Below the pieces are notes generated by a model. It was given only the letters and a program-made list of their open reading frames with translations, was not told where the DNA came from and searched no databases. DNA of 64,000 nt, taken from positions 2,976,001-3,040,000 of the forward strand of contig NZ_CP093301.1 in assembly GCF_024362785.1 (NCBI RefSeq), in the 5' to 3' direction. The translations under genes were made by a program, and so were the position numbers. Numbering within the stretch: position 1 is the stretch's first letter; the number at the start of each line of letters is the position of its first letter. Of the stretch, positions 1 to 64,000 are shown in pieces. This DNA comes from Evansella sp. LMS18 (GTDB lineage: Bacteria; Bacillota; Bacilli; Bacillales; Salisediminibacteriaceae).

Positions 1-2
1 TT

Positions 3-692
3 GCAAAAAGGTTCGCAACAAGGATTTTCACATCCTTTGATGAAGCGGCAGCCCATTTTCCACAGGAAAAAACAAAGGCTGTAGGAACACCGATCAGAAA
101 GGAATTATTTGAGGGAGATGCTGAAAAAGGCAGGGGTTTCCTCAAGTTTACGAAAGAAAAGCCTGTCCTTGCCATAATGGGAGGGAGCCTGGGGGCCAGA
201 AAGATTAATGAAACAGTAAGAGAAGGGCTTTCCGGTCTTCTGGAACAGTTTCAGATTGTCCATATATGCGGTAAAGGCAATGTGGATGAAAGTCTGGAGG
301 GCACACCAGGGTATAAACAGTTTGAATATGTTCATGATGAGTTGTCTGACATCCTGGCTGCCACGGATTACATGATTACCCGGGGTGGTTCAAATGCCAT
401 CTTTGAATTTCTGAATCTCCGTATTCCGATGCTGATTATCCCGTTAACACGGCAGCAGAGCCGGGGCGACCAGATTTTAAACGCCAAGTCTTTTGAAAAG
501 AAAGGCTATGCCTATATGCTTGAAGAAGAAGATTTATCACAGGCGAGTCTGCTTCAAAAGCTGACGGATTTACGTGGTGCGGCTGATGGGATGAAAGAAA
601 AGATGGAAGAAGCAGCCGGGAAAAACACAGTGGAACAAATTATTGAAGAAATAGAAGCTGCTGCAGACAGAAGAAAGGGCGGCCCAAAATAA
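3..692 (+). CDS. murG: MurG-like UDP-GlcNAc:lipid I glycosyltransferase, C-terminal part
   Basis: The reading frame is already open at the left edge of the window, so the start lies outside; 229 residues are visible. MurG adds N-acetylglucosamine to undecaprenyl-PP-MurNAc-pentapeptide at the inner membrane face to make lipid II. The GT-B C-terminal domain begins with the family motif MGGSLGARKIN (codons from 177) and continues with ITRGGSNAIFEFL and PLTRQQSRGDQILNAKSF, matching the MurG donor-sugar region where a conserved Q..NA follows the acidic residue of the ExxxL helix. The divergence from the usual HQxxNA signature suggests the second, stand-alone MurG paralogue found in many Bacilli rather than the division-cluster copy. 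No dcw-cluster neighbour is visible, which agrees. Confidence 0.85.
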   Translation, partial: AKRFATRIFTSFDEAAAHFPQEKTKAVGTPIRKELFEGDAEKGRGFLKFTKEKPVLAIMGGSLGARKINETVREGLSGLLEQFQIVHICGKGNVDESLEGTPGYKQFEYVHDELSDILAATDYMITRGGSNAIFEFLNLRIPMLIIPLTRQQSRGDQILNAKSFEKKGYAYMLEEEDLSQASLLQKLTDLRGAADGMKEKMEEAAGKNTVEQIIEEIEAAADRRKGGPK

Positions 693-700
693 TAGATGAT

Positions 701-779
701 AAAAAAGGAGCCTGAACATAGCTGCTTTCAGTTGCCAGGATTACACCTGCAGCTGTCGCAGCTATAAGGGCTCCTTTTT
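701..779 (+). terminator. Long-stem terminator after the murG-like gene
   Basis: AAAAAAGGAGCC (701-712) pairs with GGCTCCTTTTT (769-779). An inner ATAGCTGC/GCAGCTAT pair extends the stem, and it ends in a T-run. The stem brackets about 55 nt, longer than a minimal terminator. Confidence 0.6.
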
Positions 780-808
780 AATACGGCTAATTTAATTAAT
801 TTAGCAAA

Positions 809-885
809 AGCTAATACCAGTCATTTAGTTCAGCTGACAATCAGTGGTGGACGAGCAGCATCTCCACTGATGAAGTTTCACTTTA
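809..885 (+). repeat. Dispersed palindromic repeat, copy 1 (short form)
   Basis: The core CAATCAGTGG ... CCACTGATGAAG followed by TTTCACTTTA is the same hairpin and right flank as the copies near 9797-9947 and 29804-29965. The left part, CTAATACCAGTC, resembles CTAACATCCCGAT of the full copies, but the large left hairpin is missing. The right end lies only about 20 nt before the start of the exchanger gene. Confidence 0.7.
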
Positions 886-904
886 CTCAAAGAAGGTGTT
901 CAAA

Positions 905-1870
905 ATGCTGGTATACATTCTTTTGTTAGCAGGCTTTGTTTTATTAATTAAAGGTGCTGATTATTTCATAGACGGCTCCTCGGGGATTGCCTCCCGGTTT
1001 AATGTCTCTCCCCTCATCGTAGGACTTACGATCGTGGCTTTTGGCACAGGCGCACCTGAAGCGACAGTGAGCATTATCGCTGCCCTGGAGGAAAGTGCGG
1101 ACCTGACAATCGGGAACGTGGTAGGTAGTAACATCCTTAACATTTCTCTTGTAGTGGGGGTTACCGCCTTCATCTTTCCATTGAAGGTTACGAGTTCCAC
1201 AGTAAGAAAAGAGATTCCGTTTACCTTTTTATCCAGTGTCGCCCTGATTGTCCTTATAAGCGATGTTGTTTTGCAGGACGCCGCCGTTAATGTGATCACA
1301 AGAAGTGACGGACTCATTTTTTTACTGTTTTTCTCGATTTTTATGTATTACATATTTGAAGCAGCCCGTAAAAGCAGAGATAAAATTGTGGAGGATTCGG
1401 TTCCGAAAAATGAAACAAACGGTGCGTGGGGAAAACTACTGCTTTTAACAGCAGGTGGGCTTGGAGGTATCGTCCTTGGAGGCTATTTAGTTGTGGAAAC
1501 AAGCACATCCATCGCCTACAGATTCGGCATGAGTGAAACCCTTGCAGGTCTCACGATCGTTGCAATCGGTTCTTCGTTACCTGAGCTTGTTACTTCGGTG
1601 GCTGCAGCTCTCAAGAAACAAAGTGAAATAGCTATCGGCAACATTGTCGGAAGTTCTATTTTTAATATTTTGTTTGTTCTGGGGATTGCTTCGGTGATAA
1701 CACCTCTCCCGGTAGACAGTAAAATATTCCTTGATGCAGCAGTGATGACGCTTCTGACAATAGTTCTTTATATTTTTTCCAGGACACAATGCAACGTGGG
1801 CCGGTATGAAGGGCTGGCACTTGTGGGAGCGTACGCTGTTTATCTTGTTTATATCATAATCAGAAATTAA
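905..1870 (+). CDS. CaCA-family calcium/sodium antiporter (YrbG-like)
   Basis: 321 residues, very hydrophobic, about ten membrane segments. It holds the two alpha-repeats of the Ca2+:cation antiporter family: GTGAPEATVS...GNVVGSNILN in the first half and AIGSSLPELVTS...GNIVGSSIFN in the second, each with the acidic residue and GNxxGSxxxN motif that bind the ions. It should exchange Ca2+ for Na+ (possibly with K+) across the cytoplasmic membrane. The ATG at 905 is preferred over an in-frame GTG at 896 because AGAAGG at 891-896 is then correctly spaced. It is a single gene, preceded by a dispersed palindromic repeat and followed by a terminator shared with the opposing gene. Confidence 0.88.
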   Translation: MLVYILLLAGFVLLIKGADYFIDGSSGIASRFNVSPLIVGLTIVAFGTGAPEATVSIIAALEESADLTIGNVVGSNILNISLVVGVTAFIFPLKVTSSTVRKEIPFTFLSSVALIVLISDVVLQDAAVNVITRSDGLIFLLFFSIFMYYIFEAARKSRDKIVEDSVPKNETNGAWGKLLLLTAGGLGGIVLGGYLVVETSTSIAYRFGMSETLAGLTIVAIGSSLPELVTSVAAALKKQSEIAIGNIVGSSIFNILFVLGIASVITPLPVDSKIFLDAAVMTLLTIVLYIFSRTQCNVGRYEGLALVGAYAVYLVYIIIRN

Positions 1871-1925
1871 CTTCCGTGTCTTCCGTGGATGGCGTCTCAC
1901 ATATGGCAGGCGGACGCATATAAAT

Positions 1926-1957
1926 AAAAGAAGGAGAGGGTCATCTCTCCTTCTTTT
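1926..1957. terminator. Bidirectional terminator between exchanger and GerPC-like gene
   Basis: AAAAGAAGGAGAG (1926-1938) and CTCTCCTTCTTTT (1945-1957) form a perfect 13-bp stem with A/T tails on both sides. It serves the converging genes and overlaps the stop codon of the minus-strand gene. Confidence 0.75.
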
Positions 1958-2372
1958 CCTGTGTATTAAACTTGAAAGAGTATCCTGTTTTATTCTGCTG
2001 CATTTTTGTATTTACTGAGTTTTTCTCCCCTGGACCGGGCTTCTTAGTTTCGCTTTTAAAAACAGGACTTTTAATTTCTGTTTTTTCCTTCCCGCTTTGT
2101 TTTACGTTGCCTCCAAGATTGTTGCCAAGGTTCAGGGCTCCGCTCAGTTCCTTAATATCAAGACTGTCGAGACGGAAGGTGAGGTTTTCAAGGACAGGGT
2201 CTTTAATATCGACCTGCTCGATTGTAACGTGATATTCCACCTTCTTTTCTCCGGCCTCTTTCAGTAATTTTTCAAGTTCGTTTATCTTTTTATTAAGCTC
2301 TTTCAATTCACTGCCTGGGATATTTTGAACTTTGTTGCTTCCGAGGGAACTTAAAAAAGAAAAAAGTCCCAA
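1941..2372 (-). CDS. GerPC-like spore protein
   Basis: 143 residues. The N-terminal part has a short coiled coil (LKELNKKINELEKLLKEAGE) followed by a VEYHVTIEQVDIKDP...LDIKELSGALNLG segment. That layout is the one I know from GerPC: a coiled coil, then a paired 'I..k.d.L.v..l.GtLniG' strand region. The C-terminal half is low-complexity, rich in K, E, N and Q, and unlike full-length GerPC, so this is a short relative. GerP proteins lie in the spore coat and help small germinants reach the inner membrane. Position next to GerT-like and several GerPA/PF-like genes supports a spore role. Assignment rests on motif resemblance and context, not alignment. Confidence 0.55.
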   Translation of the reverse strand: MGLFSFLSSLGSNKVQNIPGSELKELNKKINELEKLLKEAGEKKVEYHVTIEQVDIKDPVLENLTFRLDSLDIKELSGALNLGNNLGGNVKQSGKEKTEIKSPVFKSETKKPGPGEKNSVNTKMQQNKTGYSFKFNTQEKKER

Positions 2373-2620
2373 TTTGCTATGGCACCGGCCATTTACAGGC
2401 AGTATATTTGGAACAGCTCAGGCCTGAAGGGTTCACATAAATGCCACTGCTTAAACAGGAATATGATAGAATGATTTCTGTTCTCAAGTGGTCCACTTCC
2501 CTTCTGAGCATTGTTTTAAAATCCCGGCAGCTGTTCCGGAGCAATTATCTCTCTGGATAGCCTGGCAGTTTATTATATATATATTCAAAGACATCTAATT
2601 TATTAACTGGAGGGACGAGA

Positions 2621-3136
2621 ATGGATTGGAAAAGCTTTGATCCCTTGAAAAGTTTCCTTCCGAAAATCAATCCGGCCGAGAATAATATGGTGCCTGGCAT
2701 TGATGAATATATTCAAAAGGTTCTGTCTCAGTATTTGGGATCAGCGGGTATAGGCCAGCCAGCTGGCGGCAATACGGATGAGGCAGAAAACCCGGAGCAG
2801 CCTTCCAGGCCTGTGGCAGAAGAATCTCCTCCAGTGCCCGCCGAAGAGGTTATCCAACAGGAACCAAAGCCGAAACTGATTGATATTCATGGGTTTATTA
2901 TTATTCAGATTGAAATCCCATCCTATATTGATGTAAATCATCTGAATGTAGATTATGATTCAACAAGGGTTGTTATCACTGGGCTTTATCCGGATGATGA
3001 GCCTCTGGAGATAAGGCTGCCATATCTTGTCCGGAGAAAGGCCGGGAAAGCTATTTTCAAAAAAAATATCCTGGAAATTAGGCTGATTAAGCAGGAGGAT
3101 GAACATATGGTTCAGCTGCCAATCAGAAGAAAATAA
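2621..3136 (+). CDS. GerT/HSP20-like spore coat protein
   Basis: 171 residues. The N-terminal 60 residues begin MDWKSFDPLKSFLP and include VPGIDEYIQKVLSQYL. A Pro/Glu-rich linker (about residues 45-85) follows, then a C-terminal alpha-crystallin-like domain of beta strands (IIIQIEIPSYIDVNHLNVDY, then VVITG and EIRLPYLV). This matches the layout of GerT and CotP-type HSP20 relatives in the Bacillus spore coat, which lack chaperone-typical C-terminal IxI motifs. GGAGGG sits 7 nt before the ATG. It converges on a paralogue at 3165-3695 and shares a terminator with it. A role in coat assembly or germination is inferred from family and neighbours. Confidence 0.6.
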   Translation: MDWKSFDPLKSFLPKINPAENNMVPGIDEYIQKVLSQYLGSAGIGQPAGGNTDEAENPEQPSRPVAEESPPVPAEEVIQQEPKPKLIDIHGFIIIQIEIPSYIDVNHLNVDYDSTRVVITGLYPDDEPLEIRLPYLVRRKAGKAIFKKNILEIRLIKQEDEHMVQLPIRRK

Positions 3137-3162
3137 GCTGCAGGATTGCCCTGCAGCTTATT
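3132..3162. terminator. Bidirectional terminator between the two GerT-like genes
   Basis: AATAAGCTGCAGG (3132-3144) pairs with CCTGCAGCTTATT (3150-3162), a 13-bp perfect stem with a short loop. It lies exactly between the converging genes. Confidence 0.75.
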
Positions 3163-3164
3163 GC

Positions 3165-3695
3165 TTATTCATAGGAAAGTGGTATATCTCCGAAGTTGTA
3201 TTGTGTCTCCTTCGGTATGTTTACCTCAAGTATCTGGTTTTTTACAACTGCTGCTGCTCCCTGGGTGATTCCCAGGCATGGAAGTTCAATGATTTCCGGC
3301 CCCTGGTTGGGCAGGCCTTCGATCCTCAGCTGATTTGCCGCATGCAACAGGCGGAGCTGCTTAGGATGGACATGGGGGGGAAGCAGCACTCTTACGATAA
3401 TATGATAATGGCCTTCAAAAAGCTCCTTCTGTAACTGGATAGCTTGCTGTTTTGCAGGAGGGTGTCCCTGCTGTGCAGGAGGATGAGGCTGAGCCGGAGA
3501 CGGCGGTTGTTGTGCCCCCTCCCTGTTCATGTCAGGCACCGCCTGGCTTAGTATATTATGGACGTATTCTTCTATCCATTTTGGATCCTTTGCAGACATG
3601 CCATAAAAAGGGTTATTCATAAAGTTTTTGTTCTTGAAGATGTTCTGAAAGTTATCCCAGTCAATGTTTCCGGCAGGAGGTTTATTGGTTGTCAC
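3165..3695 (-). CDS. GerT/HSP20-like spore coat protein, second copy
   Basis: 176 residues, same architecture as the gene at 2621-3136. The N-terminus carries WIEEYVHNILSQAVPDM, comparable to GIDEYIQKVLSQYL there. A strongly Pro/Gln/His-rich linker follows (about residues 60-90, PAQPHPPAQQGHPPAKQQ), then a beta-rich HSP20-like domain (HYHIIVRVLLPPHVHPKQLR ... LRIEGLP ... ILEVNIP). Sequence identity with its neighbour is low outside these positions, so the duplication is old. A good AGGAGTG ribosome site precedes the ATG. It is probably a spore coat component, by context with the GerP-like cluster. No catalytic function is expected. Confidence 0.55.
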   Translation of the reverse strand: MTTNKPPAGNIDWDNFQNIFKNKNFMNNPFYGMSAKDPKWIEEYVHNILSQAVPDMNREGAQQPPSPAQPHPPAQQGHPPAKQQAIQLQKELFEGHYHIIVRVLLPPHVHPKQLRLLHAANQLRIEGLPNQGPEIIELPCLGITQGAAAVVKNQILEVNIPKETQYNFGDIPLSYE

Positions 3696-3800
3696 TGGAT
3701 CACTCCTTTCTGAACGGTCAGTATACTGCTTTATGGTCTAATCATATTAATTAAATCCTTAAAATAGAATATAAGTACGGTAATTAAAGGGAGGCTGAGC

Positions 3801-4019
3801 ATGGTTTTAAAAATCAATTTAAAAGGACTGCAGATTAACCAGGTGACAAGCAGTTCAGGACTGTTTTCGGGGAAAAATCTGCATATAAACTGGAAAAGCA
3901 CTTCAAAAAGGAATGAAGCATTCGGAAGTATTAATGGACAGGGGAATCAAAGTATGAATAATCATAATGTAATTTTCGATAATGATTATGTTGATGTTTA
4001 CCAGGACAAAAAAATGTAA
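3801..4019 (+). CDS. GerPA/GerPF-like spore germination protein
   Basis: 72 residues; GGGAGG precedes the ATG by 8 nt. The pattern 'I.G.QINQVTSSSGLFSGKNLHIN...STSKRNEAFGSINGQGN...NHNVIFDNDYVD' matches the short GerPA/GerPF family: two related strand-turn modules, conserved S/K..N.GFGS-like turn and an acidic D.D.VD near the end. These small proteins belong to the spore coat and are needed for germinant access. This is the first of five adjacent genes with this domain. It is plus-strand, while three relatives further on are on the minus strand. Confidence 0.65.
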   Translation: MVLKINLKGLQINQVTSSSGLFSGKNLHINWKSTSKRNEAFGSINGQGNQSMNNHNVIFDNDYVDVYQDKKM

Positions 4020-4104
4020 ATACATTCTCCAGGAACAATCATTCAGGACAGCCAAGATCTACTAATTCAGCCCTGGCCCATTGTGTAATACAGGAGGCGA
4101 TGAT

Positions 4105-4485
4105 ATGAACGGGAAAGGATTTCATTCTCCGGTATTTTATATAGGCAGTATCCGGATAGGCACTGTTGAAGGGGCATCAAGCGTAAACATTGGCCACACT
4201 ACAAATGCAGGATTTAAAAGTGAAAAAAAACATAACCAGGGTTTCGGTTCAGTAAGCGGGGACAATAATCAGTTTCATGAAGCGAGGACACTGCTTGATG
4301 ATGCCGATACCCTTGATATGTTCAGCAGCGGGCCAGATGGTGAAATCCCTGACTGGCTGAAGGAAAGGATAATCAATTCAATGGAAAATGGAGGTATGGA
4401 AATAAACCAGGGGACCTCTTCCTCTCCCAACAATACTGAGCAAGAGGAAGAGAACAAAGAAGAAAACGCTGATAAAGGCTCCTGA
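4105..4485 (+). CDS. GerPA/GerPF-like domain with acidic C-terminal extension
   Basis: 126 residues from the ATG preceded by CAGGAGGCGATGAT; an upstream in-frame TTG at 4081 lacks a ribosome site. Residues 8-70 resemble the GerPA/PF module (FYIGSIRIGTVEGASSVNIG ... KKHNQGFGSVSGDNNQFHEA). The rest is a low-complexity tail rich in E, N and S (SSPNNTEQEEENKEENADKG) that typical 70-80 residue GerP proteins lack. The start IGSIRIGTVEGASSVNIG also recalls GerPB/GerPD. It is probably a spore coat protein. It could be cotranscribed with the gene ending at 4019, 85 nt upstream. Confidence 0.55.
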   Translation: MNGKGFHSPVFYIGSIRIGTVEGASSVNIGHTTNAGFKSEKKHNQGFGSVSGDNNQFHEARTLLDDADTLDMFSSGPDGEIPDWLKERIINSMENGGMEINQGTSSSPNNTEQEEENKEENADKGS

Positions 4486-4499
4486 TATAATTTTTGCCT

Positions 4500-4985
4500 T
4501 TACAGCGTCTGTGTCATGATCCCTGGCTTATAGTCCTGATCGTTTATTGGCGAGTCGATCACATCATTGTCTTCCACAATATTAAAGGAGTTAGCAAGAC
4601 CGTTTCTGCCAGTGACAACCCCGTTTCCGTTGTTTCTTTTGCCGTGAGAGCTCCAGGCATCCTGGTTGTTTTCCCCTACACTTATAGCTGACCCGTTTGT
4701 TATCGCCGTTACATTTAAAGCTTCGAAATCCACTCTTGTTGTCCCATCCCCCGGTGCTTTTGCACTTATGAAAATATCTCTGTCGTCAATGGGGCAGTCA
4801 ATAAAATCGTTATCACTGACCCTGTTTGTATTTCCGACAAGCAGGGAACTGCTTGCTGAGCCGAAGCCGTTATTCGTTTTGGAGAAGGAACTCCAGCCAT
4901 TTGCCGTGTTGTTTCCGGAAAATATTCCCGATCCGTCAGTGACGCTGGTGACATTGAAGTTTTCAAATTTAACTTCGACCTGCAA
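4500..4985 (-). CDS. Tandem-duplicated GerPA/GerPF-like protein
   Basis: 161 residues made of two copies of the roughly 75-residue GerPA/PF domain. Copy one is VKFENFNVTSVTDGSGIFSG...FSKTNNGFGSA...NDFIDCPIDDRD. Copy two is VDFEALNVTAITNGSAISVG...HGKRNNGNGVV...NDVIDSPINDQD. The conserved NV(T/A)(S/A)(V/I)T(D/N)GS opening and the D.IDxPI.D(R/Q)D ending recur in both. The usual family member has one domain, so this is an internal fusion/duplication. It is the last gene of a minus-strand run 5566->4500; only 17 nt separate it from the gene ending at 5003, which suggests one operon. Confidence 0.65.
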   Translation of the reverse strand: MQVEVKFENFNVTSVTDGSGIFSGNNTANGWSSFSKTNNGFGSASSSLLVGNTNRVSDNDFIDCPIDDRDIFISAKAPGDGTTRVDFEALNVTAITNGSAISVGENNQDAWSSHGKRNNGNGVVTGRNGLANSFNIVEDNDVIDSPINDQDYKPGIMTQTL

Positions 4986-5002
4986 AGTATAAACTCCCCC
5001 TG

Positions 5003-5248
5003 TTAAACCTGCTGATTCTGTAGCCCTGGCTTAATATCCTGGTCGTTTACAGGTGCATCAATCACATCAGGATCAGCAGCGATATTTATGTTATTTACTG
5101 AGCCGTTCATCCCTAAAAATTGTCCGTTCCCATACGCGAATTTAGCGTGCCCATCCCAGCCAACGGAATTATTCGCTCCTACAAATAAACCTGATGTGTT
5201 ACTCTGTGAATTGATGTTCACAGCTGCAAAATTAACTGCTACTGCCAT
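5003..5248 (-). CDS. GerPA/GerPF-like spore protein
   Basis: 81 residues, one GerPA/PF-like domain: VNFAAVNINSQSNTSGLFVG, HAKFAYGNGQFLG, NNINIAADPDVIDAPVNDQD. It ends KPGLQNQQ, nearly the same C-terminus as the gene at 5321-5566, so the two are recent duplicates. The Shine-Dalgarno is weak (GGTGGA). The protein has no signal peptide and no cysteine. It is likely packed into the spore coat like other members of the family, and is probably cotranscribed with 4500-4985. Confidence 0.65.
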   Translation of the reverse strand: MAVAVNFAAVNINSQSNTSGLFVGANNSVGWDGHAKFAYGNGQFLGMNGSVNNINIAADPDVIDAPVNDQDIKPGLQNQQV

Positions 5249-5285
5249 ACAGGATCCACCCTTCTCTTTTTTTATACCTATGCAA

Positions 5286-5325
5286 TTGTCCGTAAACCCC
5301 CTACTGATTGAAAGTTCACTTTATA
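5286..5325 (+). repeat. Dispersed palindromic repeat, deleted copy
   Basis: TGTCCGTAA (part of the outer left arm of the full repeat) is joined directly to CCCCCTACTGATTGAAAG and TTCACTTTAT (the right arm and right flank). The middle of the element is missing. It lies between the two duplicated GerPA/PF-like genes. Confidence 0.5.
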
Positions 5326-5566
5326 ATTGCTGATTCTGCAGCCCTGGTTTAATATCCTGATCGAATACCGGCGCATCGATGATATCGGAATCAAGCAATA
5401 TATTCACATTATTAGCGGTGCCGTTTATCCCCAAAAACTGGCCGTTGCCCATACTGAACTTCGCATGGGAGTCCCAGCCTACTGTATTATTAATACCTAC
5501 GAAAACACCTGCTCCATTAGACTGTGAGTTCACATTTATCGCCAGGAAGTTAATTACAACCGCCAT
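5321..5566 (-). CDS. GerPA/GerPF-like spore protein
   Basis: 81 residues from the ATG at 5566, preceded by GGGGAGGTTATTG; the TTG one codon upstream is less well placed. Sequence VINFLAVNVNSQ-type opening (read as INFLAINVNSQSNGAGVFVG), HAKFSMGNGQFLGINGTANN and DIIDAPVFDQDIKPGLQNQQ make it a close paralogue of 5003-5248. The family is spore-coat located and linked to germinant permeability. This is the first gene of the minus-strand run and is divergent from the repetitive-protein gene at 5761. Confidence 0.65.
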   Translation of the reverse strand: MAVVINFLAINVNSQSNGAGVFVGINNTVGWDSHAKFSMGNGQFLGINGTANNVNILLDSDIIDAPVFDQDIKPGLQNQQL

Positions 5567-5760
5567 CAATAACCTCCCCCAAAAATCTGTCTTCGGTTAC
5601 TTAGGCATAATTACTTGCTAAAGCTCCTTACCGTTTAATATATTCAGCAAAAGCGGAGATGTGAGATATTTAGGGTAAATTAAAGAGTTCATCTAAACAA
5701 AGGGAACAGAGGTGAATATATAAATAAATAGGAGGTTTCTGAGGAGGGGAGGGAGTCAGA

Positions 5761-6360
5761 GTGCCTGAGGAATTAATTGACGTTATCGGCAACTGGATAG
5801 AAAATTTCGGGGCAACTCTTGGGGCAATTGGGGAGACCAGGCTAATTGCCGGAGAAGATGACTTTGCTCATATCCTTGTGATTCTTGGTAATGGTAATCA
5901 GTCCCTTGGGAACGTTATTCAGGGGCTGGTAGAAAGAGAGGATGTAAATGCCTGGCTTGGAAACTGGCTCCAGGCCGGAGGGAATGCTTCTATCTCTGCA
6001 ACAGAATATGAATTATTAAAAGGAAGACTCGATGAAACAACAGGTATTTATAATAAGATATATGGAGATGTTACCCAATCAGTAGGGGCTTTTCTCGCGG
6101 CCCTTGGGAGACTGGACGATCAGCCGAAGCGGGTAATCGGAAATGTAATACAGTCTCTAGGTGCAGCGTTAGGGGCAATAGGCAGCTTGTACGTTTTGAA
6201 TAATGAAGAACTTAAGGGCCAGCAGTTGCAGGCAGTGGGAGGCTGGCTGCAGTCTATCGGTACTGCTCTCCAGGCTATTGGCGCAACAAGAAGATATCTG
6301 TATGGGGAAGGTGTTGATGATGAGGTTGAGACGGAGCAGGGAGAAGAGAATAACGATTAA
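5761..6360 (+). CDS. Repetitive DUF6944-like protein
   Basis: 199 residues starting at a GTG with GAGGAGGGGAGGGAG upstream. It is built from four to five imperfect repeats of about 35-45 residues, each with the core 'G(N/D)(W/V)I(E/Q)(N/S).GA.LGAIG..R' (NWIENFGATLGAIGETR, NVIQSLGAALGAIGSLY, GWLQSIGTALQAIGATRR). The repeats are amphipathic and Gly/Ala-rich and end in an acidic tail. I recall such proteins as the DUF6944 repetitive family of Bacillus; no biochemical role is known to me. Adjacency to the GerP-like genes hints at a spore-related function, but there is no direct evidence. Confidence 0.6.
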   Translation: MPEELIDVIGNWIENFGATLGAIGETRLIAGEDDFAHILVILGNGNQSLGNVIQGLVEREDVNAWLGNWLQAGGNASISATEYELLKGRLDETTGIYNKIYGDVTQSVGAFLAALGRLDDQPKRVIGNVIQSLGAALGAIGSLYVLNNEELKGQQLQAVGGWLQSIGTALQAIGATRRYLYGEGVDDEVETEQGEENND

Positions 6361-6404
6361 AGGGGAGTATCCTGGGAGTTATATAAATATTGAGGGGCCT
6401 TAGT

Positions 6405-6530
6405 ATGAATGCTGAAGCCAATGGACGAAATGAGGAGTGTAAAGAACGAAAACAGCAGTTCAATGAACGAAAAGCAGTATGCTGTGCACGAAAAGAGGAG
6501 CTAAAGAACAAAAACTGCGTTCAGATCTAA
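6405..6530 (+). CDS. Possible 41-residue small protein
   Basis: An ATG at 6405 with GAGGGG 5-6 nt upstream opens a 41-codon frame rich in K, E, R and N. It has repeated ERK/RKEE blocks (NEECKERKQQFNERKAVCCA) and four cysteines. It resembles no family I know. The DNA contains several AACGAAA/ACGAAAA repeats, so the frame may be incidental. It lies between the repetitive-protein gene and the NUDIX gene. Confidence 0.25.
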   Translation: MNAEANGRNEECKERKQQFNERKAVCCARKEELKNKNCVQI

Positions 6531-6583
6531 GAAGATGTTATATTAGGAAAAGCGAAAGAGTATTTAGTGAAGCAGGTGTTAAC

Positions 6584-7048
6584 ATGGATTATGTACAAAG
6601 TCTGAGGAAAGTGGTAGGAACCCGCCCTCTGATACTAGTTGGTTCAGTAGTTATTGTCTTAAATGATAAAAATGAAATGCTTCTTCAGCAAAGGCCTGAT
6701 GAAGAATGGGGGCTGCCAGGCGGGTTGCTCGACCTGGGAGAAAGCCTTGAGGAAGCGGCGAGAAGAGAAGTGAAAGAGGAGACAGGGCTTGATCTCGGAG
6801 AATTGAAGCAGCTTCACGTTTTTTCCGGCCCGGAATTTTATATAAAAGTAGATAATGGAGATGAATTCTACGCAGTAACCGGTGTATTTCTCAGCAGGGA
6901 CATTACGGGCGGCACGCTTGAAGCTGATGGGGACGAGTCCCTGGATGTTCAGTTTTTCAGCCTGGACGAATTGCCTGGAAACATTAAAAAGAACTACAAA
7001 AAATATATGGGTCCTTTTTTGGAAGCCATAAAAAAGGGAGAAATATAA
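6584..7048 (+). CDS. NUDIX hydrolase
   Basis: 154 residues from the ATG at 6584, where AGCAGGTG gives a ribosome site; an in-frame ATG at 6479 would add 35 atypical residues. The NUDIX box Gx5Ex7REUxEExGU is complete: G-LLDLG-E-SLEEAAR-REVKEETG, with the Mg2+-binding glutamates in REVKEE. The substrate is not predictable; relatives hydrolyse nucleoside diphosphate derivatives such as ADP-ribose or oxidised nucleotides. The domain spans nearly the whole chain, in line with single-domain YtkD/MutT-type enzymes. No neighbour suggests a pathway. Confidence 0.85.
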   Translation: MDYVQSLRKVVGTRPLILVGSVVIVLNDKNEMLLQQRPDEEWGLPGGLLDLGESLEEAARREVKEETGLDLGELKQLHVFSGPEFYIKVDNGDEFYAVTGVFLSRDITGGTLEADGDESLDVQFFSLDELPGNIKKNYKKYMGPFLEAIKKGEI

Positions 7049-7142
7049 AAAGTTAAGCAGACAAGCTCCCATCTTCCGCCCTTAATGTTAAATATGTTTA
7101 ATATTTTGAAAAAATAGGAATAAAGGAATGATGCCTTTTTTC

Positions 7143-7151
7143 TGCTATAAT
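7143..7151 (+). promoter_or_regulatory. Extended -10 promoter before the symporter gene
   Basis: TGCTATAAT is an extended -10 (TGn-TATAAT) about 35 nt upstream of the symporter ATG. No convincing -35 lies 17 nt further up (AAGGAA), as is common for extended -10 promoters. Confidence 0.45.
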
Positions 7152-7184
7152 ATCAAAATGTGAAATAATGAAGGGGGAAATTTT

Positions 7185-8603
7185 ATGCTGGAAGGTCTTA
7201 ATAATATAGTTGACTTCGGAAATGACCTGCTATGGACTTACATATTAATCGGCCTGCTGTTAGGGCTTGGCGTGTTTTTTACAATCAGAACGAAGTTTGT
7301 GCAGTTTCGCCTTTTCGGCGAAATGTTTCGTGTTATAACAGAAAAGAAAGACTCTGAGAGGGGAATATCTCCTTTCCAGGCATTTACGATCAGTACTGCA
7401 TCCCGGGTTGGTACAGGAAACCTGACAGGGGTTGCTCTTGCAATCGCAATTGGCGGACCTGGCGCTGTGTTCTGGATGTGGGTTGTAGCCATCATAGGTA
7501 TGGCGACAGCATTTATAGAAAGTACACTTGCTCAGGTTTATAAAGTAAGGGACGGAAAGGATTTTCGAGGCGGTCCTGCTTACTATATGGAAAAAGCACT
7601 GGGCAGCAGAGGGCTTGGTATAGCTTTCGCTATATTACTAACTTTGTGTTTCGGGCTCATATTTAACTCTGTGCAGGCAAACACAATAACAGATGCTTTT
7701 GACGGGGCATTCGGGACAGACAGATTAATGGTTGGCCTCATTGTTGCTGTGGTTGCCGGGGTTATCATTTTTGGCGGTGTCCGCCGGATAGCTGCAGTGA
7801 CACAAATCGTCGTTCCAGTAATGGCAGTTTTATATTTAATTCTTGCATTATTTGTAGTACTGACAAATATCCCGGCAATACCAGCTGTCTTTAATCTGAT
7901 TGTTACAAGTGCATTCGGAGTAAACGAAATGATTGGCGGAGGAATTGGTGCGGCGATTATGCAGGGTGTCCGCCGAGGGTTGTTCTCAAACGAAGCAGGT
8001 ATGGGTTCGGTGCCTAATGCTGCTGCAACAGCAAACGTCAGCCATCCGGCCAAGCAGGGGCTGGTTCAAAGCCTTGGTGTATTCTTCGATACCATCATTA
8101 TCTGTTCTGCTACTGCGTTCCTCATACTACTTACAGATGTTTACGGAACTGGAGAGGAAAACGGTATTCAGCTGACACAGGCAGCTATGGCTGTGCATGT
8201 TGGTGAGTGGGCTGTCTACTTTGTGGCAATTGCCATTTTATTCTTTGCTTTCAGTTCTATTATCGGGAACTATTACTATGGTGAGACTAACATAGAATTT
8301 ATCAGGGAAAATTCTGTCTGGCTTCAGATCTATCGTGTGGCAGTTATAGGAATGGTTGTTTTCGGCGCTGTTGCCGAAGTGACTCTCGTATGGAATCTTG
8401 CAGATTTATTTATGGGGCTGATGGCTGTACTTAACTTAGTTGCCATATTCCTTATCGGAAAGATAGCGTACAGTGTGCTAACTGATTATACAGACCAGCG
8501 GAAAGCAGGAAAAAATCCGGTATTTTTCGCTAAAAACATTCCCGGACTGAAAGGGACGGAATGCTGGGAAGAAACCAGCATAGACAAAGAAACAAACCGT
8601 TAA
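7185..8603 (+). CDS. AGCS-family sodium:amino acid (alanine/glycine/glutamine) symporter
   Basis: 472 residues with about ten to eleven membrane segments. Family landmarks are visible: SRVGTGNLTGVALAIAIGGPGAVFWMW near residue 70, GGPAYYMEKALG near 135, and RGLFSNEAGMGSVPNAAATA near 265, the hallmark AGCS motif. These proteins import alanine, glycine or glutamine with Na+ (AlsT in B. subtilis). GAAGGGGGAAA precedes the ATG by 8 nt. It is a single gene with an extended -10 promoter and its own strong terminator. The exact amino acid cannot be read from the sequence. Confidence 0.92.
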   Translation: MLEGLNNIVDFGNDLLWTYILIGLLLGLGVFFTIRTKFVQFRLFGEMFRVITEKKDSERGISPFQAFTISTASRVGTGNLTGVALAIAIGGPGAVFWMWVVAIIGMATAFIESTLAQVYKVRDGKDFRGGPAYYMEKALGSRGLGIAFAILLTLCFGLIFNSVQANTITDAFDGAFGTDRLMVGLIVAVVAGVIIFGGVRRIAAVTQIVVPVMAVLYLILALFVVLTNIPAIPAVFNLIVTSAFGVNEMIGGGIGAAIMQGVRRGLFSNEAGMGSVPNAAATANVSHPAKQGLVQSLGVFFDTIIICSATAFLILLTDVYGTGEENGIQLTQAAMAVHVGEWAVYFVAIAILFFAFSSIIGNYYYGETNIEFIRENSVWLQIYRVAVIGMVVFGAVAEVTLVWNLADLFMGLMAVLNLVAIFLIGKIAYSVLTDYTDQRKAGKNPVFFAKNIPGLKGTECWEETSIDKETNR

Positions 8604-8631
8604 TTTTACCGCAATCGTTACTCTGCGGAAT

Positions 8632-8668
8632 AAAATGCTCCTCCTGCCATAATAAGGAGGAGCATTTT
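8632..8668 (+). terminator. Terminator of the AGCS symporter gene
   Basis: AAAATGCTCCTCCT (8632-8645) and AGGAGGAGCATTTT (8655-8668) form a 14-bp perfect stem with a 9-nt loop. Confidence 0.8.
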
Positions 8669-8724
8669 CCATGCCAGTTACGGGGCCACACCCCGCACAA
8701 TTTTGTGAACATTTCCCCCTAAAT

Positions 8725-8753
8725 TAGACTATCGTTTGAGTTTCGACTATAAT
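8725..8753 (+). promoter_or_regulatory. Sigma-A promoter of the YtkA-like lipoprotein gene
   Basis: TAGACT (8725-8730), 17 nt, TATAAT (8748-8753), 33 nt before the chosen ATG. A GACTAT repeat occurs at both -35 and -10. Confidence 0.5.
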
Positions 8754-8785
8754 TGCTGTGAATATCGTGAATGGAAGGTGAAAAT

Positions 8786-9565
8786 ATGAATAGCTACAGG
8801 AAATTAGTAATGTTGTTCTCTGTACTAATTCTGTTTCTTGCGGCATGCGGCCAGACAGATAATGAGGAAAACAGTCAGGGAAGCGGAGAAATCAATCTGG
8901 AACCTCTTGAAGTAGAATTAATTCTTCCTGAGGAGGGGGACCCTGGAACAGAAATAACGATTGAAACTCTTGTAACACAGGGGGAAGAAAGAGTAAACGA
9001 TGCAAGTGAGGTAATTTTTGAAATCTGGGTAAGCGGTGAAAAAGAAGATAGTGAATTTGTCGACGCAGAGATAACAGAGGAAGACGGAGTTTACGCGATT
9101 ACTTATGAATTCACTGAAGAAGCAATCTACTCTGTGCAGCCGCATGTTACTGCCAGAGGAATGCATATGATGCCTACAGGAGAAATTAAGGTTGGGGACG
9201 TGCCCGAAGAAGGCGAAGAACAAAGCCACGAAAGTGAAGAAGAGCATTCCCATCACCATGGTAACCAGCTTCATATGGAATGGCAAAGTGAAGAAGAGGT
9301 TGTCGAAGGCGAGGAAACTGAAATAACAATCTACGTGGAGCTCGATGAAGAACCATGGACAGATGGTGATGTAAGGTTCGAAATCTGGCAGCACGGTGAT
9401 GAAATGAGAGACTGGGTAGATGCAGATGAAACAGATTCTGGTGTTTATACAGCTTTCTACACTTTTGAAGGAAAAGAAGACTATCATATTATGGTTCATA
9501 TGGAAGACGAAGATCATCATGACCATATAAAACAAGTGATTAAAATTAACACGGAAACTAATTAA
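8786..9565 (+). CDS. Lipoprotein with two YtkA-like domains
   Basis: 259 residues from the ATG at 8786; GGAAGGTG lies just upstream, whereas an ATG at 8771 would put this site inside the gene. The signal peptide ends in LFLAAC, so Cys21 should be lipidated and the protein anchored outside the membrane. Two beta-sandwich repeats follow (VELILPEEGDPGTEITIETL..., then LHMEWQSEEEVVEGEETEITI...), each ending in a 'D.G.Y...Y.F...Y.v..H' strand as in the YtkA/FixH-like domain. A His/Glu-rich linker (HSHHHGNQLHM) separates them and could bind metal. The protein is very acidic. YtkA-like proteins have no firmly known role; some lie near copper or respiratory genes. Confidence 0.7.
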   Translation: MNSYRKLVMLFSVLILFLAACGQTDNEENSQGSGEINLEPLEVELILPEEGDPGTEITIETLVTQGEERVNDASEVIFEIWVSGEKEDSEFVDAEITEEDGVYAITYEFTEEAIYSVQPHVTARGMHMMPTGEIKVGDVPEEGEEQSHESEEEHSHHHGNQLHMEWQSEEEVVEGEETEITIYVELDEEPWTDGDVRFEIWQHGDEMRDWVDADETDSGVYTAFYTFEGKEDYHIMVHMEDEDHHDHIKQVIKINTETN

Positions 9566-9576
9566 TGAATGTTTGA

Positions 9577-9617
9577 AAACTGATCTGGGTAAAGTAACCT
9601 ACAGGTCAGTTTTTTTA
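9577..9617 (+). terminator. Terminator of the YtkA-like gene
   Basis: AAACTGATCTG (9577-9587) pairs with CAGGTCAGTTT (9602-9612), followed by a T-run. Confidence 0.7.
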
Positions 9618-9796
9618 TGTTAAGAGGTAATAGAAGAGGGCAGACCACCTGGGATCTTTGCCTTAATGGTTAATTGAAGTTTATTTCAGAATTATAGGAT
9701 AAGTGTAACTAAGCAATCATCGTCTCTTGTACTGCCTTACTCAGAGCAGTCTCAGATTCCAGTGGATTAAAGGCTTGGCTTACACTTTTCTTTATG

Positions 9797-9947
9797 CCGA
9801 TGTAACTGTCCGTTAGATACCGCCTCAAAACAGGAGTGGAAGCGTAGATGTTCAGGCGGAAGAAAACGGACGCTAACATTCCGATTAGTTCAACTAACAA
9901 TCAGTGGGGGATGAACAAAACCCCCACTGATTGAAGTTTCACTTTAT
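9797..9947 (+). repeat. Dispersed palindromic repeat, full copy
   Basis: This copy contains two hairpins. The left one pairs CCGATGTAAC.GTCCGTT with AACGGACGCTAACATTCCGAT and has an inner CCGCCT/AGGCGG stem. The right one is CAATCAGTGGGGG / CCCCCACTGATTG with loop ATGAACAAAA. The right flank AAGTTTCACTTTAT is shared with the other copies. It ends 2 nt before the -35 box of the tre promoter. It fills most of the roughly 400-bp gap between the lipoprotein gene and treA; nothing else is evident in 9618-9796. Confidence 0.75.
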
Positions 9948-9949
9948 GT

Positions 9950-9978
9950 TTGACTAACTTGTATATACAAGATATACT
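9950..9978 (+). promoter_or_regulatory. Sigma-A promoter of treA-treR
   Basis: TTGACT (9950-9955), 17-nt spacer, TATACT (9973-9978). This is a near-consensus vegetative promoter about 50 nt before the treA start. Confidence 0.8.
9958..9971 (+). promoter_or_regulatory. TreR operator
   Basis: CTTGTATATACAAG is a perfect 14-bp palindrome between the -35 and -10 boxes. It agrees with the TreR site I know from B. subtilis (TTGTATATACAA core). Occupancy would block RNA polymerase; trehalose 6-phosphate should relieve repression. Confidence 0.8.
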
Positions 9979-10026
9979 ACGATTATTATAAGTATCTAAT
10001 AATTTATCACAGGCGGTGGTCACGAA

Positions 10027-11715
10027 GTGAAAATGAATGAATGGTGGAGACGATCTGTTGTATATCAAATTTATCCGAAGAGCTTTAACGACACGATGGG
10101 CAACGGTGTAGGAGATCTTCAGGGAATAATAGAAAAACTTGATTATCTGAAAGAACTTGGGACAGATGTCATATGGCTCACACCAGTATACAGCTCACCT
10201 CAAAACGACAATGGTTATGATATTAGCGATTATTACAGCATTCATGAAGAATACGGAACTATGGAAGACTTCGACCGGCTGCTGGAAGAGGCGCACAAGC
10301 GGGATTTAAAAATAATTATGGATATTGTGGTGAACCACACATCCACTGAACACAAATGGTTTAAAGAGGCTGCTTCCTCGAAAGATAATCCTTACAGAGA
10401 TTATTATATCTGGAAAGACCCAGTTGATGGGCAGGAGCCGACAAACTGGAAATCCAAGTTCGGCGGGTCTGCCTGGAAGTATGATGAAGCGACCGGCCAG
10501 TATTACTTGCACCTTTTTGATGTGACCCAGGCTGATTTAAACTGGGAGAATGAAAAGGTCCGTGATGAGGTTTACGAAATGATGGACTACTGGTTCAGCA
10601 AAGGGGTGGACGGTTTCCGTCTCGATGTAATAAATCTGATTTCAAAAGACCAGAGTTTTCCTGACGATGACGGCTCAGTGCCTCCAGGGGACGGAAGGAA
10701 ATTTTATACTGATGGTCCAAGAGTCCATGAATTTATGAATGAAATGAACAAAAATGTTTTTTCAAAATACGACGTATTGACTGTAGGCGAAATGAGCTCT
10801 ACTACAATCGACCATTGTATTAAATATACACGCCCGGACCGTAATGAACTGAGTATGACTTTTAATTTCCATCATCTGAAAGTTGACTATGCGAATGGGG
10901 AAAAGTGGACAAAAGCGGACTTTGATTTCCTTATGCTTAAAAGAATCCTATCCGAATGGCAGGTTGAAATGCATAAAGGCGGAGGATGGAACGCGCTTTT
11001 CTGGTGTAACCATGACCAGCCCCGTGTAGTAAGCAGATATGGAAATGACGGAGAATTTCACCGGGAATCAGCCAAAATGCTTGCCACTACTGTCCATATG
11101 ATGCAGGGCACTCCTTATATTTATCAAGGCGAGGAGTTTGGAATGACGGATCCGAAGTTCGATTCGATTCATGAATATCGTGATGTGGAGACGTTGAACA
11201 TCTATAAAGAAATGAAAGAACAAGGTATGGCTGAACGGGAAATTATGGAGATTATTAAGCAGAAGTCCCGTGACAACTCACGGACACCTGTCCAGTGGAA
11301 CAGTGAGGAAAATGCCGGATTTACTACTGGCACTCCGTGGATTAACCCTGCTGAAAATTACACAGCAATAAATGCCGAAGCCGCCCTGAAGGACAAGGAC
11401 TCTGTTTTCTACCATTATCAAAAGCTCATTCAGCTTCGCAAAGAGCTTGATATAATAACCTACGGCGATTACACTCTCCATTACGAAAACAACGAAAAAC
11501 TCTTCGTATATACGAGGGAATATAATGGGGAAAAACTGCTGGTCATTAACCATTTTTATGATGGAGAAGCCGAGTTCACGATGCCGGAAAACTTCAGTAC
11601 TGAAGGACTGGACTGTGAACTGATTTTATCGAATTATGAAGGCTCTTCTGAACATCCGGCTGATATTCGCCTAAGACCTTACGAATCGCTGGTTTATCAT
11701 TTCAGGAAAGCATGA
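10027..11715 (+). CDS. treA: Trehalose-6-phosphate hydrolase (phospho-alpha-(1,1)-glucosidase)
   Basis: 562 residues, GH13. It cleaves trehalose 6-phosphate, delivered by a trehalose PTS, to glucose and glucose 6-phosphate in the cytoplasm. The GH13 regions are clear: DIVVNHTS (residues 99-106), nucleophile Asp200 in GFRLDVIN, acid/base Glu255 in TVGEMSS and Asp330 in CNHDQPR. The sequence follows B. subtilis TreA closely along its length (for example WWRRSVVYQIYPKSFNDT and SRDNSRTPVQW). The identity is supported by the TreR gene 16 nt downstream and the TreR operator in the promoter. The GTG at 10027 is chosen; ATG at 10033 is an alternative. No treP permease gene is next to it, unlike B. 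subtilis, so it must be elsewhere. Confidence 0.93.
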   Translation: MKMNEWWRRSVVYQIYPKSFNDTMGNGVGDLQGIIEKLDYLKELGTDVIWLTPVYSSPQNDNGYDISDYYSIHEEYGTMEDFDRLLEEAHKRDLKIIMDIVVNHTSTEHKWFKEAASSKDNPYRDYYIWKDPVDGQEPTNWKSKFGGSAWKYDEATGQYYLHLFDVTQADLNWENEKVRDEVYEMMDYWFSKGVDGFRLDVINLISKDQSFPDDDGSVPPGDGRKFYTDGPRVHEFMNEMNKNVFSKYDVLTVGEMSSTTIDHCIKYTRPDRNELSMTFNFHHLKVDYANGEKWTKADFDFLMLKRILSEWQVEMHKGGGWNALFWCNHDQPRVVSRYGNDGEFHRESAKMLATTVHMMQGTPYIYQGEEFGMTDPKFDSIHEYRDVETLNIYKEMKEQGMAEREIMEIIKQKSRDNSRTPVQWNSEENAGFTTGTPWINPAENYTAINAEAALKDKDSVFYHYQKLIQLRKELDIITYGDYTLHYENNEKLFVYTREYNGEKLLVINHFYDGEAEFTMPENFSTEGLDCELILSNYEGSSEHPADIRLRPYESLVYHFRKA

Positions 11716-11731
11716 TAAACTAGTTTCGGTG

Positions 11732-12454
11732 ATGAAATTGAAAAATAAATATATTGAAATATACCATGAGCTCGTAAATAAAATTGAAATTGGTGCCTAC
11801 CGGGCTAATTCTAAGCTTCCTTCAGAGCATGAACTGATGGAAATATATGAAACTTCACGGGAGACTATCAGAAAAGCCCTTAATCTGCTTGCCCAGAATG
11901 GCTTTATCCAGAAGATCCAGGGGAAAGGATCAATCGTACTTGATACGAGGAAATTTGATTTTCCTATTTCAGGGCTGGTAAGTTTCAAGGAGCTTGCAAA
12001 GCAGCTTGGTGACAGCCATAAGACGCATGTTGAAAAACTTGAAAAAGTTCTGCCTGCAGAGGAAGTAAAAGATGCTCTGAAGGTTACAGAGGACAGCGAA
12101 GTCTGGGAAGTCCATCGGGTAAGGGAAATAGATGGAGAACGGATTATCCTTGATAAAGATTTTCTCAGAACTGATGTTGTCGAGGAACTCTCTGAGGAAA
12201 TCTGTGCCAATTCAATATATGAATATATTGAAGCTGAACTGGGACTTACGATAAGTTTTGCCAAAAAAGAAATAGTTGTCGAAGAGCCAGATGAGGAAGA
12301 CAGAAGGCTTCTCCATTTGGAAGGCCATTCTAATATCGTAGTGGTCAGAAACTATGTGTATCTTGAGGATGCAAGTGCATTTCAGTATACAGAGTCACGC
12401 CACCGTCCTGATAAATTCAGATTCGTTGATTTCGCCAGAAGAACGAGAAGATAA
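11732..12454 (+). CDS. treR: Trehalose operon repressor TreR (GntR/UTRA)
   Basis: 240 residues. An N-terminal winged helix-turn-helix (SKLPSEHELMEIYETSRETIRKALNLL, about residues 25-60) is followed by a UTRA effector domain with PISGLVSFKELAKQLG and NSIYEYIEAELGLTISFA. The C-terminus QYTESRHRPDKFRFVDFARR is essentially that of B. subtilis TreR. The UTRA domain binds trehalose 6-phosphate as inducer. The gene follows treA in the same transcript and should autoregulate through the operator at 9958-9971. The ATG at 11732 matches the known N-terminus better than the GTG at 11729; the ribosome site is weak. Confidence 0.92.
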   Translation: MKLKNKYIEIYHELVNKIEIGAYRANSKLPSEHELMEIYETSRETIRKALNLLAQNGFIQKIQGKGSIVLDTRKFDFPISGLVSFKELAKQLGDSHKTHVEKLEKVLPAEEVKDALKVTEDSEVWEVHRVREIDGERIILDKDFLRTDVVEELSEEICANSIYEYIEAELGLTISFAKKEIVVEEPDEEDRRLLHLEGHSNIVVVRNYVYLEDASAFQYTESRHRPDKFRFVDFARRTRR

Positions 12455-12458
12455 ATAA

Positions 12459-12532
12459 CTGCCAGGCAAAGAATTAACCTGGCAGACACCTGAAAACGCA
12501 GGCTTTCCGAAAAAGGAAGGGCCTGCGTTTTT
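12459..12532. terminator. Double terminator after treR
   Basis: A first hairpin, CTGCCAGG (12459-12466) with CCTGGCAG (12478-12485), is followed by AAAACGCAGGC (12493-12503) with GCCTGCGTTTTT (12521-12532). The second has A/T tails on both sides and can also end the opposing gene at 12562. Confidence 0.75.
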
Positions 12533-12561
12533 ACTGTTTTGGGCTTCACTTTATGACTTTA

Positions 12562-13434
12562 TCAGCCTGTCTTTTTCTTCAGGCTCGTTATTATGGACCG
12601 CTTAAGTTTTTCATCATGAATGGTATCTTTCAGCCAGTCCTTCGGGGATTCTCCGGTTTGTTCCTTCACCCGTTTAAAAAGCCTGCTCAGTACATGGCGA
12701 AGGACGCTGGAGTAATAGATATGGTCTATTCTTCTGGCTGTGTTCAGGATATCTTCAATAATTTCATCGTTATGCACAGGGACGTTTTTAGCAGCTTCAT
12801 AAAGGAATTTTTCCACTATGTCTGTCTGATTATCAGACAGGTAATAGTCCGATACTTCTTTCACAAGCTGCGGACATGTACCTACGTGCATGCCAAGCTT
12901 CGGGATAAAAGAATCATACCTGTGCTGTATCAGGAATTGAAGAGCTTTAGCACCGTTTGCCTTTTCAAGAGCTTTCTCCAGTGCAGTGAGAATCAGGGAA
13001 TCCTCCGATTTTCCATCTGTGTTCTGAAGTGTAAGGAGACGTGAGGGCCACAGATTTTTAATATCTTCAAGATGCTCATCCACCAGATGTTTAAGGATAT
13101 TTTTATTTTTCATTTTAGCTTCTTTTTCCGGCTTTAAAGCGTCTCTTAAATCTTCCTGTGTGACTTTGTGGTTTTTCTTCCGCTCAGTTATTTTTTTGAA
13201 ACGCTCCAATGCTCCAAGTGCGTCCTTTGTTGTTTTATTAGATAAATAAAACGAATCGAGAAATTTTCCGTCGTTGGCAATTACAGCGAAGATCACGGGA
13301 GCTTCCTGATCGAAAAGAAGTACGTTTGACTTATCCTTTCCCTGGCGCTCTTCGTATTTAACAACATAAAATCGCTGATCCGAACCTTCTAAAAAAACTT
13401 TTTTCCCAAGGAAACTGGGAGGGAGGTAACTCAT
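12562..13434 (-). CDS. Conserved-looking hypothetical protein, 290 residues
   Basis: I do not recognise this protein. It is soluble, with no signal peptide or membrane segment. The first 75 residues read like a small beta domain (KKVFLEGSDQRFYVVKYEER ... VLLFDQEAPVIFAVIANDGK). The rest is mostly helical and Lys/Glu/Leu-rich, with a region (residues about 145-250) that could be helical repeats. It is a single gene, convergent with treR and upstream of the yfhD terminator region on the same strand. The Shine-Dalgarno is weak (AAAGGATCGG). Its position next to yfhD/yfhE does not correspond to a gene I know in B. subtilis. Confidence 0.6.
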   Translation of the reverse strand: MSYLPPSFLGKKVFLEGSDQRFYVVKYEERQGKDKSNVLLFDQEAPVIFAVIANDGKFLDSFYLSNKTTKDALGALERFKKITERKKNHKVTQEDLRDALKPEKEAKMKNKNILKHLVDEHLEDIKNLWPSRLLTLQNTDGKSEDSLILTALEKALEKANGAKALQFLIQHRYDSFIPKLGMHVGTCPQLVKEVSDYYLSDNQTDIVEKFLYEAAKNVPVHNDEIIEDILNTARRIDHIYYSSVLRHVLSRLFKRVKEQTGESPKDWLKDTIHDEKLKRSIITSLKKKTG

Positions 13435-13720
13435 AATTACTTCACCGATCCTTTCAAAAATAATTTATGTGGCGTATGATCTCGTAGGGTATTTTAAACA
13501 AATTCTCAGGTAAACTGTGTCTGGGACAATGATGGTAAGTATGAGCCTTTACATGTAAATGGGGGATAAGTATGCAAGTAACTGCGGCAAGATGTGATGT
13601 TCTTATGGCTGCTTAGTGCAGAGTGTGAGAGAAACTTTTTACTTCTATCTCTATCATACCCTTCTTTCAGGCAATAAGCTAATTGGAGACCCATTTTCCA
13701 GGCCTGATTTGCACTTTCAG

Positions 13721-13752
13721 TAAAAAATGCCCGGCACTATCGTACCGGGCAT
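13721..13752 (-). terminator. Terminator of the yfhD-like gene
   Basis: On the minus strand ATGCCCGG/CCGGGCAT (13727-13752) is followed by a T-run (13721-13727). The remaining 13435-13720 stretch shows no convincing gene or signal. Confidence 0.75.
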
Positions 13753-13787
13753 GGTAAAAAACATGACAGGGAAATTTAAATTACTGG

Positions 13788-13949
13788 CTAGATGTTGTCC
13801 GTATTTACTCTCTGGCTTGCAGCTTTCGCCCGTGCCATTGCTTCACGGTCTTCTGCATCAGCCAGCTCATCAGAAAATTCAACTTGCTCATCAACAGGAA
13901 CATCAGGAATATAATTTGGGTTTGTATTTTCCTTTTTGTCTTTTGCCAT
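13788..13949 (-). CDS. yfhD: YfhD-family small protein
   Basis: 53 residues from the ATG at 13949; a start seven codons upstream is also possible. The core VEFSDELADAEDREAMARAKAASQR is the conserved YfhD signature (VEFS.ELAD..D..A..RA.AA..R). YfhD is a short, charged protein of Bacillaceae with no known function, possibly expressed in the forespore. The next gene on this strand is yfhE, and then yfhF, recX and yfhH follow as in B. subtilis, which confirms the identity by gene order. Confidence 0.8.
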   Translation of the reverse strand: MAKDKKENTNPNYIPDVPVDEQVEFSDELADAEDREAMARAKAASQRVNTDNI

Positions 13950-14026
13950 TACCTTCGTCCATCCTTTCATCTGCTGATATTTGTATGTTTCCCGGATACT
14001 GCTTCAGAACGTCAGTAAAACAGATG

Positions 14027-14152
14027 CTATATACTGTCTTTTGAACGGCGAAATGCTCTGTCAGCTGCTCTGAATTCAGACTGGTATAGTACTTCCTGTG
14101 TTTTATTTAAAACTCTCCGTTCCTCTTTGATCTTGCGTTTTTTACTGTCCAC
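14027..14152 (-). CDS. yfhE: YfhE-family small protein
   Basis: 41 residues starting at a GTG with GAGGTG 6 nt upstream, read on the minus strand. The sequence contains RVLNKTQEVLYQSEFRAADR, which is the YfhE family core (L..TQEVLY..EF..AD.A). The gene is small and starts with GTG. Gene order (yfhD-yfhE-yfhF-recX) supports the call. The function is unknown; the protein is basic and probably sporulation- or stress-related. Confidence 0.8.
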   Translation of the reverse strand: MDSKKRKIKEERRVLNKTQEVLYQSEFRAADRAFRRSKDSI

Positions 14153-14215
14153 ATTTTTCACCTCATCTATCTTTAGTCAGTTTTAGCATGACCTTCAGGC
14201 AAAAAATGTATACAC

Positions 14216-15142
14216 CTAACTTTTAAAGGAAACTGGGGAAATACTTAACAGATTCTCCAGGGCTGGTTTCAGTTCAGGATATAAAAATTGAAAATCATTC
14301 TCTGACAATTTTACAGGCACGGCTTTTTGTCCCTGGGTAACTAAAACGGCCATTTCTCCGAGCGCTAATTCCAAAATATTGGAAGGAACCGGGAAATAAT
14401 ATGGACGTTTCAGGACATCGGCTGCTGTCCGGCCGAACTCTTCCATTAAAACCGGCTGTGGGGCAGTAAAGTTAACCGGGCCGCTTATTGAAGGGGTTTC
14501 CAGACAATGGATCAGTGCACTGACTGCATCTTCAATATGTATCCAGGAAATCCATTGCTCTCCTGTGCCAAGCCTGCCGCCGGCAAAAAGTTTAAAAGGA
14601 AGGAGCATCCTCTGGAGGGCGCCATCATTACTGTCGAGCACCATACCAAAACGAGAATAAACAACCCGGGTCATCGGCATAGCCGCAGAAGCTTCCTGCT
14701 CCCATTTTTTCACAACAGCAGACAGGAAGTCATCACCGCTGAGGGGAGATGTTTCTGTAAAAGTGTGATGGTAAGAGGTGCCGTAATAGCCTGTTGCTGA
14801 TGCATTGATAAAAACCTTTGGCTTCGAGTCCAGTGCCTCGATAATCCGTACCATTTCCTTCGTGGACTCAACCCTGCTGTTTAATATTTCACTTTTCTTT
14901 CTATCCGTCCAGCGGCTGTTCAGGCTTTCACCGGCAAGGTTTATAAAAGCATCAATTTCAGAAAGAGATTTCTCGGGGGACGAGTTCTGGCCTAACCATT
15001 CTACATAAGTAACTTGCTTTTTTGGGGGCTTGTTATTTGGGTTTCTTGTTAGTATGTATAATTCATGCCCCTGTTCAGCGAGTCTTTCCGTTAGTGACCG
15101 GCCAATGAAACCAGCCCCTCCTGCAACAGCTATGTTCATCAT
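14216..15142 (-). CDS. yfhF: TIGR01777-type nucleoside-diphosphate-sugar epimerase-like protein
   Basis: 308 residues. A Rossmann fold with NAD(P)-binding AVAGGAGFIGRSL at residues 4-16, then INLAGESLNSRW (near 85), NASATGYYG (near 130) and RFGMVLDSNDGALQRM (near 180), all characteristic of the TIGR01777/YfhF subgroup (SulA-like) of extended short-chain dehydrogenases. The C-terminal domain (residues about 235-300) is the DUF1731 module with L.RP. The substrate is unknown. GGAGG precedes the first ATG by 5 nt; the adjacent second ATG is possible. It diverges from recX, as in B. subtilis. Confidence 0.85.
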   Translation of the reverse strand: MMNIAVAGGAGFIGRSLTERLAEQGHELYILTRNPNNKPPKKQVTYVEWLGQNSSPEKSLSEIDAFINLAGESLNSRWTDRKKSEILNSRVESTKEMVRIIEALDSKPKVFINASATGYYGTSYHHTFTETSPLSGDDFLSAVVKKWEQEASAAMPMTRVVYSRFGMVLDSNDGALQRMLLPFKLFAGGRLGTGEQWISWIHIEDAVSALIHCLETPSISGPVNFTAPQPVLMEEFGRTAADVLKRPYYFPVPSNILELALGEMAVLVTQGQKAVPVKLSENDFQFLYPELKPALENLLSISPVSFKS

Positions 15143-15273
15143 AAATTCCTCCAGTTTTTGTATATTGTTATACCTTTCCCTTTATAAATAATATAACAAA
15201 CATTCAGCCAGGTTTTTCTCAGACACGAATTAATTATGAAATTCTGCTAGTATTATTCATGAGGTGAAATAGC

Positions 15274-16086
15274 ATGCCGAAAATATCGAGAATTACAGTC
15301 GCTAAAAAAAGAAAAGACCGCTTTCATATTTATTTATCAAAAGAGAATGGCAAAGATGAATATGGTTTTACAGTATCAGAGGACCTTTTCATAAAACATA
15401 GCCTGAACAAAGGAATGGATCTTACTGAAGCCGATATAAATAAAATTAAGGAAGAAGATGTTCTTGATAAGGCATTCCAGAAAACCTTAAATTTTCTATC
15501 CTATCGCATGAGATCTGAAAAGGAGATTTTACAATATTTGCGGGAGCAGGAAGTGGAGCAGGACGATGCGGAGCAGCTTATGGAACGGCTGCGGGATTTG
15601 AATTTCCTTGATGATTTAGCGTTTGCGGAAGCTTTCGTTAGGACGAAGAAAAATTCCCAGAAAAAAGGTCCCCTTCTTATTGAACAGGAACTTTACCAAA
15701 AAGGGATTTCCCAAAAGCATATTGATAAAGCAATGCTTCAGTATCCCCCTGAAGAACAGCTTGATAATGCCATAGCAGCAGCGGAAAAGAAACAGTCCAG
15801 CTACAATACGGAAGGCGCTCGTAAAAAGCAGCAAAAACTGATGCAATTTCTTATCCAGCGTGGTTTTACGAGTGAAACAGCTAAACAGGCGCTTGCTGAA
15901 AGCGATACAGACGCAACCGCCAATGAGGAATGGGAAGCTCTCCTGAAACAGGGTGCGAAAGCGGAAAAAAAATACAGTAAATACGAAGAAGGCTGGGAAA
16001 GAGATCAGAGGATTAAACAATTTCTTTACGGCAGGGGCTTTAGTATGGAGCTGATTGACAAATGGCTGCAGCAAAAAGAAGACTAG
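15274..16086 (+). CDS. recX: Recombination regulator RecX
   Basis: 270 residues, the long form typical of Bacilli. RecX binds RecA filaments and modulates strand exchange and the SOS response. It is built from three-helix repeats: LNFLSYRMRSEKEILQYLRE, LRDLNFLDDLAFAEAFVRTK with KKGPLLIEQELYQKGIS, then QKLMQFLIQRGFTSETAKQA and RIKQFLYGRGFSMELIDKWL. The R.RSE.E and FLDD.AFA motifs are diagnostic. The ATG has GAGGTG 8 nt upstream. It is the first gene of a recX-yfhH pair, divergent from yfhF. Confidence 0.93.
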   Translation: MPKISRITVAKKRKDRFHIYLSKENGKDEYGFTVSEDLFIKHSLNKGMDLTEADINKIKEEDVLDKAFQKTLNFLSYRMRSEKEILQYLREQEVEQDDAEQLMERLRDLNFLDDLAFAEAFVRTKKNSQKKGPLLIEQELYQKGISQKHIDKAMLQYPPEEQLDNAIAAAEKKQSSYNTEGARKKQQKLMQFLIQRGFTSETAKQALAESDTDATANEEWEALLKQGAKAEKKYSKYEEGWERDQRIKQFLYGRGFSMELIDKWLQQKED

Positions 16087-16194
16087 GGTGATGCAAGGTT
16101 TCTGCGGGCAGTCTGGTTTCTTTAAACTTTCCTGTAAATTATTTATAATAGTATTATAAGCTTTAGGTTTTAAGACCAGAAGGAGTTAAACAAC

Positions 16195-16509
16195 ATGGAC
16201 AAAAAATACAGCGAGATGACAGAAGAAGAACTAAGAAATGAAATAGCCGATTTAAAAGTGAAAGCACAGAAGGCCGAGCAGATGGGAATGGTAAACGAGT
16301 ATGCCGTCCACGAACGCAAAATGTCTATGGCCAAAGCATATATGATGGATCCTTCCGAATTTAAAGCAGGGGAAACATATGAGATTATTGATGGAGAAGG
16401 AGATAAATTCACGATCTCCTACAAAAAAGGAGTATTTGCCTGGGGCAGCAGAAATGATTCAGGCAAAGAAGAAGCGCTGCCTATTTCGTTACTGGGACAT
16501 AAACTATAG
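16195..16509 (+). CDS. yfhH: YfhH family protein (DUF1811)
   Basis: 104 residues. The first 55 form a charged helical region (YSEMTEEELRNEIADLKVKA ... HERKMSMAKAYMMDP). The rest is a small SH3-like beta barrel (FKAGETYEIIDGEGDKFTISYKKGVFAWG). This is the layout of YfhH/DUF1811. The structure is known in the family but the function is not. GAAGGAG lies 9 nt before the ATG. Location after recX is as in B. subtilis. Confidence 0.88.
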   Translation: MDKKYSEMTEEELRNEIADLKVKAQKAEQMGMVNEYAVHERKMSMAKAYMMDPSEFKAGETYEIIDGEGDKFTISYKKGVFAWGSRNDSGKEEALPISLLGHKL

Positions 16510-16643
16510 AACGGCAAGGGTGCCGCCGCCAGAGAGGGCTTCTCTTTCATCTGTGCAGGCAAATGCACATAGAAAGGCACATAATAATCCGGCGGCTGAA
16601 CAACAACAGCTGTTTCCTTGCCTTGCCCGCAGTGGCGGCAGGT

Positions 16644-16805
16644 TTATGACCGCTTGCGCGTTTGCACTTCAAGAACTCTGTTATGCAGCGACTGTTCCGT
16701 CTCACCGTTTACCTGGTGAAAGGCATGCTTAGGATTAGCCCGTGGAGACTGAAAAGGACTCATATATCCCTCTTTCCCTGATTGGGGGGTGTTCTGTCTG
16801 CTCAT
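16644..16805 (-). CDS. YpzG-like small protein
   Basis: 53 residues on the minus strand; AAGGAGG precedes the ATG by about 10 nt. The protein contains SPFQSPRANPKHAFHQVNGE and ends with RVLEVQTRKRS. The RANPKHA..QVNG.T...Q core and the terminal TRKRS resemble the YpzG family of short basic Bacillus proteins. It stands just downstream of sspK on the same strand, so both may be made in the forespore. Its function is unknown. Confidence 0.65.
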   Translation of the reverse strand: MSRQNTPQSGKEGYMSPFQSPRANPKHAFHQVNGETEQSLHNRVLEVQTRKRS

Positions 16806-16857
16806 TGTCAGAAAACCTCCTTAGCCTGATTTAGGTTCGGGGGTAACAAGGATTTTA

Positions 16858-17031
16858 CTACTGATCAGCCCGTTCGTCATGATTGTCTCTTTGTTCAGTG
16901 GAAGCCTGCATTCTTTCGGCTGGCCGGGTGTTGATTGTTCCATCGGCCCGCTTTGAGGCATAAGCTGGCTTTGCCCGCGGCTCACCATCAAGCGATATAC
17001 GGTGGGGAAATCCTTTAGCTTTATTCCGCAA
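16858..17031 (-). CDS. sspK: Small acid-soluble spore protein K
   Basis: 57 residues from a TTG at 17031 that is 8 nt after AAGGAGG; an in-frame ATG at 17073 would lack a ribosome site and add 14 residues foreign to the family. The start [12 protein letters not shown] and the middle [22 protein letters not shown] are the SspK signature. Minor SASPs accumulate in the forespore under sigma-G and are degraded at germination. The neighbour yfhJ is divergent, as expected for this block. The C-terminus is a little longer and more acidic than usual. Confidence 0.88.
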
Positions 17032-17123
17032 GTGACATACCTCCTTTTTCTGGGGCAGATTTAGTGTGTGCATAAAGGTGCAAATAATAAATTGTAATTA
17101 CTAACAAAAGGGAGGTGCAGGGG

Positions 17124-17390
17124 ATGAATGATTATTTTGAGCGGCTTACAACAAGGCTTTTAGAACAAAACAACCAGATGTCTTATTCCGAGGCGCGGAC
17201 CTGGGTGGAATTGCTCTGGGAAGACTTTGAAACCACGTATGCGAAAGCCGGCAGAAAATACAAAGGTAAAGAAATGACCGAGAAAATACTGATTCAGTGG
17301 ATTGACCAGTACGGACCAAGGCTTCACGAGCTGGTGAATGAAAACCCGAAATACCGGGAATGGTTTGAAAAAAAGAATTTTTATCATTGA
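17124..17390 (+). CDS. yfhJ: YfhJ, WVELL-domain protein
   Basis: 88 residues from the ATG after GGGAGGTGCAGGGG; the GTG at 17115 is inside the ribosome site. It has the eponymous motif in SYSEARTWVELLWEDFETTYAKAG, and then YKGKEMTEKILIQWIDQYGP. The protein is helical and soluble. The family is restricted to Bacillaceae and has no known biochemical role. It is divergent from sspK and followed by the first 52-bp repeat array. Confidence 0.9.
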   Translation: MNDYFERLTTRLLEQNNQMSYSEARTWVELLWEDFETTYAKAGRKYKGKEMTEKILIQWIDQYGPRLHELVNENPKYREWFEKKNFYH

Positions 17391-17469
17391 ACAAAGGTGT
17401 GAGCCGTTGAGGCCCATGCCTTTTTTTATAGTTTTTCATGCGGGTACAGGCTTTACAGGCATTGCAAGG

Positions 17470-17750
17470 GGCTCTCGCGTGCCCGCTCGGCCAGGTATGT
17501 GGGGCGAACGGGTATGCAAGACGGCCTCGCGTGCCCGCTTGGCCAGAAAAATGAAGCGAGCGGGTATGCAAGAAGGTCTCGCGTGCCCGCTCGCCCAGAA
17601 AAATGAAGCGAGCGGTAATGCAAGAGTGTCTCGCGTACCCGCTTGGGCAGAAAAACGAAGCGAGCGGGTATGCAAGAAGGTCTCGCGTGCCCACTCGGCC
17701 GAAAAAGTGAAGTAAGCGGGTATGCAAGGGTGTCTCGCGTGCCCGCTCGA
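17470..17750. repeat. 52-bp tandem hairpin array 1
   Basis: About five and a half copies with an exact 52-bp period: TCGCGT occurs at 17475, 17527, 17579, 17631, 17683 and 17735. Each junction contains AGCGGGTATGC, a 10-nt loop and GCGTGCCCGCT, which pair as an 11-bp stem allowing G-U. The spacer part is (C)CAGAAAAATGAAGCG. The array fills the gap between convergent yfhJ and yfhP. A related array lies at 49628-50207. Confidence 0.9.
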
Positions 17751-17771
17751 CGCACCTCCCCCATCAAACAT

Positions 17772-17802
17772 AAAAAAAGACCGGGCATTCAATCGCCCGG
17801 TC
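17772..17802 (-). terminator. Terminator of yfhP
   Basis: On the minus strand GACCGGGC/GCCCGGTC (17779-17802) is followed by seven T residues (17772-17778). Confidence 0.8.
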
Positions 17803-17834
17803 CCCCACTACATTTACCACATTAACTTCTCCAT

Positions 17835-18815
17835 TTAATCAAAAGCCACTTCCAGTTTTCGCTCCAGTGTCTCGTTATTATAGATCCAGCCAGTATACGA
17901 CGAAAGAGATTCAAGATCTTCATTCAGGCGAACAATCGCGATAAAAGGATAATGTCCTTTACTGCGATATCTTAAATCTGTAAACTTCACACTGTAACCA
18001 TGCGGCTCTTTAGTAACTTCCCAGCGATACGCTGGTGAGAAGGATAAGAAAGCACTTAAATTAGGGTCCTTTCTTGCCGCATTTATTATTTTGTGATCTG
18101 GAATTGGATCAAAGGAATAAGTTTCGAAATACTTTACCTGCATGTCTTTCACTTGTGCAACATGCATTTTTTCCCCAGTCCTCACCACTACATGCCACTG
18201 GTGCCAGCGGAACGTTGGCGAAATAAATATGTGAGTGGAATCAGGATGCCTGCTTTTCAGTTCATGATAGACTTTTCGCTGGGTTCGTACCCTCCAGACA
18301 TAGTAGCCTGCAAGGAATATATACATGAGCAGGAATGTCCAGCCAGGATCTGCACCAAAGCGCCAGATAATTATCCCGACTATGTGGGTCACAAAAATAA
18401 ATGGGTCAAAAATGTTGATTACGCCAAGTGCCATCCATTTTTTATGGAAGGGAGCCAGCGCCTTGGTCCCATATGCATTAAATATGTCTACAAACACGTG
18501 TATGAAAACAGCCAGAAATGTCCATAGCCAGAGATGGAGCAAATTAATCTCAGGCATCATTAATCCCAGACCAAGTGTTATGAGGGTCGGCCAGATAAAC
18601 CAGAAAGGCACGGAGTGTGTAACCCCTCTGTGGTTTCTGATATAGACGGCATTATTCTTCAGCTTCAACACCGTATCGAAATCCGGGGCCTGAGACCCGA
18701 TTATTGCTCCTACCATCACTGCCTGGGCCATTGCAGGGCTGCTTGTGACGACTGGATCTAATGTGGCTAATCCGCCTATGGCAATCCCCATAACTACATG
18801 GGTACCCGTATCCAT
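17835..18815 (-). CDS. yfhP: YfhP, membrane-bound YdjM/DUF457-type metal-dependent hydrolase
   Basis: 326 residues. N-terminal half: THVVMGIAIGG (His at residue 6), then GSQAPDFDTVLKLK and RNHRGVTHSVPFW. These carry the conserved H, D and HRG.THS residues of the YdjM/LexA-regulated DUF457 family, which are thought to bind a metal. Four to five membrane segments lie between residues 20 and 185. The C-terminal 130 residues are soluble. The family is annotated as putative metal-dependent hydrolases; the substrate is unknown. The position upstream of mutY matches B. subtilis, where YfhP represses genes of the yfhOQP region. Confidence 0.85.
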   Translation of the reverse strand: MDTGTHVVMGIAIGGLATLDPVVTSSPAMAQAVMVGAIIGSQAPDFDTVLKLKNNAVYIRNHRGVTHSVPFWFIWPTLITLGLGLMMPEINLLHLWLWTFLAVFIHVFVDIFNAYGTKALAPFHKKWMALGVINIFDPFIFVTHIVGIIIWRFGADPGWTFLLMYIFLAGYYVWRVRTQRKVYHELKSRHPDSTHIFISPTFRWHQWHVVVRTGEKMHVAQVKDMQVKYFETYSFDPIPDHKIINAARKDPNLSAFLSFSPAYRWEVTKEPHGYSVKFTDLRYRSKGHYPFIAIVRLNEDLESLSSYTGWIYNNETLERKLEVAFD

Positions 18816-19120
18816 TGCTTCCCCCTCCTTGATGATAGGATAGTGATTTCCTGATACAATACAATCTGTAATGATTTTCTTTAATGATATATTTTTTGCT
18901 TAAAGATTTCATTAGTTAAAACAACAACTCTGTTAACTTTTAGAGGATTTTTTATTTTTGCCGGCGAATCTGCCCCTAGAAATGCAGTAAACCTGTAAGC
19001 TTCCTGTGAAGCCGGAATACTGCCCTTATGAAATCATTTTCGCAAGCTCTATGTTAAAGGATTTAACCAGGTAATTCTATTATTACCCGATAACCGCTTT
19101 TTTCAAAAGGAGAATGTATC

Positions 19121-19429
19121 ATGACAAGAGCCGTACAGATTTTTTTGGAATATAAAGTCAAGGAAGACTCAATAAAAGAATATGAAAAAACGATGGAAGA
19201 TGTTTTGGCAGGTTTGGAGAAATTCGGGGCTTCCCAGGTGGACTGGTATGAAGCTGCTGACCAGGGCAGTCTGTACGTAGAAATGTTTAAGCTGCCAACA
19301 ATGTCCCATTACGATACGATAAAAAAGTACAGACAGGATAAAGACCATCCTCTCTTTGGAAAACTGGACCCCTTTATCGAAGGCGGGTGTAAAAAGGTCC
19401 ACTGCTGGGCTTTTATCCAGAAAACCTAA
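19121..19429 (+). CDS. Small protein with possible dimeric alpha/beta-barrel fold
   Basis: 102 residues; AAAAGGAG 9 nt before the ATG. It begins TRAVQIFLEYKVKEDSIKEYE and continues with a helix and strands including DWYEAADQGSLYVEMFKLP, ending VHCWAFIQK. A strand-helix-strand-strand-helix-strand pattern with a terminal HxWxF resembles the ABM/NIPSNAP dimeric ferredoxin-like fold, but that is a structural guess. It is 35 nt before mutY and may be cotranscribed with it. I do not recognise a named family. Confidence 0.6.
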   Translation: MTRAVQIFLEYKVKEDSIKEYEKTMEDVLAGLEKFGASQVDWYEAADQGSLYVEMFKLPTMSHYDTIKKYRQDKDHPLFGKLDPFIEGGCKKVHCWAFIQKT

Positions 19430-19464
19430 ATTATCAGCAATACTTGAAAATGAGGAGAAACCAT

Positions 19465-20568
19465 ATGAAAACAGAAATAGAAGAGCTGAAAGACTGGGAT
19501 GTTTCCGGTTTCGGGGATGACCTGCTTCAGTGGTACCAGGAAAACAAACGTGATCTGCCGTGGAGACGGGAGCGTGACCCATACAGAATATGGGTTTCTG
19601 AAATAATGCTTCAGCAGACGAAAGTAGATACTGTGATACCTTACTATGAAAACTTCATGGCTTTGTTTCCTACAGCGGAAGCACTTGCTGAAGCGGAAGA
19701 AGAAACGGTGCTGAAAGCCTGGGAAGGACTCGGGTATTACTCAAGGGCCCGGAATCTCCACCAGGCGGTAAAAGAAGTTAAAGAACTATACGGCGGCAAA
19801 GTGCCTGACACAAAAGAAGAAGTACATAAACTTAGAGGTGTCGGGCCTTATACGGCGGGAGCTATTCTCAGCATCGCATACAATAAGCCGGAACCAGCCG
19901 TAGATGGGAATGTCATGCGTGTATTATCAAGGCTGTTTTTAATTGGCGATGACATAACTAAAAGTTCAGCACGAAAGAAGTTCGAAGCTATTGCCGCTGC
20001 AGTAATATCTAAAGAAAACCCAGCGGATTTCAACCAGGCTTTAATGGAACTCGGTGCGATGATCTGCACACCAAGGTCGCCGGCATGTCTTTTATGCCCT
20101 GTGCAGCAGCATTGCCTTGCCCGGGAGGAAGGGGTGCAGGAACAGCTTCCTGTGAAAGCAAAGAAGCTTCCTCCAAAAATGAAAAAAATGAAAGCCGCAA
20201 TTATTGAAGATGAAGAAGGCAGGCTGCTTATTGAGAAAAGGCCTGAAAAAGGGCTTCTGGCTAATCTCTGGCAGTTTCCTAACATGGAACTCGAAGAAGG
20301 AAGTTCAGAAGACCCCGTTGCTGAGAGTCTGAGAAAAGCAGGGCTGCAGACGGAAACAGAACCAGCTTCCTGCTATGAAGTCAGGCATGTTTTTTCCCAT
20401 CTTATCTGGGAGATTGATGTTCACTTCGGGAAATCGATGGGGTTCAGCAACGAACAGAAATTTAATGAGAGCAGGCTCAAATTTGTTGCAAAAGAAGAGA
20501 TCAGGAAGTATCCTTTTCCTGTTTCCCATCAGAAAATAATTGACTATGCGTTGAAAGGGGAGTCATAA
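19465..20568 (+). CDS. mutY: A/G-specific adenine DNA glycosylase
   Basis: 367 residues from the ATG at 19465 preceded by GAGGAG; an upstream TTG is unlikely. MutY removes adenine mispaired with 8-oxoguanine. It has catalytic Glu in SEIMLQQTKVDTV, the helix-hairpin-helix LRGVGPYTAGAILS with Asp in VDGNVMRVLSR, and a complete [4Fe-4S] loop CTPRSPACLLCPVQQHC (C-x6-C-x2-C-x5-C). The C-terminal NUDIX-like domain (about residues 225-360) recognises 8-oxoG. The gene is 1 nt from the following SDR gene, so they form an operon. Confidence 0.95.
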   Translation: MKTEIEELKDWDVSGFGDDLLQWYQENKRDLPWRRERDPYRIWVSEIMLQQTKVDTVIPYYENFMALFPTAEALAEAEEETVLKAWEGLGYYSRARNLHQAVKEVKELYGGKVPDTKEEVHKLRGVGPYTAGAILSIAYNKPEPAVDGNVMRVLSRLFLIGDDITKSSARKKFEAIAAAVISKENPADFNQALMELGAMICTPRSPACLLCPVQQHCLAREEGVQEQLPVKAKKLPPKMKKMKAAIIEDEEGRLLIEKRPEKGLLANLWQFPNMELEEGSSEDPVAESLRKAGLQTETEPASCYEVRHVFSHLIWEIDVHFGKSMGFSNEQKFNESRLKFVAKEEIRKYPFPVSHQKIIDYALKGES

Positions 20569-20569
20569 G

Positions 20570-21328
20570 ATGGATTTGAACTTATCAGGTAAAAACGTTC
20601 TTGTAACCGGTGGCTCAAAAGGTATCGGCAAAGGGATTGCAAAAGCATTTTTAGACGAAGGAGCGAATGTCGGTATAGTTGCGAGAGGACTGGAAGGATT
20701 GAAGTCAGCAAAGGAAGAGATGCCTGAAGCTGAAATTATCCAGGCGGATCTCACCGATAAACAGGAGAGGGAAAAAGCATTTAAAGAGTTCTCGAACAAA
20801 GTGGGAGACATCGATATACTTATAAACAATGTTGGCGGAAGCAATGGGAGCAGCACAATGGAAACACCGCTGGAAGATTTCGAAGCTGCCATGTCCCTTA
20901 ACTATTTCTCTGCTGTGCATTTCAGCCAGCTTGCTGTTCCTGTCATGAAAAATAAAGAAGCGGGTTCTATCGTTAATATTTCTTCTGTTTTTGGCAGGGA
21001 GTCCGGAGGTAAGCCAACGTACAACAGTGCTAAAGCTGCGATGATCAGTTTTACGAAGTCCCTAGCTGACGAAGTGATCAAAGACGGGATCCGTGTTAAC
21101 GGAGTAGCACCAGGGTCTATTCTCCACCCGAGCGGAAACTGGCAAAAACGCCTGGATGAAAACACGGAAAAAATTAATAAATTTGTTGAAGAACAAATTC
21201 CTGCAGGCCGGTTTGGAACGGTGGAAGAAGTGGCGAATGCAGCTGTTTTCCTCGCTTCTGAAAAGGCAAGCTGGGTTGTGGGAGCTACTTTGAATGTTGA
21301 TGGCGGGCAGTCAAAGTCAAATTTTTAG
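20570..21328 (+). CDS. Short-chain dehydrogenase/reductase
   Basis: 252 residues, classical SDR. NAD(P) binding is by TGGSKGIGKGIA (residues 14-25) and NNVGG (near 85). The catalytic Ser lies in NISSVFGRESGG and YxxxK in TYNSAKAAM. The C-terminus has WVVGATLNVDGGQSKSNF. The substrate is not predictable; the sequence resembles 3-oxoacyl-ACP reductase-like and glucose dehydrogenase-like SDRs. It starts one base after the mutY stop and ends at a strong terminator. In B. subtilis mutY is followed by other genes, so this partner is lineage-specific. Confidence 0.88.
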   Translation: MDLNLSGKNVLVTGGSKGIGKGIAKAFLDEGANVGIVARGLEGLKSAKEEMPEAEIIQADLTDKQEREKAFKEFSNKVGDIDILINNVGGSNGSSTMETPLEDFEAAMSLNYFSAVHFSQLAVPVMKNKEAGSIVNISSVFGRESGGKPTYNSAKAAMISFTKSLADEVIKDGIRVNGVAPGSILHPSGNWQKRLDENTEKINKFVEEQIPAGRFGTVEEVANAAVFLASEKASWVVGATLNVDGGQSKSNF

Positions 21329-21399
21329 CAGTATTTACGAAGTGCCGGATCGATCTGGTGACTTCAGGAAAATTTAAAGTTTAACACTTTTATGACAGG

Positions 21400-21435
21400 A
21401 AAGCTTGAGGTCTCCAAAGAACCTCAAGCTTTTTT
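21400..21435 (+). terminator. Terminator of the mutY-SDR operon
   Basis: AAAGCTTGAGGT (21400-21411) and ACCTCAAGCTTT (21421-21432) followed by T residues. Confidence 0.8.
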
Positions 21436-21543
21436 AATATGAAAAAACCAACTAGTATGAGTATCTGTGAAACCTATGACTTAGAATCATGAAGGAAAAG
21501 TGACTGACTTTGAATGATATTAAATGTTTTTGATTGAAAGTGA

Positions 21544-21572
21544 TTGATTTTTGAAAGCGGTTTAATTATAAT
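21544..21572 (+). promoter_or_regulatory. Promoter and possible operators of the fruRKA operon
   Basis: TTGATT (21544-21549), 17 nt, TATAAT (21567-21572). The spacer holds TGAAAGCGGTTTAA (21552-21565), which matches a CcpA cre at most but not all positions. Upstream, TGACTTTGAATGAT, TTGATTGAAAGTGAT and TGATTTTTGAAAG form a set of similar direct repeats that may bind FruR. Confidence 0.6.
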
Positions 21573-21603
21573 GAGCCTATAAACAAAATGAGGGGTAATA
21601 GTT

Positions 21604-22362
21604 ATGCTTACTTTTGAAAGGCAGGAACTTATTTTATCCTTGCTCAAAGAAAACCAGATTGTAAAAATACAGCAGCTTGTTGAGGAAACAGGAGCCTCCG
21701 AATCCACTATCAGAAGGGATCTTACTGAATTGGAGAGCCAAAAGCGCTTAAAGCGTGTGCATGGCGGGGCATCGCTAATAACAAAAAAGCTTGAGGAACC
21801 ATCCCTGCTGGAGAAACAATCTAAATACAGCGCAGAAAAGTCCGCTATTGGCAAATACGCTGCTTCCTTAGTTAAGGATGGTGATTCCGTATTTATTGAT
21901 GCTGGAACTACTACAAAGACAATGGCTGAATACCTTCGCGGAAAAGATATTGTGGTAGTTACAAACGGTCTGAATATTATTACGGATTTGCTCGATAACG
22001 GAATAAAAACTTACCTTCTCGGAGGGTACGTTAAAGCAGGAACTCATGCATTAATCGGGAGGGGAGCTGTTGAAAGCCTTAATTCCTATCAGTTTGACAA
22101 AGCATTCATTGGAGCAAACGGCGCGGATACCGACAGCGGATTCACAACCCCTGATCCCGAAGAAGCTCTGATTAAAAGTACAGCGATTGACAAAGCTAAT
22201 AATGCCTATGTGCTGGCAGATCATTCGAAATTCGGGGATGTCTCTTTTTCTAAGATTAAGAATTTAAATGAGGCTGAAATTATTACCTCAGAGAAGCTGG
22301 ATAAAGAGCTTCAGGACAAATACAGAAAATACACTGAACTTAAGGTGGTGCACATCAATTGA
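21604..22362 (+). CDS. fruR: DeoR-family fructose operon repressor FruR
   Basis: 252 residues. The N-terminal DeoR helix-turn-helix is clear (ASESTIRRDLTELESQKRLKRVHGGA, about residues 30-58). The C-terminal DeoRC sugar-phosphate sensor has FIDAGTTTKTMAEYL, VTNGLNI, LLGGYVKAGTHALIG and ADHSKFG motifs. It should repress the operon until fructose 1-phosphate accumulates. It is the first gene of fruR-fruK-fruA, overlapping fruK by 4 nt, the standard Firmicute arrangement. GAGGGG precedes the ATG. Confidence 0.92.
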   Translation: MLTFERQELILSLLKENQIVKIQQLVEETGASESTIRRDLTELESQKRLKRVHGGASLITKKLEEPSLLEKQSKYSAEKSAIGKYAASLVKDGDSVFIDAGTTTKTMAEYLRGKDIVVVTNGLNIITDLLDNGIKTYLLGGYVKAGTHALIGRGAVESLNSYQFDKAFIGANGADTDSGFTTPDPEEALIKSTAIDKANNAYVLADHSKFGDVSFSKIKNLNEAEIITSEKLDKELQDKYRKYTELKVVHIN

Positions 22363-23270
22363 TCTACACCGTGACGTTAAATCCATCTGTTGATTATATT
22401 GTTTCAGTCAATGACTTTAAGCTTGGAGAAATAAACCGGACAATAAAACAATTTAAAAATCCAGGCGGTAAAGGGATTAATATATCCAGGGTGCTGAACA
22501 ATCTTGCGCAAGAAAGTACAGCGCTCGGTTTTGTCGGCGGATTTACAGGAGAATTTATTCAGGATTCGCTCGAGAAAGAAAATGTTTTTACCGATTTTAT
22601 TAAGGTGAACGGGGATTCGAGAATTAATGTAAAGCTAAAATCCAATGAGGAGACTGAAATAAACGGCCAGTCTCCCGAGATTACCGCTGAGGATATAGAG
22701 CAGCTGAAACAGAAGCTCCAGGCATTAAAGGAGGATGATTACCTCGTTTTTGCCGGCAGCGTCCCGGCAGGGCTTTCTCCGGATATTTACAATGAATTAC
22801 TGGAGGAGCTCAGCTCTAAAGATGTAAAAGTCATTATTGATACGAGTGGGAAGGCTCTTAAAGAAAGCCTTCATTCAGCCCCTTTTCTCATAAAACCAAA
22901 CCATCATGAACTGGGGGAGCTGTTTGAGGACCACGAAATAACTTTAGAAAAGGCTGTGACTTACGGCAGAAAAATAGTTGAAGCTGGTGTACAGAACGTC
23001 ATAGTCTCTATGGCTGGGGAAGGTGCCTTATTTATTAATAAGGATCTGGCATTGTTCGGAAATGTTCCGGAAGGGCAAGTGAAAAACTCAGTTGGAGCAG
23101 GAGATTCAGTGGTTGCAGGGTTCATTGCTTCCTATGCTGCCAATAGTAATTATGAAGAAGCTTTCAGATACAGTATCGCAGCCGGCAGTGCCACAGCTTT
23201 TTCTGATGGTTTTTGTGACCAGGAAAGCATCCAGAGACTAATTAACGAAATTAACATAACGACTCTTTAA
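22359..23270 (+). CDS. fruK: 1-phosphofructokinase
   Basis: 303 residues starting at a TTG that overlaps the fruR stop, with AAGGTGG upstream. PfkB family: MIYTVTLNPSVDY at the N-terminus, FKNPGGKGINISRVL near residue 35, and the ATP/anion-hole motif VGAGDSVVAGFIA near 246 with the catalytic Asp. It phosphorylates the fructose 1-phosphate made by FruA to fructose 1,6-bisphosphate. Its position between the regulator and the PTS gene makes the substrate secure compared with other PfkB kinases. Confidence 0.94.
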   Translation: MIYTVTLNPSVDYIVSVNDFKLGEINRTIKQFKNPGGKGINISRVLNNLAQESTALGFVGGFTGEFIQDSLEKENVFTDFIKVNGDSRINVKLKSNEETEINGQSPEITAEDIEQLKQKLQALKEDDYLVFAGSVPAGLSPDIYNELLEELSSKDVKVIIDTSGKALKESLHSAPFLIKPNHHELGELFEDHEITLEKAVTYGRKIVEAGVQNVIVSMAGEGALFINKDLALFGNVPEGQVKNSVGAGDSVVAGFIASYAANSNYEEAFRYSIAAGSATAFSDGFCDQESIQRLINEINITTL

Positions 23271-23286
23271 GGGGAAGGGGATTAAT

Positions 23287-25167
23287 ATGAGAATATCTGA
23301 TTTGCTTCAGAAAAACACCATGATACTGGAATTAGCATCAACTGGCAAAAATCAGGTTATAGAAGAGCTGGCAGACAAGCTTGACAGAGCCGGAAAGCTT
23401 GCTGATAAGCAGAAATATATAGAAGCGATAAAACTGCGGGAGGAGCAGAGCTCAACCGGTATTGGCGACGGGGTAGCTATCCCTCATGCAAAAACAAGCG
23501 CTGTAAAAGAACCAGCGATTGTTTTTGGCCGTTCCAAATCAGGAGTGGATTATGATTCGCTTGATGGCCAGCCAAGCCACTTGTTCTTCATGATCGCCGC
23601 CAGTGAAGGAGCGAACAATGAGCATCTTCAGACACTGTCAAGGCTGTCTACACTTCTTATAGATGCTGATTTTCGTGAAGTGTTAATGAAAGCGGAAAAT
23701 GAGGAAGAGATTCTTACTGCAATTGACGAGAAAGAAAAAACAAAGCTGGATGATCAGGCAGAGGAAGAAAAGCCCCAGGAAGCAGATGAAAAATACATTC
23801 TGGCGGTTACAGGCTGTCCAACTGGGATTGCCCACACATACATGGCTGCCGATTCGTTAAAAGACAAAGCAAAGGCTATGGGTGTAAGTATTAAAGTGGA
23901 AACTAACGGATCTGACGGGGTTAAAAACCGGCTGACTCCTGAGGACATAGAAAAGGCCGATGCAATTATAATTGCCGCTGATACTAAGATAGAGAAAGAA
24001 CGGTTTGCCGGGAAGCCTGTGATTGACGCTCCTGTAACTGACGGTATACGCCGTCCGGAAGAGCTGATTACAAAAGCTGTAAAGGGAGATGCTCCGATTT
24101 TCCAGGGGGAAGGCGGAGGCGGCAGCCGCGGAGAAGAAGCGCCTGCTAAACAGAAGTCAGGATTTTATAAGCATTTAATGAACGGTGTTTCCAACATGCT
24201 GCCATTCGTTGTCGGTGGCGGGATACTAATCGCTCTATCGTTCTTTTTTGGAATAAACGCGGCTGATCCTAATCATCCGGATTATCACCCGTTTGCTGAG
24301 GCGTTAGATATTATCGGAGGCGGAAGCGCCTTCGGACTGATGATTCCCGTGCTTGCAGGCTTTATCGCCATGAGTATTGCTGACCGCCCTGGTCTGGCTC
24401 CAGGTATGGTAGCTGGTCTTATTGCTTCAACTGGTGATGCAGGATTTTTAGGCGGAATCATTGCCGGGTTTTTAGCGGGTTATATTGTAGTACTCCTTAA
24501 GAGAGTATTTACTTTTATGCCGGCTTCTCTGGCAGGTATTAAAACAATACTGGTTTATCCATTGTTCGGGATATTCTTTGCCGGTTATATTATGCTCACG
24601 TTTATTGTGGAGCCAGTCCAGGCCTTCAATACAATGCTTGAAGGATGGCTCGCCGGGATGGGCACCGGAAATATTGTTTTAATGGGTATAATTTTAGGTG
24701 CTATGATGGCCATAGATATGGGTGGGCCGATTAACAAAGCTGCTTTTACATTTGGTATTGCTATGATCGATGCAGGCAACTACGCTCCTCATGCAGCTAT
24801 AATGGCGGGAGGGATGGTTCCGCCGCTGGGAATTGCTCTGGCAACAACTTTATTTAAAAAGAAGTTCAATAAACAGGAACTTGAAGCAGGAAAAACAAAC
24901 TATGTTATGGGACTTTCTTTTATTACTGAGGGAGCTATTCCTTTCGCTGCAGCTGACCCGGCCAGGGTGATCCCATCAGTTGTTGCAGGTTCAGCCGTTG
25001 CAGGAGGGCTCGCGATGCTGTTCAACAACACGTTGATGGCCCCTCATGGCGGTGCATTCGTAGTTTTTGTAGCAGTAGAAAACTGGCCGCTGTATATTCT
25101 TGCTATACTCGCTGGTGCTGCGGTGACCGCGGTTATGCTCGGTATTTTGAAAAAGCCTTTAAAATAA
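23287..25167 (+). CDS. fruA: Fructose PTS permease EIIABC
   Basis: 626 residues with three fused domains. EIIA-Fru: residues 1-150, phosphorylated His67 in GDGVAIPHAKTS. EIIB-Fru: residues 168-265, Cys177 in VTGCPTGIAHTYMAADSL. An E/G-rich linker follows, then EIIC (about 292-626) with some nine membrane segments, including GGPINKAAFTFG and EGAIPFAAADP. The protein imports fructose as fructose 1-phosphate using phosphoenolpyruvate via HPr. The ABC domain order is typical of Bacillus FruA. It is the last gene of the operon, followed by a strong terminator. Confidence 0.95.
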   Translation: MRISDLLQKNTMILELASTGKNQVIEELADKLDRAGKLADKQKYIEAIKLREEQSSTGIGDGVAIPHAKTSAVKEPAIVFGRSKSGVDYDSLDGQPSHLFFMIAASEGANNEHLQTLSRLSTLLIDADFREVLMKAENEEEILTAIDEKEKTKLDDQAEEEKPQEADEKYILAVTGCPTGIAHTYMAADSLKDKAKAMGVSIKVETNGSDGVKNRLTPEDIEKADAIIIAADTKIEKERFAGKPVIDAPVTDGIRRPEELITKAVKGDAPIFQGEGGGGSRGEEAPAKQKSGFYKHLMNGVSNMLPFVVGGGILIALSFFFGINAADPNHPDYHPFAEALDIIGGGSAFGLMIPVLAGFIAMSIADRPGLAPGMVAGLIASTGDAGFLGGIIAGFLAGYIVVLLKRVFTFMPASLAGIKTILVYPLFGIFFAGYIMLTFIVEPVQAFNTMLEGWLAGMGTGNIVLMGIILGAMMAIDMGGPINKAAFTFGIAMIDAGNYAPHAAIMAGGMVPPLGIALATTLFKKKFNKQELEAGKTNYVMGLSFITEGAIPFAAADPARVIPSVVAGSAVAGGLAMLFNNTLMAPHGGAFVVFVAVENWPLYILAILAGAAVTAVMLGILKKPLK

Positions 25168-25191
25168 TTTAATATAATATATTCAGATAGA

Positions 25192-25223
25192 GACCGGTCA
25201 GGCGTTGTTCGCCTGGCCGGTTT
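25192..25223 (+). terminator. Terminator of fruRKA
   Basis: GACCGGTCAGGCG (25192-25204), loop TTGTT, CGCCTGGCCGGTTTC (25209-25223). Confidence 0.75.
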
Positions 25224-25369
25224 CTTGTACAGAGTAGATCACAGGGTAATCAGTTAAAACAGGGCCAGATGAGATTATGTAATGCTTTTCTGAGGAGGAC
25301 TGGTTGTTAATCCGTGATAATCAGCAAGTTTTCAATCAAAAAAAAGAAAAAATAAAACTAATTCTGACA

Positions 25370-25383
25370 TTTCGGAACCGAAA
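25370..25383 (+). promoter_or_regulatory. Palindrome upstream of the gamma-glutamyltransferase gene
   Basis: TTTCGGAACCGAAA is an inverted repeat (TTTCGG, 2 nt, CCGAAA) 35 nt before the start codon, just after CTGACA. It may be an operator of a local regulator. No regulator gene is adjacent. Confidence 0.3.
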
Positions 25384-25417
25384 GTATGTTACCATAGTAA
25401 AAAAAGGAGGTTATTTC

Positions 25418-27031
25418 ATGGTATCTTATAACAGTCAGAGTTATCCATATGCTTCACAAAGAATGGTTACATACGGACGCAACGGAATGGTTGCAACATC
25501 CCAGCCTCTTGCTTCACAGGCAGGGCTTGATATTTTGAAGAAAGGCGGTAATGCTATCGATGCTGCAATCGCCACTGCAGCTTGCCTTACTGTGGTAGAA
25601 CCAACATCCAACGGAATTGGAGGAGATGCGTTCGCCCTTGTCTGGACAAAGGGAGAGCTGCATGGCCTTAATTCAAGCGGCCAGTCGCCGCAATCGATTT
25701 CAATCGATAAGCTGAAAGAGCAGGGAATCGATGAAATCCCCAAATACGGATGGACACCTGTAACAGTGCCAGGTGCTCCTGCTGCGTGGGCAGAACTGTC
25801 AAAACGATTCGGGAAACTTCCTTTGAAGGAAGTATTGCAGCCTGCTATCGACTACGCAAGAGACGGGTATCCCCTGAGCCCGGTTCTCGCTTATTACTGG
25901 GACAGAGCAGCGCAAAATTTCTCAAAAGAGCTTAAAGGCGAGGAGTTTAAAAGCTGGTTCGACACGTTTGCACCAGAAGGAAAAGCTCCAAAAACAGGAG
26001 ATGTCTGGCGCTCAGAAGGCCACGCGCAGACACTCGAGAAAATTGGTGAAACAAATGGGGAAGCTTTCTATAAAGGGGAGCTTGCTGATAAAATTGATGC
26101 GTTTTCCAAAGAGTATGGCGGGTATTTAACTAAAGAGGACCTGGAAGCATTCCAGCCTGAATGGGTAAAACCAATCAGCGTAAATTATAAAGGATACGAT
26201 GTCTGGGAAATCCCTCCAAACGGCCAGGGGCTTGTAGCACTAATGGCGTTAAATATGCTGAAAAACGATGAATTTACGAGCAGAGACACAAGCGATACTT
26301 TCCACAGGCAGATTGAGGCGATGAAACTTGCTTTCGCTGATGGAGAGAAGTACATTACAGAAGAAAGTAAAATGAGCAGGAAAACCGAAGATCTGCTGAG
26401 TGAAGCATACGGCAAGAAACGCCGTTCCTTAATCGGTGAGGAAGCATTAACTCCTGAAGCTGGAAATCCTTCACAGGGTGGCACGGTATATCTCGCTGCA
26501 GCAGACGGAGAAGGAAATATGGTTTCGTTCATTCAAAGTAATTACATGGGATTTGGTTCCGGGCTCGTAGTGCCAGGGACAGGTATTTCCCTTCAGAACC
26601 GGGGGCATAATTTCAGCCTTGATCCTGAACACGACAATTGTCTTGAGCCAGGGAAGCGTACATACCATACTATTATTCCTGGTTTTCTTACAAAAGGCAG
26701 CGAACCGGTTGGTCCATTCGGAGTTATGGGAGGATTCATGCAGCCACAGGGACACATGCAGGTTGTCATGAATACGATTGACTTTAGCCTTAACCCACAG
26801 GCAGCTCTTGATGCTCCGAGATGGCAGTGGATGAAAGATAAGAAAGTTCTTCTTGAGCAGTCGGTTCCAAACTTCCTTGCCAATGAACTTGCTGCCAAAG
26901 GACACGATATCCAGGTTACTCATCAGTCCGGAAGTTTTGGAAGAGGGCAGATTATCTGGCGGGACCCAGAAACAGGAGTTCTTGCCGGTGGAACTGAATC
27001 GAGAACAGATGGGGCCATCTCCGTTTATTAA
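25418..27031 (+). CDS. ywrD: Gamma-glutamyltransferase family protein (YwrD-like)
   Basis: 537 residues from the ATG at 25418, 7 nt after AAGGAGG; the frame stays open 38 codons upstream without a ribosome site. Ntn-hydrolase of the GGT family: ASQAGLDILKKGGNAIDAAIA, SNGIGGDAFALVW, the nucleophile Thr356 in SQGGTVYLAAADGEGNMVSF, and NRGHNFSLDPEHDN. The precursor should self-cleave before Thr356. There is no signal peptide, so it is cytoplasmic like YwrD, unlike the secreted Ggt. It is 29 nt upstream of two ChrA-like genes, an association also seen in the B. subtilis ywrA-ywrD region. The substrate is unproven. Confidence 0.88.
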   Translation: MVSYNSQSYPYASQRMVTYGRNGMVATSQPLASQAGLDILKKGGNAIDAAIATAACLTVVEPTSNGIGGDAFALVWTKGELHGLNSSGQSPQSISIDKLKEQGIDEIPKYGWTPVTVPGAPAAWAELSKRFGKLPLKEVLQPAIDYARDGYPLSPVLAYYWDRAAQNFSKELKGEEFKSWFDTFAPEGKAPKTGDVWRSEGHAQTLEKIGETNGEAFYKGELADKIDAFSKEYGGYLTKEDLEAFQPEWVKPISVNYKGYDVWEIPPNGQGLVALMALNMLKNDEFTSRDTSDTFHRQIEAMKLAFADGEKYITEESKMSRKTEDLLSEAYGKKRRSLIGEEALTPEAGNPSQGGTVYLAAADGEGNMVSFIQSNYMGFGSGLVVPGTGISLQNRGHNFSLDPEHDNCLEPGKRTYHTIIPGFLTKGSEPVGPFGVMGGFMQPQGHMQVVMNTIDFSLNPQAALDAPRWQWMKDKKVLLEQSVPNFLANELAAKGHDIQVTHQSGSFGRGQIIWRDPETGVLAGGTESRTDGAISVY

Positions 27032-27060
27032 ATTGTTCTGAGAAGGAGTGGCTGATTGCA

Positions 27061-27624
27061 ATGAAACACGCACAGATTTTTATGGCATTCTTCCGGGCAG
27101 GAATGCTTGGGTATGGCGGCGGGCCGGCTTCCATACCCTTAATACTTGCTGAAGTAAAAAGGTACGGCTGGATGGACGATGATGAATTTTCCGATATACT
27201 CGCAATCGGGAACACCCTTCCAGGGCCGATAGCTACAAAAATGGCTGGTTACATCGGGTACAGGGTTGGCGGCATCCTTGGAATGTTAAACGCAATAGTT
27301 GCCTCTGTTTTTCCAACAGTGGTGCTTATGATTATTCTCCTTGTATCTCTTGCTTCTTTCCGGGATTACCCATGGGTTCAGGGAATGACCAATGGGGTTG
27401 TACCGGTAGTAGCTGTCATGCTCGGTGCCTTAACTTGGGGCTTTATTAAACGTTCTAAGCAGGATTTCGGATGGATGAAGGTTATAATCCTGTTAATTGG
27501 GTCCATTCTTTTGATTGAAATCTTTGGAATTCATCCGGCACTCGTTATTTTAGCCCTTCTGCTCTTCGTATTCTTCAGAAAACCTGAAAAAGAGCAGCTT
27601 AAAAAGGAGGGTGAGACTGAATGA
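27061..27624 (+). CDS. Short-chain ChrA chromate transporter family protein, first subunit
   Basis: 187 residues, one CHR domain with about five to six membrane segments. CHR signature: FFRAGMLGYGGGPASIPLI near residue 10 and GNTLPGPIATKMAGYIGYRVGG near 58. Short CHR proteins work as pairs of opposite membrane topology, and the partner follows with a 4-nt ATGA overlap. They may export chromate, but the physiological substrate can be another anion. B. subtilis ywrB/ywrA is the matching pair. It is in one operon with the YwrD-like GGT. Confidence 0.88.
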   Translation: MKHAQIFMAFFRAGMLGYGGGPASIPLILAEVKRYGWMDDDEFSDILAIGNTLPGPIATKMAGYIGYRVGGILGMLNAIVASVFPTVVLMIILLVSLASFRDYPWVQGMTNGVVPVVAVMLGALTWGFIKRSKQDFGWMKVIILLIGSILLIEIFGIHPALVILALLLFVFFRKPEKEQLKKEGETE

Positions 27625-28154
27625 TATACTGGGAAATCTTCCTTGCCTTTTTTATACCTGGAATACTTGGTTACGGAGGCGGACCAGCAACAATACCGCT
27701 TATTGAATACGAGGTAGTTCACAGGTATGGATGGATGAGTGTGGAAGAATTTGCGGAGGTCCTGGCCTTGGGTAATGCTCTTCCAGGACCTATCGCTACG
27801 AAGATGGCTGGTTATATAGGTTTTGAACAGGCAGGAATCCTGGGTGCTTCGGTAGGGTTATTTGCCACGATAGCCCCTTCACTTATTTTAATGATTGTCC
27901 TGCTTAGTTTATTATACAAGTTTAAGGATTCGCCGAAAGTTAAGCTCCTCTCCAGTATTGTAAGGCCTACGATTGCCGTTCTGCTCGGAGCCATGACATT
28001 AAGGTTTGCAGAAACTTCCTATATGGAAAGCGGAGTTCTGCAGACGGGAATTCTTATTGGCGCGAGCTATTATCTTCTGGAGAGGCGAAAAGTCCATCCG
28101 GCATTCGTCATATTGGGGGCGCTGATTTACGGAGCAATATTCCTTGCACCGTAG
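27621..28154 (+). CDS. Short-chain ChrA chromate transporter family protein, second subunit
   Basis: 177 residues, partner of the preceding gene; the two overlap at ATGA and are translationally coupled through AAAAAGGAGGGTGAG. CHR motifs FFIPGILGYGGGPATIPLI and GNALPGPIATKMAGYIGFEQAG repeat those of its partner, with about five membrane helices. The two together reproduce the 12-helix long-chain ChrA. A bidirectional terminator follows about 45 nt after the stop. Confidence 0.88.
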   Translation: MIYWEIFLAFFIPGILGYGGGPATIPLIEYEVVHRYGWMSVEEFAEVLALGNALPGPIATKMAGYIGFEQAGILGASVGLFATIAPSLILMIVLLSLLYKFKDSPKVKLLSSIVRPTIAVLLGAMTLRFAETSYMESGVLQTGILIGASYYLLERRKVHPAFVILGALIYGAIFLAP

Positions 28155-28197
28155 AGAAAATCCTGAATGTGGGAAGCACCAAAAATTAATAGCAAAC

Positions 28198-28230
28198 AAA
28201 AACGCCTGGATTTTGATATCCAGGCGTTCT
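28198..28230. terminator. Bidirectional terminator after the chrA pair
   Basis: AACGCCTGGAT (28201-28211) pairs with ATCCAGGCGTT (28218-28228). A-rich sequence precedes it and T-rich sequence follows. It can serve the plus-strand operon and the minus-strand oxidoreductase gene. The 28231-28389 stretch shows nothing else. Confidence 0.75.
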
Positions 28231-28389
28231 GTTTGTTTATAGCGAAGATAATTATTACGGTTCCTCATTCCCGCTATTACACACATTTTAAATCCGCTTC
28301 TTAAAATAGGCATATAGGTATAGGCCGGGCTCCACTTTTCACGAAACTAACTTATGTTTGTCCCATCTCTTCTCTTTGCAATGGTAATA

Positions 28390-29352
28390 TTACGGTGTAA
28401 GAACGATACTGCCATTGTATTCGTGGTTTTCGAGGGCACGGTGTGCTTTAGCTGCTTCCTCAAAAGTGAACACCTTGCCAATATGGGAATGTATTTTTTT
28501 CTTCTCGAGCAATGTTGTAATTTCTTCACCTGCGCGCCTTAGTTCTTCCTTTGGGGCGGTAAAGAGGAGAACACCAAGCAGAGATGCATGCTTCTGGTTT
28601 AAAAGTCTCCATGGAAGTTCAGGCGTGTTATTCTGAGGCGATCCTATCGTAACGATCCTGCCTCCAGTTTCAATCATATGCAGATTGCTTTCCAGGTTTT
28701 CACTCAGCGACATGTCTAGGATGATATGAACTCCTTTTCCGCCAGTGATTTCATTTACCTTCTCAACTACATTTTCTTCCTTATATAGAATGACACTGTC
28801 AGCGCCAGCTTCTTTGCAGATATCAGCTTTTTCTTTACTTCCGGCAGTAGCTATCACGTTAGCCCCGCAGGCTTTCGCCAGCTGAATAGCTGCATTGCCA
28901 ACTGCTCCCGCTCCTCCATATACAAGAACTGTCTCATCAGGCTGGAGTCTTGCCCGGTAATGAAGGGATAAATGGGCTGTCATTAACGGCATGGCAAGGG
29001 CGGCTCCATCGGCATCAGTAAGATGTTCAGGCAGAGGAAACACGCTTTCTGCAGGCGCAATTACATATTCTGCCCCTGTGCCAGGGACGTTTGTCGCCCA
29101 TACACGGTCGCCTTCTTTCACGAAAGGAACATTATCACCTGCAGCCTCGACAGTCCCGGCGATATCAAAATGAGGAATATGAGGAAATGATTCCACCTGT
29201 CTAATCCCTTTACGGAAATAAGTATCAACCGGGTTGATGCCGCTTCCTCCTGTTTTTATGAGAACCTCCCCAGACTTTACTTCCGGTTTATCCATTTCTT
29301 TGATCTGAAGAACTTCCGGACCCCCATATTTTTCGTACACAACTGCTTTCAT
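28390..29352 (-). CDS. Zinc-less MDR-type NAD(P)H:quinone oxidoreductase
   Basis: 320 residues, medium-chain dehydrogenase fold. The GroES-like N-terminus reads MKAVVYEKYGGPEVLQIKEM with SGINPVDTYFRKG. The nucleotide site is VLVYGGAGAVGNAAIQLAKA (residues about 142-161), the AxxGxxG variant of quinone oxidoreductases. The structural-zinc cysteine cluster of alcohol dehydrogenases is absent. It probably reduces quinones or other electrophilic carbonyls with NADPH. AAAGGAGAGTGGG precedes the ATG. It is a single gene. Confidence 0.88.
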   Translation of the reverse strand: MKAVVYEKYGGPEVLQIKEMDKPEVKSGEVLIKTGGSGINPVDTYFRKGIRQVESFPHIPHFDIAGTVEAAGDNVPFVKEGDRVWATNVPGTGAEYVIAPAESVFPLPEHLTDADGAALAMPLMTAHLSLHYRARLQPDETVLVYGGAGAVGNAAIQLAKACGANVIATAGSKEKADICKEAGADSVILYKEENVVEKVNEITGGKGVHIILDMSLSENLESNLHMIETGGRIVTIGSPQNNTPELPWRLLNQKHASLLGVLLFTAPKEELRRAGEEITTLLEKKKIHSHIGKVFTFEEAAKAHRALENHEYNGSIVLTP

Positions 29353-29483
29353 TAAGTCCCACTCTCCTTTTAAAAAACCTTCTGTTTATATTGTAAAGAA
29401 AATTCAATAATAAATCACGAAATAGGCATTAGCGAGCCAGCTGCTTTACAGGAGAGTTGGAAACAGATTGAAAGTATGCTGAA

Positions 29484-29708
29484 TTAATCGTAATGGACTC
29501 TCGTTCCTTGTGTCCAAGTTGCTTCATGGGGGTGCAAGCCGCCCCTGTTCATAATTTCCTTAATAATCTCTTTGTGGATCATGACTCCTTCCGCATTTAA
29601 ATAAGGAGCTATCTGCTGTAAATTATGGTGAAAGAAAGCCAGCTCTTTATCAGACCAGGTTGTTTTTGACATCATGGACAGTTCAGTCATATCTCTTCCA
29701 ACATACAT
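29484..29708 (-). CDS. YfhS-like small protein
   Basis: 74 residues; AAAGGGGA precedes the ATG. The sequence MYVGRDMTELSMM ... WSDKELAFFHHNLQQIAPYL ... GVMIHKEIIKEIMNRGG is helical and polar, with several His and Met residues. Length and position near fabL suggest YfhS, which lies between mutY and fabL in B. subtilis; I am not certain of the match. The function is unknown. Confidence 0.6.
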   Translation of the reverse strand: MYVGRDMTELSMMSKTTWSDKELAFFHHNLQQIAPYLNAEGVMIHKEIIKEIMNRGGLHPHEATWTQGTRVHYD

Positions 29709-29803
29709 AAAAAAATCCCCTTTCCTGCACCCGCTTTTATTAAGCGTTATTTTTGGCCAAACAAGATATAGTAATTGCTTTCATCAGAGCATTTATTGAC
29801 TAA

Positions 29804-29965
29804 TGTTATCCCGATGTAACCGTCCGTAAAACTCCCGCCTTAAAACATGAGTGGAAGCGAAGATGTTCAGGCGGGAGAGATAACGGACGCTAACATCCCG
29901 ATTGGTTCAACTAACAATCAGTGGGGGGATGAATAACCCCCCCACTGATTGAAGGTTCACTTTAT
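29804..29965 (+). repeat. Dispersed palindromic repeat, full copy
   Basis: This copy aligns with 9797-9947 almost base for base. The large hairpin is CGATGTAACCGTCCGT ... AACGGACGCTAACATC with an inner CTCCCGCCT/AGGCGGGAG stem. The second hairpin is CAATCAGTGGGGGG / CCCCCCACTGATTG with loop ATGAATAA, and the right flank GGTTCACTTTAT follows. It occupies the intergenic region before fabL. Confidence 0.75.
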
Positions 29966-30054
29966 ATGTTATAGTCTTTCTATAGGGCCAGAGGTGTATT
30001 CAGGATATTAAGTTGCAAAAGTGGATAATTCATTGTGTAATTACCATAAGTTAG

Positions 30055-30873
<819 letters not shown>

Positions 30874-31018
30874 GACCTGGGGTTATGGCATAAACACCCA
30901 AAATAAAGCCATCGAAAGCGGCTGAAATAATTGGAAAATTTACTGGCTAAAAACAGCATGTTTTTTTAGAATAAAAACACCTTCTCAGGAAAAGATAATT
31001 TTTGTGGAGGTGATACTA

Positions 31019-31231
31019 ATGGCTAGAAACCAACAACAACAACCAGGGCAAGCTCAAGCTTCAAGAACTAATGCTCAGCAAGTAAGACAGCAAAACGCTC
31101 AATCTGCTCAAGGGCAGAGCCAGCAGTTTGAATTTGCTAGCGAAACTGATGCACAGCAGGTACGCCAGCAAAACCAGCAATCAGCACAACGTAAGCAGCA
31201 AGCGTCAGCAGGCCGCCAGCAGCAACAGTAG
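31019..31231 (+). CDS. sspE: Gamma-type small acid-soluble spore protein
   Basis: 70 residues, almost half Gln, with Ala, Ser, Asn and Arg. It has two repeats of the form (T/S)(N/D)AQQVRQQN.QSA(Q), separated by QFEFASET, which includes the FEFASET germination protease cleavage site of gamma-type SASPs. The protein stores amino acids in the spore core. GGAGGTGATACTA precedes the ATG; the GTG 15 nt upstream lies in that ribosome site. Sigma-G control is expected but I could not identify convincing -35/-10 boxes. Confidence 0.93.
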   Translation: MARNQQQQPGQAQASRTNAQQVRQQNAQSAQGQSQQFEFASETDAQQVRQQNQQSAQRKQQASAGRQQQQ

Positions 31232-31263
31232 TAAGGCAGCCTCCCTTTAAGTGAAGCTTTTTA

Positions 31264-31300
31264 AAAACCCCCTTTTCCCTTTGCGGGAAAGGGGGTTTTC
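31264..31300 (+). terminator. Terminator of sspE
   Basis: AAAACCCCCTTTTCCC (31264-31279) with GGGAAAGGGGGTTTT (31285-31299). Confidence 0.85.
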
Positions 31301-31429
31301 TGTAAATATATTGCAATGGCAGGTACGAATCGTTTTAAATTTAATTAATCAATAGTATAATTAAAGAAATAGCAGAAAAAGATGGGCGGATTGGGTGCTT
31401 TATTCTTTTTATTGCCGGGTAAGGTATAT

Positions 31430-31501
31430 TATAAAGTGAACCTTCAATAAGTGGGGGCTTTGTTCATCCCCCACTTATTGTTAGCTGAACTAATTGGGAT
31501 A
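31430..31501 (-). repeat. Dispersed palindromic repeat, inverted copy
   Basis: On the minus strand this reads AATTAGTTCAGCTAACAATA, AGTGGGGG, loop ATGAACAAAG, CCCCCACT, then TATTGAAGGTTCACTTTAT. It is the same right-hand hairpin as the full copies with T/A changes that keep pairing (compensatory AATAAGTG/CACTTATT). It ends 10 nt before the ribosome site of the DUF3939 gene. Confidence 0.7.
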
Positions 31502-31522
31502 AAAGTTTCTGGAGGGGTACCC

Positions 31523-31993
31523 ATGCTGTTTCGAAAAAAGAAGAAAGAAAATAAAAACAAAAACGCGCCTGAGAAAGAAGTTAAGATAATTACCTGTTCA
31601 TTGGATGATGTAAGAAAAGCTGTCAATGAATATGCTTTATCTTTGCAGGAAGGGATTTCCCTGCGCAGCCTTGCGCACGAGGACAATGAAATTAATTATG
31701 AGCTTTTATATTCCCATCTTGGCGGTAAGCCGGACAAAAGCTTTTATATATCCAAGGAGACATTTGAGGTGTTCGAGAATCCAGACTATCCAAGGCTTAT
31801 TGACTTATGCCAGATAGCCTGTGACCAGTATCTACTTGAAACAGGTGAAGAACCGGTAGTTCCGGGGGACCCGGACAGAAAAATCAGTTATTTTAAGTTA
31901 CGGAACTACTTAAGTGAAAAACCTCACTTTGAGCTTTATTTACATCCTAAAGATCAAATGGTCACCCACAGGTCTCCTAAACAGAAAAAATAA
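31523..31993 (+). CDS. DUF3939-family protein
   Basis: 156 residues from the ATG at 31523 after GGAGGGG; the frame runs upstream through the palindromic repeat, which is not coding. A basic N-terminus ([12 protein letters not shown]) is followed by [60 protein letters not shown] and ending [14 protein letters not shown] recall this as the DUF3939 family of Bacillaceae, function unknown. It lies between sspE and ntdP where B. subtilis has ygaB. Confidence 0.65.
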
Positions 31994-32009
31994 AGAGAGG
32001 AGCAGAGAA

Positions 32010-32537
32010 GTGAACTTTCCCAAAACAGGCAGTAATATTCAAGTACAGAGCTACAAACATAACGGGCAGCTTCATCGTGTTTGGGAAGAGACAATTATAT
32101 TAAAGGGCACCTCCCACGAAGTAATCGGCGGGAATGACCGAATACTCGTTCAGGAATCGGACGGGCGGCAATGGAGAACGAGAGAACCGGCCATTTGTTA
32201 TTTTACTTCGCGCCACTGGTTTAACGTAATTGGCATGATTCGTAATGACGGAATTTATTATTACTGTAATCTTGGGACACCTTTTACATACGATGGAGAA
32301 GCAGTGAAATATATTGATTATGATTTGGACATCAAGGTATTTCCGGACATGACATATAAACTTCTTGATGAGGACGAATTTTTATTACATAAAGAGCAAA
32401 TGAACTATCCTGATGAAGTGGAAGCTATTCTCCGCCGCAGTGTGGACGAGCTTGTGTCGTGGGTAGGCCAGAAAAAGGGCCCTTTTGAGCCTGGGTTTGT
32501 TGAAGACTGGTATGAACGTTTTCTTCAGTACAGGTAA
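32010..32537 (+). CDS. ntdP: Nucleoside tri-/diphosphate phosphatase (DUF402, YgaC)
   Basis: 175 residues from a GTG at 32010, 8 nt after GAGAGGAG; the upstream part of the frame is the end of the preceding gene. The DUF402 core is [50 protein letters not shown], and [20 protein letters not shown], with the acidic residues that bind divalent metal. Relatives hydrolyse nucleoside tri- and diphosphates. It starts 16 nt after the DUF3939 stop (operon) and precedes the ABC exporter as ygaC precedes ygaD. Confidence 0.9.
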
Positions 32538-32606
32538 ACAGAAGATAAGCCTGGGTTAAGAAACTGGCTAAAGCAGTACCATGCCATAGTACCGGGGGTG
32601 TACAGG

Positions 32607-32642
32607 GAGAACGGTTATTCGGAAAACCGTCTCTTTCTTTTT
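32607..32642 (+). terminator. Possible terminator after ntdP
   Basis: GAGAACGGTT (32607-32616) pairs with AACCGTCTC (32625-32633) with one bulged base, followed by a T-rich tract. Confidence 0.5.
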
Positions 32643-32686
32643 GGCTATTTAACATACATTGTTGCTCTTAAGATGGGGTGAAAGAC

Positions 32687-34429
32687 TTGGACAGTATAAG
32701 ACGATACATGAAATTTGTTAAGCCCTATTGGAAGCAGATAATCATTACAGTAATTATCGGTATGCTGAAGTTCGGCATACCTTTGCTCATACCTTTAATT
32801 TTAAAGTATGTAATCGATGATATTATCGGGGCAGGAGATATGGCTGCCAGTGAACAGCTGAATACGTTGATGTGGCTTATGGGTATTGTGCTGGCTGTGT
32901 TTCTTATAATCAGGCCACCGGTGGAATATTTTCGGCAGTACTACGCACAATGGACAGGCAATAAAATTTTGTATGATATTCGGGATCAGCTTTTCAGCCA
33001 TTTACAAAAACTTAGTATGAAGTTTTATTCCAGCAGGAAGAGCGGGGAAATCATATCGAGAGTCATTAATGATGTTGAGCAGACAAAGAATTTTATTATT
33101 ACCGGAATGATGAACATCTGGCTTGATATGTTTACAATCATTGCTGTGATAATTATCATGCTTACGATGGATCCGTGGCTCACGCTGATAGCTGTTGCTC
33201 TCCTGCCATTTTACGCAGTTTCTATTAAATATTTTTACAGCAGGCTCAGGGATCTTACAAGAAAGAGGTCACAGGCACTGGCTGAAGTACAGAGCCACCT
33301 TCACGAACGCCTGCAGGGAATGAATGTAATCAGGAGTTTTGCCCTGGAGGATCACGAACAAAAGGAATTCCATAAACAAAACGGAAATTTTCTCAATAAG
33401 GCTCTTGACCATACACGATGGAATGCCAAGACATTTGCTGTTGTAAATACGCTGACTGACATAGCTCCTGTAATAGTGATTGGAGTGGCGGGGGCTCTTG
33501 TCATTCAGGACGTATTGACATTAGGTACGATGGTCGCTTTTACTGCTTATATGGACCGTCTTTATAACCCGCTCCGCCGGCTTGTTAACTCGTCAACTAC
33601 CCTTATTCAGGCAATAGCTTCCATGGACCGGGTATTTGAACTGGTCGATGAAAAGTATGATATCCAGGATAAGCCTGGAGCCGGGCCATACCGCCACCCC
33701 CGGGGGGAAGTAATCTTCGACAATGTCAGCTTCAGCTATGAGAATGACCAGGAAGTACTGAAAGAGCTGAACTTCACCGTAAAAAGCGGGGAAACAGCTG
33801 CAATAGTAGGAATGAGCGGCGGTGGAAAAAGTACGATTATGAGCCTGATTCCCCGATTCTATGACGTCTCTTCAGGGAGGATTCTCGTTGATGGAAAGGA
33901 TATAAGGGAATACCAGGTCCGTTCTTTAAGGGACCGTATTGGAATGGTTCTGCAGGATAACATCATTTTCAGTGATTCAGTAAGGTTTAACATCCTGATG
34001 GGCCGGCCGGAAGCAAGTGAGGAAGAAGTTATCGCTGCAGCAAAAGCCGCGAACGCCCATGACTTCATCATGGAACTTCCTGATGGATACGATACGTATA
34101 TTGGTGAACAAGGCGTAAAATTATCAGGAGGACAGAAACAGCGTGTTGCGATTGCACGGGTTTTCCTGAAAAGCCCGGAAATCTTAATATTTGATGAAGC
34201 AACAAGTGCTCTTGATCTGGAAAGTGAGCATCTCATTCAGCAGTCCCTGTTCCGATTGGCGGAAAACAGGACTACATTTATCGTTGCTCACCGCCTTTCA
34301 ACAATTACCCATGCGGATAAGATTCTTGTCATAGAGAATGGAAAACTTGTTGAAATAGGTAATCATGAAGAGTTAATTAAAAAGCAAGGCGCCTATTATA
34401 ATCTTTTCCAGGTGCAGCAGCTGGATTAG
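32687..34429 (+). CDS. ygaD: ABC exporter, fused membrane and ATPase domains (YgaD)
   Basis: 580 residues from a TTG at 32687 spaced 6 nt from GGGGTGA; a GTG at 32678 overlaps that site. Six membrane helices (residues about 15-295) are followed by an ABC ATPase. The Walker A is GMSGGGKST, the signature LSGGQKQR, Walker B ILIFDEATSALD, and the His switch is in VAHRLST. It is a homodimeric-type multidrug/lipid exporter half-transporter of the MsbA class. B. subtilis YgaD agrees along the full length. The transported substrate is unknown. Confidence 0.92.
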   Translation: MDSIRRYMKFVKPYWKQIIITVIIGMLKFGIPLLIPLILKYVIDDIIGAGDMAASEQLNTLMWLMGIVLAVFLIIRPPVEYFRQYYAQWTGNKILYDIRDQLFSHLQKLSMKFYSSRKSGEIISRVINDVEQTKNFIITGMMNIWLDMFTIIAVIIIMLTMDPWLTLIAVALLPFYAVSIKYFYSRLRDLTRKRSQALAEVQSHLHERLQGMNVIRSFALEDHEQKEFHKQNGNFLNKALDHTRWNAKTFAVVNTLTDIAPVIVIGVAGALVIQDVLTLGTMVAFTAYMDRLYNPLRRLVNSSTTLIQAIASMDRVFELVDEKYDIQDKPGAGPYRHPRGEVIFDNVSFSYENDQEVLKELNFTVKSGETAAIVGMSGGGKSTIMSLIPRFYDVSSGRILVDGKDIREYQVRSLRDRIGMVLQDNIIFSDSVRFNILMGRPEASEEEVIAAAKAANAHDFIMELPDGYDTYIGEQGVKLSGGQKQRVAIARVFLKSPEILIFDEATSALDLESEHLIQQSLFRLAENRTTFIVAHRLSTITHADKILVIENGKLVEIGNHEELIKKQGAYYNLFQVQQLD

Positions 34430-34468
34430 CAAATGTTTGGCAGGGATATGGATTTTCGTGAAGGAAAG

Positions 34469-34606
34469 AGTTTTGCATAAAAGAAAATGTCACTATGACA
34501 GCTGTCATAGTGACATTTCATGTTTTACTACACTAAATTTAATAAATCTCCTGTATATCAACGTTCATGGAAAGTTTCCCTGAGGCAACTGTCACTATGA
34601 CGCAAG
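34469..34606 (+). repeat. 138-bp MITE-like element, copy 1
   Basis: This begins AGTTTTGCATAAAA and ends ACTGTCACTATGACGCAAG. Near the left end a perfect 28-bp palindrome (34488-34515, TGTCACTATGACAG and its complement) forms a hairpin, and TGTCACTATGAC recurs near the right end. A second copy of identical length lies at 35921-36058 in the same orientation. Copy 1 ends one base before the stop codon of the FUSC gene. Confidence 0.8.
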
Positions 34607-34607
34607 G

Positions 34608-35687
34608 TTAAAGATCACGCTCCGTTATCTCCACTTCATTCTCGGTTTTATGGAAGTTGAAGAATCCATCAACAAGAAGGTCAAGATGCTCAAGTTCCTC
34701 ACTGTATTCAATAATCAGGGCAATGACAGGGAAGAAGTGAATCCATTCATTCCGGTCTATTTCTTTGTTGTCATAAAAGTTCAGGAACATATCTGTGAGC
34801 TGCCTTTTCCCTACACCTACTTCATCATGAAGTTCGTCTGTAGGGTTAACCTTTACTTTCCCCATATATTTAAGCATAATCCGTTCATGGTAATTGGTCA
34901 GATAATCGAGCTGTGTCTGAATAATTTCCTGAATTTCTTCAGGCATATGGTGTAAATTGTGCTCATTTTTATCAAGGCTTTTCAATATGCCCATGGCTTT
35001 TTTGGAAGCGACAATCATCTGGCGGAAGACTACCACTTTCCTGAGCCTCGAATATTCATTTTTTTTCAGGTAGTTTCTCTCCTCTTTATAGAGAAGGAAC
35101 AGATTTTCCAGTTTTACGATAGATTCTCTCAGCCTGTTCAGGTCTTTTTTCAGAGTGCTGTAATCTGCTTCGTTCCTCGTCAGCAGCCTGATCCATTGGA
35201 TAATTTCATCATTCGTATCTACGACTCTGTGGTAAAGCAGATTTTCATGCTTCGGAGGCAGAAAAATCATATTCACGATAAAAGCCGCAAATACTCCAAG
35301 CATTATTAAAAGAAATCTGTTGGAAGCAAAGTGAATGAAATTGTCTGCCGGACTACCCATAATAATTACAGCAGTTACTACAGCAAGGGGTATGATCGAT
35401 TCTTTATTAAACTTAAGGAGTATAGCAATTACAAGCATCACTACGACGCCAATAACAAATGGTTCATTTCCAAACGCCAGCACGAACACGATAGCCAGTA
35501 CAGCACTCATCAGGTTTGCCTGTATTTGGTTCCCTATTAAAACAAAAGATTTATGCACAGATGGCTGTACAGCAAAAAATGCAGCCAGTGCAGCAAATGC
35601 AGGAGTCTCAAATCCAAGCCACATAGCCGCATACAGTGCGAGAGTTACAGCCAGACCAGTTTTAAAAATACGGGCTCCCAGCTTCAT
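34608..35687 (-). CDS. ygaE: Aromatic acid exporter/FUSC family membrane protein (YgaE)
   Basis: 359 residues. The N-terminal 145 residues contain about six membrane helices with FAALAAFFAVQPSVHKSF, GNQIQANLMSAV and PLAVVTAVIIMGSP, the DUF939/ArAE_1 pattern. The C-terminal 210 residues are a soluble, helical, charged domain. Related proteins export aromatic carboxylic acids or are of unknown function. It is a single gene flanked on both sides by the 138-bp MITE-like elements. No good ribosome site is seen; AAAGGATT lies upstream of the ATG. Confidence 0.85.
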   Translation of the reverse strand: MKLGARIFKTGLAVTLALYAAMWLGFETPAFAALAAFFAVQPSVHKSFVLIGNQIQANLMSAVLAIVFVLAFGNEPFVIGVVVMLVIAILLKFNKESIIPLAVVTAVIIMGSPADNFIHFASNRFLLIMLGVFAAFIVNMIFLPPKHENLLYHRVVDTNDEIIQWIRLLTRNEADYSTLKKDLNRLRESIVKLENLFLLYKEERNYLKKNEYSRLRKVVVFRQMIVASKKAMGILKSLDKNEHNLHHMPEEIQEIIQTQLDYLTNYHERIMLKYMGKVKVNPTDELHDEVGVGKRQLTDMFLNFYDNKEIDRNEWIHFFPVIALIIEYSEELEHLDLLVDGFFNFHKTENEVEITERDL

Positions 35688-35920
35688 ATTGATCTAAAAT
35701 CCTTTCTCGGTACATTATAATAATTATGTTTCCAATAATATAAATGTCATATCAGACGTACTATACACCGCTTCCGTAAAACAATCAAGTGCTTCTTAGG
35801 ATGTAAGGGTTTTCTTCTTAAAAAATACTGTACTGTATCCTTTAACACGTCAGAAGAGCCTTCAAACTATGAGAAATATTTTCTGTAAGGAGGCCAGGTG
35901 TGGGAGCTTAAGCAGGCAAA

Positions 35921-36058
35921 AGTTTTGCGTAAAGGAAAGTGTCACTATGACATCGGTCATAGTGACACTAAAGGTTTCTCGCACATAAAATTATGTAAAC
36001 CCTTGTATATCAACGAAAAGCTAAAGTTGCCTTAACGCAACTGTCACTATGACGCAAG
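35921..36058 (+). repeat. 138-bp MITE-like element, copy 2
   Basis: Same length, ends and internal arrangement as 34469-34606: AGTTTTGCGTAAAGG at the left, hairpin GTGTCACTATGAC-4 nt-GTCATAGTGACAC, conserved TTGTATATCAACG in the middle, and CAACTGTCACTATGACGCAAG at the right. The middle has diverged, while the hairpin and ends are conserved, as in mobile miniature elements. Confidence 0.8.
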
Positions 36059-36092
36059 AAAAAGGCTGTTGAGAAGACTTTCTCAACAGCCT
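36057..36092 (-). terminator. Terminator of gltB
   Basis: On the minus strand AGGCTGTTGAGAA/TTCTCAACAGCCT (36063-36092) is followed by a T-run (36057-36062). Confidence 0.85.
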
Positions 36093-36114
36093 GAATTGCT
36101 TAAACATTAAATTG

Positions 36115-39100
36115 TTATTCAGTTGATACTGCAGGGTCTGCCTGCTGTTTAACAGGATTCAGCTGGCGGAAGTTGTCCTGAAGATTTTCCATAAGCCCGC
36201 TGATGAATTCTGCCTCTTCATACTGTTCATGAGCTCTCAGCTCCTCCATGTATAAAGTGAGCAGCTCTGAAACATCTTCCTGTCCTTTATCGGAAAGAGT
36301 TTCAAGAGTCACTTTTGCGCCCTTGGCAATACGGGACTGTAATGTTTGTTCATCAAGGCCCATTTCCGGATCGTGTCTTAAATATACCACGCCTCCGGTC
36401 ATACCTGCGCAAATCCATGGACCAGGATCACCGAGTACAAGTCCCCGGCCGTTTGTCATATACTCAAAAGCGAACCCTTTCAGATTAGCGTGGACTCCGG
36501 CATTGTAGCGTCGTCCTGCTGGAAGCGGCTCTTTCAGACGTCCGCCGAAAATCATATCTGCTCCTGAGAGGCGGATACCGGCACGTGCGTCAGCATTACC
36601 CTGAATGATAAAGAGTCCTTTCTGAGCCCCGTATCCTGCTCCTTTACCGACAGAGCCATTAACAAACTGCCCGTTCTTTCCTTTTGTTTTAAATATCTTG
36701 AATGATCCGCCAAAGGAAGTCTTTCCAACACCATCCTGGGCTCCTCCAGTGATATGGATATTTACACCGTCACTGTTATAAGCCCCAAGGCCGTTTCCAA
36801 GAACAGAGCCTTTCGTAAATTTAAGGTCTATTTCAGGAAGCTGGCGGTACGAACCGTCAAGTTTACCACGGACTCTGTGGCAGGAGACTCTGCTGCCCAG
36901 CACACGCTGTTCGGCGGTTACTGCTTCAAATTCTCTGGAAGCTGTGAGTTCTTCCACGTTTGCGTCCAGATATTCAGCACCAACTGCTACAGCAAGCTGT
37001 GGCTGCTTTTCTTCAATTGCCTTAACCGGTTTAAATGGTGCAAGCTCCTGTTCAGGAAGGGTGGATAGTAAGTCATTCAGGTTCATAACATCATGACCTG
37101 CAGCCTGTTCGAGTAAATCCGCTCTTCCCACAATATCCTGTGTATTATCAAATCCGAGTGAGGCAGTGAGTCTTTGTACCTCTTCGCCGAATGCGGTGAA
37201 CATGTTCTTAAGCCCTTCGACAGCGAGATCAAATTGTCTTGGAACGAAACGGCGCAGGCCGTGCTCTTTCGCCTGTGCTTCTGATTCAATCTGTGTGGCG
37301 ATACCAACATGGCAAGTGTCCAGGTGGCACCCGCGGCATGCAGTACAGCCGACAGCAATCATTGATAAAGTACCAAAGCCAATCCGGTTTGCACCGAGCA
37401 TCATCAGTTTAACAGCATCAAGCGCGCTTTTCACACCGCCATCCGCCCAGATCTCCACCTTGTGGCGAAGGCCTGCCTCAAGAAGGGCGAAGTGGGCCGC
37501 TTTGACACCGATTTCCGCTGGAAGCCCTACATGCTGAAGGGCGTGGACTCTTGCAGCACCAGTACCGCCGTCAAAACCGCTTAAAGTGATATAGTCTGCA
37601 CCTGCTTTTGCAATACCCACAGCGATTGTTCCGATGTTTGGAACGATAGGAACCTTAACGGCAACTTTAGCCTGATCATTAGCAGTCTTGATTTCAGCAA
37701 TCATCTGGGCAAGGTCTTCAATAGAATAAATATCGTGATTATTGGAAGGGGAGATTAAGTCAGACCCTTTAGTTGCATTACGTGCCTCTGCAACTTTATC
37801 TGTTACTTTTGAACCTGGCAAATGTCCGCCTTCCCCAGGCTTTGCTCCCTGGCCAATCTTTATTTCAAGCAGATTGGAAGAGTTGAGAAGCTCCACGTTT
37901 ACACCGAATCGCCCGGATGCAATCTGCTGGCCGCGGGTGTTAGGGTATTTTCCAAGCATATCTTTTATTTCCCCGCCCTCGCCATTAAAACTGATCATAT
38001 TAAGCTGGTCGGCAGCTTCCGCATAAGCCCGGAAGGCAATTTCGTTTTGGGAGCCGAATGACATGGAACTAATCATGAATGGCAGGCTGTGGTTTCCTAC
38101 ACTTGTGTCCACTTCTTCTGGTTTAACATCAGAAGACTCGTTCACTTTTAGCTCAGTCAAATGACGGATTGTAATTGGGTTCTTCTGTTCCTGCTCACTC
38201 AGTTTTTCCCTGAAAGCATCATAGCCAATTTTACCGGAGGCAAGGTCTCCAAGAGATTTCCAGATTCGCGGGAAGATATGGAATGATTTCCCTGCCTTCG
38301 CTTTCTCATTAGTGAAATCTTCTTTTCTTTCAATACTGTCCTGTTTCATATATTCAAAGTTAAATTGAAGGTCTTTACTGCCTAAGAAATTAACAATATT
38401 TAAATAGTCAGCGATTTCCTCGTTCAGTCCAATTGCTGAGAATAACCGGCCGTACCCTCTGAGTTCATGAATTCCAATAGTGGAAATTATCTTTTCAAGC
38501 CCTTTATTTAAAGCGCTGTAAAGTTTCGCTGCCGGTTCCTCATCCTTGTCTACTACTGTTGCAAACATCGTATACGGGTTAATTAAGTCTGCCCCTAAAC
38601 CAAATACAACCGCAATATCATGAAGGGACCGAATGCTTCCAGATCGTAAAACTAAAGAACATGATCTTCTTAGTTCCTGTCTTGTTAATCCCTGATCTAT
38701 TGCAGAAACTGCAAGTAGGGGGTCGATCCAGTATTTGTTTTCGTCATGTGTGCCCTGATCATCCAGTACGAGATAAGTTTTTCCGTTTTCGATTGCCTCG
38801 GCAGATTGCTGGAGGAGGCGCTGTAACGCTTCTTCTACAGTTTCTTCCTCAAAGCGGCACATTGCCAGAGTCTCAGCTTCCTCATGTTGCTTATATTTTT
38901 CCAGAAGTGCTTCGAAAGACGGCTGGCTGAACTGCTTTTCAACAGCTCGGCCTGAGATTCCTTCAGCGATAACTGGCGAATCAAGCTGTACGACTGTTTT
39001 CAGATTCGTTTCTGAAAACAGCCCTGGCCGTTTACCAATCACTACTCTTGTTGAAAAATGTTCCATTTCCCTGTCTCTGTCAATAGCAGGGTTTGTTACG

Positions 39101-40617
39101 ACAGCTACGCTTTCTTTAATAAAATCAGCGATGTTCTTCCGTGCAGGATGAAGAGCTGCCAGCGGGGAATCATGTCCCAGGGAGCGGATCGGTTCTGCTC
39201 CTTTTTCAGCCATTTGTTCAATGAGCTGAATATGCTCACGATCCCAGCCGTTAGCGGCGTAGACTGATGGAGTAACATTCTGCTGGAAAAATACTGTTTC
39301 AGGCGAATTAATTTTGGCGTCCAGACGCTTGTGCGCTCCCTGAACAGGTAGGCGGTCTGACATTCTCTCATATACTTCTTCCTGTAACTCGTCATGCCAG
39401 AATACTTCTACAGCTCCTGAATCATTTCTGAGAAGCCCCACCTTTTCTCCCGGAGCAAGTGGCTTTGGTTCAGATAAATAATTATCTGACGTGAATATTC
39501 CCTGCTCAGAGGAGAAACTGAAACTTGTTTCCGTTTCCAGCATCCAGAGAGGCCGAAGCCCAAGCGCATCCACACTGAACACACTCTCTTTTCCAAAACG
39601 GGAAATGATCCCAGCAGGCCCCTGTGCAAAATGGCCCCATGCTTCACGGATATAAGTGAACAGATCCTGCAGGTGCTCAGGATAATTTTTAATTTCATTT
39701 ACAATCGGCGGGAAGATAACTTCCATAGCTTCAAAGAGACTTAAGTCATGACGGGAGATAAAAGTATCAAGCACCCTGTTTAAGTCCTGTGAGTCACTTC
39801 CTCCATCGACTAAAGGGACACCGATCATATTTGCCTCATCACGAAGCTTGGCAATCGTGTTTATTTCACCGTTGTGGCCGATTACACTGAACGGCTGCAC
39901 ACGGAAAAAGTTTGATAACGTGTTTGTTGAATAACGGTTATGGCCAAGCGTAGTGGTTGACGCTGTAATCGGATCAGCCAGGTCATTATAGTAGCGTGGA
40001 AGGATATCTCCGCCGCCCATAACTTTATAAACTGCATGCTGATTACTCAGAGATGCTACATGGACTGCCGGATTCTTTTCGATTTCCACTGTCATTTCGA
40101 ACAAAAGAGAGGCTAAGGAGTCTTCCTGTTTAAGGTTGTCTCCAACTACCGCCACCTGCCAAAAAAGAGGCTCATGTTTTTTAGCAATTGGCCCTAGTGC
40201 TTCACTGTTTGTTTGTTCGGTGCTTTCGTAAACAAATGTAAACCCTTTTGCTTCAAGTTTTTCCTGAATCTCATTGCGAATGGCATCATGATCTGTTTTT
40301 TGTTCGATAAAGAAGTGGCCTACTGTGAATGTTTCCTGTTCTGTCAGTTCAGGGGAAATTCCCGCCGACTCCAGTTTCTTTTTCCATAAACCTTCAGGCA
40401 GATCAATATGAATGCCGACACCGTCACCTTCATCGTTGATAAATCCAGCCCGGTGATTCATTTTGACTAAAGAGTTAATCGTATTATGAATGTTCTCATG
40501 CGTGGGCTTGTTTTCTTTTTCAATAAAAGCGACAATTCCGCAGCTGTCATGTTCAATCTTAGATGCTCCTCTAAATGTCTGAATAAGCTTGTTGTAATTT
40601 TTCATATAGTTGGTCAA
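36115..40617 (-). CDS. gltB: Glutamate synthase large subunit
   Basis: 1500 residues. N-terminal class II amidotransferase: catalytic Cys26 in HDSCGIVAF after a 25-residue propeptide, and HNGEINTIAKLRDE. Central FMN domain with SFGSQNEIAFRAYAEAA, KIGQGAKPGEGGHLPG and SGFDGGTGAARV. The [3Fe-4S] ligands are in GCTACRGCHLDTC (C-x5-C-x4-C), and the C-terminal beta-helix has GNGLGAYNSDGVNIHITGGA. It transfers the amide of glutamine to 2-oxoglutarate. The TTG at 40617 fits AGGAGGTGG; ATG at 40605 is an alternative. No gltD or gltC is adjacent, so the electron donor is either a distant GltD or ferredoxin. Confidence 0.9.
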   Translation of the reverse strand: MTNYMKNYNKLIQTFRGASKIEHDSCGIVAFIEKENKPTHENIHNTINSLVKMNHRAGFINDEGDGVGIHIDLPEGLWKKKLESAGISPELTEQETFTVGHFFIEQKTDHDAIRNEIQEKLEAKGFTFVYESTEQTNSEALGPIAKKHEPLFWQVAVVGDNLKQEDSLASLLFEMTVEIEKNPAVHVASLSNQHAVYKVMGGGDILPRYYNDLADPITASTTTLGHNRYSTNTLSNFFRVQPFSVIGHNGEINTIAKLRDEANMIGVPLVDGGSDSQDLNRVLDTFISRHDLSLFEAMEVIFPPIVNEIKNYPEHLQDLFTYIREAWGHFAQGPAGIISRFGKESVFSVDALGLRPLWMLETETSFSFSSEQGIFTSDNYLSEPKPLAPGEKVGLLRNDSGAVEVFWHDELQEEVYERMSDRLPVQGAHKRLDAKINSPETVFFQQNVTPSVYAANGWDREHIQLIEQMAEKGAEPIRSLGHDSPLAALHPARKNIADFIKESVAVVTNPAIDRDREMEHFSTRVVIGKRPGLFSETNLKTVVQLDSPVIAEGISGRAVEKQFSQPSFEALLEKYKQHEEAETLAMCRFEEETVEEALQRLLQQSAEAIENGKTYLVLDDQGTHDENKYWIDPLLAVSAIDQGLTRQELRRSCSLVLRSGSIRSLHDIAVVFGLGADLINPYTMFATVVDKDEEPAAKLYSALNKGLEKIISTIGIHELRGYGRLFSAIGLNEEIADYLNIVNFLGSKDLQFNFEYMKQDSIERKEDFTNEKAKAGKSFHIFPRIWKSLGDLASGKIGYDAFREKLSEQEQKNPITIRHLTELKVNESSDVKPEEVDTSVGNHSLPFMISSMSFGSQNEIAFRAYAEAADQLNMISFNGEGGEIKDMLGKYPNTRGQQIASGRFGVNVELLNSSNLLEIKIGQGAKPGEGGHLPGSKVTDKVAEARNATKGSDLISPSNNHDIYSIEDLAQMIAEIKTANDQAKVAVKVPIVPNIGTIAVGIAKAGADYITLSGFDGGTGAARVHALQHVGLPAEIGVKAAHFALLEAGLRHKVEIWADGGVKSALDAVKLMMLGANRIGFGTLSMIAVGCTACRGCHLDTCHVGIATQIESEAQAKEHGLRRFVPRQFDLAVEGLKNMFTAFGEEVQRLTASLGFDNTQDIVGRADLLEQAAGHDVMNLNDLLSTLPEQELAPFKPVKAIEEKQPQLAVAVGAEYLDANVEELTASREFEAVTAEQRVLGSRVSCHRVRGKLDGSYRQLPEIDLKFTKGSVLGNGLGAYNSDGVNIHITGGAQDGVGKTSFGGSFKIFKTKGKNGQFVNGSVGKGAGYGAQKGLFIIQGNADARAGIRLSGADMIFGGRLKEPLPAGRRYNAGVHANLKGFAFEYMTNGRGLVLGDPGPWICAGMTGGVVYLRHDPEMGLDEQTLQSRIAKGAKVTLETLSDKGQEDVSELLTLYMEELRAHEQYEEAEFISGLMENLQDNFRQLNPVKQQADPAVSTE

Positions 40618-40744
40618 ATGACCGCCACCTCCTGTAAAGTAGTTGAAAAGATTAGTGATATTCCCAGAAGCAGACTTTTCTCCTGAAATACAGAATTGTC
40701 AGAATTAACATAACGATACCATTATCAGAAATAAAAATCAATTA

Positions 40745-40774
40745 ATTATACAAATAAACGGATGGGATATACAA
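40745..40774 (-). promoter_or_regulatory. Candidate sigma-A promoter of gltB
   Basis: On the minus strand TTGTAT (40774-40769), 18 nt, TATAAT (40750-40745), giving a leader of about 125 nt. Confidence 0.45.
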
Positions 40775-40818
40775 AATAAGCAGGGAAGAATCTGACATAT
40801 TTCCTAGTACAATGGTTA

Positions 40819-40832
40819 TGTAAGCGGTTACA
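40819..40832. promoter_or_regulatory. cre-like site upstream of gltB
   Basis: TGTAAGCGGTTACA matches the CcpA consensus TGWAARCGYTWNCW at all but one position. It lies about 45 bp upstream of the -35 candidate, a place where CcpA usually activates. Confidence 0.4.
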
Positions 40833-40846
40833 CCAACGGGTGCAAA

Positions 40847-40875
40847 AAAAGAGGCGATTCAAAAAGAATCCCCCT
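40847..40875 (-). terminator. Terminator of hemL
   Basis: On the minus strand GGGGGATTC, loop TTTTT, GAATCGCCTC, then a run of T. The stem has one mismatch. Confidence 0.55.
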
Positions 40876-40894
40876 TAAGTATAAAACTGTATAT

Positions 40895-42190
40895 TTATGC
40901 ATTATTCCAGTTTGTAAACACTCGTTCTGCCGCCTTAAGCGTCTGTTCGATATCCTCTTCGCTATGCTCGGTTGTCAGGAACCATGCTTCATACTTGGAT
41001 GGCGCAAGATTAATTCCTTCTTTAAGCATTTCCCTGAAGAAGAAGGCGAACATCTCTCCGCTGCTATCCTCTGCATCCTTATAATTCCTTACTTCCTTTA
41101 CGTCAAAGTAGAGGGTGATAGCCCCCTTCAGACGGTTAATGACAGCCGGGATTTCATATTTACTAATCAGAGAGTTTAAGCCATCTTCCAGTTTAGCGCC
41201 GAGCTTGTCTAAGTTTTCGTATACACCGTCTTTCTGGAGCAATTCCAGGCAGGCAATCCCTGAACGGATGGAGGCTGGATTCCCTGCCATCGTACCGGCC
41301 TGGTAGGCTGGCCCAAGAGGTGCAACTTGTTCCATAATAGCTTTCTTTCCGCCGTAAGCTCCTATTGGCAGGCCGCCGCCAATTATTTTTCCGAGTGCGG
41401 TGATATCAGGTTCAACTCCGAGCAGATTCTGGGCTCCCCCGTACATAAAACGAAATGCTGTAATCACTTCGTCATAGATAACAAGAGCGTCAGCCTCGTG
41501 GGTGAGGTCGTTCACCTTTCTCAAAAAGCCTTCTTCCGGCTCAACAATTCCGAAATTGCCAACAATCGGCTCGACAAGTACTCCTGCCACCTGATCGCCC
41601 CAGCGTTCCAAAGCTTCCCGGAAACTTTCGATATCATTAAATGGGACAGTAATGACTTCTTTTGCGATGCTTTCAGGTACCCCTGCAGAGTCCGGGTTTC
41701 CAAGGGTGGACGGCCCGGAGCCTGCAGCTACAAGGACGAGATCTGAATGGCCGTGGTAGCAGCCTGCGAATTTGATGATTTTATCTCTCCCTGTGTATGC
41801 GCGTGCAACCCGGATGGTTGTCATCACTGCTTCCGTTCCTGAATTAACAAACCTTATTTTTTCCATAGACGGGATCGCTTCCTGAAGCATTTTCGCAAAT
41901 TTGTTTTCATGAACAGTAGGAGTCCCGTACAGTACACCGTCTTCAGCTGCTTCCTTAATTGCTTCAGCTATGTGGGGGTGTGCGTGGCCGGTAATGATCG
42001 GACCGTATGCGGCAAGATAATCTATGTACTTGTTGCCGTCCACATCCCAGAAGTAAGCTCCTTTTCCCCGCTCCATAAAAACGGGGGAGCCGCCGCCTAC
42101 AGCTTTAAAAGACCTGGAAGGACTGTTTACTCCTCCGACGATTACTTCCTGTGCTTCGTTATATAATTCTTCTGATTTTCTCGTATTCAT
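40895..42190 (-). CDS. gsaB: Glutamate-1-semialdehyde 2,1-aminomutase
   Basis: 431 residues, class III PLP aminotransferase fold. It converts glutamate 1-semialdehyde to 5-aminolevulinate in haem synthesis. It has [17 protein letters not shown] at the start, [30 protein letters not shown], and the PLP-binding Lys268 in [23 protein letters not shown] lies 9 nt before the ATG. Other hem genes are not nearby, so this is the GsaB-type isolated copy, and the position between ygaE and bcp is that of gsaB in B. subtilis. Confidence 0.94.
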
Positions 42191-42261
42191 CCTTTTTTCC
42201 TCCTATATATATACTCATGTATTTGAATCAATTTCATAATTCAAGATTTTTATCATTAATA

Positions 42262-42520
42262 CGAACATTATCTTAAAAGTCACTTTGTTATTCGATTTAC
42301 GCTTCAGACGGACGCGTTCTGCGGGCACGGCTTCAACTAATTTTTGACGGCTGAACGCCGTCAAAAATGGATTTTCAGCTTTTCATGCTTTTCCCGCAAG
42401 AACGAGCATCTTCTTCACTGCAAATGCATCGAGTTGTCTCGACGTATATTCTCCGGAGCTAAACTTTTAGAGGAAGAGACAGTCACCGCCGTCTTACGCT
42501 GAAATCGAAAAGTAACGTTC
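42262..42520. repeat. Structured inverted-repeat element, about 260 bp
   Basis: The ends are imperfect inverted repeats: CGAACATTA ... TTCGATTTACGCTTCAGACGG on the left, and CCGTCTTACGCTGAAATCGAAAAGTAACGTTCG on the right (read as 42490-42520). Inside is a perfect hairpin TTTTTGACGGC/GCCGTCAAAAA (42341-42367). I recall similar 'CAGACGGACGC...GCGGGCACGGCTTCA' repeats in other Bacillaceae genomes. It accounts for much of the 600-bp gap 42191-42797; nothing else is clear there. Confidence 0.5.
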
Positions 42521-42797
42521 GTCTTTTTTTATGCAAAGTCTATATATGAAATTCATTCATTTTTATAAATATTAATATGAGTATCCCTATTACCAGAGTT
42601 TTCTTTCGTAGATTAAATAAGGTTTGTTGATGAGCCGGCACAAACTCGCTTTCCTTTTAATATTAATTGCCCGTTACATTGTAACATGAACTATCTTTAT
42701 ATAAGAGGTTTCAGACCTCAGAAACAGAAGGGGCTGTCTGCTTGAATCCTTCTTTGCGTTCGGGTAAACTATTTAAGTTCAGAAGGAGGCAGAAATC

Positions 42798-43808
42798 ATG
42801 AATGTAATTGAAGTTCACAAGCTGAGAAAAGAGTTTAAGTCGTTTTCCAGCCGTTCCGGTCTTGCTGGAGCGTTCCGTGATCTTTTTACGCGCAATTATA
42901 AAATACTCCGTGCAGTGGATGATATAGATCTCCATGTGAAACAGGGAGAGATGGTAGGCTACATCGGGGAAAACGGAGCGGGGAAATCCACAACAATCAA
43001 GATGCTCACAGGGATACTGACACCTACCGCCGGGACAGTTCGGATTAATGGCATGGATCCACATAAAGAAAGGGAAAAATTCGTGAGAACGATTGGAGTT
43101 GTCTTCGGCCAGCGTTCACAGCTCTGGTGGGATATCGCTGTGCAGGAATCATTCAGGCTGCTGAAAAAAGTCTATAAAGTTTCTGACGAAGATTATAATT
43201 CCCATATGAAAGAAGTTATTGAAACGCTTGAAATCGAGTCTCTGCTCGATAAGCCGGTACGTAAGCTTTCTCTTGGACAGAGGATGCGATGTGAACTGGC
43301 GGCTGCGCTCATTCATAATCCGCCATTATTGTTTCTTGATGAACCCACGATCGGCCTTGATGTCCTTGTGAAAATGAAAATCAGAGCCTTTCTTAAGGAA
43401 ATCAACAGAAAATACAAAACAACGATTCTCCTCACAACCCATGACCTGGCTGACATTGAAGCATTGTGCGACAGGGTTGTATTGCTTGATAAAGGAAAAA
43501 TCATTTATGACGGACGTCTGGAGCAGCTTCAGAAAAACTGGGTGGAAGGGAAACAGGTGCATTTCGAGTTTATGCATCCAGTGCAGGAAAATTCATTAAT
43601 AGAGCTGACCAGCCAGTTTGAAGTAAACTGGCGCCAGGGGGAACGTTCGAATCTCTGGACGGCGACTGTTGAAGGAGAAGATGAGGAAGTTTCCAGGCTA
43701 ATGAGCGAGGTCATGAGCAGGCACACAATTTCAGATGTGAAAATAAACCAGGTGTCAACGGAAGAGATTATCCGGAACATTTATGAAGAGGGGATCGTAA
43801 ATGGGTAA
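42798..43808 (+). CDS. ABC-2 type transporter, ATP-binding protein
   Basis: 336 residues; GAAGGAGG 10 nt before the ATG. The ABC domain (residues 1-245) has Walker A GENGAGKSTT, the unusual signature LSLGQRMRCELAAALIHNPP, Walker B LLFLDEPTIGLD and LTTHDLADIEALCD. The 90-residue C-terminal extension resembles that of DrrA/viologen-exporter type ATPases. It overlaps the first permease gene by 8 nt. It energises the two downstream membrane proteins. The substrate is unknown; drug or lipid-linked export is usual. Confidence 0.9.
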   Translation: MNVIEVHKLRKEFKSFSSRSGLAGAFRDLFTRNYKILRAVDDIDLHVKQGEMVGYIGENGAGKSTTIKMLTGILTPTAGTVRINGMDPHKEREKFVRTIGVVFGQRSQLWWDIAVQESFRLLKKVYKVSDEDYNSHMKEVIETLEIESLLDKPVRKLSLGQRMRCELAAALIHNPPLLFLDEPTIGLDVLVKMKIRAFLKEINRKYKTTILLTTHDLADIEALCDRVVLLDKGKIIYDGRLEQLQKNWVEGKQVHFEFMHPVQENSLIELTSQFEVNWRQGERSNLWTATVEGEDEEVSRLMSEVMSRHTISDVKINQVSTEEIIRNIYEEGIVNG

Positions 43809-44601
43809 CCTCTCCATGTATCTTGAAATGATCCGGATCCGCTTCCTGATGATGCTTGCGTACAGAACTAATTATTACAGCGGCATTTTAATTTACTCTA
43901 TTAATATAGGAGCTTATTATTTCCTTTGGCAGGCAATATACGGGGCACAGGATTCTATTGAAGGAATGTCTGTAACCCAGATGACTACTTACGTCGCCGT
44001 TGCCTGGATGGCCCGGGCATTTTATTTCAATAATATCGACAGGGAAATCTCCCAGGAGATACAGGAGGGGAAAGTAGCTGTCGAGATGATTCGTCCATAC
44101 CATTATCTCGGTGTTAAGACAATGCAGGGATTAGGGGAAGGGCTGTTTCGACTGCTCTTCTTCTCTGTTCCTGGAATGTTCATTATCTGGCTGGCCTTTC
44201 CGATTGATTTTTCCGGCAGCTTAACCGTATGGGGACTCTTTGTTATATCCATAATCTTTGCTTTTATTATCAACACGCAGCTCAATCTGATTACTGGGAT
44301 TCTCACTTTCTTTCTCTTATATAATACAGGTCTGATCAGAGCTAAGAGAGTGGTTATTGATTTGTTCTCAGGTCTACTGCTGCCTATATCTTTTTATCCG
44401 TTATGGGCTCAGGAAATCATGGGATGGCTGCCGTTTCAGGCGATAAGCTACATCCCTTCGATGATATTTACAGAAGGTTTTACCGGCGGCGAAGTCTGGT
44501 CGGCGCTGGGTCTTCAGCTTTTCTGGGCGCTGTTTTTAATACTACCTATACAGGGAATGTGGATGCTGGCCAGACGCCAGCTGATCGTACAAGGGGGGTA
44601 A
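43801..44601 (+). CDS. ABC-2 type transporter permease 1
   Basis: 266 residues with six membrane segments. It starts MGNLSMYLEMIRIRFLMMLAYRTNYY, and has MIRPYHYLGVKTMQGLGEGL in a cytoplasmic loop, typical of the DUF990/YfkL-like ABC-2 permeases. The start overlaps the end of the ATPase gene (8 nt), so translation is coupled; GAGGGG precedes the ATG. It should pair with the next permease to form the channel. Confidence 0.85.
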   Translation: MGNLSMYLEMIRIRFLMMLAYRTNYYSGILIYSINIGAYYFLWQAIYGAQDSIEGMSVTQMTTYVAVAWMARAFYFNNIDREISQEIQEGKVAVEMIRPYHYLGVKTMQGLGEGLFRLLFFSVPGMFIIWLAFPIDFSGSLTVWGLFVISIIFAFIINTQLNLITGILTFFLLYNTGLIRAKRVVIDLFSGLLLPISFYPLWAQEIMGWLPFQAISYIPSMIFTEGFTGGEVWSALGLQLFWALFLILPIQGMWMLARRQLIVQGG

Positions 44602-44608
44602 TGGCAGC

Positions 44609-45394
44609 ATGTTTTATGTATCTATATTTTTTCAGTACGCTTCCCAGTATTTAAAAACAAGGCTGACATACCGTTCTGATCTGGTGGTTGAACTCTTCTC
44701 CGATTTACTGTTCCAGGCAGTTAACTTAATTTTTATCCTCGTGGTCTTCGGCCATACTAACCTGCTGAACGGCTGGAGCAGGGAAGAAATCATCTTTATA
44801 TACGGTTTCTTTTTAGTGCCTTATGCAATCTTTTCTGCTTTCTTTAATATTTGGGACTTTAATGATCGTTATATTGTAAAGGGAGAAATGGACCGTATAC
44901 TGACAAGGCCTGTCCACAGCTTATTTCAGATTATTATCGAGCGGATGGAGCTGGAATCACTGTTTGGCGTTGTTACAGGCCTGGCAATAATGTTTTACGC
45001 CGGCTCACAGCTGGGACTGGAGCTAAGCTGGTACGATCCGTTTGTTTTTCTCCTCATGGTTATTGGCGGTTCGTTTATCTACGCTGGTATATTCATCTGC
45101 CTGGCTGCTATCAGCTTCTGGTCAGACAGCAAAACCGACATTATGCCGATGATGTATAATATCGGCAACTATGGCCGTTATCCGGTGGATATTTATAATA
45201 ATGTTATCCGCTTTGTTCTGACGTGGATCCTTCCGTTTGCTTTTGTAGGAGTTTATCCTTCCGCATTTTTCCTTGGCAGGACGGAATGGTATGGCTACGC
45301 GTTTCTCACCCCGGTAATGGGTATTATCTTTCTGCTGATTGCTTATTTCATGTGGAATGAAGGGGTAAAAAGATACCGCGGGGCGGGGAACTGA
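44609..45394 (+). CDS. ABC-2 type transporter permease 2 (DUF990)
   Basis: 261 residues with six membrane helices. YASQYLKTRLTYRSDLVVELFSDLL near the start and RPVHSLFQIIIERMELESL in the loop resemble its partner and the DUF990 family. GGGGGGTAATGGCAGC precedes the ATG, 7 nt after the previous stop. The three genes form one operon. No terminator is obvious after it. Confidence 0.85.
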   Translation: MFYVSIFFQYASQYLKTRLTYRSDLVVELFSDLLFQAVNLIFILVVFGHTNLLNGWSREEIIFIYGFFLVPYAIFSAFFNIWDFNDRYIVKGEMDRILTRPVHSLFQIIIERMELESLFGVVTGLAIMFYAGSQLGLELSWYDPFVFLLMVIGGSFIYAGIFICLAAISFWSDSKTDIMPMMYNIGNYGRYPVDIYNNVIRFVLTWILPFAFVGVYPSAFFLGRTEWYGYAFLTPVMGIIFLLIAYFMWNEGVKRYRGAGN

Positions 45395-45485
45395 TCTGTC
45401 ATGGCAGTATGCCCGGCGGTGAGCGTTCCGTGCGCCCTTGCTAAAAACAGCAAAAGAGAAAAGGAGAGTTCCTTGTCCTAAACCG

Positions 45486-45512
45486 CTCTGTTTAATCATA
45501 GATTAAACAGAG
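45486..45512 (+). promoter_or_regulatory. Perfect hairpin overlapping the ribosome site of the K+ channel gene
   Basis: CTCTGTTTAATC and GATTAAACAGAG, 3-nt loop. The right arm ends in AGAG, the first half of the ribosome site AGAGGTGA (45509-45516). In RNA this would partly hide the site; as DNA it could be a repressor operator. Confidence 0.55.
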
Positions 45513-45521
45513 GTGATACAG

Positions 45522-45947
45522 ATGAGGGACCTCCTTATTTATTTCATTATGATACTTGCGGTCGCAGGAATATTTATGAGTTTAATTTTACTGCTGAAAA
45601 ACCAGCCTCCTGAGCGACAGAGAATATCGGTAATAAATTTTGTTGTGCTCCTCCTTGTTTATGCTACAGTCATGGGGGCTTTCGGTATAATTTATATCTG
45701 TCTGGAACTTCTTGGTTTCCCTGTGCTCATAGAAGGGGAGAGGCTTCACTATAAGACGTTTTTTCATCTTGTTGAGGATGTTTTATATTTTAGCGCTGTA
45801 ACAATGCTTACAGTAGGCTACGGAGACATTACACCTCAGGGGATAGGCAGATGGGTCGCTATGATACAGGCGCTGATCGGTTATATCCTTCCTGCTGCTT
45901 TTGTGGTTACTACAGTAATTTACCAGAAGAAACCGTCTCGTTTGTAG
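45522..45947 (+). CDS. Two-helix potassium channel
   Basis: 141 residues from the ATG after AGAGGTGATACAG; the GTG at 45513 lies in that site. Two or three membrane segments flank a P-loop with the selectivity filter TVGYGDITPQG (residues about 107-117), the Ion_trans_2 signature. There is no RCK/TrkA domain, so it is a minimal KcsA-like pore subunit that must assemble as a tetramer. An extra N-terminal hydrophobic helix is present. A hairpin overlaps its ribosome site. Confidence 0.88.
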   Translation: MRDLLIYFIMILAVAGIFMSLILLLKNQPPERQRISVINFVVLLLVYATVMGAFGIIYICLELLGFPVLIEGERLHYKTFFHLVEDVLYFSAVTMLTVGYGDITPQGIGRWVAMIQALIGYILPAAFVVTTVIYQKKPSRL

Positions 45948-46013
45948 CTTTTCCATGGATTAGGTTATGCTTAAAGTGTAGTGACGAAATGCTTTAAGCG
46001 AGGAGGAGAAGCT

Positions 46014-46487
46014 ATGGCTTACGAAACAGGAGAGCAAATCAGAAATTTCACTTTACCTTCCAACACAGGAAAAGATGTTAGTTTGTCAGATTACCTTGGA
46101 AAATATGTTGTGCTTTATTTTTACCCGAAAGACATGACTCCGGGCTGTACAACGGAAGCATGCGACTTCCGCGATATGCATGAAAGCTTCGGGGAACTGG
46201 ATGCGGTGATTTTAGGGGTCAGTCCCGATCCTGCAGACCGCCATGCTAAATTCGCAGAGAAATACGACCTTCCATTCGAGCTTCTGGCGGACGAGGATCA
46301 CACAACTGCCGAAGCATTCGGTGTATGGAAATTAAAGAAGAATTTCGGAAAAGAATATTACGGAATTGAAAGATCAACATTCCTGATTGACAAAAACGGA
46401 AGATTAATGAAGGAATGGCGCAACGTCCGGGTTAAGGGGCATGTAGAGGAAGCACTGCAGTTCCTTAAGGACAATACAGAGCTTTAA
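46014..46487 (+). CDS. bcp: Thioredoxin-dependent peroxiredoxin (BCP type)
   Basis: 157 residues from the ATG at 46014 after GAGGAGGAG; an upstream TTG/ATG extension is unlikely. It reduces hydrogen and organic peroxides. The peroxidatic Cys is in the P-x3-T-x2-C region (DMTPGCTTEACDFRD), with a second Cys five residues later as in the atypical 2-Cys class. VLYFYPKD and ERSTFLIDKNG are family landmarks. B. subtilis YgaF is the equivalent and ends the same gene block. Its terminator has been split by an insertion sequence. Confidence 0.93.
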   Translation: MAYETGEQIRNFTLPSNTGKDVSLSDYLGKYVVLYFYPKDMTPGCTTEACDFRDMHESFGELDAVILGVSPDPADRHAKFAEKYDLPFELLADEDHTTAEAFGVWKLKKNFGKEYYGIERSTFLIDKNGRLMKEWRNVRVKGHVEEALQFLKDNTEL

Positions 46488-46510
46488 AAAAGGGGCGGCC
46501 GTTTTATAAT
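46486..46510 (+). terminator. Left arm of the bcp terminator, split by the IS
   Basis: AAAAAGGGGCGGCCGT plus TTTATAAT is complementary, with few mismatches, to ATTATACGGGCGCCCTTTTT at 47971-47990 on the other side of the IS. Together they would form a normal bidirectional terminator if the IS were removed. Confidence 0.6.
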
Positions 46511-46542
46511 CTGTACCCTTTGTAAAGGACATTTAAAAAAAG

Positions 46543-47394
46543 CTAGGCCACTTTAAGAAGATGATCTCTGTATTGAACAGGGGTCATCTTTTTCATATTC
46601 CATTGATATCTGTAGTGATTGTAGTAGTGGATGGCACCTTTTACTTCTTGTTTAAGCTCTTCTAAAGTTTCACATGATTTTATATCAGCCAGGTCCTTAA
46701 AATGACCAAAGAATGATTCCTGTGGGGCGTTGTCCCAACAGTTCCCTCTCCTAGACATGGATTGTCCCAATTCGAATTTTTTCACCAGTTTTTGATAAAC
46801 AGGACTGGTATAATGACCTCCCTGATCAGAGTGGATGTAGGCTTCTTTATCCAGTTTGATTCTCCTGTTATTCTTTAACTTCTTAAGGGTATCCGTAGCG
46901 ATATCAAGAGTAACCCGATCAGAGACCTGATGAGCTAAGACTTCGTTGGAGGAAGCGTCAATAATGGTGGATAAATAAGCCCTTTTTGCCTTTCCGAAAT
47001 ATAGGTAGGTAATATCCGTAAGGAGGACCTTGTAGGGGACTCCTTGTTTGAACTCCCTGTTAAGCAGGTTCGGGACCACCTTGTGCTCCTGGGTAGCCTT
47101 CATGATACGCTTATAGGGATTCGCTCTCCTGAAAGGACTCTCAATTCCATACTTCTTCATGATTCTTCTGATTCGTTTGAGGTTGAAAACAACACCAAAC
47201 TGACCTGCCAATACCATCTTAATTTGGCGAGCCCCTTTCTTACGGTTCTTGAAATTGTATGCTTTTAAAACCAGGTCCCGGAGGTCTTCATCCTTTATTT
47301 CCCGATCCTTCCTTCTTTCAACTTGTTTAGCAGAAAAGTAGTTATAGTAACCCTGACGGGACACACCAGCTACTTCACAGAGGTGGGAAACCAT
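46543..47394 (-). CDS. IS3-family transposase OrfB (DDE integrase)
   Basis: 283 residues from the first ATG, but the frame is open for about 25 codons upstream to the frameshift point, so the natural product is the OrfA-OrfB fusion. HTH_21 region (RQIKMVLAGQFGVVFNLKRI) is followed by the rve catalytic core with Asp in LLTDITYLYFG, Asp in HSDQGGHYTSP and Glu in NAPQESFFGHF, the DDE triad. The C-terminus YNHYRYQWNMKKMTPVQYRD is typical for IS3. It appears intact. Confidence 0.92.
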   Translation of the reverse strand: MVSHLCEVAGVSRQGYYNYFSAKQVERRKDREIKDEDLRDLVLKAYNFKNRKKGARQIKMVLAGQFGVVFNLKRIRRIMKKYGIESPFRRANPYKRIMKATQEHKVVPNLLNREFKQGVPYKVLLTDITYLYFGKAKRAYLSTIIDASSNEVLAHQVSDRVTLDIATDTLKKLKNNRRIKLDKEAYIHSDQGGHYTSPVYQKLVKKFELGQSMSRRGNCWDNAPQESFFGHFKDLADIKSCETLEELKQEVKGAIHYYNHYRYQWNMKKMTPVQYRDHLLKVA

Positions 47395-47459
47395 TCCGGT
47401 TAGATTGAATTTCTTGATAACAGAATGAATAAGATTGAACTTCTGGTGAGCAGGTAACT

Positions 47460-47876
47460 TTATTTTTTCTTCATCCCCCTTTCGGCGAACCGTATCTTTT
47501 TTAATAGCTCGTTCTCTGCTTTCAAAAGGTTAGTTTCTGCCTCTAACATTGCATATTTCTCTTCAATGGAGAGCTCTCTTTCCCTAGGTCTGCCTGAGTT
47601 TCCTGGCCTTGTGTCACGGAGTCCAAGAATCCCGTGCTTGCGATAAGCTTCTCGCCACCTTTTGCCAGAAGACTCGATCCGCTTGATTCCTAATACCTCC
47701 GTATCAAACCCACATTCTTTAAATATCTCTCTTGGGAACTTCCCCTGCTCATTTTGAGTTATAAAGTACTCCTTAAACTCGTCTGAATAAGTAATACCTT
47801 TAGGGCTTACTGATTTTACATATGGATTTTTAGCTAATAATTCGATCTCTTTTTCTGAAAATAACTTTTTACTCAT
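47460..47876 (-). CDS. IS3-family OrfA (DNA-binding)
   Basis: 138 residues. It contains a helix-turn-helix region (residues about 40-95, including WREAYRKHGILGLRD) and a C-terminal leucine-zipper-like helix (MLEAETNLLKAENELLKKI) used for multimerisation. It ends ATGAAGAAAAAATAA; slippage -1 on the A6 tract joins it to OrfB. The N-terminal 40 residues are longer than in minimal OrfA proteins, as in the IS150 group. Confidence 0.88.
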   Translation of the reverse strand: MSKKLFSEKEIELLAKNPYVKSVSPKGITYSDEFKEYFITQNEQGKFPREIFKECGFDTEVLGIKRIESSGKRWREAYRKHGILGLRDTRPGNSGRPRERELSIEEKYAMLEAETNLLKAENELLKKIRFAERGMKKK

Positions 47877-47998
47877 ACTCTCTCTCCCGCACCATTTTTA
47901 ATCTATTGTACATAAAAAGACCCTGTGCAGCAGACTTTTTTAATTGTGTCTACTACACAGGGTACAGTTTATTATACGGGCGCCCTTTTTATTACATG

Positions 47999-48802
47999 TT
48001 ATCTATCTAAGGTGTTATCCAAGAACTCAAATACTTTTTCTTTATCTGTAACAGTTTGAATGATTCCTGTTTCGTCGGTTATATAATATACAGGGAATGC
48101 ATCGGTTTCCAGCGGTTCGTTAAATAACTTCCAGTCATCATGCTCGAGATAACCATAGCTTACATAAAATTCTGATCCTCTGGAATACCCGGCCAGTTCC
48201 TGGTACATTTCATCATGCTCTACGTAAAACTCCTCATAATCTTTAATTCTGTCAGTAACCATCATCACATGCAGCACATTATCTTCTCCCTGAACAGCTG
48301 TCTCAGTAAGAAAATCTTCAAAACTAACAGGAAAAACGCGGATTTCTTCAGCTGTGTATGCTGGAAGGAGTGTTCTTTCCCATAATATGTACTCCCTGTC
48401 TGTTAAGACTTTGGGTTCAAATTCCTCCACTGTTTTGACAGCTATGTCATTCAGGAATATATTCCAAAGCAAGTAAGGATGGTGGAATGGTATACCGTTA
48501 TAATCTTCCTCCTCCAAAGATACTTTTTCTCCAGTCCTGTCAGCAATCACCTTTGTCTCCTGATTGAACAGCAGGTGGTATGCTTCGACTTCATAAGATT
48601 CAGTGTCAAAATTCTCGAAATGATAGCCGGAAAGCTCCACTTTCTGGCCGTTAATATTGTCTTCCACAAAAAGAGTAACTCCGCCATGGTGGCTTGCTCC
48701 GAGATTGATTCCTGTTATATCATACTCTTTTCCTTCTCCTTCATTACAGCCTGTGAGGAGAAAGAAGCTGATAATTATAATAGAAGTAAACTTTTTTAAC
48801 AT
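47999..48802 (-). CDS. Lipoprotein of unknown function
   Basis: 267 residues. The signal peptide MLKKFTSIIIISFFLLTGC has a lipobox with Cys19. The mature part is acidic and soluble, with no domain I recognise (GVTLFVEDNINGQKVELSGYHF, then YILWERTLLPAYTAEEIRVFP and PVYYITDETGIIQTVTDK). AAGGAGA precedes the ATG. It is a single gene converging on bcp; the two share the terminator that the IS has interrupted. Confidence 0.7.
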   Translation of the reverse strand: MLKKFTSIIIISFFLLTGCNEGEGKEYDITGINLGASHHGGVTLFVEDNINGQKVELSGYHFENFDTESYEVEAYHLLFNQETKVIADRTGEKVSLEEEDYNGIPFHHPYLLWNIFLNDIAVKTVEEFEPKVLTDREYILWERTLLPAYTAEEIRVFPVSFEDFLTETAVQGEDNVLHVMMVTDRIKDYEEFYVEHDEMYQELAGYSRGSEFYVSYGYLEHDDWKLFNEPLETDAFPVYYITDETGIIQTVTDKEKVFEFLDNTLDR

Positions 48803-48961
48803 ACTGTTGGTCTCCTTTACTTACAGAAAGAAATCTCTTGCTATGTAAAATTTTAACATGCTTACAGCCAAGATGCTGCAAAATTAATAGTTTTTTACAA
48901 ATTTGTACTGCGGAATGGTAGAATTAGGATAAGTTTTATTCCGGTGAAAGTGGTGGCGAAG

Positions 48962-49411
48962 ATGAAGCAGATTATCCCTTTTATTATTATAGCGGCACTC
49001 ATTGGCGGAGCCATGTTTTTTCTGAATGATGACTATCAGGAGGCGGCATTTGACCCTGGCTGGACAAATGAACAATCGGTCGCGGACTGGGACATAACTC
49101 TGTTCCTGGAAAATGGGCCTGGTTCAGACAGGGAAATCGGTTTCATGCTTGAATATGCAGGCCTGGCAGAAGACCCGGATATTGATGCTCTGGAAGTATT
49201 CGTTTTGACCGAGTACGGGAGCTTCTTTTATCAGGAACTGGATATTGAAGAGTTTAACAAAGAGATCATTTATTCTGTGCCTTGTGATTTTTGTGACGAA
49301 GCGGAACGGAGCTATACAAATACAAATATAATGTTAAACTGGCGCCAGAACGGGCATACAAGACAGGAATATACGGAGATGAACCTGTACCTGGAGGAAG
49401 AGGGCTCCTGA
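48962..49411 (+). CDS. Membrane-anchored protein of unknown function
   Basis: 149 residues from ATG 48962; an in-frame GTG at 48944 has no ribosome site. One N-terminal membrane segment (IIPFIIIAALIGGAMFFL) is followed by an acidic extracytoplasmic domain with FLENGPGSDREIGFMLEYAG and a CDFC pair. I do not recognise the family. It is a single gene, divergent from the lipoprotein at 47999, and might act with it at the cell surface. The large repeat array follows. Confidence 0.6.
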   Translation: MKQIIPFIIIAALIGGAMFFLNDDYQEAAFDPGWTNEQSVADWDITLFLENGPGSDREIGFMLEYAGLAEDPDIDALEVFVLTEYGSFFYQELDIEEFNKEIIYSVPCDFCDEAERSYTNTNIMLNWRQNGHTRQEYTEMNLYLEEEGS

Positions 49412-49627
49412 TTAAAAGTATTGGTATATATGCGGCAAGTGTCCAATCCTTAACGGTTTACCGGCATATAGTAAAGGAAGACGGGTGACATGATTGCTTC
49501 TTAAGTAACTGAATATTGCTCTCTGTTTATTTGCAGGATAGGTCAACTATCCTGCTTTTTTCTTGTGGTTTGGAGGGGCAGAATAATATGCCCTTGTTCT
49601 GCGAGGGGGCTCGTTTGAAAGTAAGGC

Positions 49628-50207
49628 AGAGGCTCTCGCATGCCCGCTCGGGGGAAAAAAGGGTCGGAGCGGTAACGCAAGAGGCTCTCGCATGCCCGCT
49701 CGGGGGAAAAAAGGGGCGGAGCGGTAACGCAAGAGGCCCTCGCATACCCGCTCGGGAGAAAAAAGAAGCCAAGCGGTAACGCAAGAGGCTCTTGCATACC
49801 CGCTCGGGAGAAAAAAGAGTCGGAGCGGTAACGCAAGAGGCCCTCGCATACCCGCTCAGGAGAAAAAAGAAGCCAAGCGGTAACGCGAGATCGTCTCGCA
49901 TACCCGCTTGCGGGAAAAATTAGGCCAAGCGGTAACGCAAGAGGCCCTCGCATACCCGCTCGGGAGAAAAAAGAGTCGGAGCGGTAACGCAAGAGGCTCT
50001 CGCATACCCGCTCGCGTGAAAAAAGAGTCGGAGCGGTAACGCGAGAGGCTCTTGCATGCCCGCTTGGGAGAAAAAAGTGGCCAAGCGGTAACGCAAGAGG
50101 TTCTTACATACCCGCTCGGGAGAAAAAAGAGTCGGAGCGGTAACGCAAGAGGCCCTCGCATACCCGCTCAGGAGAAAAAAGAAGCCAAGCGGTAACGCAA
50201 GAAGGCC
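49628..50207. repeat. 52-bp tandem hairpin array 2
   Basis: Eleven copies with an exact 52-bp period (TCGCA or TTGCA at 49636, 49688, 49740, 49792 ... 50156). The unit is CTCGCATACCCGCTCGGGAG, AAAAAAG(A/G)(G/A)(T/G)(C/G)(G/C), then GAGCGGTAACGCAAGAGG. AGCGGTA pairs with TACCCGCT around a loop at each junction. Two alternating unit types (GTCGGAGCGG and AGCCAAGCGG) occur. It is related to array 1 (17470-17750). It lies in a 1150-bp gap between the genes at 49411 and 50564. Confidence 0.9.
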
Positions 50208-50420
50208 ATAGATGTTCATACATACCCAAACTCCCTAAAACCCAGCCAGACATGTAACACGAAAACATAGCAAGGAGTAGTTCAGAAGTTCTGTTTACTT
50301 TTTCACGAAAAAAGGACAACATTTAAAGGAGTTTAAATTTAATGCGTGGAAGTAAACTATGAATATAAGCGTATTTATCACGATGCATAATCCTTAAAAA
50401 TCATGGCTCATAAAATACCG

Positions 50421-50518
50421 AAGATGAGCTGGCGGGAGATAACAGACACTTCCATCGCAAATAGTTCCAACTAACAATCAGTGTAGGGGTTGAACAAAGA
50501 ACCCACTGAATAAAATTC
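50421..50518 (+). repeat. Dispersed palindromic repeat, degenerate copy
   Basis: GGCGGGAGATAACAGACAC ... TTCCAACTAACAATCAGTG, then a weakened GGGGTTGAACAAAGAACCC hairpin. The left part matches the GGCGGGAGAGATAACGGACG of the copy at 29804. The right flank is eroded. It ends 45 nt before the DarA-like gene. Confidence 0.6.
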
Positions 50519-50563
50519 TTTTTATTACTGTCACTTAATTAACCAACAAGGAGGAGCCACATT

Positions 50564-50875
50564 ATGAAACTGATGATTTGTGTAGCTCACAACAGGTATG
50601 CGGATGAACTTGAAGAAAGACTTAAAGATAAAGGCTACAGAATGACTGAACTGGCTTCCAGCGGCGGTTTTCTGAAAAAGGGCAACACTACGTTCCTGTT
50701 TGGGATTAAAGATAATGATGCAGAAGCCCTGAGGAAAGAAATGCAGGCAATCTGCCTGGATGTAGAAAAGAAAAAAGGAAAATTAAAAGATGGCCAGAGC
50801 AGGTATACTTCTTTCGTTATTAATGTGAAAGACGCGCTCCCGTTTCTGAAAAATCTGAATAATGGTGTGACATAA
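50564..50875 (+). CDS. DarA-like cyclic di-AMP receptor family protein (DUF970)
   Basis: 103 residues; AAGGAGGAGC precedes the ATG. PII-like fold: MKLMICVAHNRYADELEERL, YRMTELASSGGFLKKGNTTFLFGI, then a final strand FVINVKDALPFL. The T.LAS.GGFL..GNTTF segment is the DarA/PstA (YaaQ) signature. Canonical DarA is about 109 residues, with a longer B-loop and a different C-terminus, so this is a paralogue and c-di-AMP binding is not assured. It stands alone just before the Lrp-type regulator. Confidence 0.8.
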   Translation: MKLMICVAHNRYADELEERLKDKGYRMTELASSGGFLKKGNTTFLFGIKDNDAEALRKEMQAICLDVEKKKGKLKDGQSRYTSFVINVKDALPFLKNLNNGVT

Positions 50876-51014
50876 ATTTAGGTTTCGTGTTACTATCGTT
50901 ATATAAACTCGTCAGCCAGAAAAACGCAAAATGTATTTCATATCGACTCTGAGACCAGTAGTTTAACAGATGCTATTAACCTGCTTAAAACACATATACG
51001 GGAGGCAGATTTAT

Positions 51015-51524
51015 ATGGATAACACAGATATCAGGCTGCTGGAAATCCTGCAGGAAGACGGGAGAATTACTTTAAGCGACCTTTCAAAGGAACTGGCGTT
51101 GAGCCGGCCAAGTGTGACAGAACGTCTGACAAGATTGAAAGAGCAAGGAATAATTAACAGAATAGGAGCAAGGGTTTCACCAGAATCTGTTGGCCGAAAA
51201 GTGCTCTTGTTTATTCAGGTAAGCGAGGTTACCGTGCCTTATAATGAGTTTGAGGAGATGATCAGCAGTCATCCTGATATTATTGAATGCCACCGTGTTA
51301 CAGGCATGATTAATTATCTTCTGAAAGCCGCAGTAGACGACATGGACCATTTAGGGAAACTGATCGATCATCTCATTCCATATGCGGCAATCAATACATC
51401 GATCGTTCTTAGCTCACCTGTGGAAGAAAAAGTGATCCTGCCATCACCGAAAACAGCGGAGAACCCGGAAAAGCATCTTAGCAGAAAGACAAGGGGAGAA
51501 CTTAAGAAGTTAAACAATATGTGA
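51015..51524 (+). CDS. Lrp/AsnC-family transcriptional regulator
   Basis: 169 residues from the ATG after GGGAGG; the frame extends upstream without a ribosome site. The N-terminal HTH is DIRLLEILQEDGRITLSDLS with LSRPSVTERLTRLKEQGIIN. The C-terminal RAM domain has HPDIIECHRVTGMINYLLKA, where the ligand, usually an amino acid, binds. The last 30 residues are a charged extension. Its position just upstream of a 2-oxo acid dehydrogenase and phenylalanine dehydrogenase operon makes it a candidate regulator responding to phenylalanine or another amino acid. Confidence 0.9.
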   Translation: MDNTDIRLLEILQEDGRITLSDLSKELALSRPSVTERLTRLKEQGIINRIGARVSPESVGRKVLLFIQVSEVTVPYNEFEEMISSHPDIIECHRVTGMINYLLKAAVDDMDHLGKLIDHLIPYAAINTSIVLSSPVEEKVILPSPKTAENPEKHLSRKTRGELKKLNNM

Positions 51525-51581
51525 AGGGAAAGAGAGTCATCCCTCTCCTGAAGAAAAGTTTAATGATGGTGTCAAATATTT

Positions 51582-51612
51582 AAAGAACCTTTCGCAGGTT
51601 TCTTTTTTTTTT
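51582..51612 (+). terminator. Terminator of the Lrp-family gene
   Basis: AAAGAACCT, loop TTCGC, AGGTTTCTTTTTTTT. The stem has one bulge. The AT-rich 51613-51826 stretch that follows should contain the operon promoter, but I see only an isolated TATACT (51781-51786). Confidence 0.6.
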
Positions 51613-51826
51613 CAACAATTCAAAGATAATTCTATTTTTTCTTAACAATTCGTTATGAAATCGTCATACAATTCTTCAGTTTTTACAAATTGAAGCTAGT
51701 GGAGATGTAATTTATTCATAATAAAACGAATTTTAAGAGAATTAGTACGATTTGGTATGTAGAATAAGTAATTATTCTTTTATACTTACACTAAGAAAAT
51801 AAAAAAGGTCTGCACAGTGTTAATGT

Positions 51827-51840
51827 TGTAAGCGTTGTCA
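51827..51840 (+). promoter_or_regulatory. cre-like site in the leader of the 2-oxo acid dehydrogenase operon
   Basis: TGTAAGCGTTGTCA matches TGWAARCGYTWNCW at 13 of 14 positions, 22 nt before the E1alpha start. CcpA bound there would act as a roadblock, giving carbon catabolite repression. Confidence 0.6.
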
Positions 51841-51862
51841 AAATAAAAAGGGAGTGAACATT

Positions 51863-52972
51863 ATGGCAATGAAAAGCAGTGAACTTCAAATGGCAGGTTC
51901 ACGTGAATCAGAAGTTTTTCAGGTCCTCAATCCTGAAGGGGAACTGCTGAGCGAACTGGGCGGAGACATTGATGAAGAGCTAATGATAAAAATGTATGAA
52001 AATATGCAGTTTGTAAGGGCATTTGACAGAAAGTCCGTCATTCTTCAAAGGCAGGGGAGGATCGGAACGTATGCCCCCTTTGAAGGCCAGGAGGCGTCCC
52101 AGGCAGGAAGCGCGATGGCTCTGTCTGATACAGACTGGATGTTCCCCACATACCGGGATCATGCAGCGGCCATGATCCACGGCCAGGAAATGTACCGTGT
52201 TTTTCTGTACTGGATGGCCCATATGGACGGAACAACCTGTACAGAAGGGAAGAAGATACTTCCCCCTTCAGTGCCTATTGCCACACAGCTGCTCCATGCA
52301 GTTGGAACTGGATGGGCTAGTAAATTGGACGGGGATAAGGATGTCAGCATTGCTTATTTTGGAGACGGGGCGAGTTCAGAAGGGGATTTCCACGAGGCTT
52401 TAAACTTTGCAGGTGTATTTAAGACGCCTACTATATTTTTCTGCCAGAATAATGGCTATGCCATCAGTGTCCCGTTCGAGAAACAGTCTGCCTCCAGAAC
52501 AATTGCACAGAGGGCGGCGGCTTATGATATTAACGGAGTGAGGATCGATGGGAATGATATTTTCGCAGTTTACCTGACTGTAAAGGAAGCTGTGGAAAGA
52601 GCGAGAAGGGGCGAGGGGCCTACTTTGATTGAAGCGGTGACCTTCCGTTACGGGGCCCACACTACAGCGGATGACCCTAAGAAATACCGTGATCAGGAAG
52701 AAGTTTCAAAGGAATGGCGGGACAACAGGGATCCACTGACGCGCCTTAATAAATACCTTACTGAAAAAGGGCTATGGGATGAAACGAAGGAAGCGGAACT
52801 TCTAAGGAAAGTCAACGCAAAAATTGATGAAGAACTGAAGCGTGCTGAAAATTATCCTAAATCACATGCACTTCAGATGTTCGATCATGTGTATGCCGAA
52901 ACTCCATGGCATATCGCAGAACAAAGGGAAGAGCTGAAGAAATATCTTGCAAAGGATGGGGATGAGAGTTGA
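51863..52972 (+). CDS. 2-oxo acid dehydrogenase E1 alpha subunit
   Basis: 369 residues from the ATG at 51863 after AAGGGAGTG. Thiamine-diphosphate motif GDGASSEGDFHEALNFAGVF ... FCQNNGYAIS (GDG-x-NN). The N-terminal FQVLNPEGEL and GRIGTYAPFEGQEASQ resemble PdhA of pyruvate dehydrogenase more than BkdAA. The loop after MAHMDG (TTCTEGKKILPPSVPIATQL) lacks the usual RG.QMP of PdhA, so the active-site entrance differs. With E1beta it decarboxylates a 2-oxo acid. The neighbours (phenylalanine dehydrogenase and paa genes) suggest phenylpyruvate; pyruvate or branched-chain oxo acids remain possible. Confidence 0.9.
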   Translation: MAMKSSELQMAGSRESEVFQVLNPEGELLSELGGDIDEELMIKMYENMQFVRAFDRKSVILQRQGRIGTYAPFEGQEASQAGSAMALSDTDWMFPTYRDHAAAMIHGQEMYRVFLYWMAHMDGTTCTEGKKILPPSVPIATQLLHAVGTGWASKLDGDKDVSIAYFGDGASSEGDFHEALNFAGVFKTPTIFFCQNNGYAISVPFEKQSASRTIAQRAAAYDINGVRIDGNDIFAVYLTVKEAVERARRGEGPTLIEAVTFRYGAHTTADDPKKYRDQEEVSKEWRDNRDPLTRLNKYLTEKGLWDETKEAELLRKVNAKIDEELKRAENYPKSHALQMFDHVYAETPWHIAEQREELKKYLAKDGDES

Positions 52973-53952
52973 GCCGGAAATTAACGATGATACAGGCGAT
53001 AACAGAAGTAATGGACCAGAAGCTTGCTGAGGACCCGCGGGTGATGCTGCTTGGAGAAGATATCGGGGTGAATGGCGGCGTTTTCCGGGCAACAGACGGA
53101 CTGGTGGAAAAATACGGCGAAGACAGAGTAGTTGACACTCCACTTGCAGAGTCGGGAATTGTGGGCACTTCCATTGGTCTTGCCATGAACGGGAAAATTC
53201 CGATTGTTGAAATCCAGTTTTTGGCTTTTATTTATCCGGCTTTTGAGCAGGTTGTCTCCCATGCGGCACGGATGAGATACCGTTCGAGAGGGCAGTTTGA
53301 AGTACCTATGGTAATCCGTACGCCATACGGGGCAGGTATCCGGGGACCAGAACTTCATTCAGAGAGTGTAGAAAGCTTTTTCGCTCATACACCTGGGTTA
53401 AAAGTAGTTGTACCTGGAAGTCCTTACGATGCGAAAGGACTTCTCGTCTCTGCAATTGAAGACAAAGACCCTGTCATTTTCCTGGAGCCGACAAAACTGT
53501 ACAGAGCATTTAAAGAAGAGGTGCCTGAAGAGCTTTACCGGGTCCCGCTGGGCAAAGCGAAAGTTGTTAAAGAAGGAACCGATTTAACGATCTTCTCCTG
53601 GGGAGCAATGCTGAGAGAGGCTGTGAATGCGGCATCCAAGCTTGAAATAGAGAAAGGCATGAGCTGTGAAGTGGTAGATCTCCGTACTTTGTATCCGCTG
53701 GACAGAGATACAATCATTGAATCGGTCAAGAAAACCGGAAGAGCAGTTGTAGTGCATGAAGCACATAAAACAGCTGGTCTTGGCGGTGAAGTAATCTCGC
53801 TTATTAATGATGAGGCACTTATATATTTAAAGGCGCCGGTCAAGAGAATTGCAGGCTTTGATGTGCCTGTACCAATGTTTTCTGTAGAGGAAGACTATAT
53901 GCCGACACTGGAACGTGTGAAAAGGGGCATTGAAGAAACGGTTAATTTCTAA
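52969..53952 (+). CDS. 2-oxo acid dehydrogenase E1 beta subunit
   Basis: 327 residues starting at a TTG whose second and third bases are in the stop of E1alpha (4-nt overlap); GGGGATGAGAG provides the ribosome site. Transketolase-like pyrimidine domain: RVMLLGEDIGVNGGVFRATD with the catalytic Glu, TPLAESGIVGTSIGLAMNG, then the C-terminal domain with VVHEAHKTAGLGGEV. Length and motifs are standard for PdhB/BkdAB. It forms the alpha2beta2 E1 tetramer with the preceding gene product. Confidence 0.93.
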   Translation: MSRKLTMIQAITEVMDQKLAEDPRVMLLGEDIGVNGGVFRATDGLVEKYGEDRVVDTPLAESGIVGTSIGLAMNGKIPIVEIQFLAFIYPAFEQVVSHAARMRYRSRGQFEVPMVIRTPYGAGIRGPELHSESVESFFAHTPGLKVVVPGSPYDAKGLLVSAIEDKDPVIFLEPTKLYRAFKEEVPEELYRVPLGKAKVVKEGTDLTIFSWGAMLREAVNAASKLEIEKGMSCEVVDLRTLYPLDRDTIIESVKKTGRAVVVHEAHKTAGLGGEVISLINDEALIYLKAPVKRIAGFDVPVPMFSVEEDYMPTLERVKRGIEETVNF

Positions 53953-53980
53953 TCAGGGCAGGCTTAAAGGAGGAAAAATA

Positions 53981-55273
53981 ATGGTGGAATTCAAGCTCCC
54001 TGACGTAGGGGAAGGAATGCACGAAGGTGAAATACTCAGCTGGTTTATAAAAGAAGGAGACTTCGTTGAGCAGGACCAGCCGGTTCTGGAAGTACAGACT
54101 GACAAAGTAAACGCGGAACTCACTGCACCGGCATCCGGCGTCATTAAAAAGATTTTCTTTAATGAAGGAGAAGTAGCAGAAGTAGGCTCTATACTTTTTA
54201 CTATTGTGGAGGAAGGTGCATCTGAAGAATCGGCGGCTGCAGCTGAAGCGGTGGCAGAAATGGCACCACAGCAGACCGAAGAAAAGAAACCTGCAGTAAC
54301 AGCAGTTGTTTCCGAAGGGGCAGGATCTGCTGCACAGACACGTGCTCTGGCAACTCCGTTTGTGAGGCAAATGGCCCGTGAAATGAAGATAGACATTGAG
54401 AAAGTTACTGGTACAGGGCCGGCAGGGCGAGTTACTGAATCAGATTTGCGCGATTACTCCAGTGAGACAGTGAAAGCTGCTGAAAAGGCAGAGCCAGTGG
54501 AACAATCTCCTGGGAAGGAAACCCAGAAAACCTCTGAAACGAATAAAGTAATGGAATTCAGCCTTGGACAAGAGGAAGAGAGGATACCATTAAAAGGAAT
54601 CAGAGAAAAAATCGCAGAGCGAATGGTAAAGTCTGTTTCCACTATTCCTCATGTCACTCATGTAGATGAGATGGAAATGGGGCCGCTGAAAGAACTCAGG
54701 GATGAGCTGAAAGTGTTTGCGGAACAGAAAAATATAAAACTCACATATCTCCCATTTTTTATAAAAGCGGTTGTTATCGCGTTAAAAGAGTATAAAGTCT
54801 TTAACGCTTCAGTGGATGAAGAGAATAAGGAAATAGTGTTGAAAAATTACTATCATATCGGTATAGCTACTGATACAGCACAAGGCCTTGTAGTCCCTGT
54901 TATTAAAAATGCGGACAGGAAGAGCATTCTAGAGATTGCCAGGGAAATAGGGGAACTTGCTGAGCAGGCACGGGAAGGAAAACTGAAGGTGAATGATATA
55001 ACCGGAAGCACGTTTACAATCAGTAATGTAGGCCCGATCGGCGGCATGCACGCTACACCGATAATCAATCATCCGGAGGCTGCGATACTTGCTTTGCATA
55101 AGATGGAGCCGAGAATGGTAGTCAGGGACTGGGAAGGTGTTATCAGCCTGATGATGAACATTTCCTTGTCATTTGACCACCGGATTATTGACGGAGTGGC
55201 CTCGGTAAAGTTCACAAACAGAATAATCGAATTGCTTGAAAATCCGAAACTTCTTTTTATGGAGATGAACTAA
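53981..55273 (+). CDS. 2-oxo acid dehydrogenase E2 (dihydrolipoyl acyltransferase)
   Basis: 430 residues from the ATG after AAAGGAGG. There is one lipoyl domain (residues 1-77, lipoyl Lys in EVQTDKVNAEL), an Ala/Glu-rich linker, and a peripheral subunit-binding domain (ATPFVRQMAREMKIDIEKVT). The catalytic domain ends with SFDHRIIDGVASVKF, where the H-x3-D-G motif is catalytic. It carries the acyl group to CoA; if the substrate is phenylpyruvate the product is phenylacetyl-CoA. It forms the core to which E1 and E3 bind. Downstream lpd starts directly after its stop. Confidence 0.93.
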   Translation: MVEFKLPDVGEGMHEGEILSWFIKEGDFVEQDQPVLEVQTDKVNAELTAPASGVIKKIFFNEGEVAEVGSILFTIVEEGASEESAAAAEAVAEMAPQQTEEKKPAVTAVVSEGAGSAAQTRALATPFVRQMAREMKIDIEKVTGTGPAGRVTESDLRDYSSETVKAAEKAEPVEQSPGKETQKTSETNKVMEFSLGQEEERIPLKGIREKIAERMVKSVSTIPHVTHVDEMEMGPLKELRDELKVFAEQKNIKLTYLPFFIKAVVIALKEYKVFNASVDEENKEIVLKNYYHIGIATDTAQGLVVPVIKNADRKSILEIAREIGELAEQAREGKLKVNDITGSTFTISNVGPIGGMHATPIINHPEAAILALHKMEPRMVVRDWEGVISLMMNISLSFDHRIIDGVASVKFTNRIIELLENPKLLFMEMN

Positions 55274-56701
55274 ATGGTTGTAGGCGAAGTAGCAGTTGAA
55301 ACAGACGTAGTAGTAATAGGAGGAGGCCCAGGCGGTTATGCTGCAGCAATCCGCCTTGGGCAGCTTGGAAAATCAGTCACATTAATCGAAAAGGATGCAT
55401 TAGGCGGTGTCTGTCTGAACAGAGGGTGTATACCATCAAAGGCGTTAATCCATACAGCGGAACAATATCATAACTTGTCAGAACTTGGACAGATGGGAAT
55501 TAAGCTGCCGGAAGCTGCCACTTCTCCAAGCTTTAACATGGAGGACTGGCAGAAATGGAAAGGCGGAATTGTCTCACGCTTAAACCAAGGCATCGCCCAT
55601 TTATGCGAAAAAAACGGTGTTACTGTTGTAAAAGGGGAGGCGAGTTTCCTCTCCGAGAACAGAATAGGTGTGGAAACAGGCGGAGATTTTGAAACCTATA
55701 AATTTGAAGAGGCAATAATAGCAACCGGATCACGCCCGATTCTTCCCTCTTTTCTCCCGGTGGATGGAGAATATATTATTGATTCAACTGCAGCTCTCGA
55801 GCTTAGTGAAGTCCCGGGAAAACTGGCGGTAATAGGTGGAGGCTATATAGGGATTGAAATGGGAATGGCTTTTGCGAAACTGGGAGCGGAAGTCACTGTT
55901 GTAGAAATGGCTGACAGGATTTTAGCCCAGGTTTCCCCGGAGCTTGCAAAAGAGGTGGAGAAAAAAGCAAAGAAGGCCGGTATTAAGCTGAAAACATCCG
56001 TCAAGGTAGAAGAAGCAGATGTGGAGAACGGCCAGGTTACCCTCCGGACTTCAGGTGCTGAAGGAGAAGAAGTCATCCAGGCAGACAAAGTTCTCGTCAC
56101 CATCGGAAGAATGCCTAATACGGAAGGAATAGGACTCTCCCAGGCAGGAGTCAGTGCAGATGAAAGAGGCTATATTGAGGTAGACAGTCAGTGCAGAACG
56201 AAGGTGCCTAATATTTTTGCAATCGGTGATATCACTCCTGGTCCGGCTCTCGCCCATAAGGCATCCAAACAGGGAATTGTAGCCGCGGAAGTAATCGGAG
56301 GACTGCCGAGTGCAGTAGATTCGCCTTATATTCCTTATGTTATATTTTCAGACCCACAGATTGCCGGTGTTGGACTTACCCTTGAGGAAGCTGAGAGAGA
56401 GGGAAGGAACGTTAAAACTGGGAAGTTTCCTTTCCAGGCTAATGGAAGAGCGCTGGCCACGAATGAAGCAGAAGGCTTTGCAGAAGTCATTGTCGACGCG
56501 GAATCACATGTTCTTCTCGGAATGCATGTTGTGGGAGCAGATGCCTCAAACCTTATTGGAGAAGGTGTGCTCGCCATGGAACTGGCGGCGCGTGTGGAAG
56601 ATATTGCTCTGACTGTCCACCCCCATCCCACTTTAACAGAAGGATGGCTGGAGGCGGCTGAAGCAGCACTGGGACATGCCATTCACATTGTAAACAATTA
56701 G
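55274..56701 (+). CDS. lpdA: Dihydrolipoyl dehydrogenase (E3)
   Basis: 475 residues, starting immediately after the E2 stop. FAD-binding [19 protein letters not shown], redox-active disulfide [20 protein letters not shown] site [22 protein letters not shown] motif [16 protein letters not shown], and the active-site base [14 protein letters not shown]. It reoxidises dihydrolipoate of E2 to make NADH. This is an operon-dedicated E3 rather than a shared one. All features are intact. Confidence 0.95.
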
Positions 56702-56744
56702 GAATGGCATGGAGTATATATCAGCAAAAAATGGAGGTATAGCA

Positions 56745-57884
56745 ATGAGCTTACTTGAGCATCCCATGGGCTTGAAGTCAGAACTTTTAACTGAATTTTC
56801 CGAATTTGAACAGGTGGTTTTCTGCAACGATCAGGACACAGGCCTGAGAGCTATAATAGCAATCCATAATACAGCAGCCGGACCAGCTATCGGGGGCTGC
56901 CGGATGCAGCCGTATCCTACGATGGCAGAGGCACTGGAAGATGTCCTCCGGCTTGCAAAAGGGATGACTTATAAATGTGCCGCTGCAGATGTGGACTTCG
57001 GAGGAGGAAAATCCGTTATTATCGGAGACCCGTCTACTGATAAATCACCGGAAATGTTCAGGGCGTTTGGCAAGTTTGTAGATTCATTGAACGGTCGTTT
57101 TTACACAGGAACCGATATGGGGACGACCATGGAGGATTTTGTCCATGCACTGAAAGAAACAAATTGTATTGTAGGAACCCCGGAAATGTATGGAGGAAGC
57201 GGGGACTCTTCTGTCCCGACAGCGATGGGAGTTATATACGCCCTGAAAGCGACGAACAAAACGCTTTTTGGGAACGACATCCTTGCCGGTAGAAGTTATG
57301 CGATTCAGGGACTTGGAAAAGTTGGTTATAAAGTGGCTGAACAGCTTCTGGAAGAAGGTGCTGATCTGTTTGTTTCCGACCTTGATGAACGACTTCTGGA
57401 AAAAATTACGCTGAAAGGTAAGGAGACAGGCACTCAAGTAAAGATACTTAAAGGGGATGAAATATATTCTGCAGAGGCCGATGTATTCGTTCCTTGTGCT
57501 GTAGGAGGCATCATTAACGAGGAGACGATTGAAAAATTAAAGGTAAGAGCAGTAGCCGGGTCAGCAAATAATCAGCTCCTTCATCAGAAAATGGGCGAAA
57601 AACTGCAGAGCAGAGGAATTCTTTATGCTCCGGATTATATAACAAACAGCGGCGGCCTCATTCAGGTTTCCGATGAATTATACGGTTCCAGCAAAGATAG
57701 AGTTTTAGCTAAAACAAAAGCAATCTATTATTCTATCACAGAAGTATTCAGCAGTGCGGAGCGAAACAATCTTACAACCGTGGAAGCTGCAAATCGCATG
57801 TGTGAAGAAAGAATTGAAAGCCGTAAAAGACAAAACAGCTTTTTCCTTCATAACAGAAGGCCTAAATGGGACATCCGGCATTAA
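56745..57884 (+). CDS. pdh: Phenylalanine dehydrogenase (Glu/Leu/Phe/Val family)
   Basis: 379 residues from the ATG at 56745 after GGAGG; phenylalanine dehydrogenases are about 380 residues. It converts L-phenylalanine, NAD+ and water to phenylpyruvate, NH4+ and NADH. Catalytic lysines are in [20 protein letters not shown]. YKCAAADxDFGGGK is the variant I know from Bacillus phenylalanine dehydrogenases, whereas leucine dehydrogenases have YKNAAAGLNLGGGK. The C-terminus [16 protein letters not shown] also matches the phenylalanine enzyme. The Rossmann motif is [13 protein letters not shown]. It is in one run with the E1-E2-E3 genes (43 nt gap), so its product can feed the complex directly. Confidence 0.85.
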
Positions 57885-57968
57885 TGAACATGGAGAGAAG
57901 GTTATACTTTGTTAGCTCCACTGGAGAAACAAATATACAATAAAACGATTGATCAAGGAGGAGAAAAA

Positions 57969-59105
57969 ATGTATCAGAAGCTGTTGAAATTTATGGGGGC
58001 AGGATTACTTAGTGTGATGGTTCTTGCAGGATGCGGTGCAGACGACACGGATGGAGCAGAAGGAAACAATGACGCTGACGGTAACGGGGAAGCGGCAGCA
58101 GCAGAAAACAACAACAATGAAGAAAACGCCGCCAATAACGATGGGAATAATGCCGCAGACAACAATGACGATGGCAATGAAGCGGCAGCAGCCGGCGAAC
58201 TTGAAGAAGTGAAGATTGGCGCCACTCAGATTGTGGAACACCCATCCCTTGACGCAGCCTTTGAAGGATTTAAATCAGCTCTAGCTGACAGTGGCTACGT
58301 GGAAGGAGAAAACGTTTCTTATAATTTCCAGAGCGCACAGGGTGACCAGAATAATGCGAATACAATCGCTAATAACTTTGTCGGCGATGGAGTCGATATG
58401 ATTTTTGCAAACTCTACTCCAAGCTCTCTTGCGGCACTTAATGCAACGGGAGACATTCCGATCGTTTTCACATCTGTAACTGATGCTGTCGGAGCGGGTC
58501 TTGTTACAGCTCTTGATGAGCCAGGTGAAAATATTACAGGCGTACAGGATCTGCATCCGGAAGCAATACCAATGACAGTTGATTTCATTGAAAATTATTT
58601 CCCGGATTCCACAATTGGAACGATCTATAACTCAGGAGAGCAAAACTCTGTAGCTCAGATCGAGACACTGGAAGAAGCAATCGACGGAACAAGCTTATCT
58701 TTGGTAACACGAAGTGTATCTACTTCCGCTGAAGTTCAGCAGGCGGCTGATTCACTTGCTGGTGATGTTGACGTTTTCTATATTGTAACGGACAACACAG
58801 TAGTTTCCGCCCTTGAAACTGTAGTAGCATCTGCGAACGACCACGACATTCCGTTAGTTGTCGGGGAACCTGACTCTCTCGGACGCGGCGGTTTTGCATC
58901 CTACGGTATTGATTACTTCACGATCGGATACCGCGCAGGAGAAATGGCTGCGGAAATATTAAAAGGAGAAAAAACTACACTCGACTTCCCTGTAGAAGAT
59001 CCTCCTGAAATGCAGCTGATGATTAACAAAGAAGCTGCGGAACAGCAAGGCGTTGAATGGGATGACGAATGGGACAGCATCGCAGAGTTTGTTGAAACTG
59101 AGTAA
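57969..59105 (+). CDS. ABC transporter substrate-binding lipoprotein (DUF534/TrpX type)
   Basis: 378 residues from the ATG after AAGGAGG; an upstream TTG at 57909 is unsupported. The signal peptide has lipobox VLAGC (Cys22). Residues about 25-78 are a linker almost only of N, D, G, E and A (with blocks such as GEAAAAENNNNEENAA). Then comes the type I binding protein fold starting VKIGATQIVEHPSLDAAFEG, with DMIFANSTPSSLAALNATGD, VFTSVTDAVGAGLV and ASYGIDYFTIGYRAGEMAA. The ABC_sub_bind family includes tryptophan/tyrosine importers. Position between the phenylalanine dehydrogenase and paa genes suggests phenylalanine or a related aromatic as ligand. Confidence 0.85.
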   Translation: MYQKLLKFMGAGLLSVMVLAGCGADDTDGAEGNNDADGNGEAAAAENNNNEENAANNDGNNAADNNDDGNEAAAAGELEEVKIGATQIVEHPSLDAAFEGFKSALADSGYVEGENVSYNFQSAQGDQNNANTIANNFVGDGVDMIFANSTPSSLAALNATGDIPIVFTSVTDAVGAGLVTALDEPGENITGVQDLHPEAIPMTVDFIENYFPDSTIGTIYNSGEQNSVAQIETLEEAIDGTSLSLVTRSVSTSAEVQQAADSLAGDVDVFYIVTDNTVVSALETVVASANDHDIPLVVGEPDSLGRGGFASYGIDYFTIGYRAGEMAAEILKGEKTTLDFPVEDPPEMQLMINKEAAEQQGVEWDDEWDSIAEFVETE

Positions 59106-59117
59106 ACAGAAGATGCT

Positions 59118-59145
59118 CATGCGCTTCTATTAACAGAAGCGCATG
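59118..59145 (+). terminator. Intercistronic hairpin between binding protein and permease genes
   Basis: CATGCGCTTCT, loop ATTAAC, AGAAGCGCATG: an 11-bp perfect stem. The T-run (CTCTTTTT) is not adjacent, so it may be a weak terminator or an mRNA stabiliser that raises binding-protein level over the permease. Confidence 0.55.
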
Positions 59146-59179
59146 ACTATCTCTTTTTCGGAAGGCTGGTGATTTTAAA

Positions 59180-60199
59180 ATGATGATCTCCCTATTTGGT
59201 TCATTTGAATCAGGGATTATATACGCTCTCATGGCACTAGGTGTTTATTTATCATTCAGAGTTCTGGACTTTCCGGACTTAACAGTGGACGGAAGTTTCG
59301 TAACTGGAGCAGCTGTTGCCGCTCTGATGATTATTAATGGTTATTCTCCGCTGACAGCTACTCTGGCAGCAGTCATCGCCGGCTTTATTGCTGGTTGTAT
59401 AACAGGAATACTCCATACAAAAGGTAAAATCAATCCTCTATTATCAGGTATTTTAATGATGATCGCCCTCTATTCCATTAACTTGCGGATAATGGGCAGG
59501 CCGAACATTCCCCTGCTTAACGAAGAAACTATTTTCACAAAATTAACAGCCTTCTGGCAGAATCTTGGTCTTGATTCTGTTTTCAATCCAATCCTTGGTA
59601 TTTTCGGAGCAACACAATTCCCGAGAACATGGGCTGTATTAATTGTAATGGTCTTTGTTACTTTCGCCATCAAGTTCTTAACAGATTATTTCCTGAAAAC
59701 AGAAACCGGGCTCGCAATAAGGGCCACAGGTGATAACAAACGGATGATCAGAAGTTTCTCTGCGAATACAGACTGGCTGATTATTCTTGGAATTGGGATA
59801 TCAAACGCAATGGTTGCTTTATCAGGTTCTCTGATTGCCCAGCATGGTGGTTTCGCTGATGTGGGGATGGGGATCGGGATGATCATCATCGGGCTTGCTT
59901 CTGTAATTATTGGTGAAGCTTTATTCGGTGCAAAGACGATAGCCAGAGCTACGTTAGCTGTTATCGGCGGGGCTATCATTTATCGTATTGCCGTAACTTT
60001 TGCATTAAGAGTAGATTTTCTCGAAGCAGGCGATATGAAAGTCATCACAGCAGTTATTGTTATTGCGGCACTTGTAGCTCCTAAAATCCTGGAGTCAAGA
60101 AGAGACAAAAAGAGACGGATGCGCAAGAGAGACGAGCTTTCAAAGAGACTTGCCTTTGAAAATGAAAGCGGAGGAGTGAAGAGCAGTGCTGCACCTTAA
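59180..60199 (+). CDS. ABC importer permease (BPD_transp_2 family)
   Basis: 339 residues with eight to nine membrane helices. It has the LivH-like ABC permease pattern: GIIYALMALGVYLSFRVLDFPDLTVDGSF, then ETGLAIRATGDNKRMIRSF, the cytoplasmic coupling helix, and GLASVIIGEALFG. The C-terminus is basic (RRDKKRRMRKRDEL). It pairs with the DUF534 binding protein upstream and the ATPase downstream, which overlaps it by 14 nt. The ribosome site is GGAAGGCTGGTG. Confidence 0.88.
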   Translation: MMISLFGSFESGIIYALMALGVYLSFRVLDFPDLTVDGSFVTGAAVAALMIINGYSPLTATLAAVIAGFIAGCITGILHTKGKINPLLSGILMMIALYSINLRIMGRPNIPLLNEETIFTKLTAFWQNLGLDSVFNPILGIFGATQFPRTWAVLIVMVFVTFAIKFLTDYFLKTETGLAIRATGDNKRMIRSFSANTDWLIILGIGISNAMVALSGSLIAQHGGFADVGMGIGMIIIGLASVIIGEALFGAKTIARATLAVIGGAIIYRIAVTFALRVDFLEAGDMKVITAVIVIAALVAPKILESRRDKKRRMRKRDELSKRLAFENESGGVKSSAAP

Positions 60200-60980
60200 A
60201 AATGTCAGTATAACTTTTAACGAAGGGACCCCGGATGAGAAAAAAGCACTCCAAAACATTAATGTGGAATTGAAAAAGGGTGATTTCCTTACAGTAATAG
60301 GCAGTAACGGAGCAGGAAAATCCACGATGATGAACTCGATTTCAGGTTCTTTGATCACAGATGTAGGCGATATTGAGATTAATGGAAAGAATGTAACCCA
60401 TATGCCTGAATACAAGCGCGCAGCCTTTATCGGAAGGGTTTTTCAGGATCCAATGGCAGGAACAGCACCAAGTATGACAATAGAAGAAAACCTTGCGATG
60501 GCTTTTTCGAGAAATAAAAAAAGAACATTAAAGCTCGGGGTTAACAAGAAAAGACGCCAGATGTTCAAGGAATATCTTGAAACACTGAACCTAGGGCTGG
60601 AAAACCGTATTAACGCTAAAGTAGGGCTCCTTTCAGGAGGGGAAAGACAGGCTTTGTCTCTTCTAATGGCAACTTTTACAGAGCCGGAAATACTTCTCCT
60701 CGATGAGCATACAGCAGCCCTTGATCCGGCCCGGGCAGAACTGATTACAAATCTGACGGATGAGATTGTCAGCAAGTTCAATCTCACTACTCTGATGGTT
60801 ACCCATAATATGCAGCAGGCACTTGACTTAGGCAACCGTCTGGTCATGATGGACAGCGGCCAGATAATCCTCGATGTAGAGGGAGAGGAAAAACAAAAAC
60901 TTACTATCGAGAAACTTCTGCAGGAATTCCAGCGTTTACGAGGCAAAAAGATGGAGAGTGACAGGGCCGTCCTTGCATAA
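60186..60980 (+). CDS. ABC importer ATP-binding protein
   Basis: 264 residues from a GTG at 60186 within the end of the permease gene, with GGAGGAG upstream. Walker A GSNGAGKST, signature LLSGGERQALSLLMA, Walker B ILLLDEHTAALDP and VTHNMQQALDLG. The unusual DEHTAALDP (His for Ala/Pro) is typical of the ATPases paired with DUF534 systems. It is the last gene of the transporter unit. The paa promoter follows within 60 nt. Confidence 0.9.
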   Translation: MLHLKNVSITFNEGTPDEKKALQNINVELKKGDFLTVIGSNGAGKSTMMNSISGSLITDVGDIEINGKNVTHMPEYKRAAFIGRVFQDPMAGTAPSMTIEENLAMAFSRNKKRTLKLGVNKKRRQMFKEYLETLNLGLENRINAKVGLLSGGERQALSLLMATFTEPEILLLDEHTAALDPARAELITNLTDEIVSKFNLTTLMVTHNMQQALDLGNRLVMMDSGQIILDVEGEEKQKLTIEKLLQEFQRLRGKKMESDRAVLA

Positions 60981-61037
60981 AAAAATGCCAGTACCCCAGA
61001 CAGCGCCAACCATTAAAGACAGAATATTTAATTTTCA

Positions 61038-61066
61038 TTGCCAATCGTATGACTTTATACTATAAT
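61038..61066 (+). promoter_or_regulatory. Sigma-A promoter of the paa genes
   Basis: TTGCCA (61038-61043), 17 nt, TATAAT (61061-61066). Start of transcription would be near 61073. Confidence 0.75.
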
Positions 61067-61090
61067 TACGTTATAAATACGTTATACGTA
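61067..61090 (+). promoter_or_regulatory. Direct-repeat operator candidate at the paa promoter
   Basis: TACGTTATA occurs at 61067-61075 and 61078-61086, 11 bp apart (one helical turn), directly after the -10 box. The second repeat is extended to TACGTTATACGTA, a near-palindrome. A repressor here would cover the transcription start. Confidence 0.5.
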
Positions 61091-61106
61091 GGAGGCGTGA
61101 TTTAAA

Positions 61107-62078
61107 ATGGTTGATGCGACGTACGATAATCAGGTTGACCAGCAGAAGTACGAACAGTTCATGGAGAAAATAGAAGCCGGAGGAAAGATCGAAGCAGATG
61201 ACTGGATGCCTGATGACTACAGGAATGCATTGATTAAGCTTATTTCTATGCACGGCATTAGTGAAATAATGGGAGCTCTGCCAGAGAAGGAGTGGACCCC
61301 GAAGGCTCCGTCCTTACACAGAAAGCTGGGAATTATGGCAAAAGTGCAGGACGAAATGGGGCACGGCCAGCTTCTGCTTCGTGTCGCAGAAGATTTGATG
61401 GCTCCATTAGGAAAGAATCGTGAAGATATTATGGAAGATTTATTAAGCGGAAGATTAAAGTTTCATAATGTGTTCCATATGGAAACAAAGACGTGGGCAG
61501 ACGCAGGAATTGTAGGATGGCTTGTGGATGGCGCGGCAATCATCACCCAGACAAATATGCTCGATTCATCTTATGGTCCATACGCAAGAGCACTGAAAAG
61601 AATTTGTGCAGAGGAAGTGTTCCATGCTCAGCACGGGGAAGCGATCATCATGGCGCTGGCTGAAGGAACAGATCAGCAGAAAGAACTGATCCAGGAAGCG
61701 CTTAACCGCTGGTGGCCAGCACTGCTGATGTTCTTCGGGCCTGCATCAGCCAATACAACAGGGTCTTCCAAACAGGACACCACAATCAAATATAAGATTC
61801 GTAAAAATACAAATGAGGAACTGAGACAACATTTTTTCACTAAATATGTGCCAAGGATATTGTCTCTGGGGCTGACTATCCCTGACGAAACAATTCGCTA
61901 TGACGAAGAAAATGAAACATGGATTTATCAGCAGCCTGACTGGAATGAGTTTAAACAAATAATTTCTAACAACGGGCCAAAATCGAAAGAAAGATTGCAG
62001 CTCAGAAGGATTTCCCATGAAAGTAACGCATGGGTCAGAGAAGCCCTGGGTGCGAGAAGGAACATTTCGGCTGTCTGA
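61107..62078 (+). CDS. paaA: 1,2-phenylacetyl-CoA epoxidase, catalytic subunit A
   Basis: 323 residues; GGAGG upstream. PaaA is the di-iron oxygenase subunit that adds one oxygen to the ring of phenylacetyl-CoA. Metal ligands are visible in the two ExxH motifs: KVQDEMGHGQLLLRVAEDL (residues about 77-95) and CAEEVFHAQHGEAI (about 170). KTWADAGIVGWLVDGAAII, near residue 130, is a family landmark. The length is slightly above the 309 of E. coli PaaA. First gene of paaABCD; the electron-transfer subunit PaaE is not in the window. Confidence 0.94.
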   Translation: MVDATYDNQVDQQKYEQFMEKIEAGGKIEADDWMPDDYRNALIKLISMHGISEIMGALPEKEWTPKAPSLHRKLGIMAKVQDEMGHGQLLLRVAEDLMAPLGKNREDIMEDLLSGRLKFHNVFHMETKTWADAGIVGWLVDGAAIITQTNMLDSSYGPYARALKRICAEEVFHAQHGEAIIMALAEGTDQQKELIQEALNRWWPALLMFFGPASANTTGSSKQDTTIKYKIRKNTNEELRQHFFTKYVPRILSLGLTIPDETIRYDEENETWIYQQPDWNEFKQIISNNGPKSKERLQLRRISHESNAWVREALGARRNISAV

Positions 62079-62104
62079 TAAAAAATAGCGAAGGAGGGAG
62101 AAGC

Positions 62105-62467
62105 ATGGATACTAACAGAGAAAATATCGATTTGTTTTATGAGGAGTTTGTTGTTTTCAGTAAAAAAAATCCAAACGGACATATGACGGAGCAGTATACC
62201 TTACTGGCTCCAAACGCGGAACTGGCACTGATGATGGCGCAGGAAAACTTTATGAGACGAGAACCTGTCAGTGACTTATGGGTGGTTAAGCGTTCGGATA
62301 TTACAGCGGTGAAACCGGAGGACAGGGAAATGCTGTTCCGTCTTGATAATAAAGATTACCGTAATACAAAGGGATACGGCTATCTTAAGAAAAAATGGCG
62401 TGAAAAAGAACAGGAAATGTTTGATGAAAAAGAGATACTCTCCTGGGCTAAGGGGGTTGGAAAATGA
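62105..62467 (+). CDS. paaB: 1,2-phenylacetyl-CoA epoxidase subunit B
   Basis: 120 residues from the ATG after GGAGGGAGAAGC. The sequence YEEFVVFSKKNPNGHMTEQY, APNAELALMMAQENFMRREPVSDLWVV is the PaaB fold, here about 25 residues longer at the C-terminus than E. coli PaaB (95 residues), in a Lys/Glu-rich helix, as in other Gram-positive versions. PaaB is needed for a working epoxidase though its exact role is structural. It overlaps paaC by 4 nt. Confidence 0.92.
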   Translation: MDTNRENIDLFYEEFVVFSKKNPNGHMTEQYTLLAPNAELALMMAQENFMRREPVSDLWVVKRSDITAVKPEDREMLFRLDNKDYRNTKGYGYLKKKWREKEQEMFDEKEILSWAKGVGK

Positions 62468-63285
62468 GTATCAAATCAGCTGGGGAAATAACTGATCAGA
62501 CATATAAAAAAGTGCTGGCTGAATTGCTTTATCAGCTGGGGGACGATGATTTTGTACTGTCTTTCAGGGGCTCCGAGTGGCTGGGGCTCTGCCCGCATAT
62601 TGAAGAAGATGTAGCTTATTCTTCTATTACCCAAAATACAATGGGGCACGCCACTATGTATTATAAACTCCTTGAGGAACTTGGCGAAGGCACGGCAGAC
62701 GAACTTGCCCACGCCAGGCCAAAAGAGGAGAGAAAGAATGCAGTCATCCTGGAAGAAAAAAACGGCGAAGGCGGATATATGGATGAACCGCGGTATGACT
62801 GGGCTTTCACCGTAGTCAGAAATTACCTTTATGAGGCTGCGAAAAAAGTCAGGCTCGATTCATTAAAGCAATCATCCTACAGCCCGCTTGCTAATGTTGC
62901 AAAGAGTATAAGCAGAGAGCAATATTTCCATCTCAAGCACTGGGAAGTATGGTTTACTCAGCTTCTGTCGAGTACACCAGAAGCTGCTGAAAGAATGAAT
63001 ATCCAGGTTGAAAGGGTATGGCAGGACTTCGGAGATGTCTTATCACTTGGGCCATCAGGGGAAAAAATGACAGAATTCAAGCTGATTGGGGACGAGAAAA
63101 CGTTAGCCGAACAATGGACTAAACAGGTTGAGGCTTCATTTGAAAAAGCAGGGGCAAAAATACCGGAGGGAGCTACCGGGTCAGTATCAGGGAACGGAAG
63201 AGAAGGATTTCATACCGATGATCTTACTCAGGCCCTTGACACTCTTGGAGAAGTTTATAATCTTGACCGTGCTGCCACCTGGTAA
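62464..63285 (+). CDS. paaC: 1,2-phenylacetyl-CoA epoxidase structural subunit C
   Basis: 273 residues; ATGA overlap with paaB. Ferritin-like fold with PaaC landmarks: DDDFVLSFRGSEWLGLCPHI, NTMGHATMYYKLLEELGE, and SREQYFHLKHWEVWF. The iron ligands of PaaA are largely missing, in line with the known structural, catalytically silent role of PaaC in the PaaA-PaaC heterodimer. The C-terminal GREGFHTDDLTQALDTLGEV is conserved in the family. Confidence 0.93.
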   Translation: MSIKSAGEITDQTYKKVLAELLYQLGDDDFVLSFRGSEWLGLCPHIEEDVAYSSITQNTMGHATMYYKLLEELGEGTADELAHARPKEERKNAVILEEKNGEGGYMDEPRYDWAFTVVRNYLYEAAKKVRLDSLKQSSYSPLANVAKSISREQYFHLKHWEVWFTQLLSSTPEAAERMNIQVERVWQDFGDVLSLGPSGEKMTEFKLIGDEKTLAEQWTKQVEASFEKAGAKIPEGATGSVSGNGREGFHTDDLTQALDTLGEVYNLDRAATW

Positions 63286-63319
63286 ACCCAGTGCCGCAGT
63301 ATAAAGCGAGGTGGAAGAT

Positions 63320-63823
63320 ATGCAGCATGAAGTACAGCAGGTAAGAGAAGAGATTCTTGAAGCTCTTAAAGAGGTGAAGGACCCGGAAATCCCGTCTGTC
63401 AGTGTCGTCGAGCTTGGTATGTTTTACGATGCACAAATTGAAAATGGCAAGGTTATCGTTATTAAGATGCTCCCTACATTTACTGGGTGTCCGGCCCTGG
63501 ATATTATCAGCAGGGATATCCGATTAGCAGTCCAGAGTAAGATCAGCTGGGCCGAAGAAGTCAAAGTAGAATTTGTATTCGACGAAAACTGGACGACAGA
63601 AAGAATTAGTGAAGAAGGAAGACAGAAGCTGAAAGAGTATGGAATCGCTCCGCCTCCTGTCAAACATAAGGAGGGCGACCCGTGGCATGTGGACTGCCCA
63701 TATTGCGGGTCCACCTATACGACAATGGAGAATATTTTCGGCCCGGCAGCGTGCAGAAGCATTCTTTACTGCCGTTCATGCAAGAATCCTTTTGAAGCTA
63801 TGAAACCAGTATCAAATATTTAA
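63320..63823 (+). CDS. paaD: PaaD, iron-sulfur maturation factor of the epoxidase
   Basis: 167 residues from the ATG after GAGGTGG; a GTG at 63311 lies in that site. Residues 1-95 are a MIP18/SufT-like domain (ILEALKEVKDPEIPSVSVVE, MLPTFTGCPALDIIS). The C-terminal zinc-ribbon has two CxxC pairs, DCPYCGSTYT and YCRSCKNPF. PaaD is thought to help assemble the iron-sulfur centre of PaaE or the di-iron site of PaaA. It follows paaC by 34 nt. Confidence 0.92.
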   Translation: MQHEVQQVREEILEALKEVKDPEIPSVSVVELGMFYDAQIENGKVIVIKMLPTFTGCPALDIISRDIRLAVQSKISWAEEVKVEFVFDENWTTERISEEGRQKLKEYGIAPPPVKHKEGDPWHVDCPYCGSTYTTMENIFGPAACRSILYCRSCKNPFEAMKPVSNI

Positions 63824-63843
63824 AAACAGAGAGGAAGATTTAA

Positions 63844-64000
63844 ATGGTAAAATTCACTGCATTATACAAAAAACCGGAAAATCCTGCAGCATTTGATGAA
63901 CACTACTTCAACGTTCATGCTCCTCTTACAGAAAAAATCCCTGGCCTCCGTAAGATGGAAGTAACAAAAATCGTCGGCTCGCCGATGGGGGAAACAGACT
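63844..64000 (+). CDS. EthD-family protein, N-terminal part
   Basis: The first 52 codons are in the window and the frame is open at the right edge. MVKFTALYKKPENPAAFDEH, YFNVHAPLTEKIPGLRKMEV is the EthD dimeric alpha/beta-barrel opening (Y..P.d...F..hY...H.pl...ipGl). GAGAGGAAG precedes the ATG, 20 nt after paaD. I recall EthD proteins inside Gram-positive paa clusters; their role there is unclear. Confidence 0.85.
   Translation, partial: MVKFTALYKKPENPAAFDEHYFNVHAPLTEKIPGLRKMEVTKIVGSPMGETD

Follow-up and report, generated by a model that had tools for sequence, protein, structure and literature searches.

The paa (phenylacetate) pathway is usually said to start with PaaK, a ligase that uses ATP, and the epoxidase PaaABC acts on phenylacetyl-CoA. 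Indole oxidoreductases of the Ior1 type are ferredoxin-dependent. Direct conversion of phenylpyruvate to phenylacetyl-CoA is already known in kind, and in the parts of the literature available to us the closest precedents are PglB/PglC and Ior1. PglB/PglC of Streptomyces pristinaespiralis is described as a phenylpyruvate dehydrogenase in the biosynthesis of the phenylglycine of pristinamycin, with pyruvate-dehydrogenase-like alpha and beta subunits reported to turn phenylpyruvate into phenylacetyl-CoA (PMC7089894, PMC10685826), and it is by this description that we liken it to the locus studied here. Unlike that locus, PglB/PglC is biosynthetic and lies within an antibiotic cluster, and its listed pgl genes comprise two E1 subunits together with a Phg dehydrogenase/dioxygenase, a thioesterase and an aminotransferase, while E2 and E3 do not figure in that list. 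Ior1 of Phaeobacter (tropodithietic acid) is likewise reported to make phenylacetyl-CoA from phenylpyruvate without PaaK, but is described as an indole oxidoreductase, not as a lipoamide complex (PMC5577590). A further paper gives the direct conversion with no enzyme named (PMC7497051), and a literature search, with most subscription papers outside its coverage, returned no account of a phenylpyruvate dehydrogenase complex linked to paa genes. Another likeness is offered by the ptb-leuDH-buk-lpd-bkdAA-AB-B operon of Bacilli, where an ELFV dehydrogenase and an E1-E2-E3 complex lead from an amino acid to an acyl-CoA.

We analysed 64,000 nucleotides of Evansella sp. LMS18 (GCF_024362785.1, NZ_CP093301.1, positions 2,976,001 to 3,040,000 of the forward strand), called the window, whose coordinates are used throughout. 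Open reading frames and family profiles place an Lrp regulator, the genes for E1 alpha, E1 beta, E2 and E3, an amino-acid dehydrogenase, an ABC importer and paaABCD on the plus strand between 50970 and 63823, followed by an EthD-domain gene truncated by the window end (63844..64000, +; full gene L088:12945-13250 in the continuation of the same genome). A first-pass annotation had named these genes on one strand, as is the case, but the cluster is larger than it stated and continues past the window with paaF, paaG, ALDH, paaH, paaJ, echA and paaX (names beyond the Pfam families by reading). We consider it highly probable, from sequence, that the cluster is a phenylalanine catabolon comprising import, deamination, a dedicated complex leading to phenylacetyl-CoA and paa degradation, with the substrate and the reaction of the complex as predictions. 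Phenylalanine would be taken up through the TrpX-like importer, and the dehydrogenase would convert it to phenylpyruvate by oxidative deamination; the complex (E1 TPP, E2 lipoyl, E3) would then yield phenylacetyl-CoA, CO2 and NADH, and the thioester would be epoxidised by PaaABC(D) and degraded by the remaining paa operon. Since the oxidative decarboxylation would supply the thioester energy, neither ATP nor PaaK should be needed on phenylalanine.

The dehydrogenase (56745..57884, +, ORF opening at 56709; PF02812, PF00208) exceeds no curated NCBIfam cut-off, its best model being ScyB at 346.6 of 600, and its full-length PDB scores are 365 bits for LeuDH, 278 for TrpDH and 180 for PheDH. We judged the phenylalanine dehydrogenase signature at pocket positions taken from two papers, F86, G123, V144 and L306 in the numbering of B. 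badius PheDH (PMC8543943, whose pocket list derives from homology-model docking). The window enzyme has F, G, V and L there, the PheDH residue at 4/4 discriminating positions, whereas the LeuDH of the same genome and 1LEH have L, A, T and V. Among 27 homologues from fetched loci, 26 carry F, G, V or A, and L. Over the catalytic (K78, K90, D125, N276) and pocket positions (L50, G51, G52, M75, F86, G123, V144, L306, V309, L313) given in the same numbering, 13/14 are identical to the PheDH list, the sole difference being I for L50. The L306 residue alone is not diagnostic, since a LeuDH-like ORF (L087) has L there too. The PheDH signatures of the first-pass annotation thus hold at the pocket and not at the level of a curated model; by its pocket the enzyme is of the phenylalanine dehydrogenase type, and deamination of phenylalanine is predicted.

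The importer comprises a substrate-binding protein (57969..59105, +, ORF opening at 57909), a permease (59180..60199, +; PF02653) and an ATPase (60186..60980, +; PF00005). Through PF04392 (273 bits) the binding protein is a relative of the TrpX fold family, but it scores 246.9 bits with the TrpX model NF041285, below the cut-off of 390, so that the earlier label of a TrpX-type importer stands for the family and not for TrpX itself. That its best model is a tryptophan one counts against assigning it to phenylalanine. Together with the Trp-dehydrogenase-like model, it would suit a broad aromatic complex with indolepyruvate or 4-hydroxyphenylpyruvate as main substrate and phenylpyruvate as a side substrate. 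We regard this as unlikely, because PaaABC takes phenylacetyl-CoA, genes for indole or hydroxyphenyl compounds are absent from the operon in the window, and the dehydrogenase has the PheDH pocket residues.

Family models alone would give the proposed phenylpyruvate complex another name. E1 alpha (51854..52972, +, start possibly 51863; PF00676, TPP motif GDGAS...NN in translation) scores 477.6 bits with TIGR03181, over the cut-off of 411.35, an NCBIfam equivalog that would label it pyruvate dehydrogenase E1, and its top PDB matches are PDH E1 alpha (3duf, 1w85). E1 beta (52969..53952, +; PF02779, PF02780) lies slightly below the cut-off of NF006667 (318.6 bits; 321). For the E2 dihydrolipoyl acyltransferase (53981..55273, +, ORF opening at 53930 with TTG) the best NCBIfam models match, every one under its cut-off, and the translation contains QTDKVNAEL (lipoyl) and the DHRxxDG-type motif SFDHRIIDG. 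E3 dihydrolipoyl dehydrogenase (55274..56701, +; CxxxxC in translation) reaches 568.7 bits with TIGR01350 (cut-off 408.8). These matches and motifs point to a 2-oxoacid dehydrogenase complex with TPP-type E1 alpha and beta, lipoyl E2 and E3. The same genome encodes pdh, bkd (with ptb-leuDH-buk) and aco complexes apart from this one, and because pdh and bkd have operons of their own we rejected a housekeeping PDH or BKDH role for the complex. Its own pdh stands apart from this complex in the E1 tree; the bkd operon (gene names by reading) differs in its LeuDH-type pocket, in showing no link to paa over the 12 kb read and in its distance in that tree.

Linkage of the dehydrogenase, E1-E2-E3 and paa genes across genomes, a survey proposed with the first-pass annotation, was followed in 348 genomes of the order (127 genera). 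PaaA exceeded its cut-off in 146 genomes and E1 of this type, at a threshold of about E 1e-104 chosen after the list was seen, was found in 152; 138 genomes had both, 8 paaA only, 14 E1 only and 188 neither. E1 thus accompanies paaA in 138/146 genomes, as against 14/202 without paaA, and by genus the corresponding counts are 56, 6, 9 and 56. Fisher tests gave p = 3.8e-69 for genomes and 1.7e-19 for genera, both made generous by kinship. Where both genes lie on one contig they are at most 25 kb apart in 107 of 118 genomes. The PheDH-type dehydrogenase occurs in 135/348 genomes; all 124 that have it together with E1 also have paaA, and its start is within 1.5 kb of E1 alpha in 112/121 genomes with both on one contig. 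Given this co-occurrence at both levels, the arrangement is not a matter of chance, and with the linkage we rejected coincidental neighbourhood. An additional dehydrogenase for pyruvate or branched-chain 2-oxo acids, merely co-transcribed with paa and making acetyl-CoA or branched acyl-CoA, would agree with the TIGR03181 name and the PDB matches, but is very improbable in view of the three other complexes in the genome, the co-occurrence with paaA and an adjoining dehydrogenase of PheDH and not LeuDH type; it would also leave paa genomes with nothing PaaK-like without a known source of phenylacetyl-CoA. The locus reading of E1-only genomes covered the 14 except G106, G131, G296 and G327, and two genomes that pass the E1 threshold, G041 and G098, fall outside the clade described below.

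The relatives named here come from the best 80 loci of a scan. A first E1 tree (FastTree) had 116 rows; in it L081, which has no aromatic partners and was left out of later trees, stands beside L030. A second tree of 73 rows held 51 clade loci, the window, the pdh and bkd of the same genome and 19 further rows (L060 lacked a usable E1 pair), and gave the clade an SH-aLRT of 91. In a third, of 68 rows, without own_bkd, L052, L082, L049 and L035, the clade (52 rows) has support of 98/93 and a nested branch 100/99. This branch has no paa genes, adjoins an aminotransferase and an esterase, and mostly occurs with 4-hydroxyphenylacetate (tyrosine) genes. In the alignment, clade-marker positions of E1 alpha are T99 (48/52) and E77 (49/52), E1 beta has A122 in 47/52 clade rows with Gly there in 21/21 others, and the changes A74V and F76Y in E1 alpha are found in 9/9 sequences of the tyrosine branch. 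For 7/51 clade loci the available stretch holds no aromatic partner, and L061, a locus linked to paa, falls in the sister group of the clade and not in the clade itself. Because of the nested branch, "aromatic 2-oxoacid dehydrogenase" is a better name for this family of complexes than the strictly phenylpyruvate label first proposed. We conclude that the complex belongs to such a clade and would here convert phenylpyruvate to phenylacetyl-CoA and NADH. A dedicated phenylpyruvate dehydrogenase, as first suggested, is thus favoured by the pocket, the separate complexes, the co-occurrence, the PaaK-less relatives and the tyrosine branch. One branch may have switched to tyrosine and 4-hydroxyphenylacetate catabolism, if the direction of the switch is as we read it.

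PaaA (61107..62078, +; TIGR02156, 476 bits, cut-off 280), PaaC (62464..63285, +; TIGR02158, 248.9 bits, cut-off 133.35) and PaaD (63311..63823, +; TIGR02159, 179.8 bits, cut-off 108.15) exceed their NCBIfam cut-offs and PaaB (62105..62467, +, ORF opening at 62030) is recognised by PF06243, so that subunits A to D are all represented. With the later genes and PaaX they resemble the classical paa pathway; unlike it, the operon, read to paaX, contains neither paaK nor paaE. None of the 348 genomes, 146 of them with paaA, reaches the cut-off of the PaaE model TIGR02160; neither does any of 14 control genomes, so that the model is without a positive control. The first-pass annotation proposed a bypass of PaaK and a survey for genomes without paaK. 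The own genome, however, encodes a full-length, solitary PaaK about 1.75 Mb from the cluster, so that here the complex is an added entry and not a replacement of the ligase, which would serve free phenylacetate. Absence is seen in part of the relatives: 26 of the 138 genomes with paaA and E1 (19 genera) lack an intact PaaK, and 18 (14 genera) have nothing PaaK-like at E 1e-10. The PaaK-less share is not enriched with E1 (26/138 against 1/8 paaA genomes without E1, p = 1). In the 15 of the 26 PaaK-less genomes that we read, paaA, B, C and E1 were present in 15/15 and PheDH in 13/15. Of the paaA genomes without E1 we inspected six of eight (G165 and G207 left out), and five of these loci have paaK near paaA, the dehydrogenase and the complex both being missing from the stretch; G160 has paaA and PheDH, yet neither E1 nor PaaK. 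That the complex serves phenylalanine but its phenylacetyl-CoA is hydrolysed, with PaaK still required, is scarcely credible: PaaK is kept in the own genome and in 112/138, and a 4HBT thioesterase gene lies beyond paaX, but 18 genomes have nothing PaaK-like, and a linked esterase is found only where the pathway needs the free acid (9/9 tyrosine-branch loci against 0/42 in the rest of the clade).

As alternative routes, phenylpyruvate decarboxylase and IorA were set aside, nine genomes holding no match over cut-off to TIGR03394 (554.5; best match 126 bits for the own genome, 189.7 for G008) or TIGR03336; for TIGR03394 this is weak evidence, since 0/14 control genomes pass its cut-off. We think it rather likely that the lipoamide clade of aromatic complexes is, in much of the order, an ATP-free, PaaK-independent front door of paa from phenylalanine to phenylacetyl-CoA, that it made the loss of PaaK possible in many genera, and that it was once re-used for tyrosine, with an aminotransferase replacing PheDH and an esterase recruited as 4-hydroxyphenylacetyl-CoA thioesterase, freeing the acid for HpaB. 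If so, a large Gram-positive group would degrade phenylalanine without free phenylacetate and with no ATP spent on activation, and enzymes that models call pyruvate dehydrogenase and tryptophan dehydrogenase would gain a defined role. It would also suggest that phenylacetyl-CoA and 4-hydroxyphenylacetyl-CoA have a natural source that costs no ATP, and would offer a clean family for comparing substrate range branch by branch. PaaK-less degraders are missed where PaaK anchors a survey; a 2026 survey that uses PaaK as anchor and inspects 20 genes on either side (PMC13186573) would probably miss such loci.

An Rfam scan of 50000-64000 gave nothing at the gathering score, and a search for repeats upstream of E1 gave nothing convincing. 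By pattern only, a terminator-like stem-loop of 12 pairs (59117..59146, +) lies between the binding-protein and permease genes and a sigma-70-like site (TTGCCA-17-TATAAT, 11/12; 61038..61066, +) upstream of paaA, where the region has 11 such stem-loops against 9.8 in shuffles and 23 such sites against 18.2 (sd 4.5). Regulation of the cluster by PaaX and by the Lrp/AsnC-family protein (50970..51524, +, start possibly 51015; PF01037 and PF13404 over cut-off) is conceivable, and an Lrp homologue more than 50% identical occurs in the available stretch of 8/51 clade loci.

We found the Lrp regulator, E1alpha, E1beta, E2 and E3, an amino-acid dehydrogenase of the Glu/Leu/Phe/Val (ELFV) family, a three-gene ABC importer, paaA, paaB, paaC, paaD and the beginning of EthD all on the + strand, from 50970 to the end of the window (bases 2976001-3040000 of one 4.90 Mb contig), which bears out the gene set of the first-pass annotation. 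Beyond the window come the remainder of EthD and then, named by reading, two enoyl-CoA hydratase/isomerases, an aldehyde dehydrogenase, a 3-hydroxyacyl-CoA dehydrogenase, a thiolase, a further (third) hydratase and PaaX. After these lie a hexapeptide (PaaY-like) protein, encoded on the opposite strand, a protein of the NMO family and a 4HBT thioesterase. Neither paaK nor paaE is present in the operon, its continuation included, and a search for the PaaE reductase (window 61107-63823 and relatives), run without a positive control, gave no TIGR02160 match above cut-off in any of the 348 genomes, 146 of which have paaA. Directly upstream of the Lrp gene lies a cyclic-di-AMP receptor-like protein (PF06153; 50564-50875). 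A tandem array occupies 49621-50202 (52-bp unit, 11.2 copies, 85% matches), and an ORF pair on the - strand at 46543-47876 resembles, by eye, an IS3-family transposase. A second, different array (51-bp unit, 11.4 copies) lies at 1-579 of another locus of this genome, L091, which suggests that arrays of this kind may form a family.

The linkage of dehydrogenase, E1 and paa genes proved to be conserved among relatives, as had been anticipated from the claim that the complex is a phenylpyruvate dehydrogenase. In a family survey of 35 genomes, paaA was over cut-off in 8, and 9 genomes, namely those 8 and G013, had an E1alpha sharing 56% identity or more with that of the window (next best 43%); paaA and E1 shared a contig, less than 26 kb apart, in all 8. 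In an evenly drawn sample of the order (348 genomes, 127 genera), paaA was over cut-off in 146 genomes and E1 of this type in 152, at a threshold of about E 1e-104 picked after the list was seen and with coordinates for all but five. Both occurred in 138 genomes, paaA only in 8, E1 only in 14 and neither in 188 (Fisher p 3.8e-69), with corresponding genus counts of 56, 6, 9 and 56 (p 1.7e-19), both p-values being generous owing to kinship. One genome scored as neither, G137, carries both genes as broken pieces (L178, L179). The 138 genomes comprised 118 with both genes on one contig, 19 with separate contigs and one without coordinates; in 107 of the 118 the distance was at most 25 kb (median 16 kb). 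The PheDH-type dehydrogenase was found in 135 of the 348 genomes, 124 of them with E1, and all 124 also had paaA; it lay within 1.5 kb of E1alpha in 112 of the 121 genomes with coordinates on one contig.

A housekeeping role for the complex can be dismissed. A PF00676 search of the genome gave seven places, two weak and five long: the window's E1alpha, three further ones, and one within a 966-aa frame that by its size is of the 2-oxoglutarate type. Of the three others, one sits in a pdh operon (L090), one in an acetoin-type aco operon (L091) and one in ptb-leuDH-buk-lpdV-bkdAA-AB-B (L092), all named by reading; the complex in the window is therefore distinct from the PDH, the BKDH and the acetoin complex. 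The window dehydrogenase is likewise distinct from the LeuDH encoded in the bkd operon, which sits separately in L092.

The available text of PMC8543943 gives the Bacillus badius PheDH pocket as L50, G51, G52, M75, F86, G123, V144, L306, V309 and L313, with K78, K90, D125 and N276 as catalytic residues, and that of PMC8967036 lists G114, A135 and L294 among the pocket residues of Thermoactinomyces PheDH. Mapped by two anchors sharing the same offset (11), positions 86, 123, 144 and 306 are F, G, V and L in the window enzyme vs L, A, T and V in the genome's own LeuDH and 1LEH, so that the PheDH signatures noticed earlier are supported at these predicted pocket positions. In mutagenesis work, the G/L pair is reported to govern the choice of Phe vs Leu. 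Among 27 homologues from the loci examined, G and L were found in all 27, F in 26, and V at 144 in 23 (A in 4). Single pocket residues are not diagnostic, because two LeuDH-like ORFs of far loci carry mixed sets, one with L at 306; in full-length comparison, the window dehydrogenase matches LeuDH and TrpDH from the PDB with higher scores than PheDH.

The proposed bypass of PaaK was supported, with one correction: the operon lacks paaK and 26 of the 138 paaA+E1 genomes lack an intact PaaK, but this genome encodes one at 4783137, away from the operon and with no paa gene matched across the 19.9 kb read around it. In the family, full-length PaaK was found in 7 of 8 paaA genomes (six over cut-off, G010 just below), the sole exception being G018 (76% complete). 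In the order, at E 1e-150, PaaK was found in 120 of 348 genomes: 112 of 138 with paaA and E1, 7 of 8 with paaA only, and one without paaA. Re-searching the 26 PaaK-less genomes (19 genera) with this genome's PaaK at E 1e-10 returned nothing PaaK-like in 18 (14 genera) and only relatives of at most 32% identity in five; three retain close-paaK pieces near paaA, as two overlapping pieces, possibly a sequencing error (G153), a partial copy with two stops (G313) and a fragment (G275). In the 15 of the 26 that were read, paaA, B, C and E1alpha/beta were always present, paaD in 14 and PheDH in 13; the later paa genes differ, some stretches having no match to ALDH, paaF, paaG, paaH or paaJ. PaaK loss shows no statistical association with E1 (26/138 vs 1/8 paaA-only); the argument for the E1 route is instead that phenylacetyl-CoA has to come from some source in the 18 genomes. 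Six paaA loci lacking E1 were inspected, and five of them (L166-L169, L176) have paaK about 3 kb or closer to paaA and neither dehydrogenase nor complex within the 20 kb examined. The sixth, in G160 (L165, L175), has the paa operon, PheDH and genes for a TrpX-like importer, but neither E1 complex nor PaaK was found, so there may be another phenylacetyl-CoA source or a genome gap (94% complete).

We propose that import would be followed by oxidative deamination, oxidative decarboxylation to the CoA ester and ring epoxidation; each of the two oxidations would give NADH, and the decarboxylation would stand in for ATP-dependent ligation. Ahead of paaA, a sigma-70-like site (pattern match only) would allow separate transcription of paa under PaaX, serving phenylacetate. 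The reaction itself is not new, since the accessible text on PglB/PglC (PMC7089894, PMC10685826) describes a phenylpyruvate dehydrogenase supplying phenylacetyl-CoA for phenylglycine, and that on Phaeobacter Ior1 (PMC5577590) a conversion of phenylpyruvate to phenylacetyl-CoA independent of PaaK. What appears new, as far as open-access literature shows, is a complete catabolic E1-E2-E3 complex predicted to be devoted to this step and widespread in one order, together with its Tyr sister branch. A 2026 paa survey (PMC13186573) takes PaaK as its starting point, and we did not find "phenylpyruvate" mentioned in its main text, as far as available.

In a tree of 68 E1alpha+beta rows (680 columns; support as bootstrap/SH-aLRT), a single clade (98/93) unites the window with 51 loci, 49 of its 52 rows grouping at 100/99; L061, which is paa-linked, falls in the sister group (57 rows together, 100/100). 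Members named among the best 80 loci include Brevibacillus, Peribacillus, Paenibacillus, Alicyclobacillus, Metabacillus and Thermoactinomyces. The stretches of the 51 loci hold at least two paa genes in 27, at least two hpa genes in 7, PheDH in 25 and a HisC-like aminotransferase in 15; seven have no such partner within the examined stretch. A nested branch of nine loci (100/99) has an aminotransferase and an esterase in all nine and no paa genes in the stretches examined. Six carry hpaF, hpaG1 and hpaG2, joined in two of the six by hpaE and hpaB; a seventh, in G240, has hpaB and hpaE about 12 kb from E1alpha, and no hpa gene is clear in the sequence examined for L021 and L164. HpaG and HpaE models were over cut-off, HpaF and HpaB (partial) below NCBIfam cut-offs and above Pfam's. 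Of ten E1-only genomes read among the 14, eight belong to this branch and two (G041, G098) lie outside the clade. The linked esterase was found in 9/9 of the branch vs 0/42 of the other clade loci, which fits a need for free acid, because PaaABC acts on the CoA ester and HpaB on the free acid; a role of the esterase in freeing acid for HpaB would fit. In G026 (L140, L099), hpa genes, Lrp, complex, PheDH, PaaK and paa all lie inside about 37 kb. In Ammoniphilus sp. YIM 78166 (L015), the complex and a TrpX-like importer stand behind 4-hydroxyphenylpyruvate dioxygenase, a HisC-like aminotransferase, FAA hydrolase and an HgmA-like protein, which is a Phe/Tyr homogentisate-like context. Three Brevibacillus loci (L011, L013, L014) have an opposite-strand ORF upstream of the complex, a PAS / sigma-54 activator by Pfam in L011 and alike by eye in the other two.
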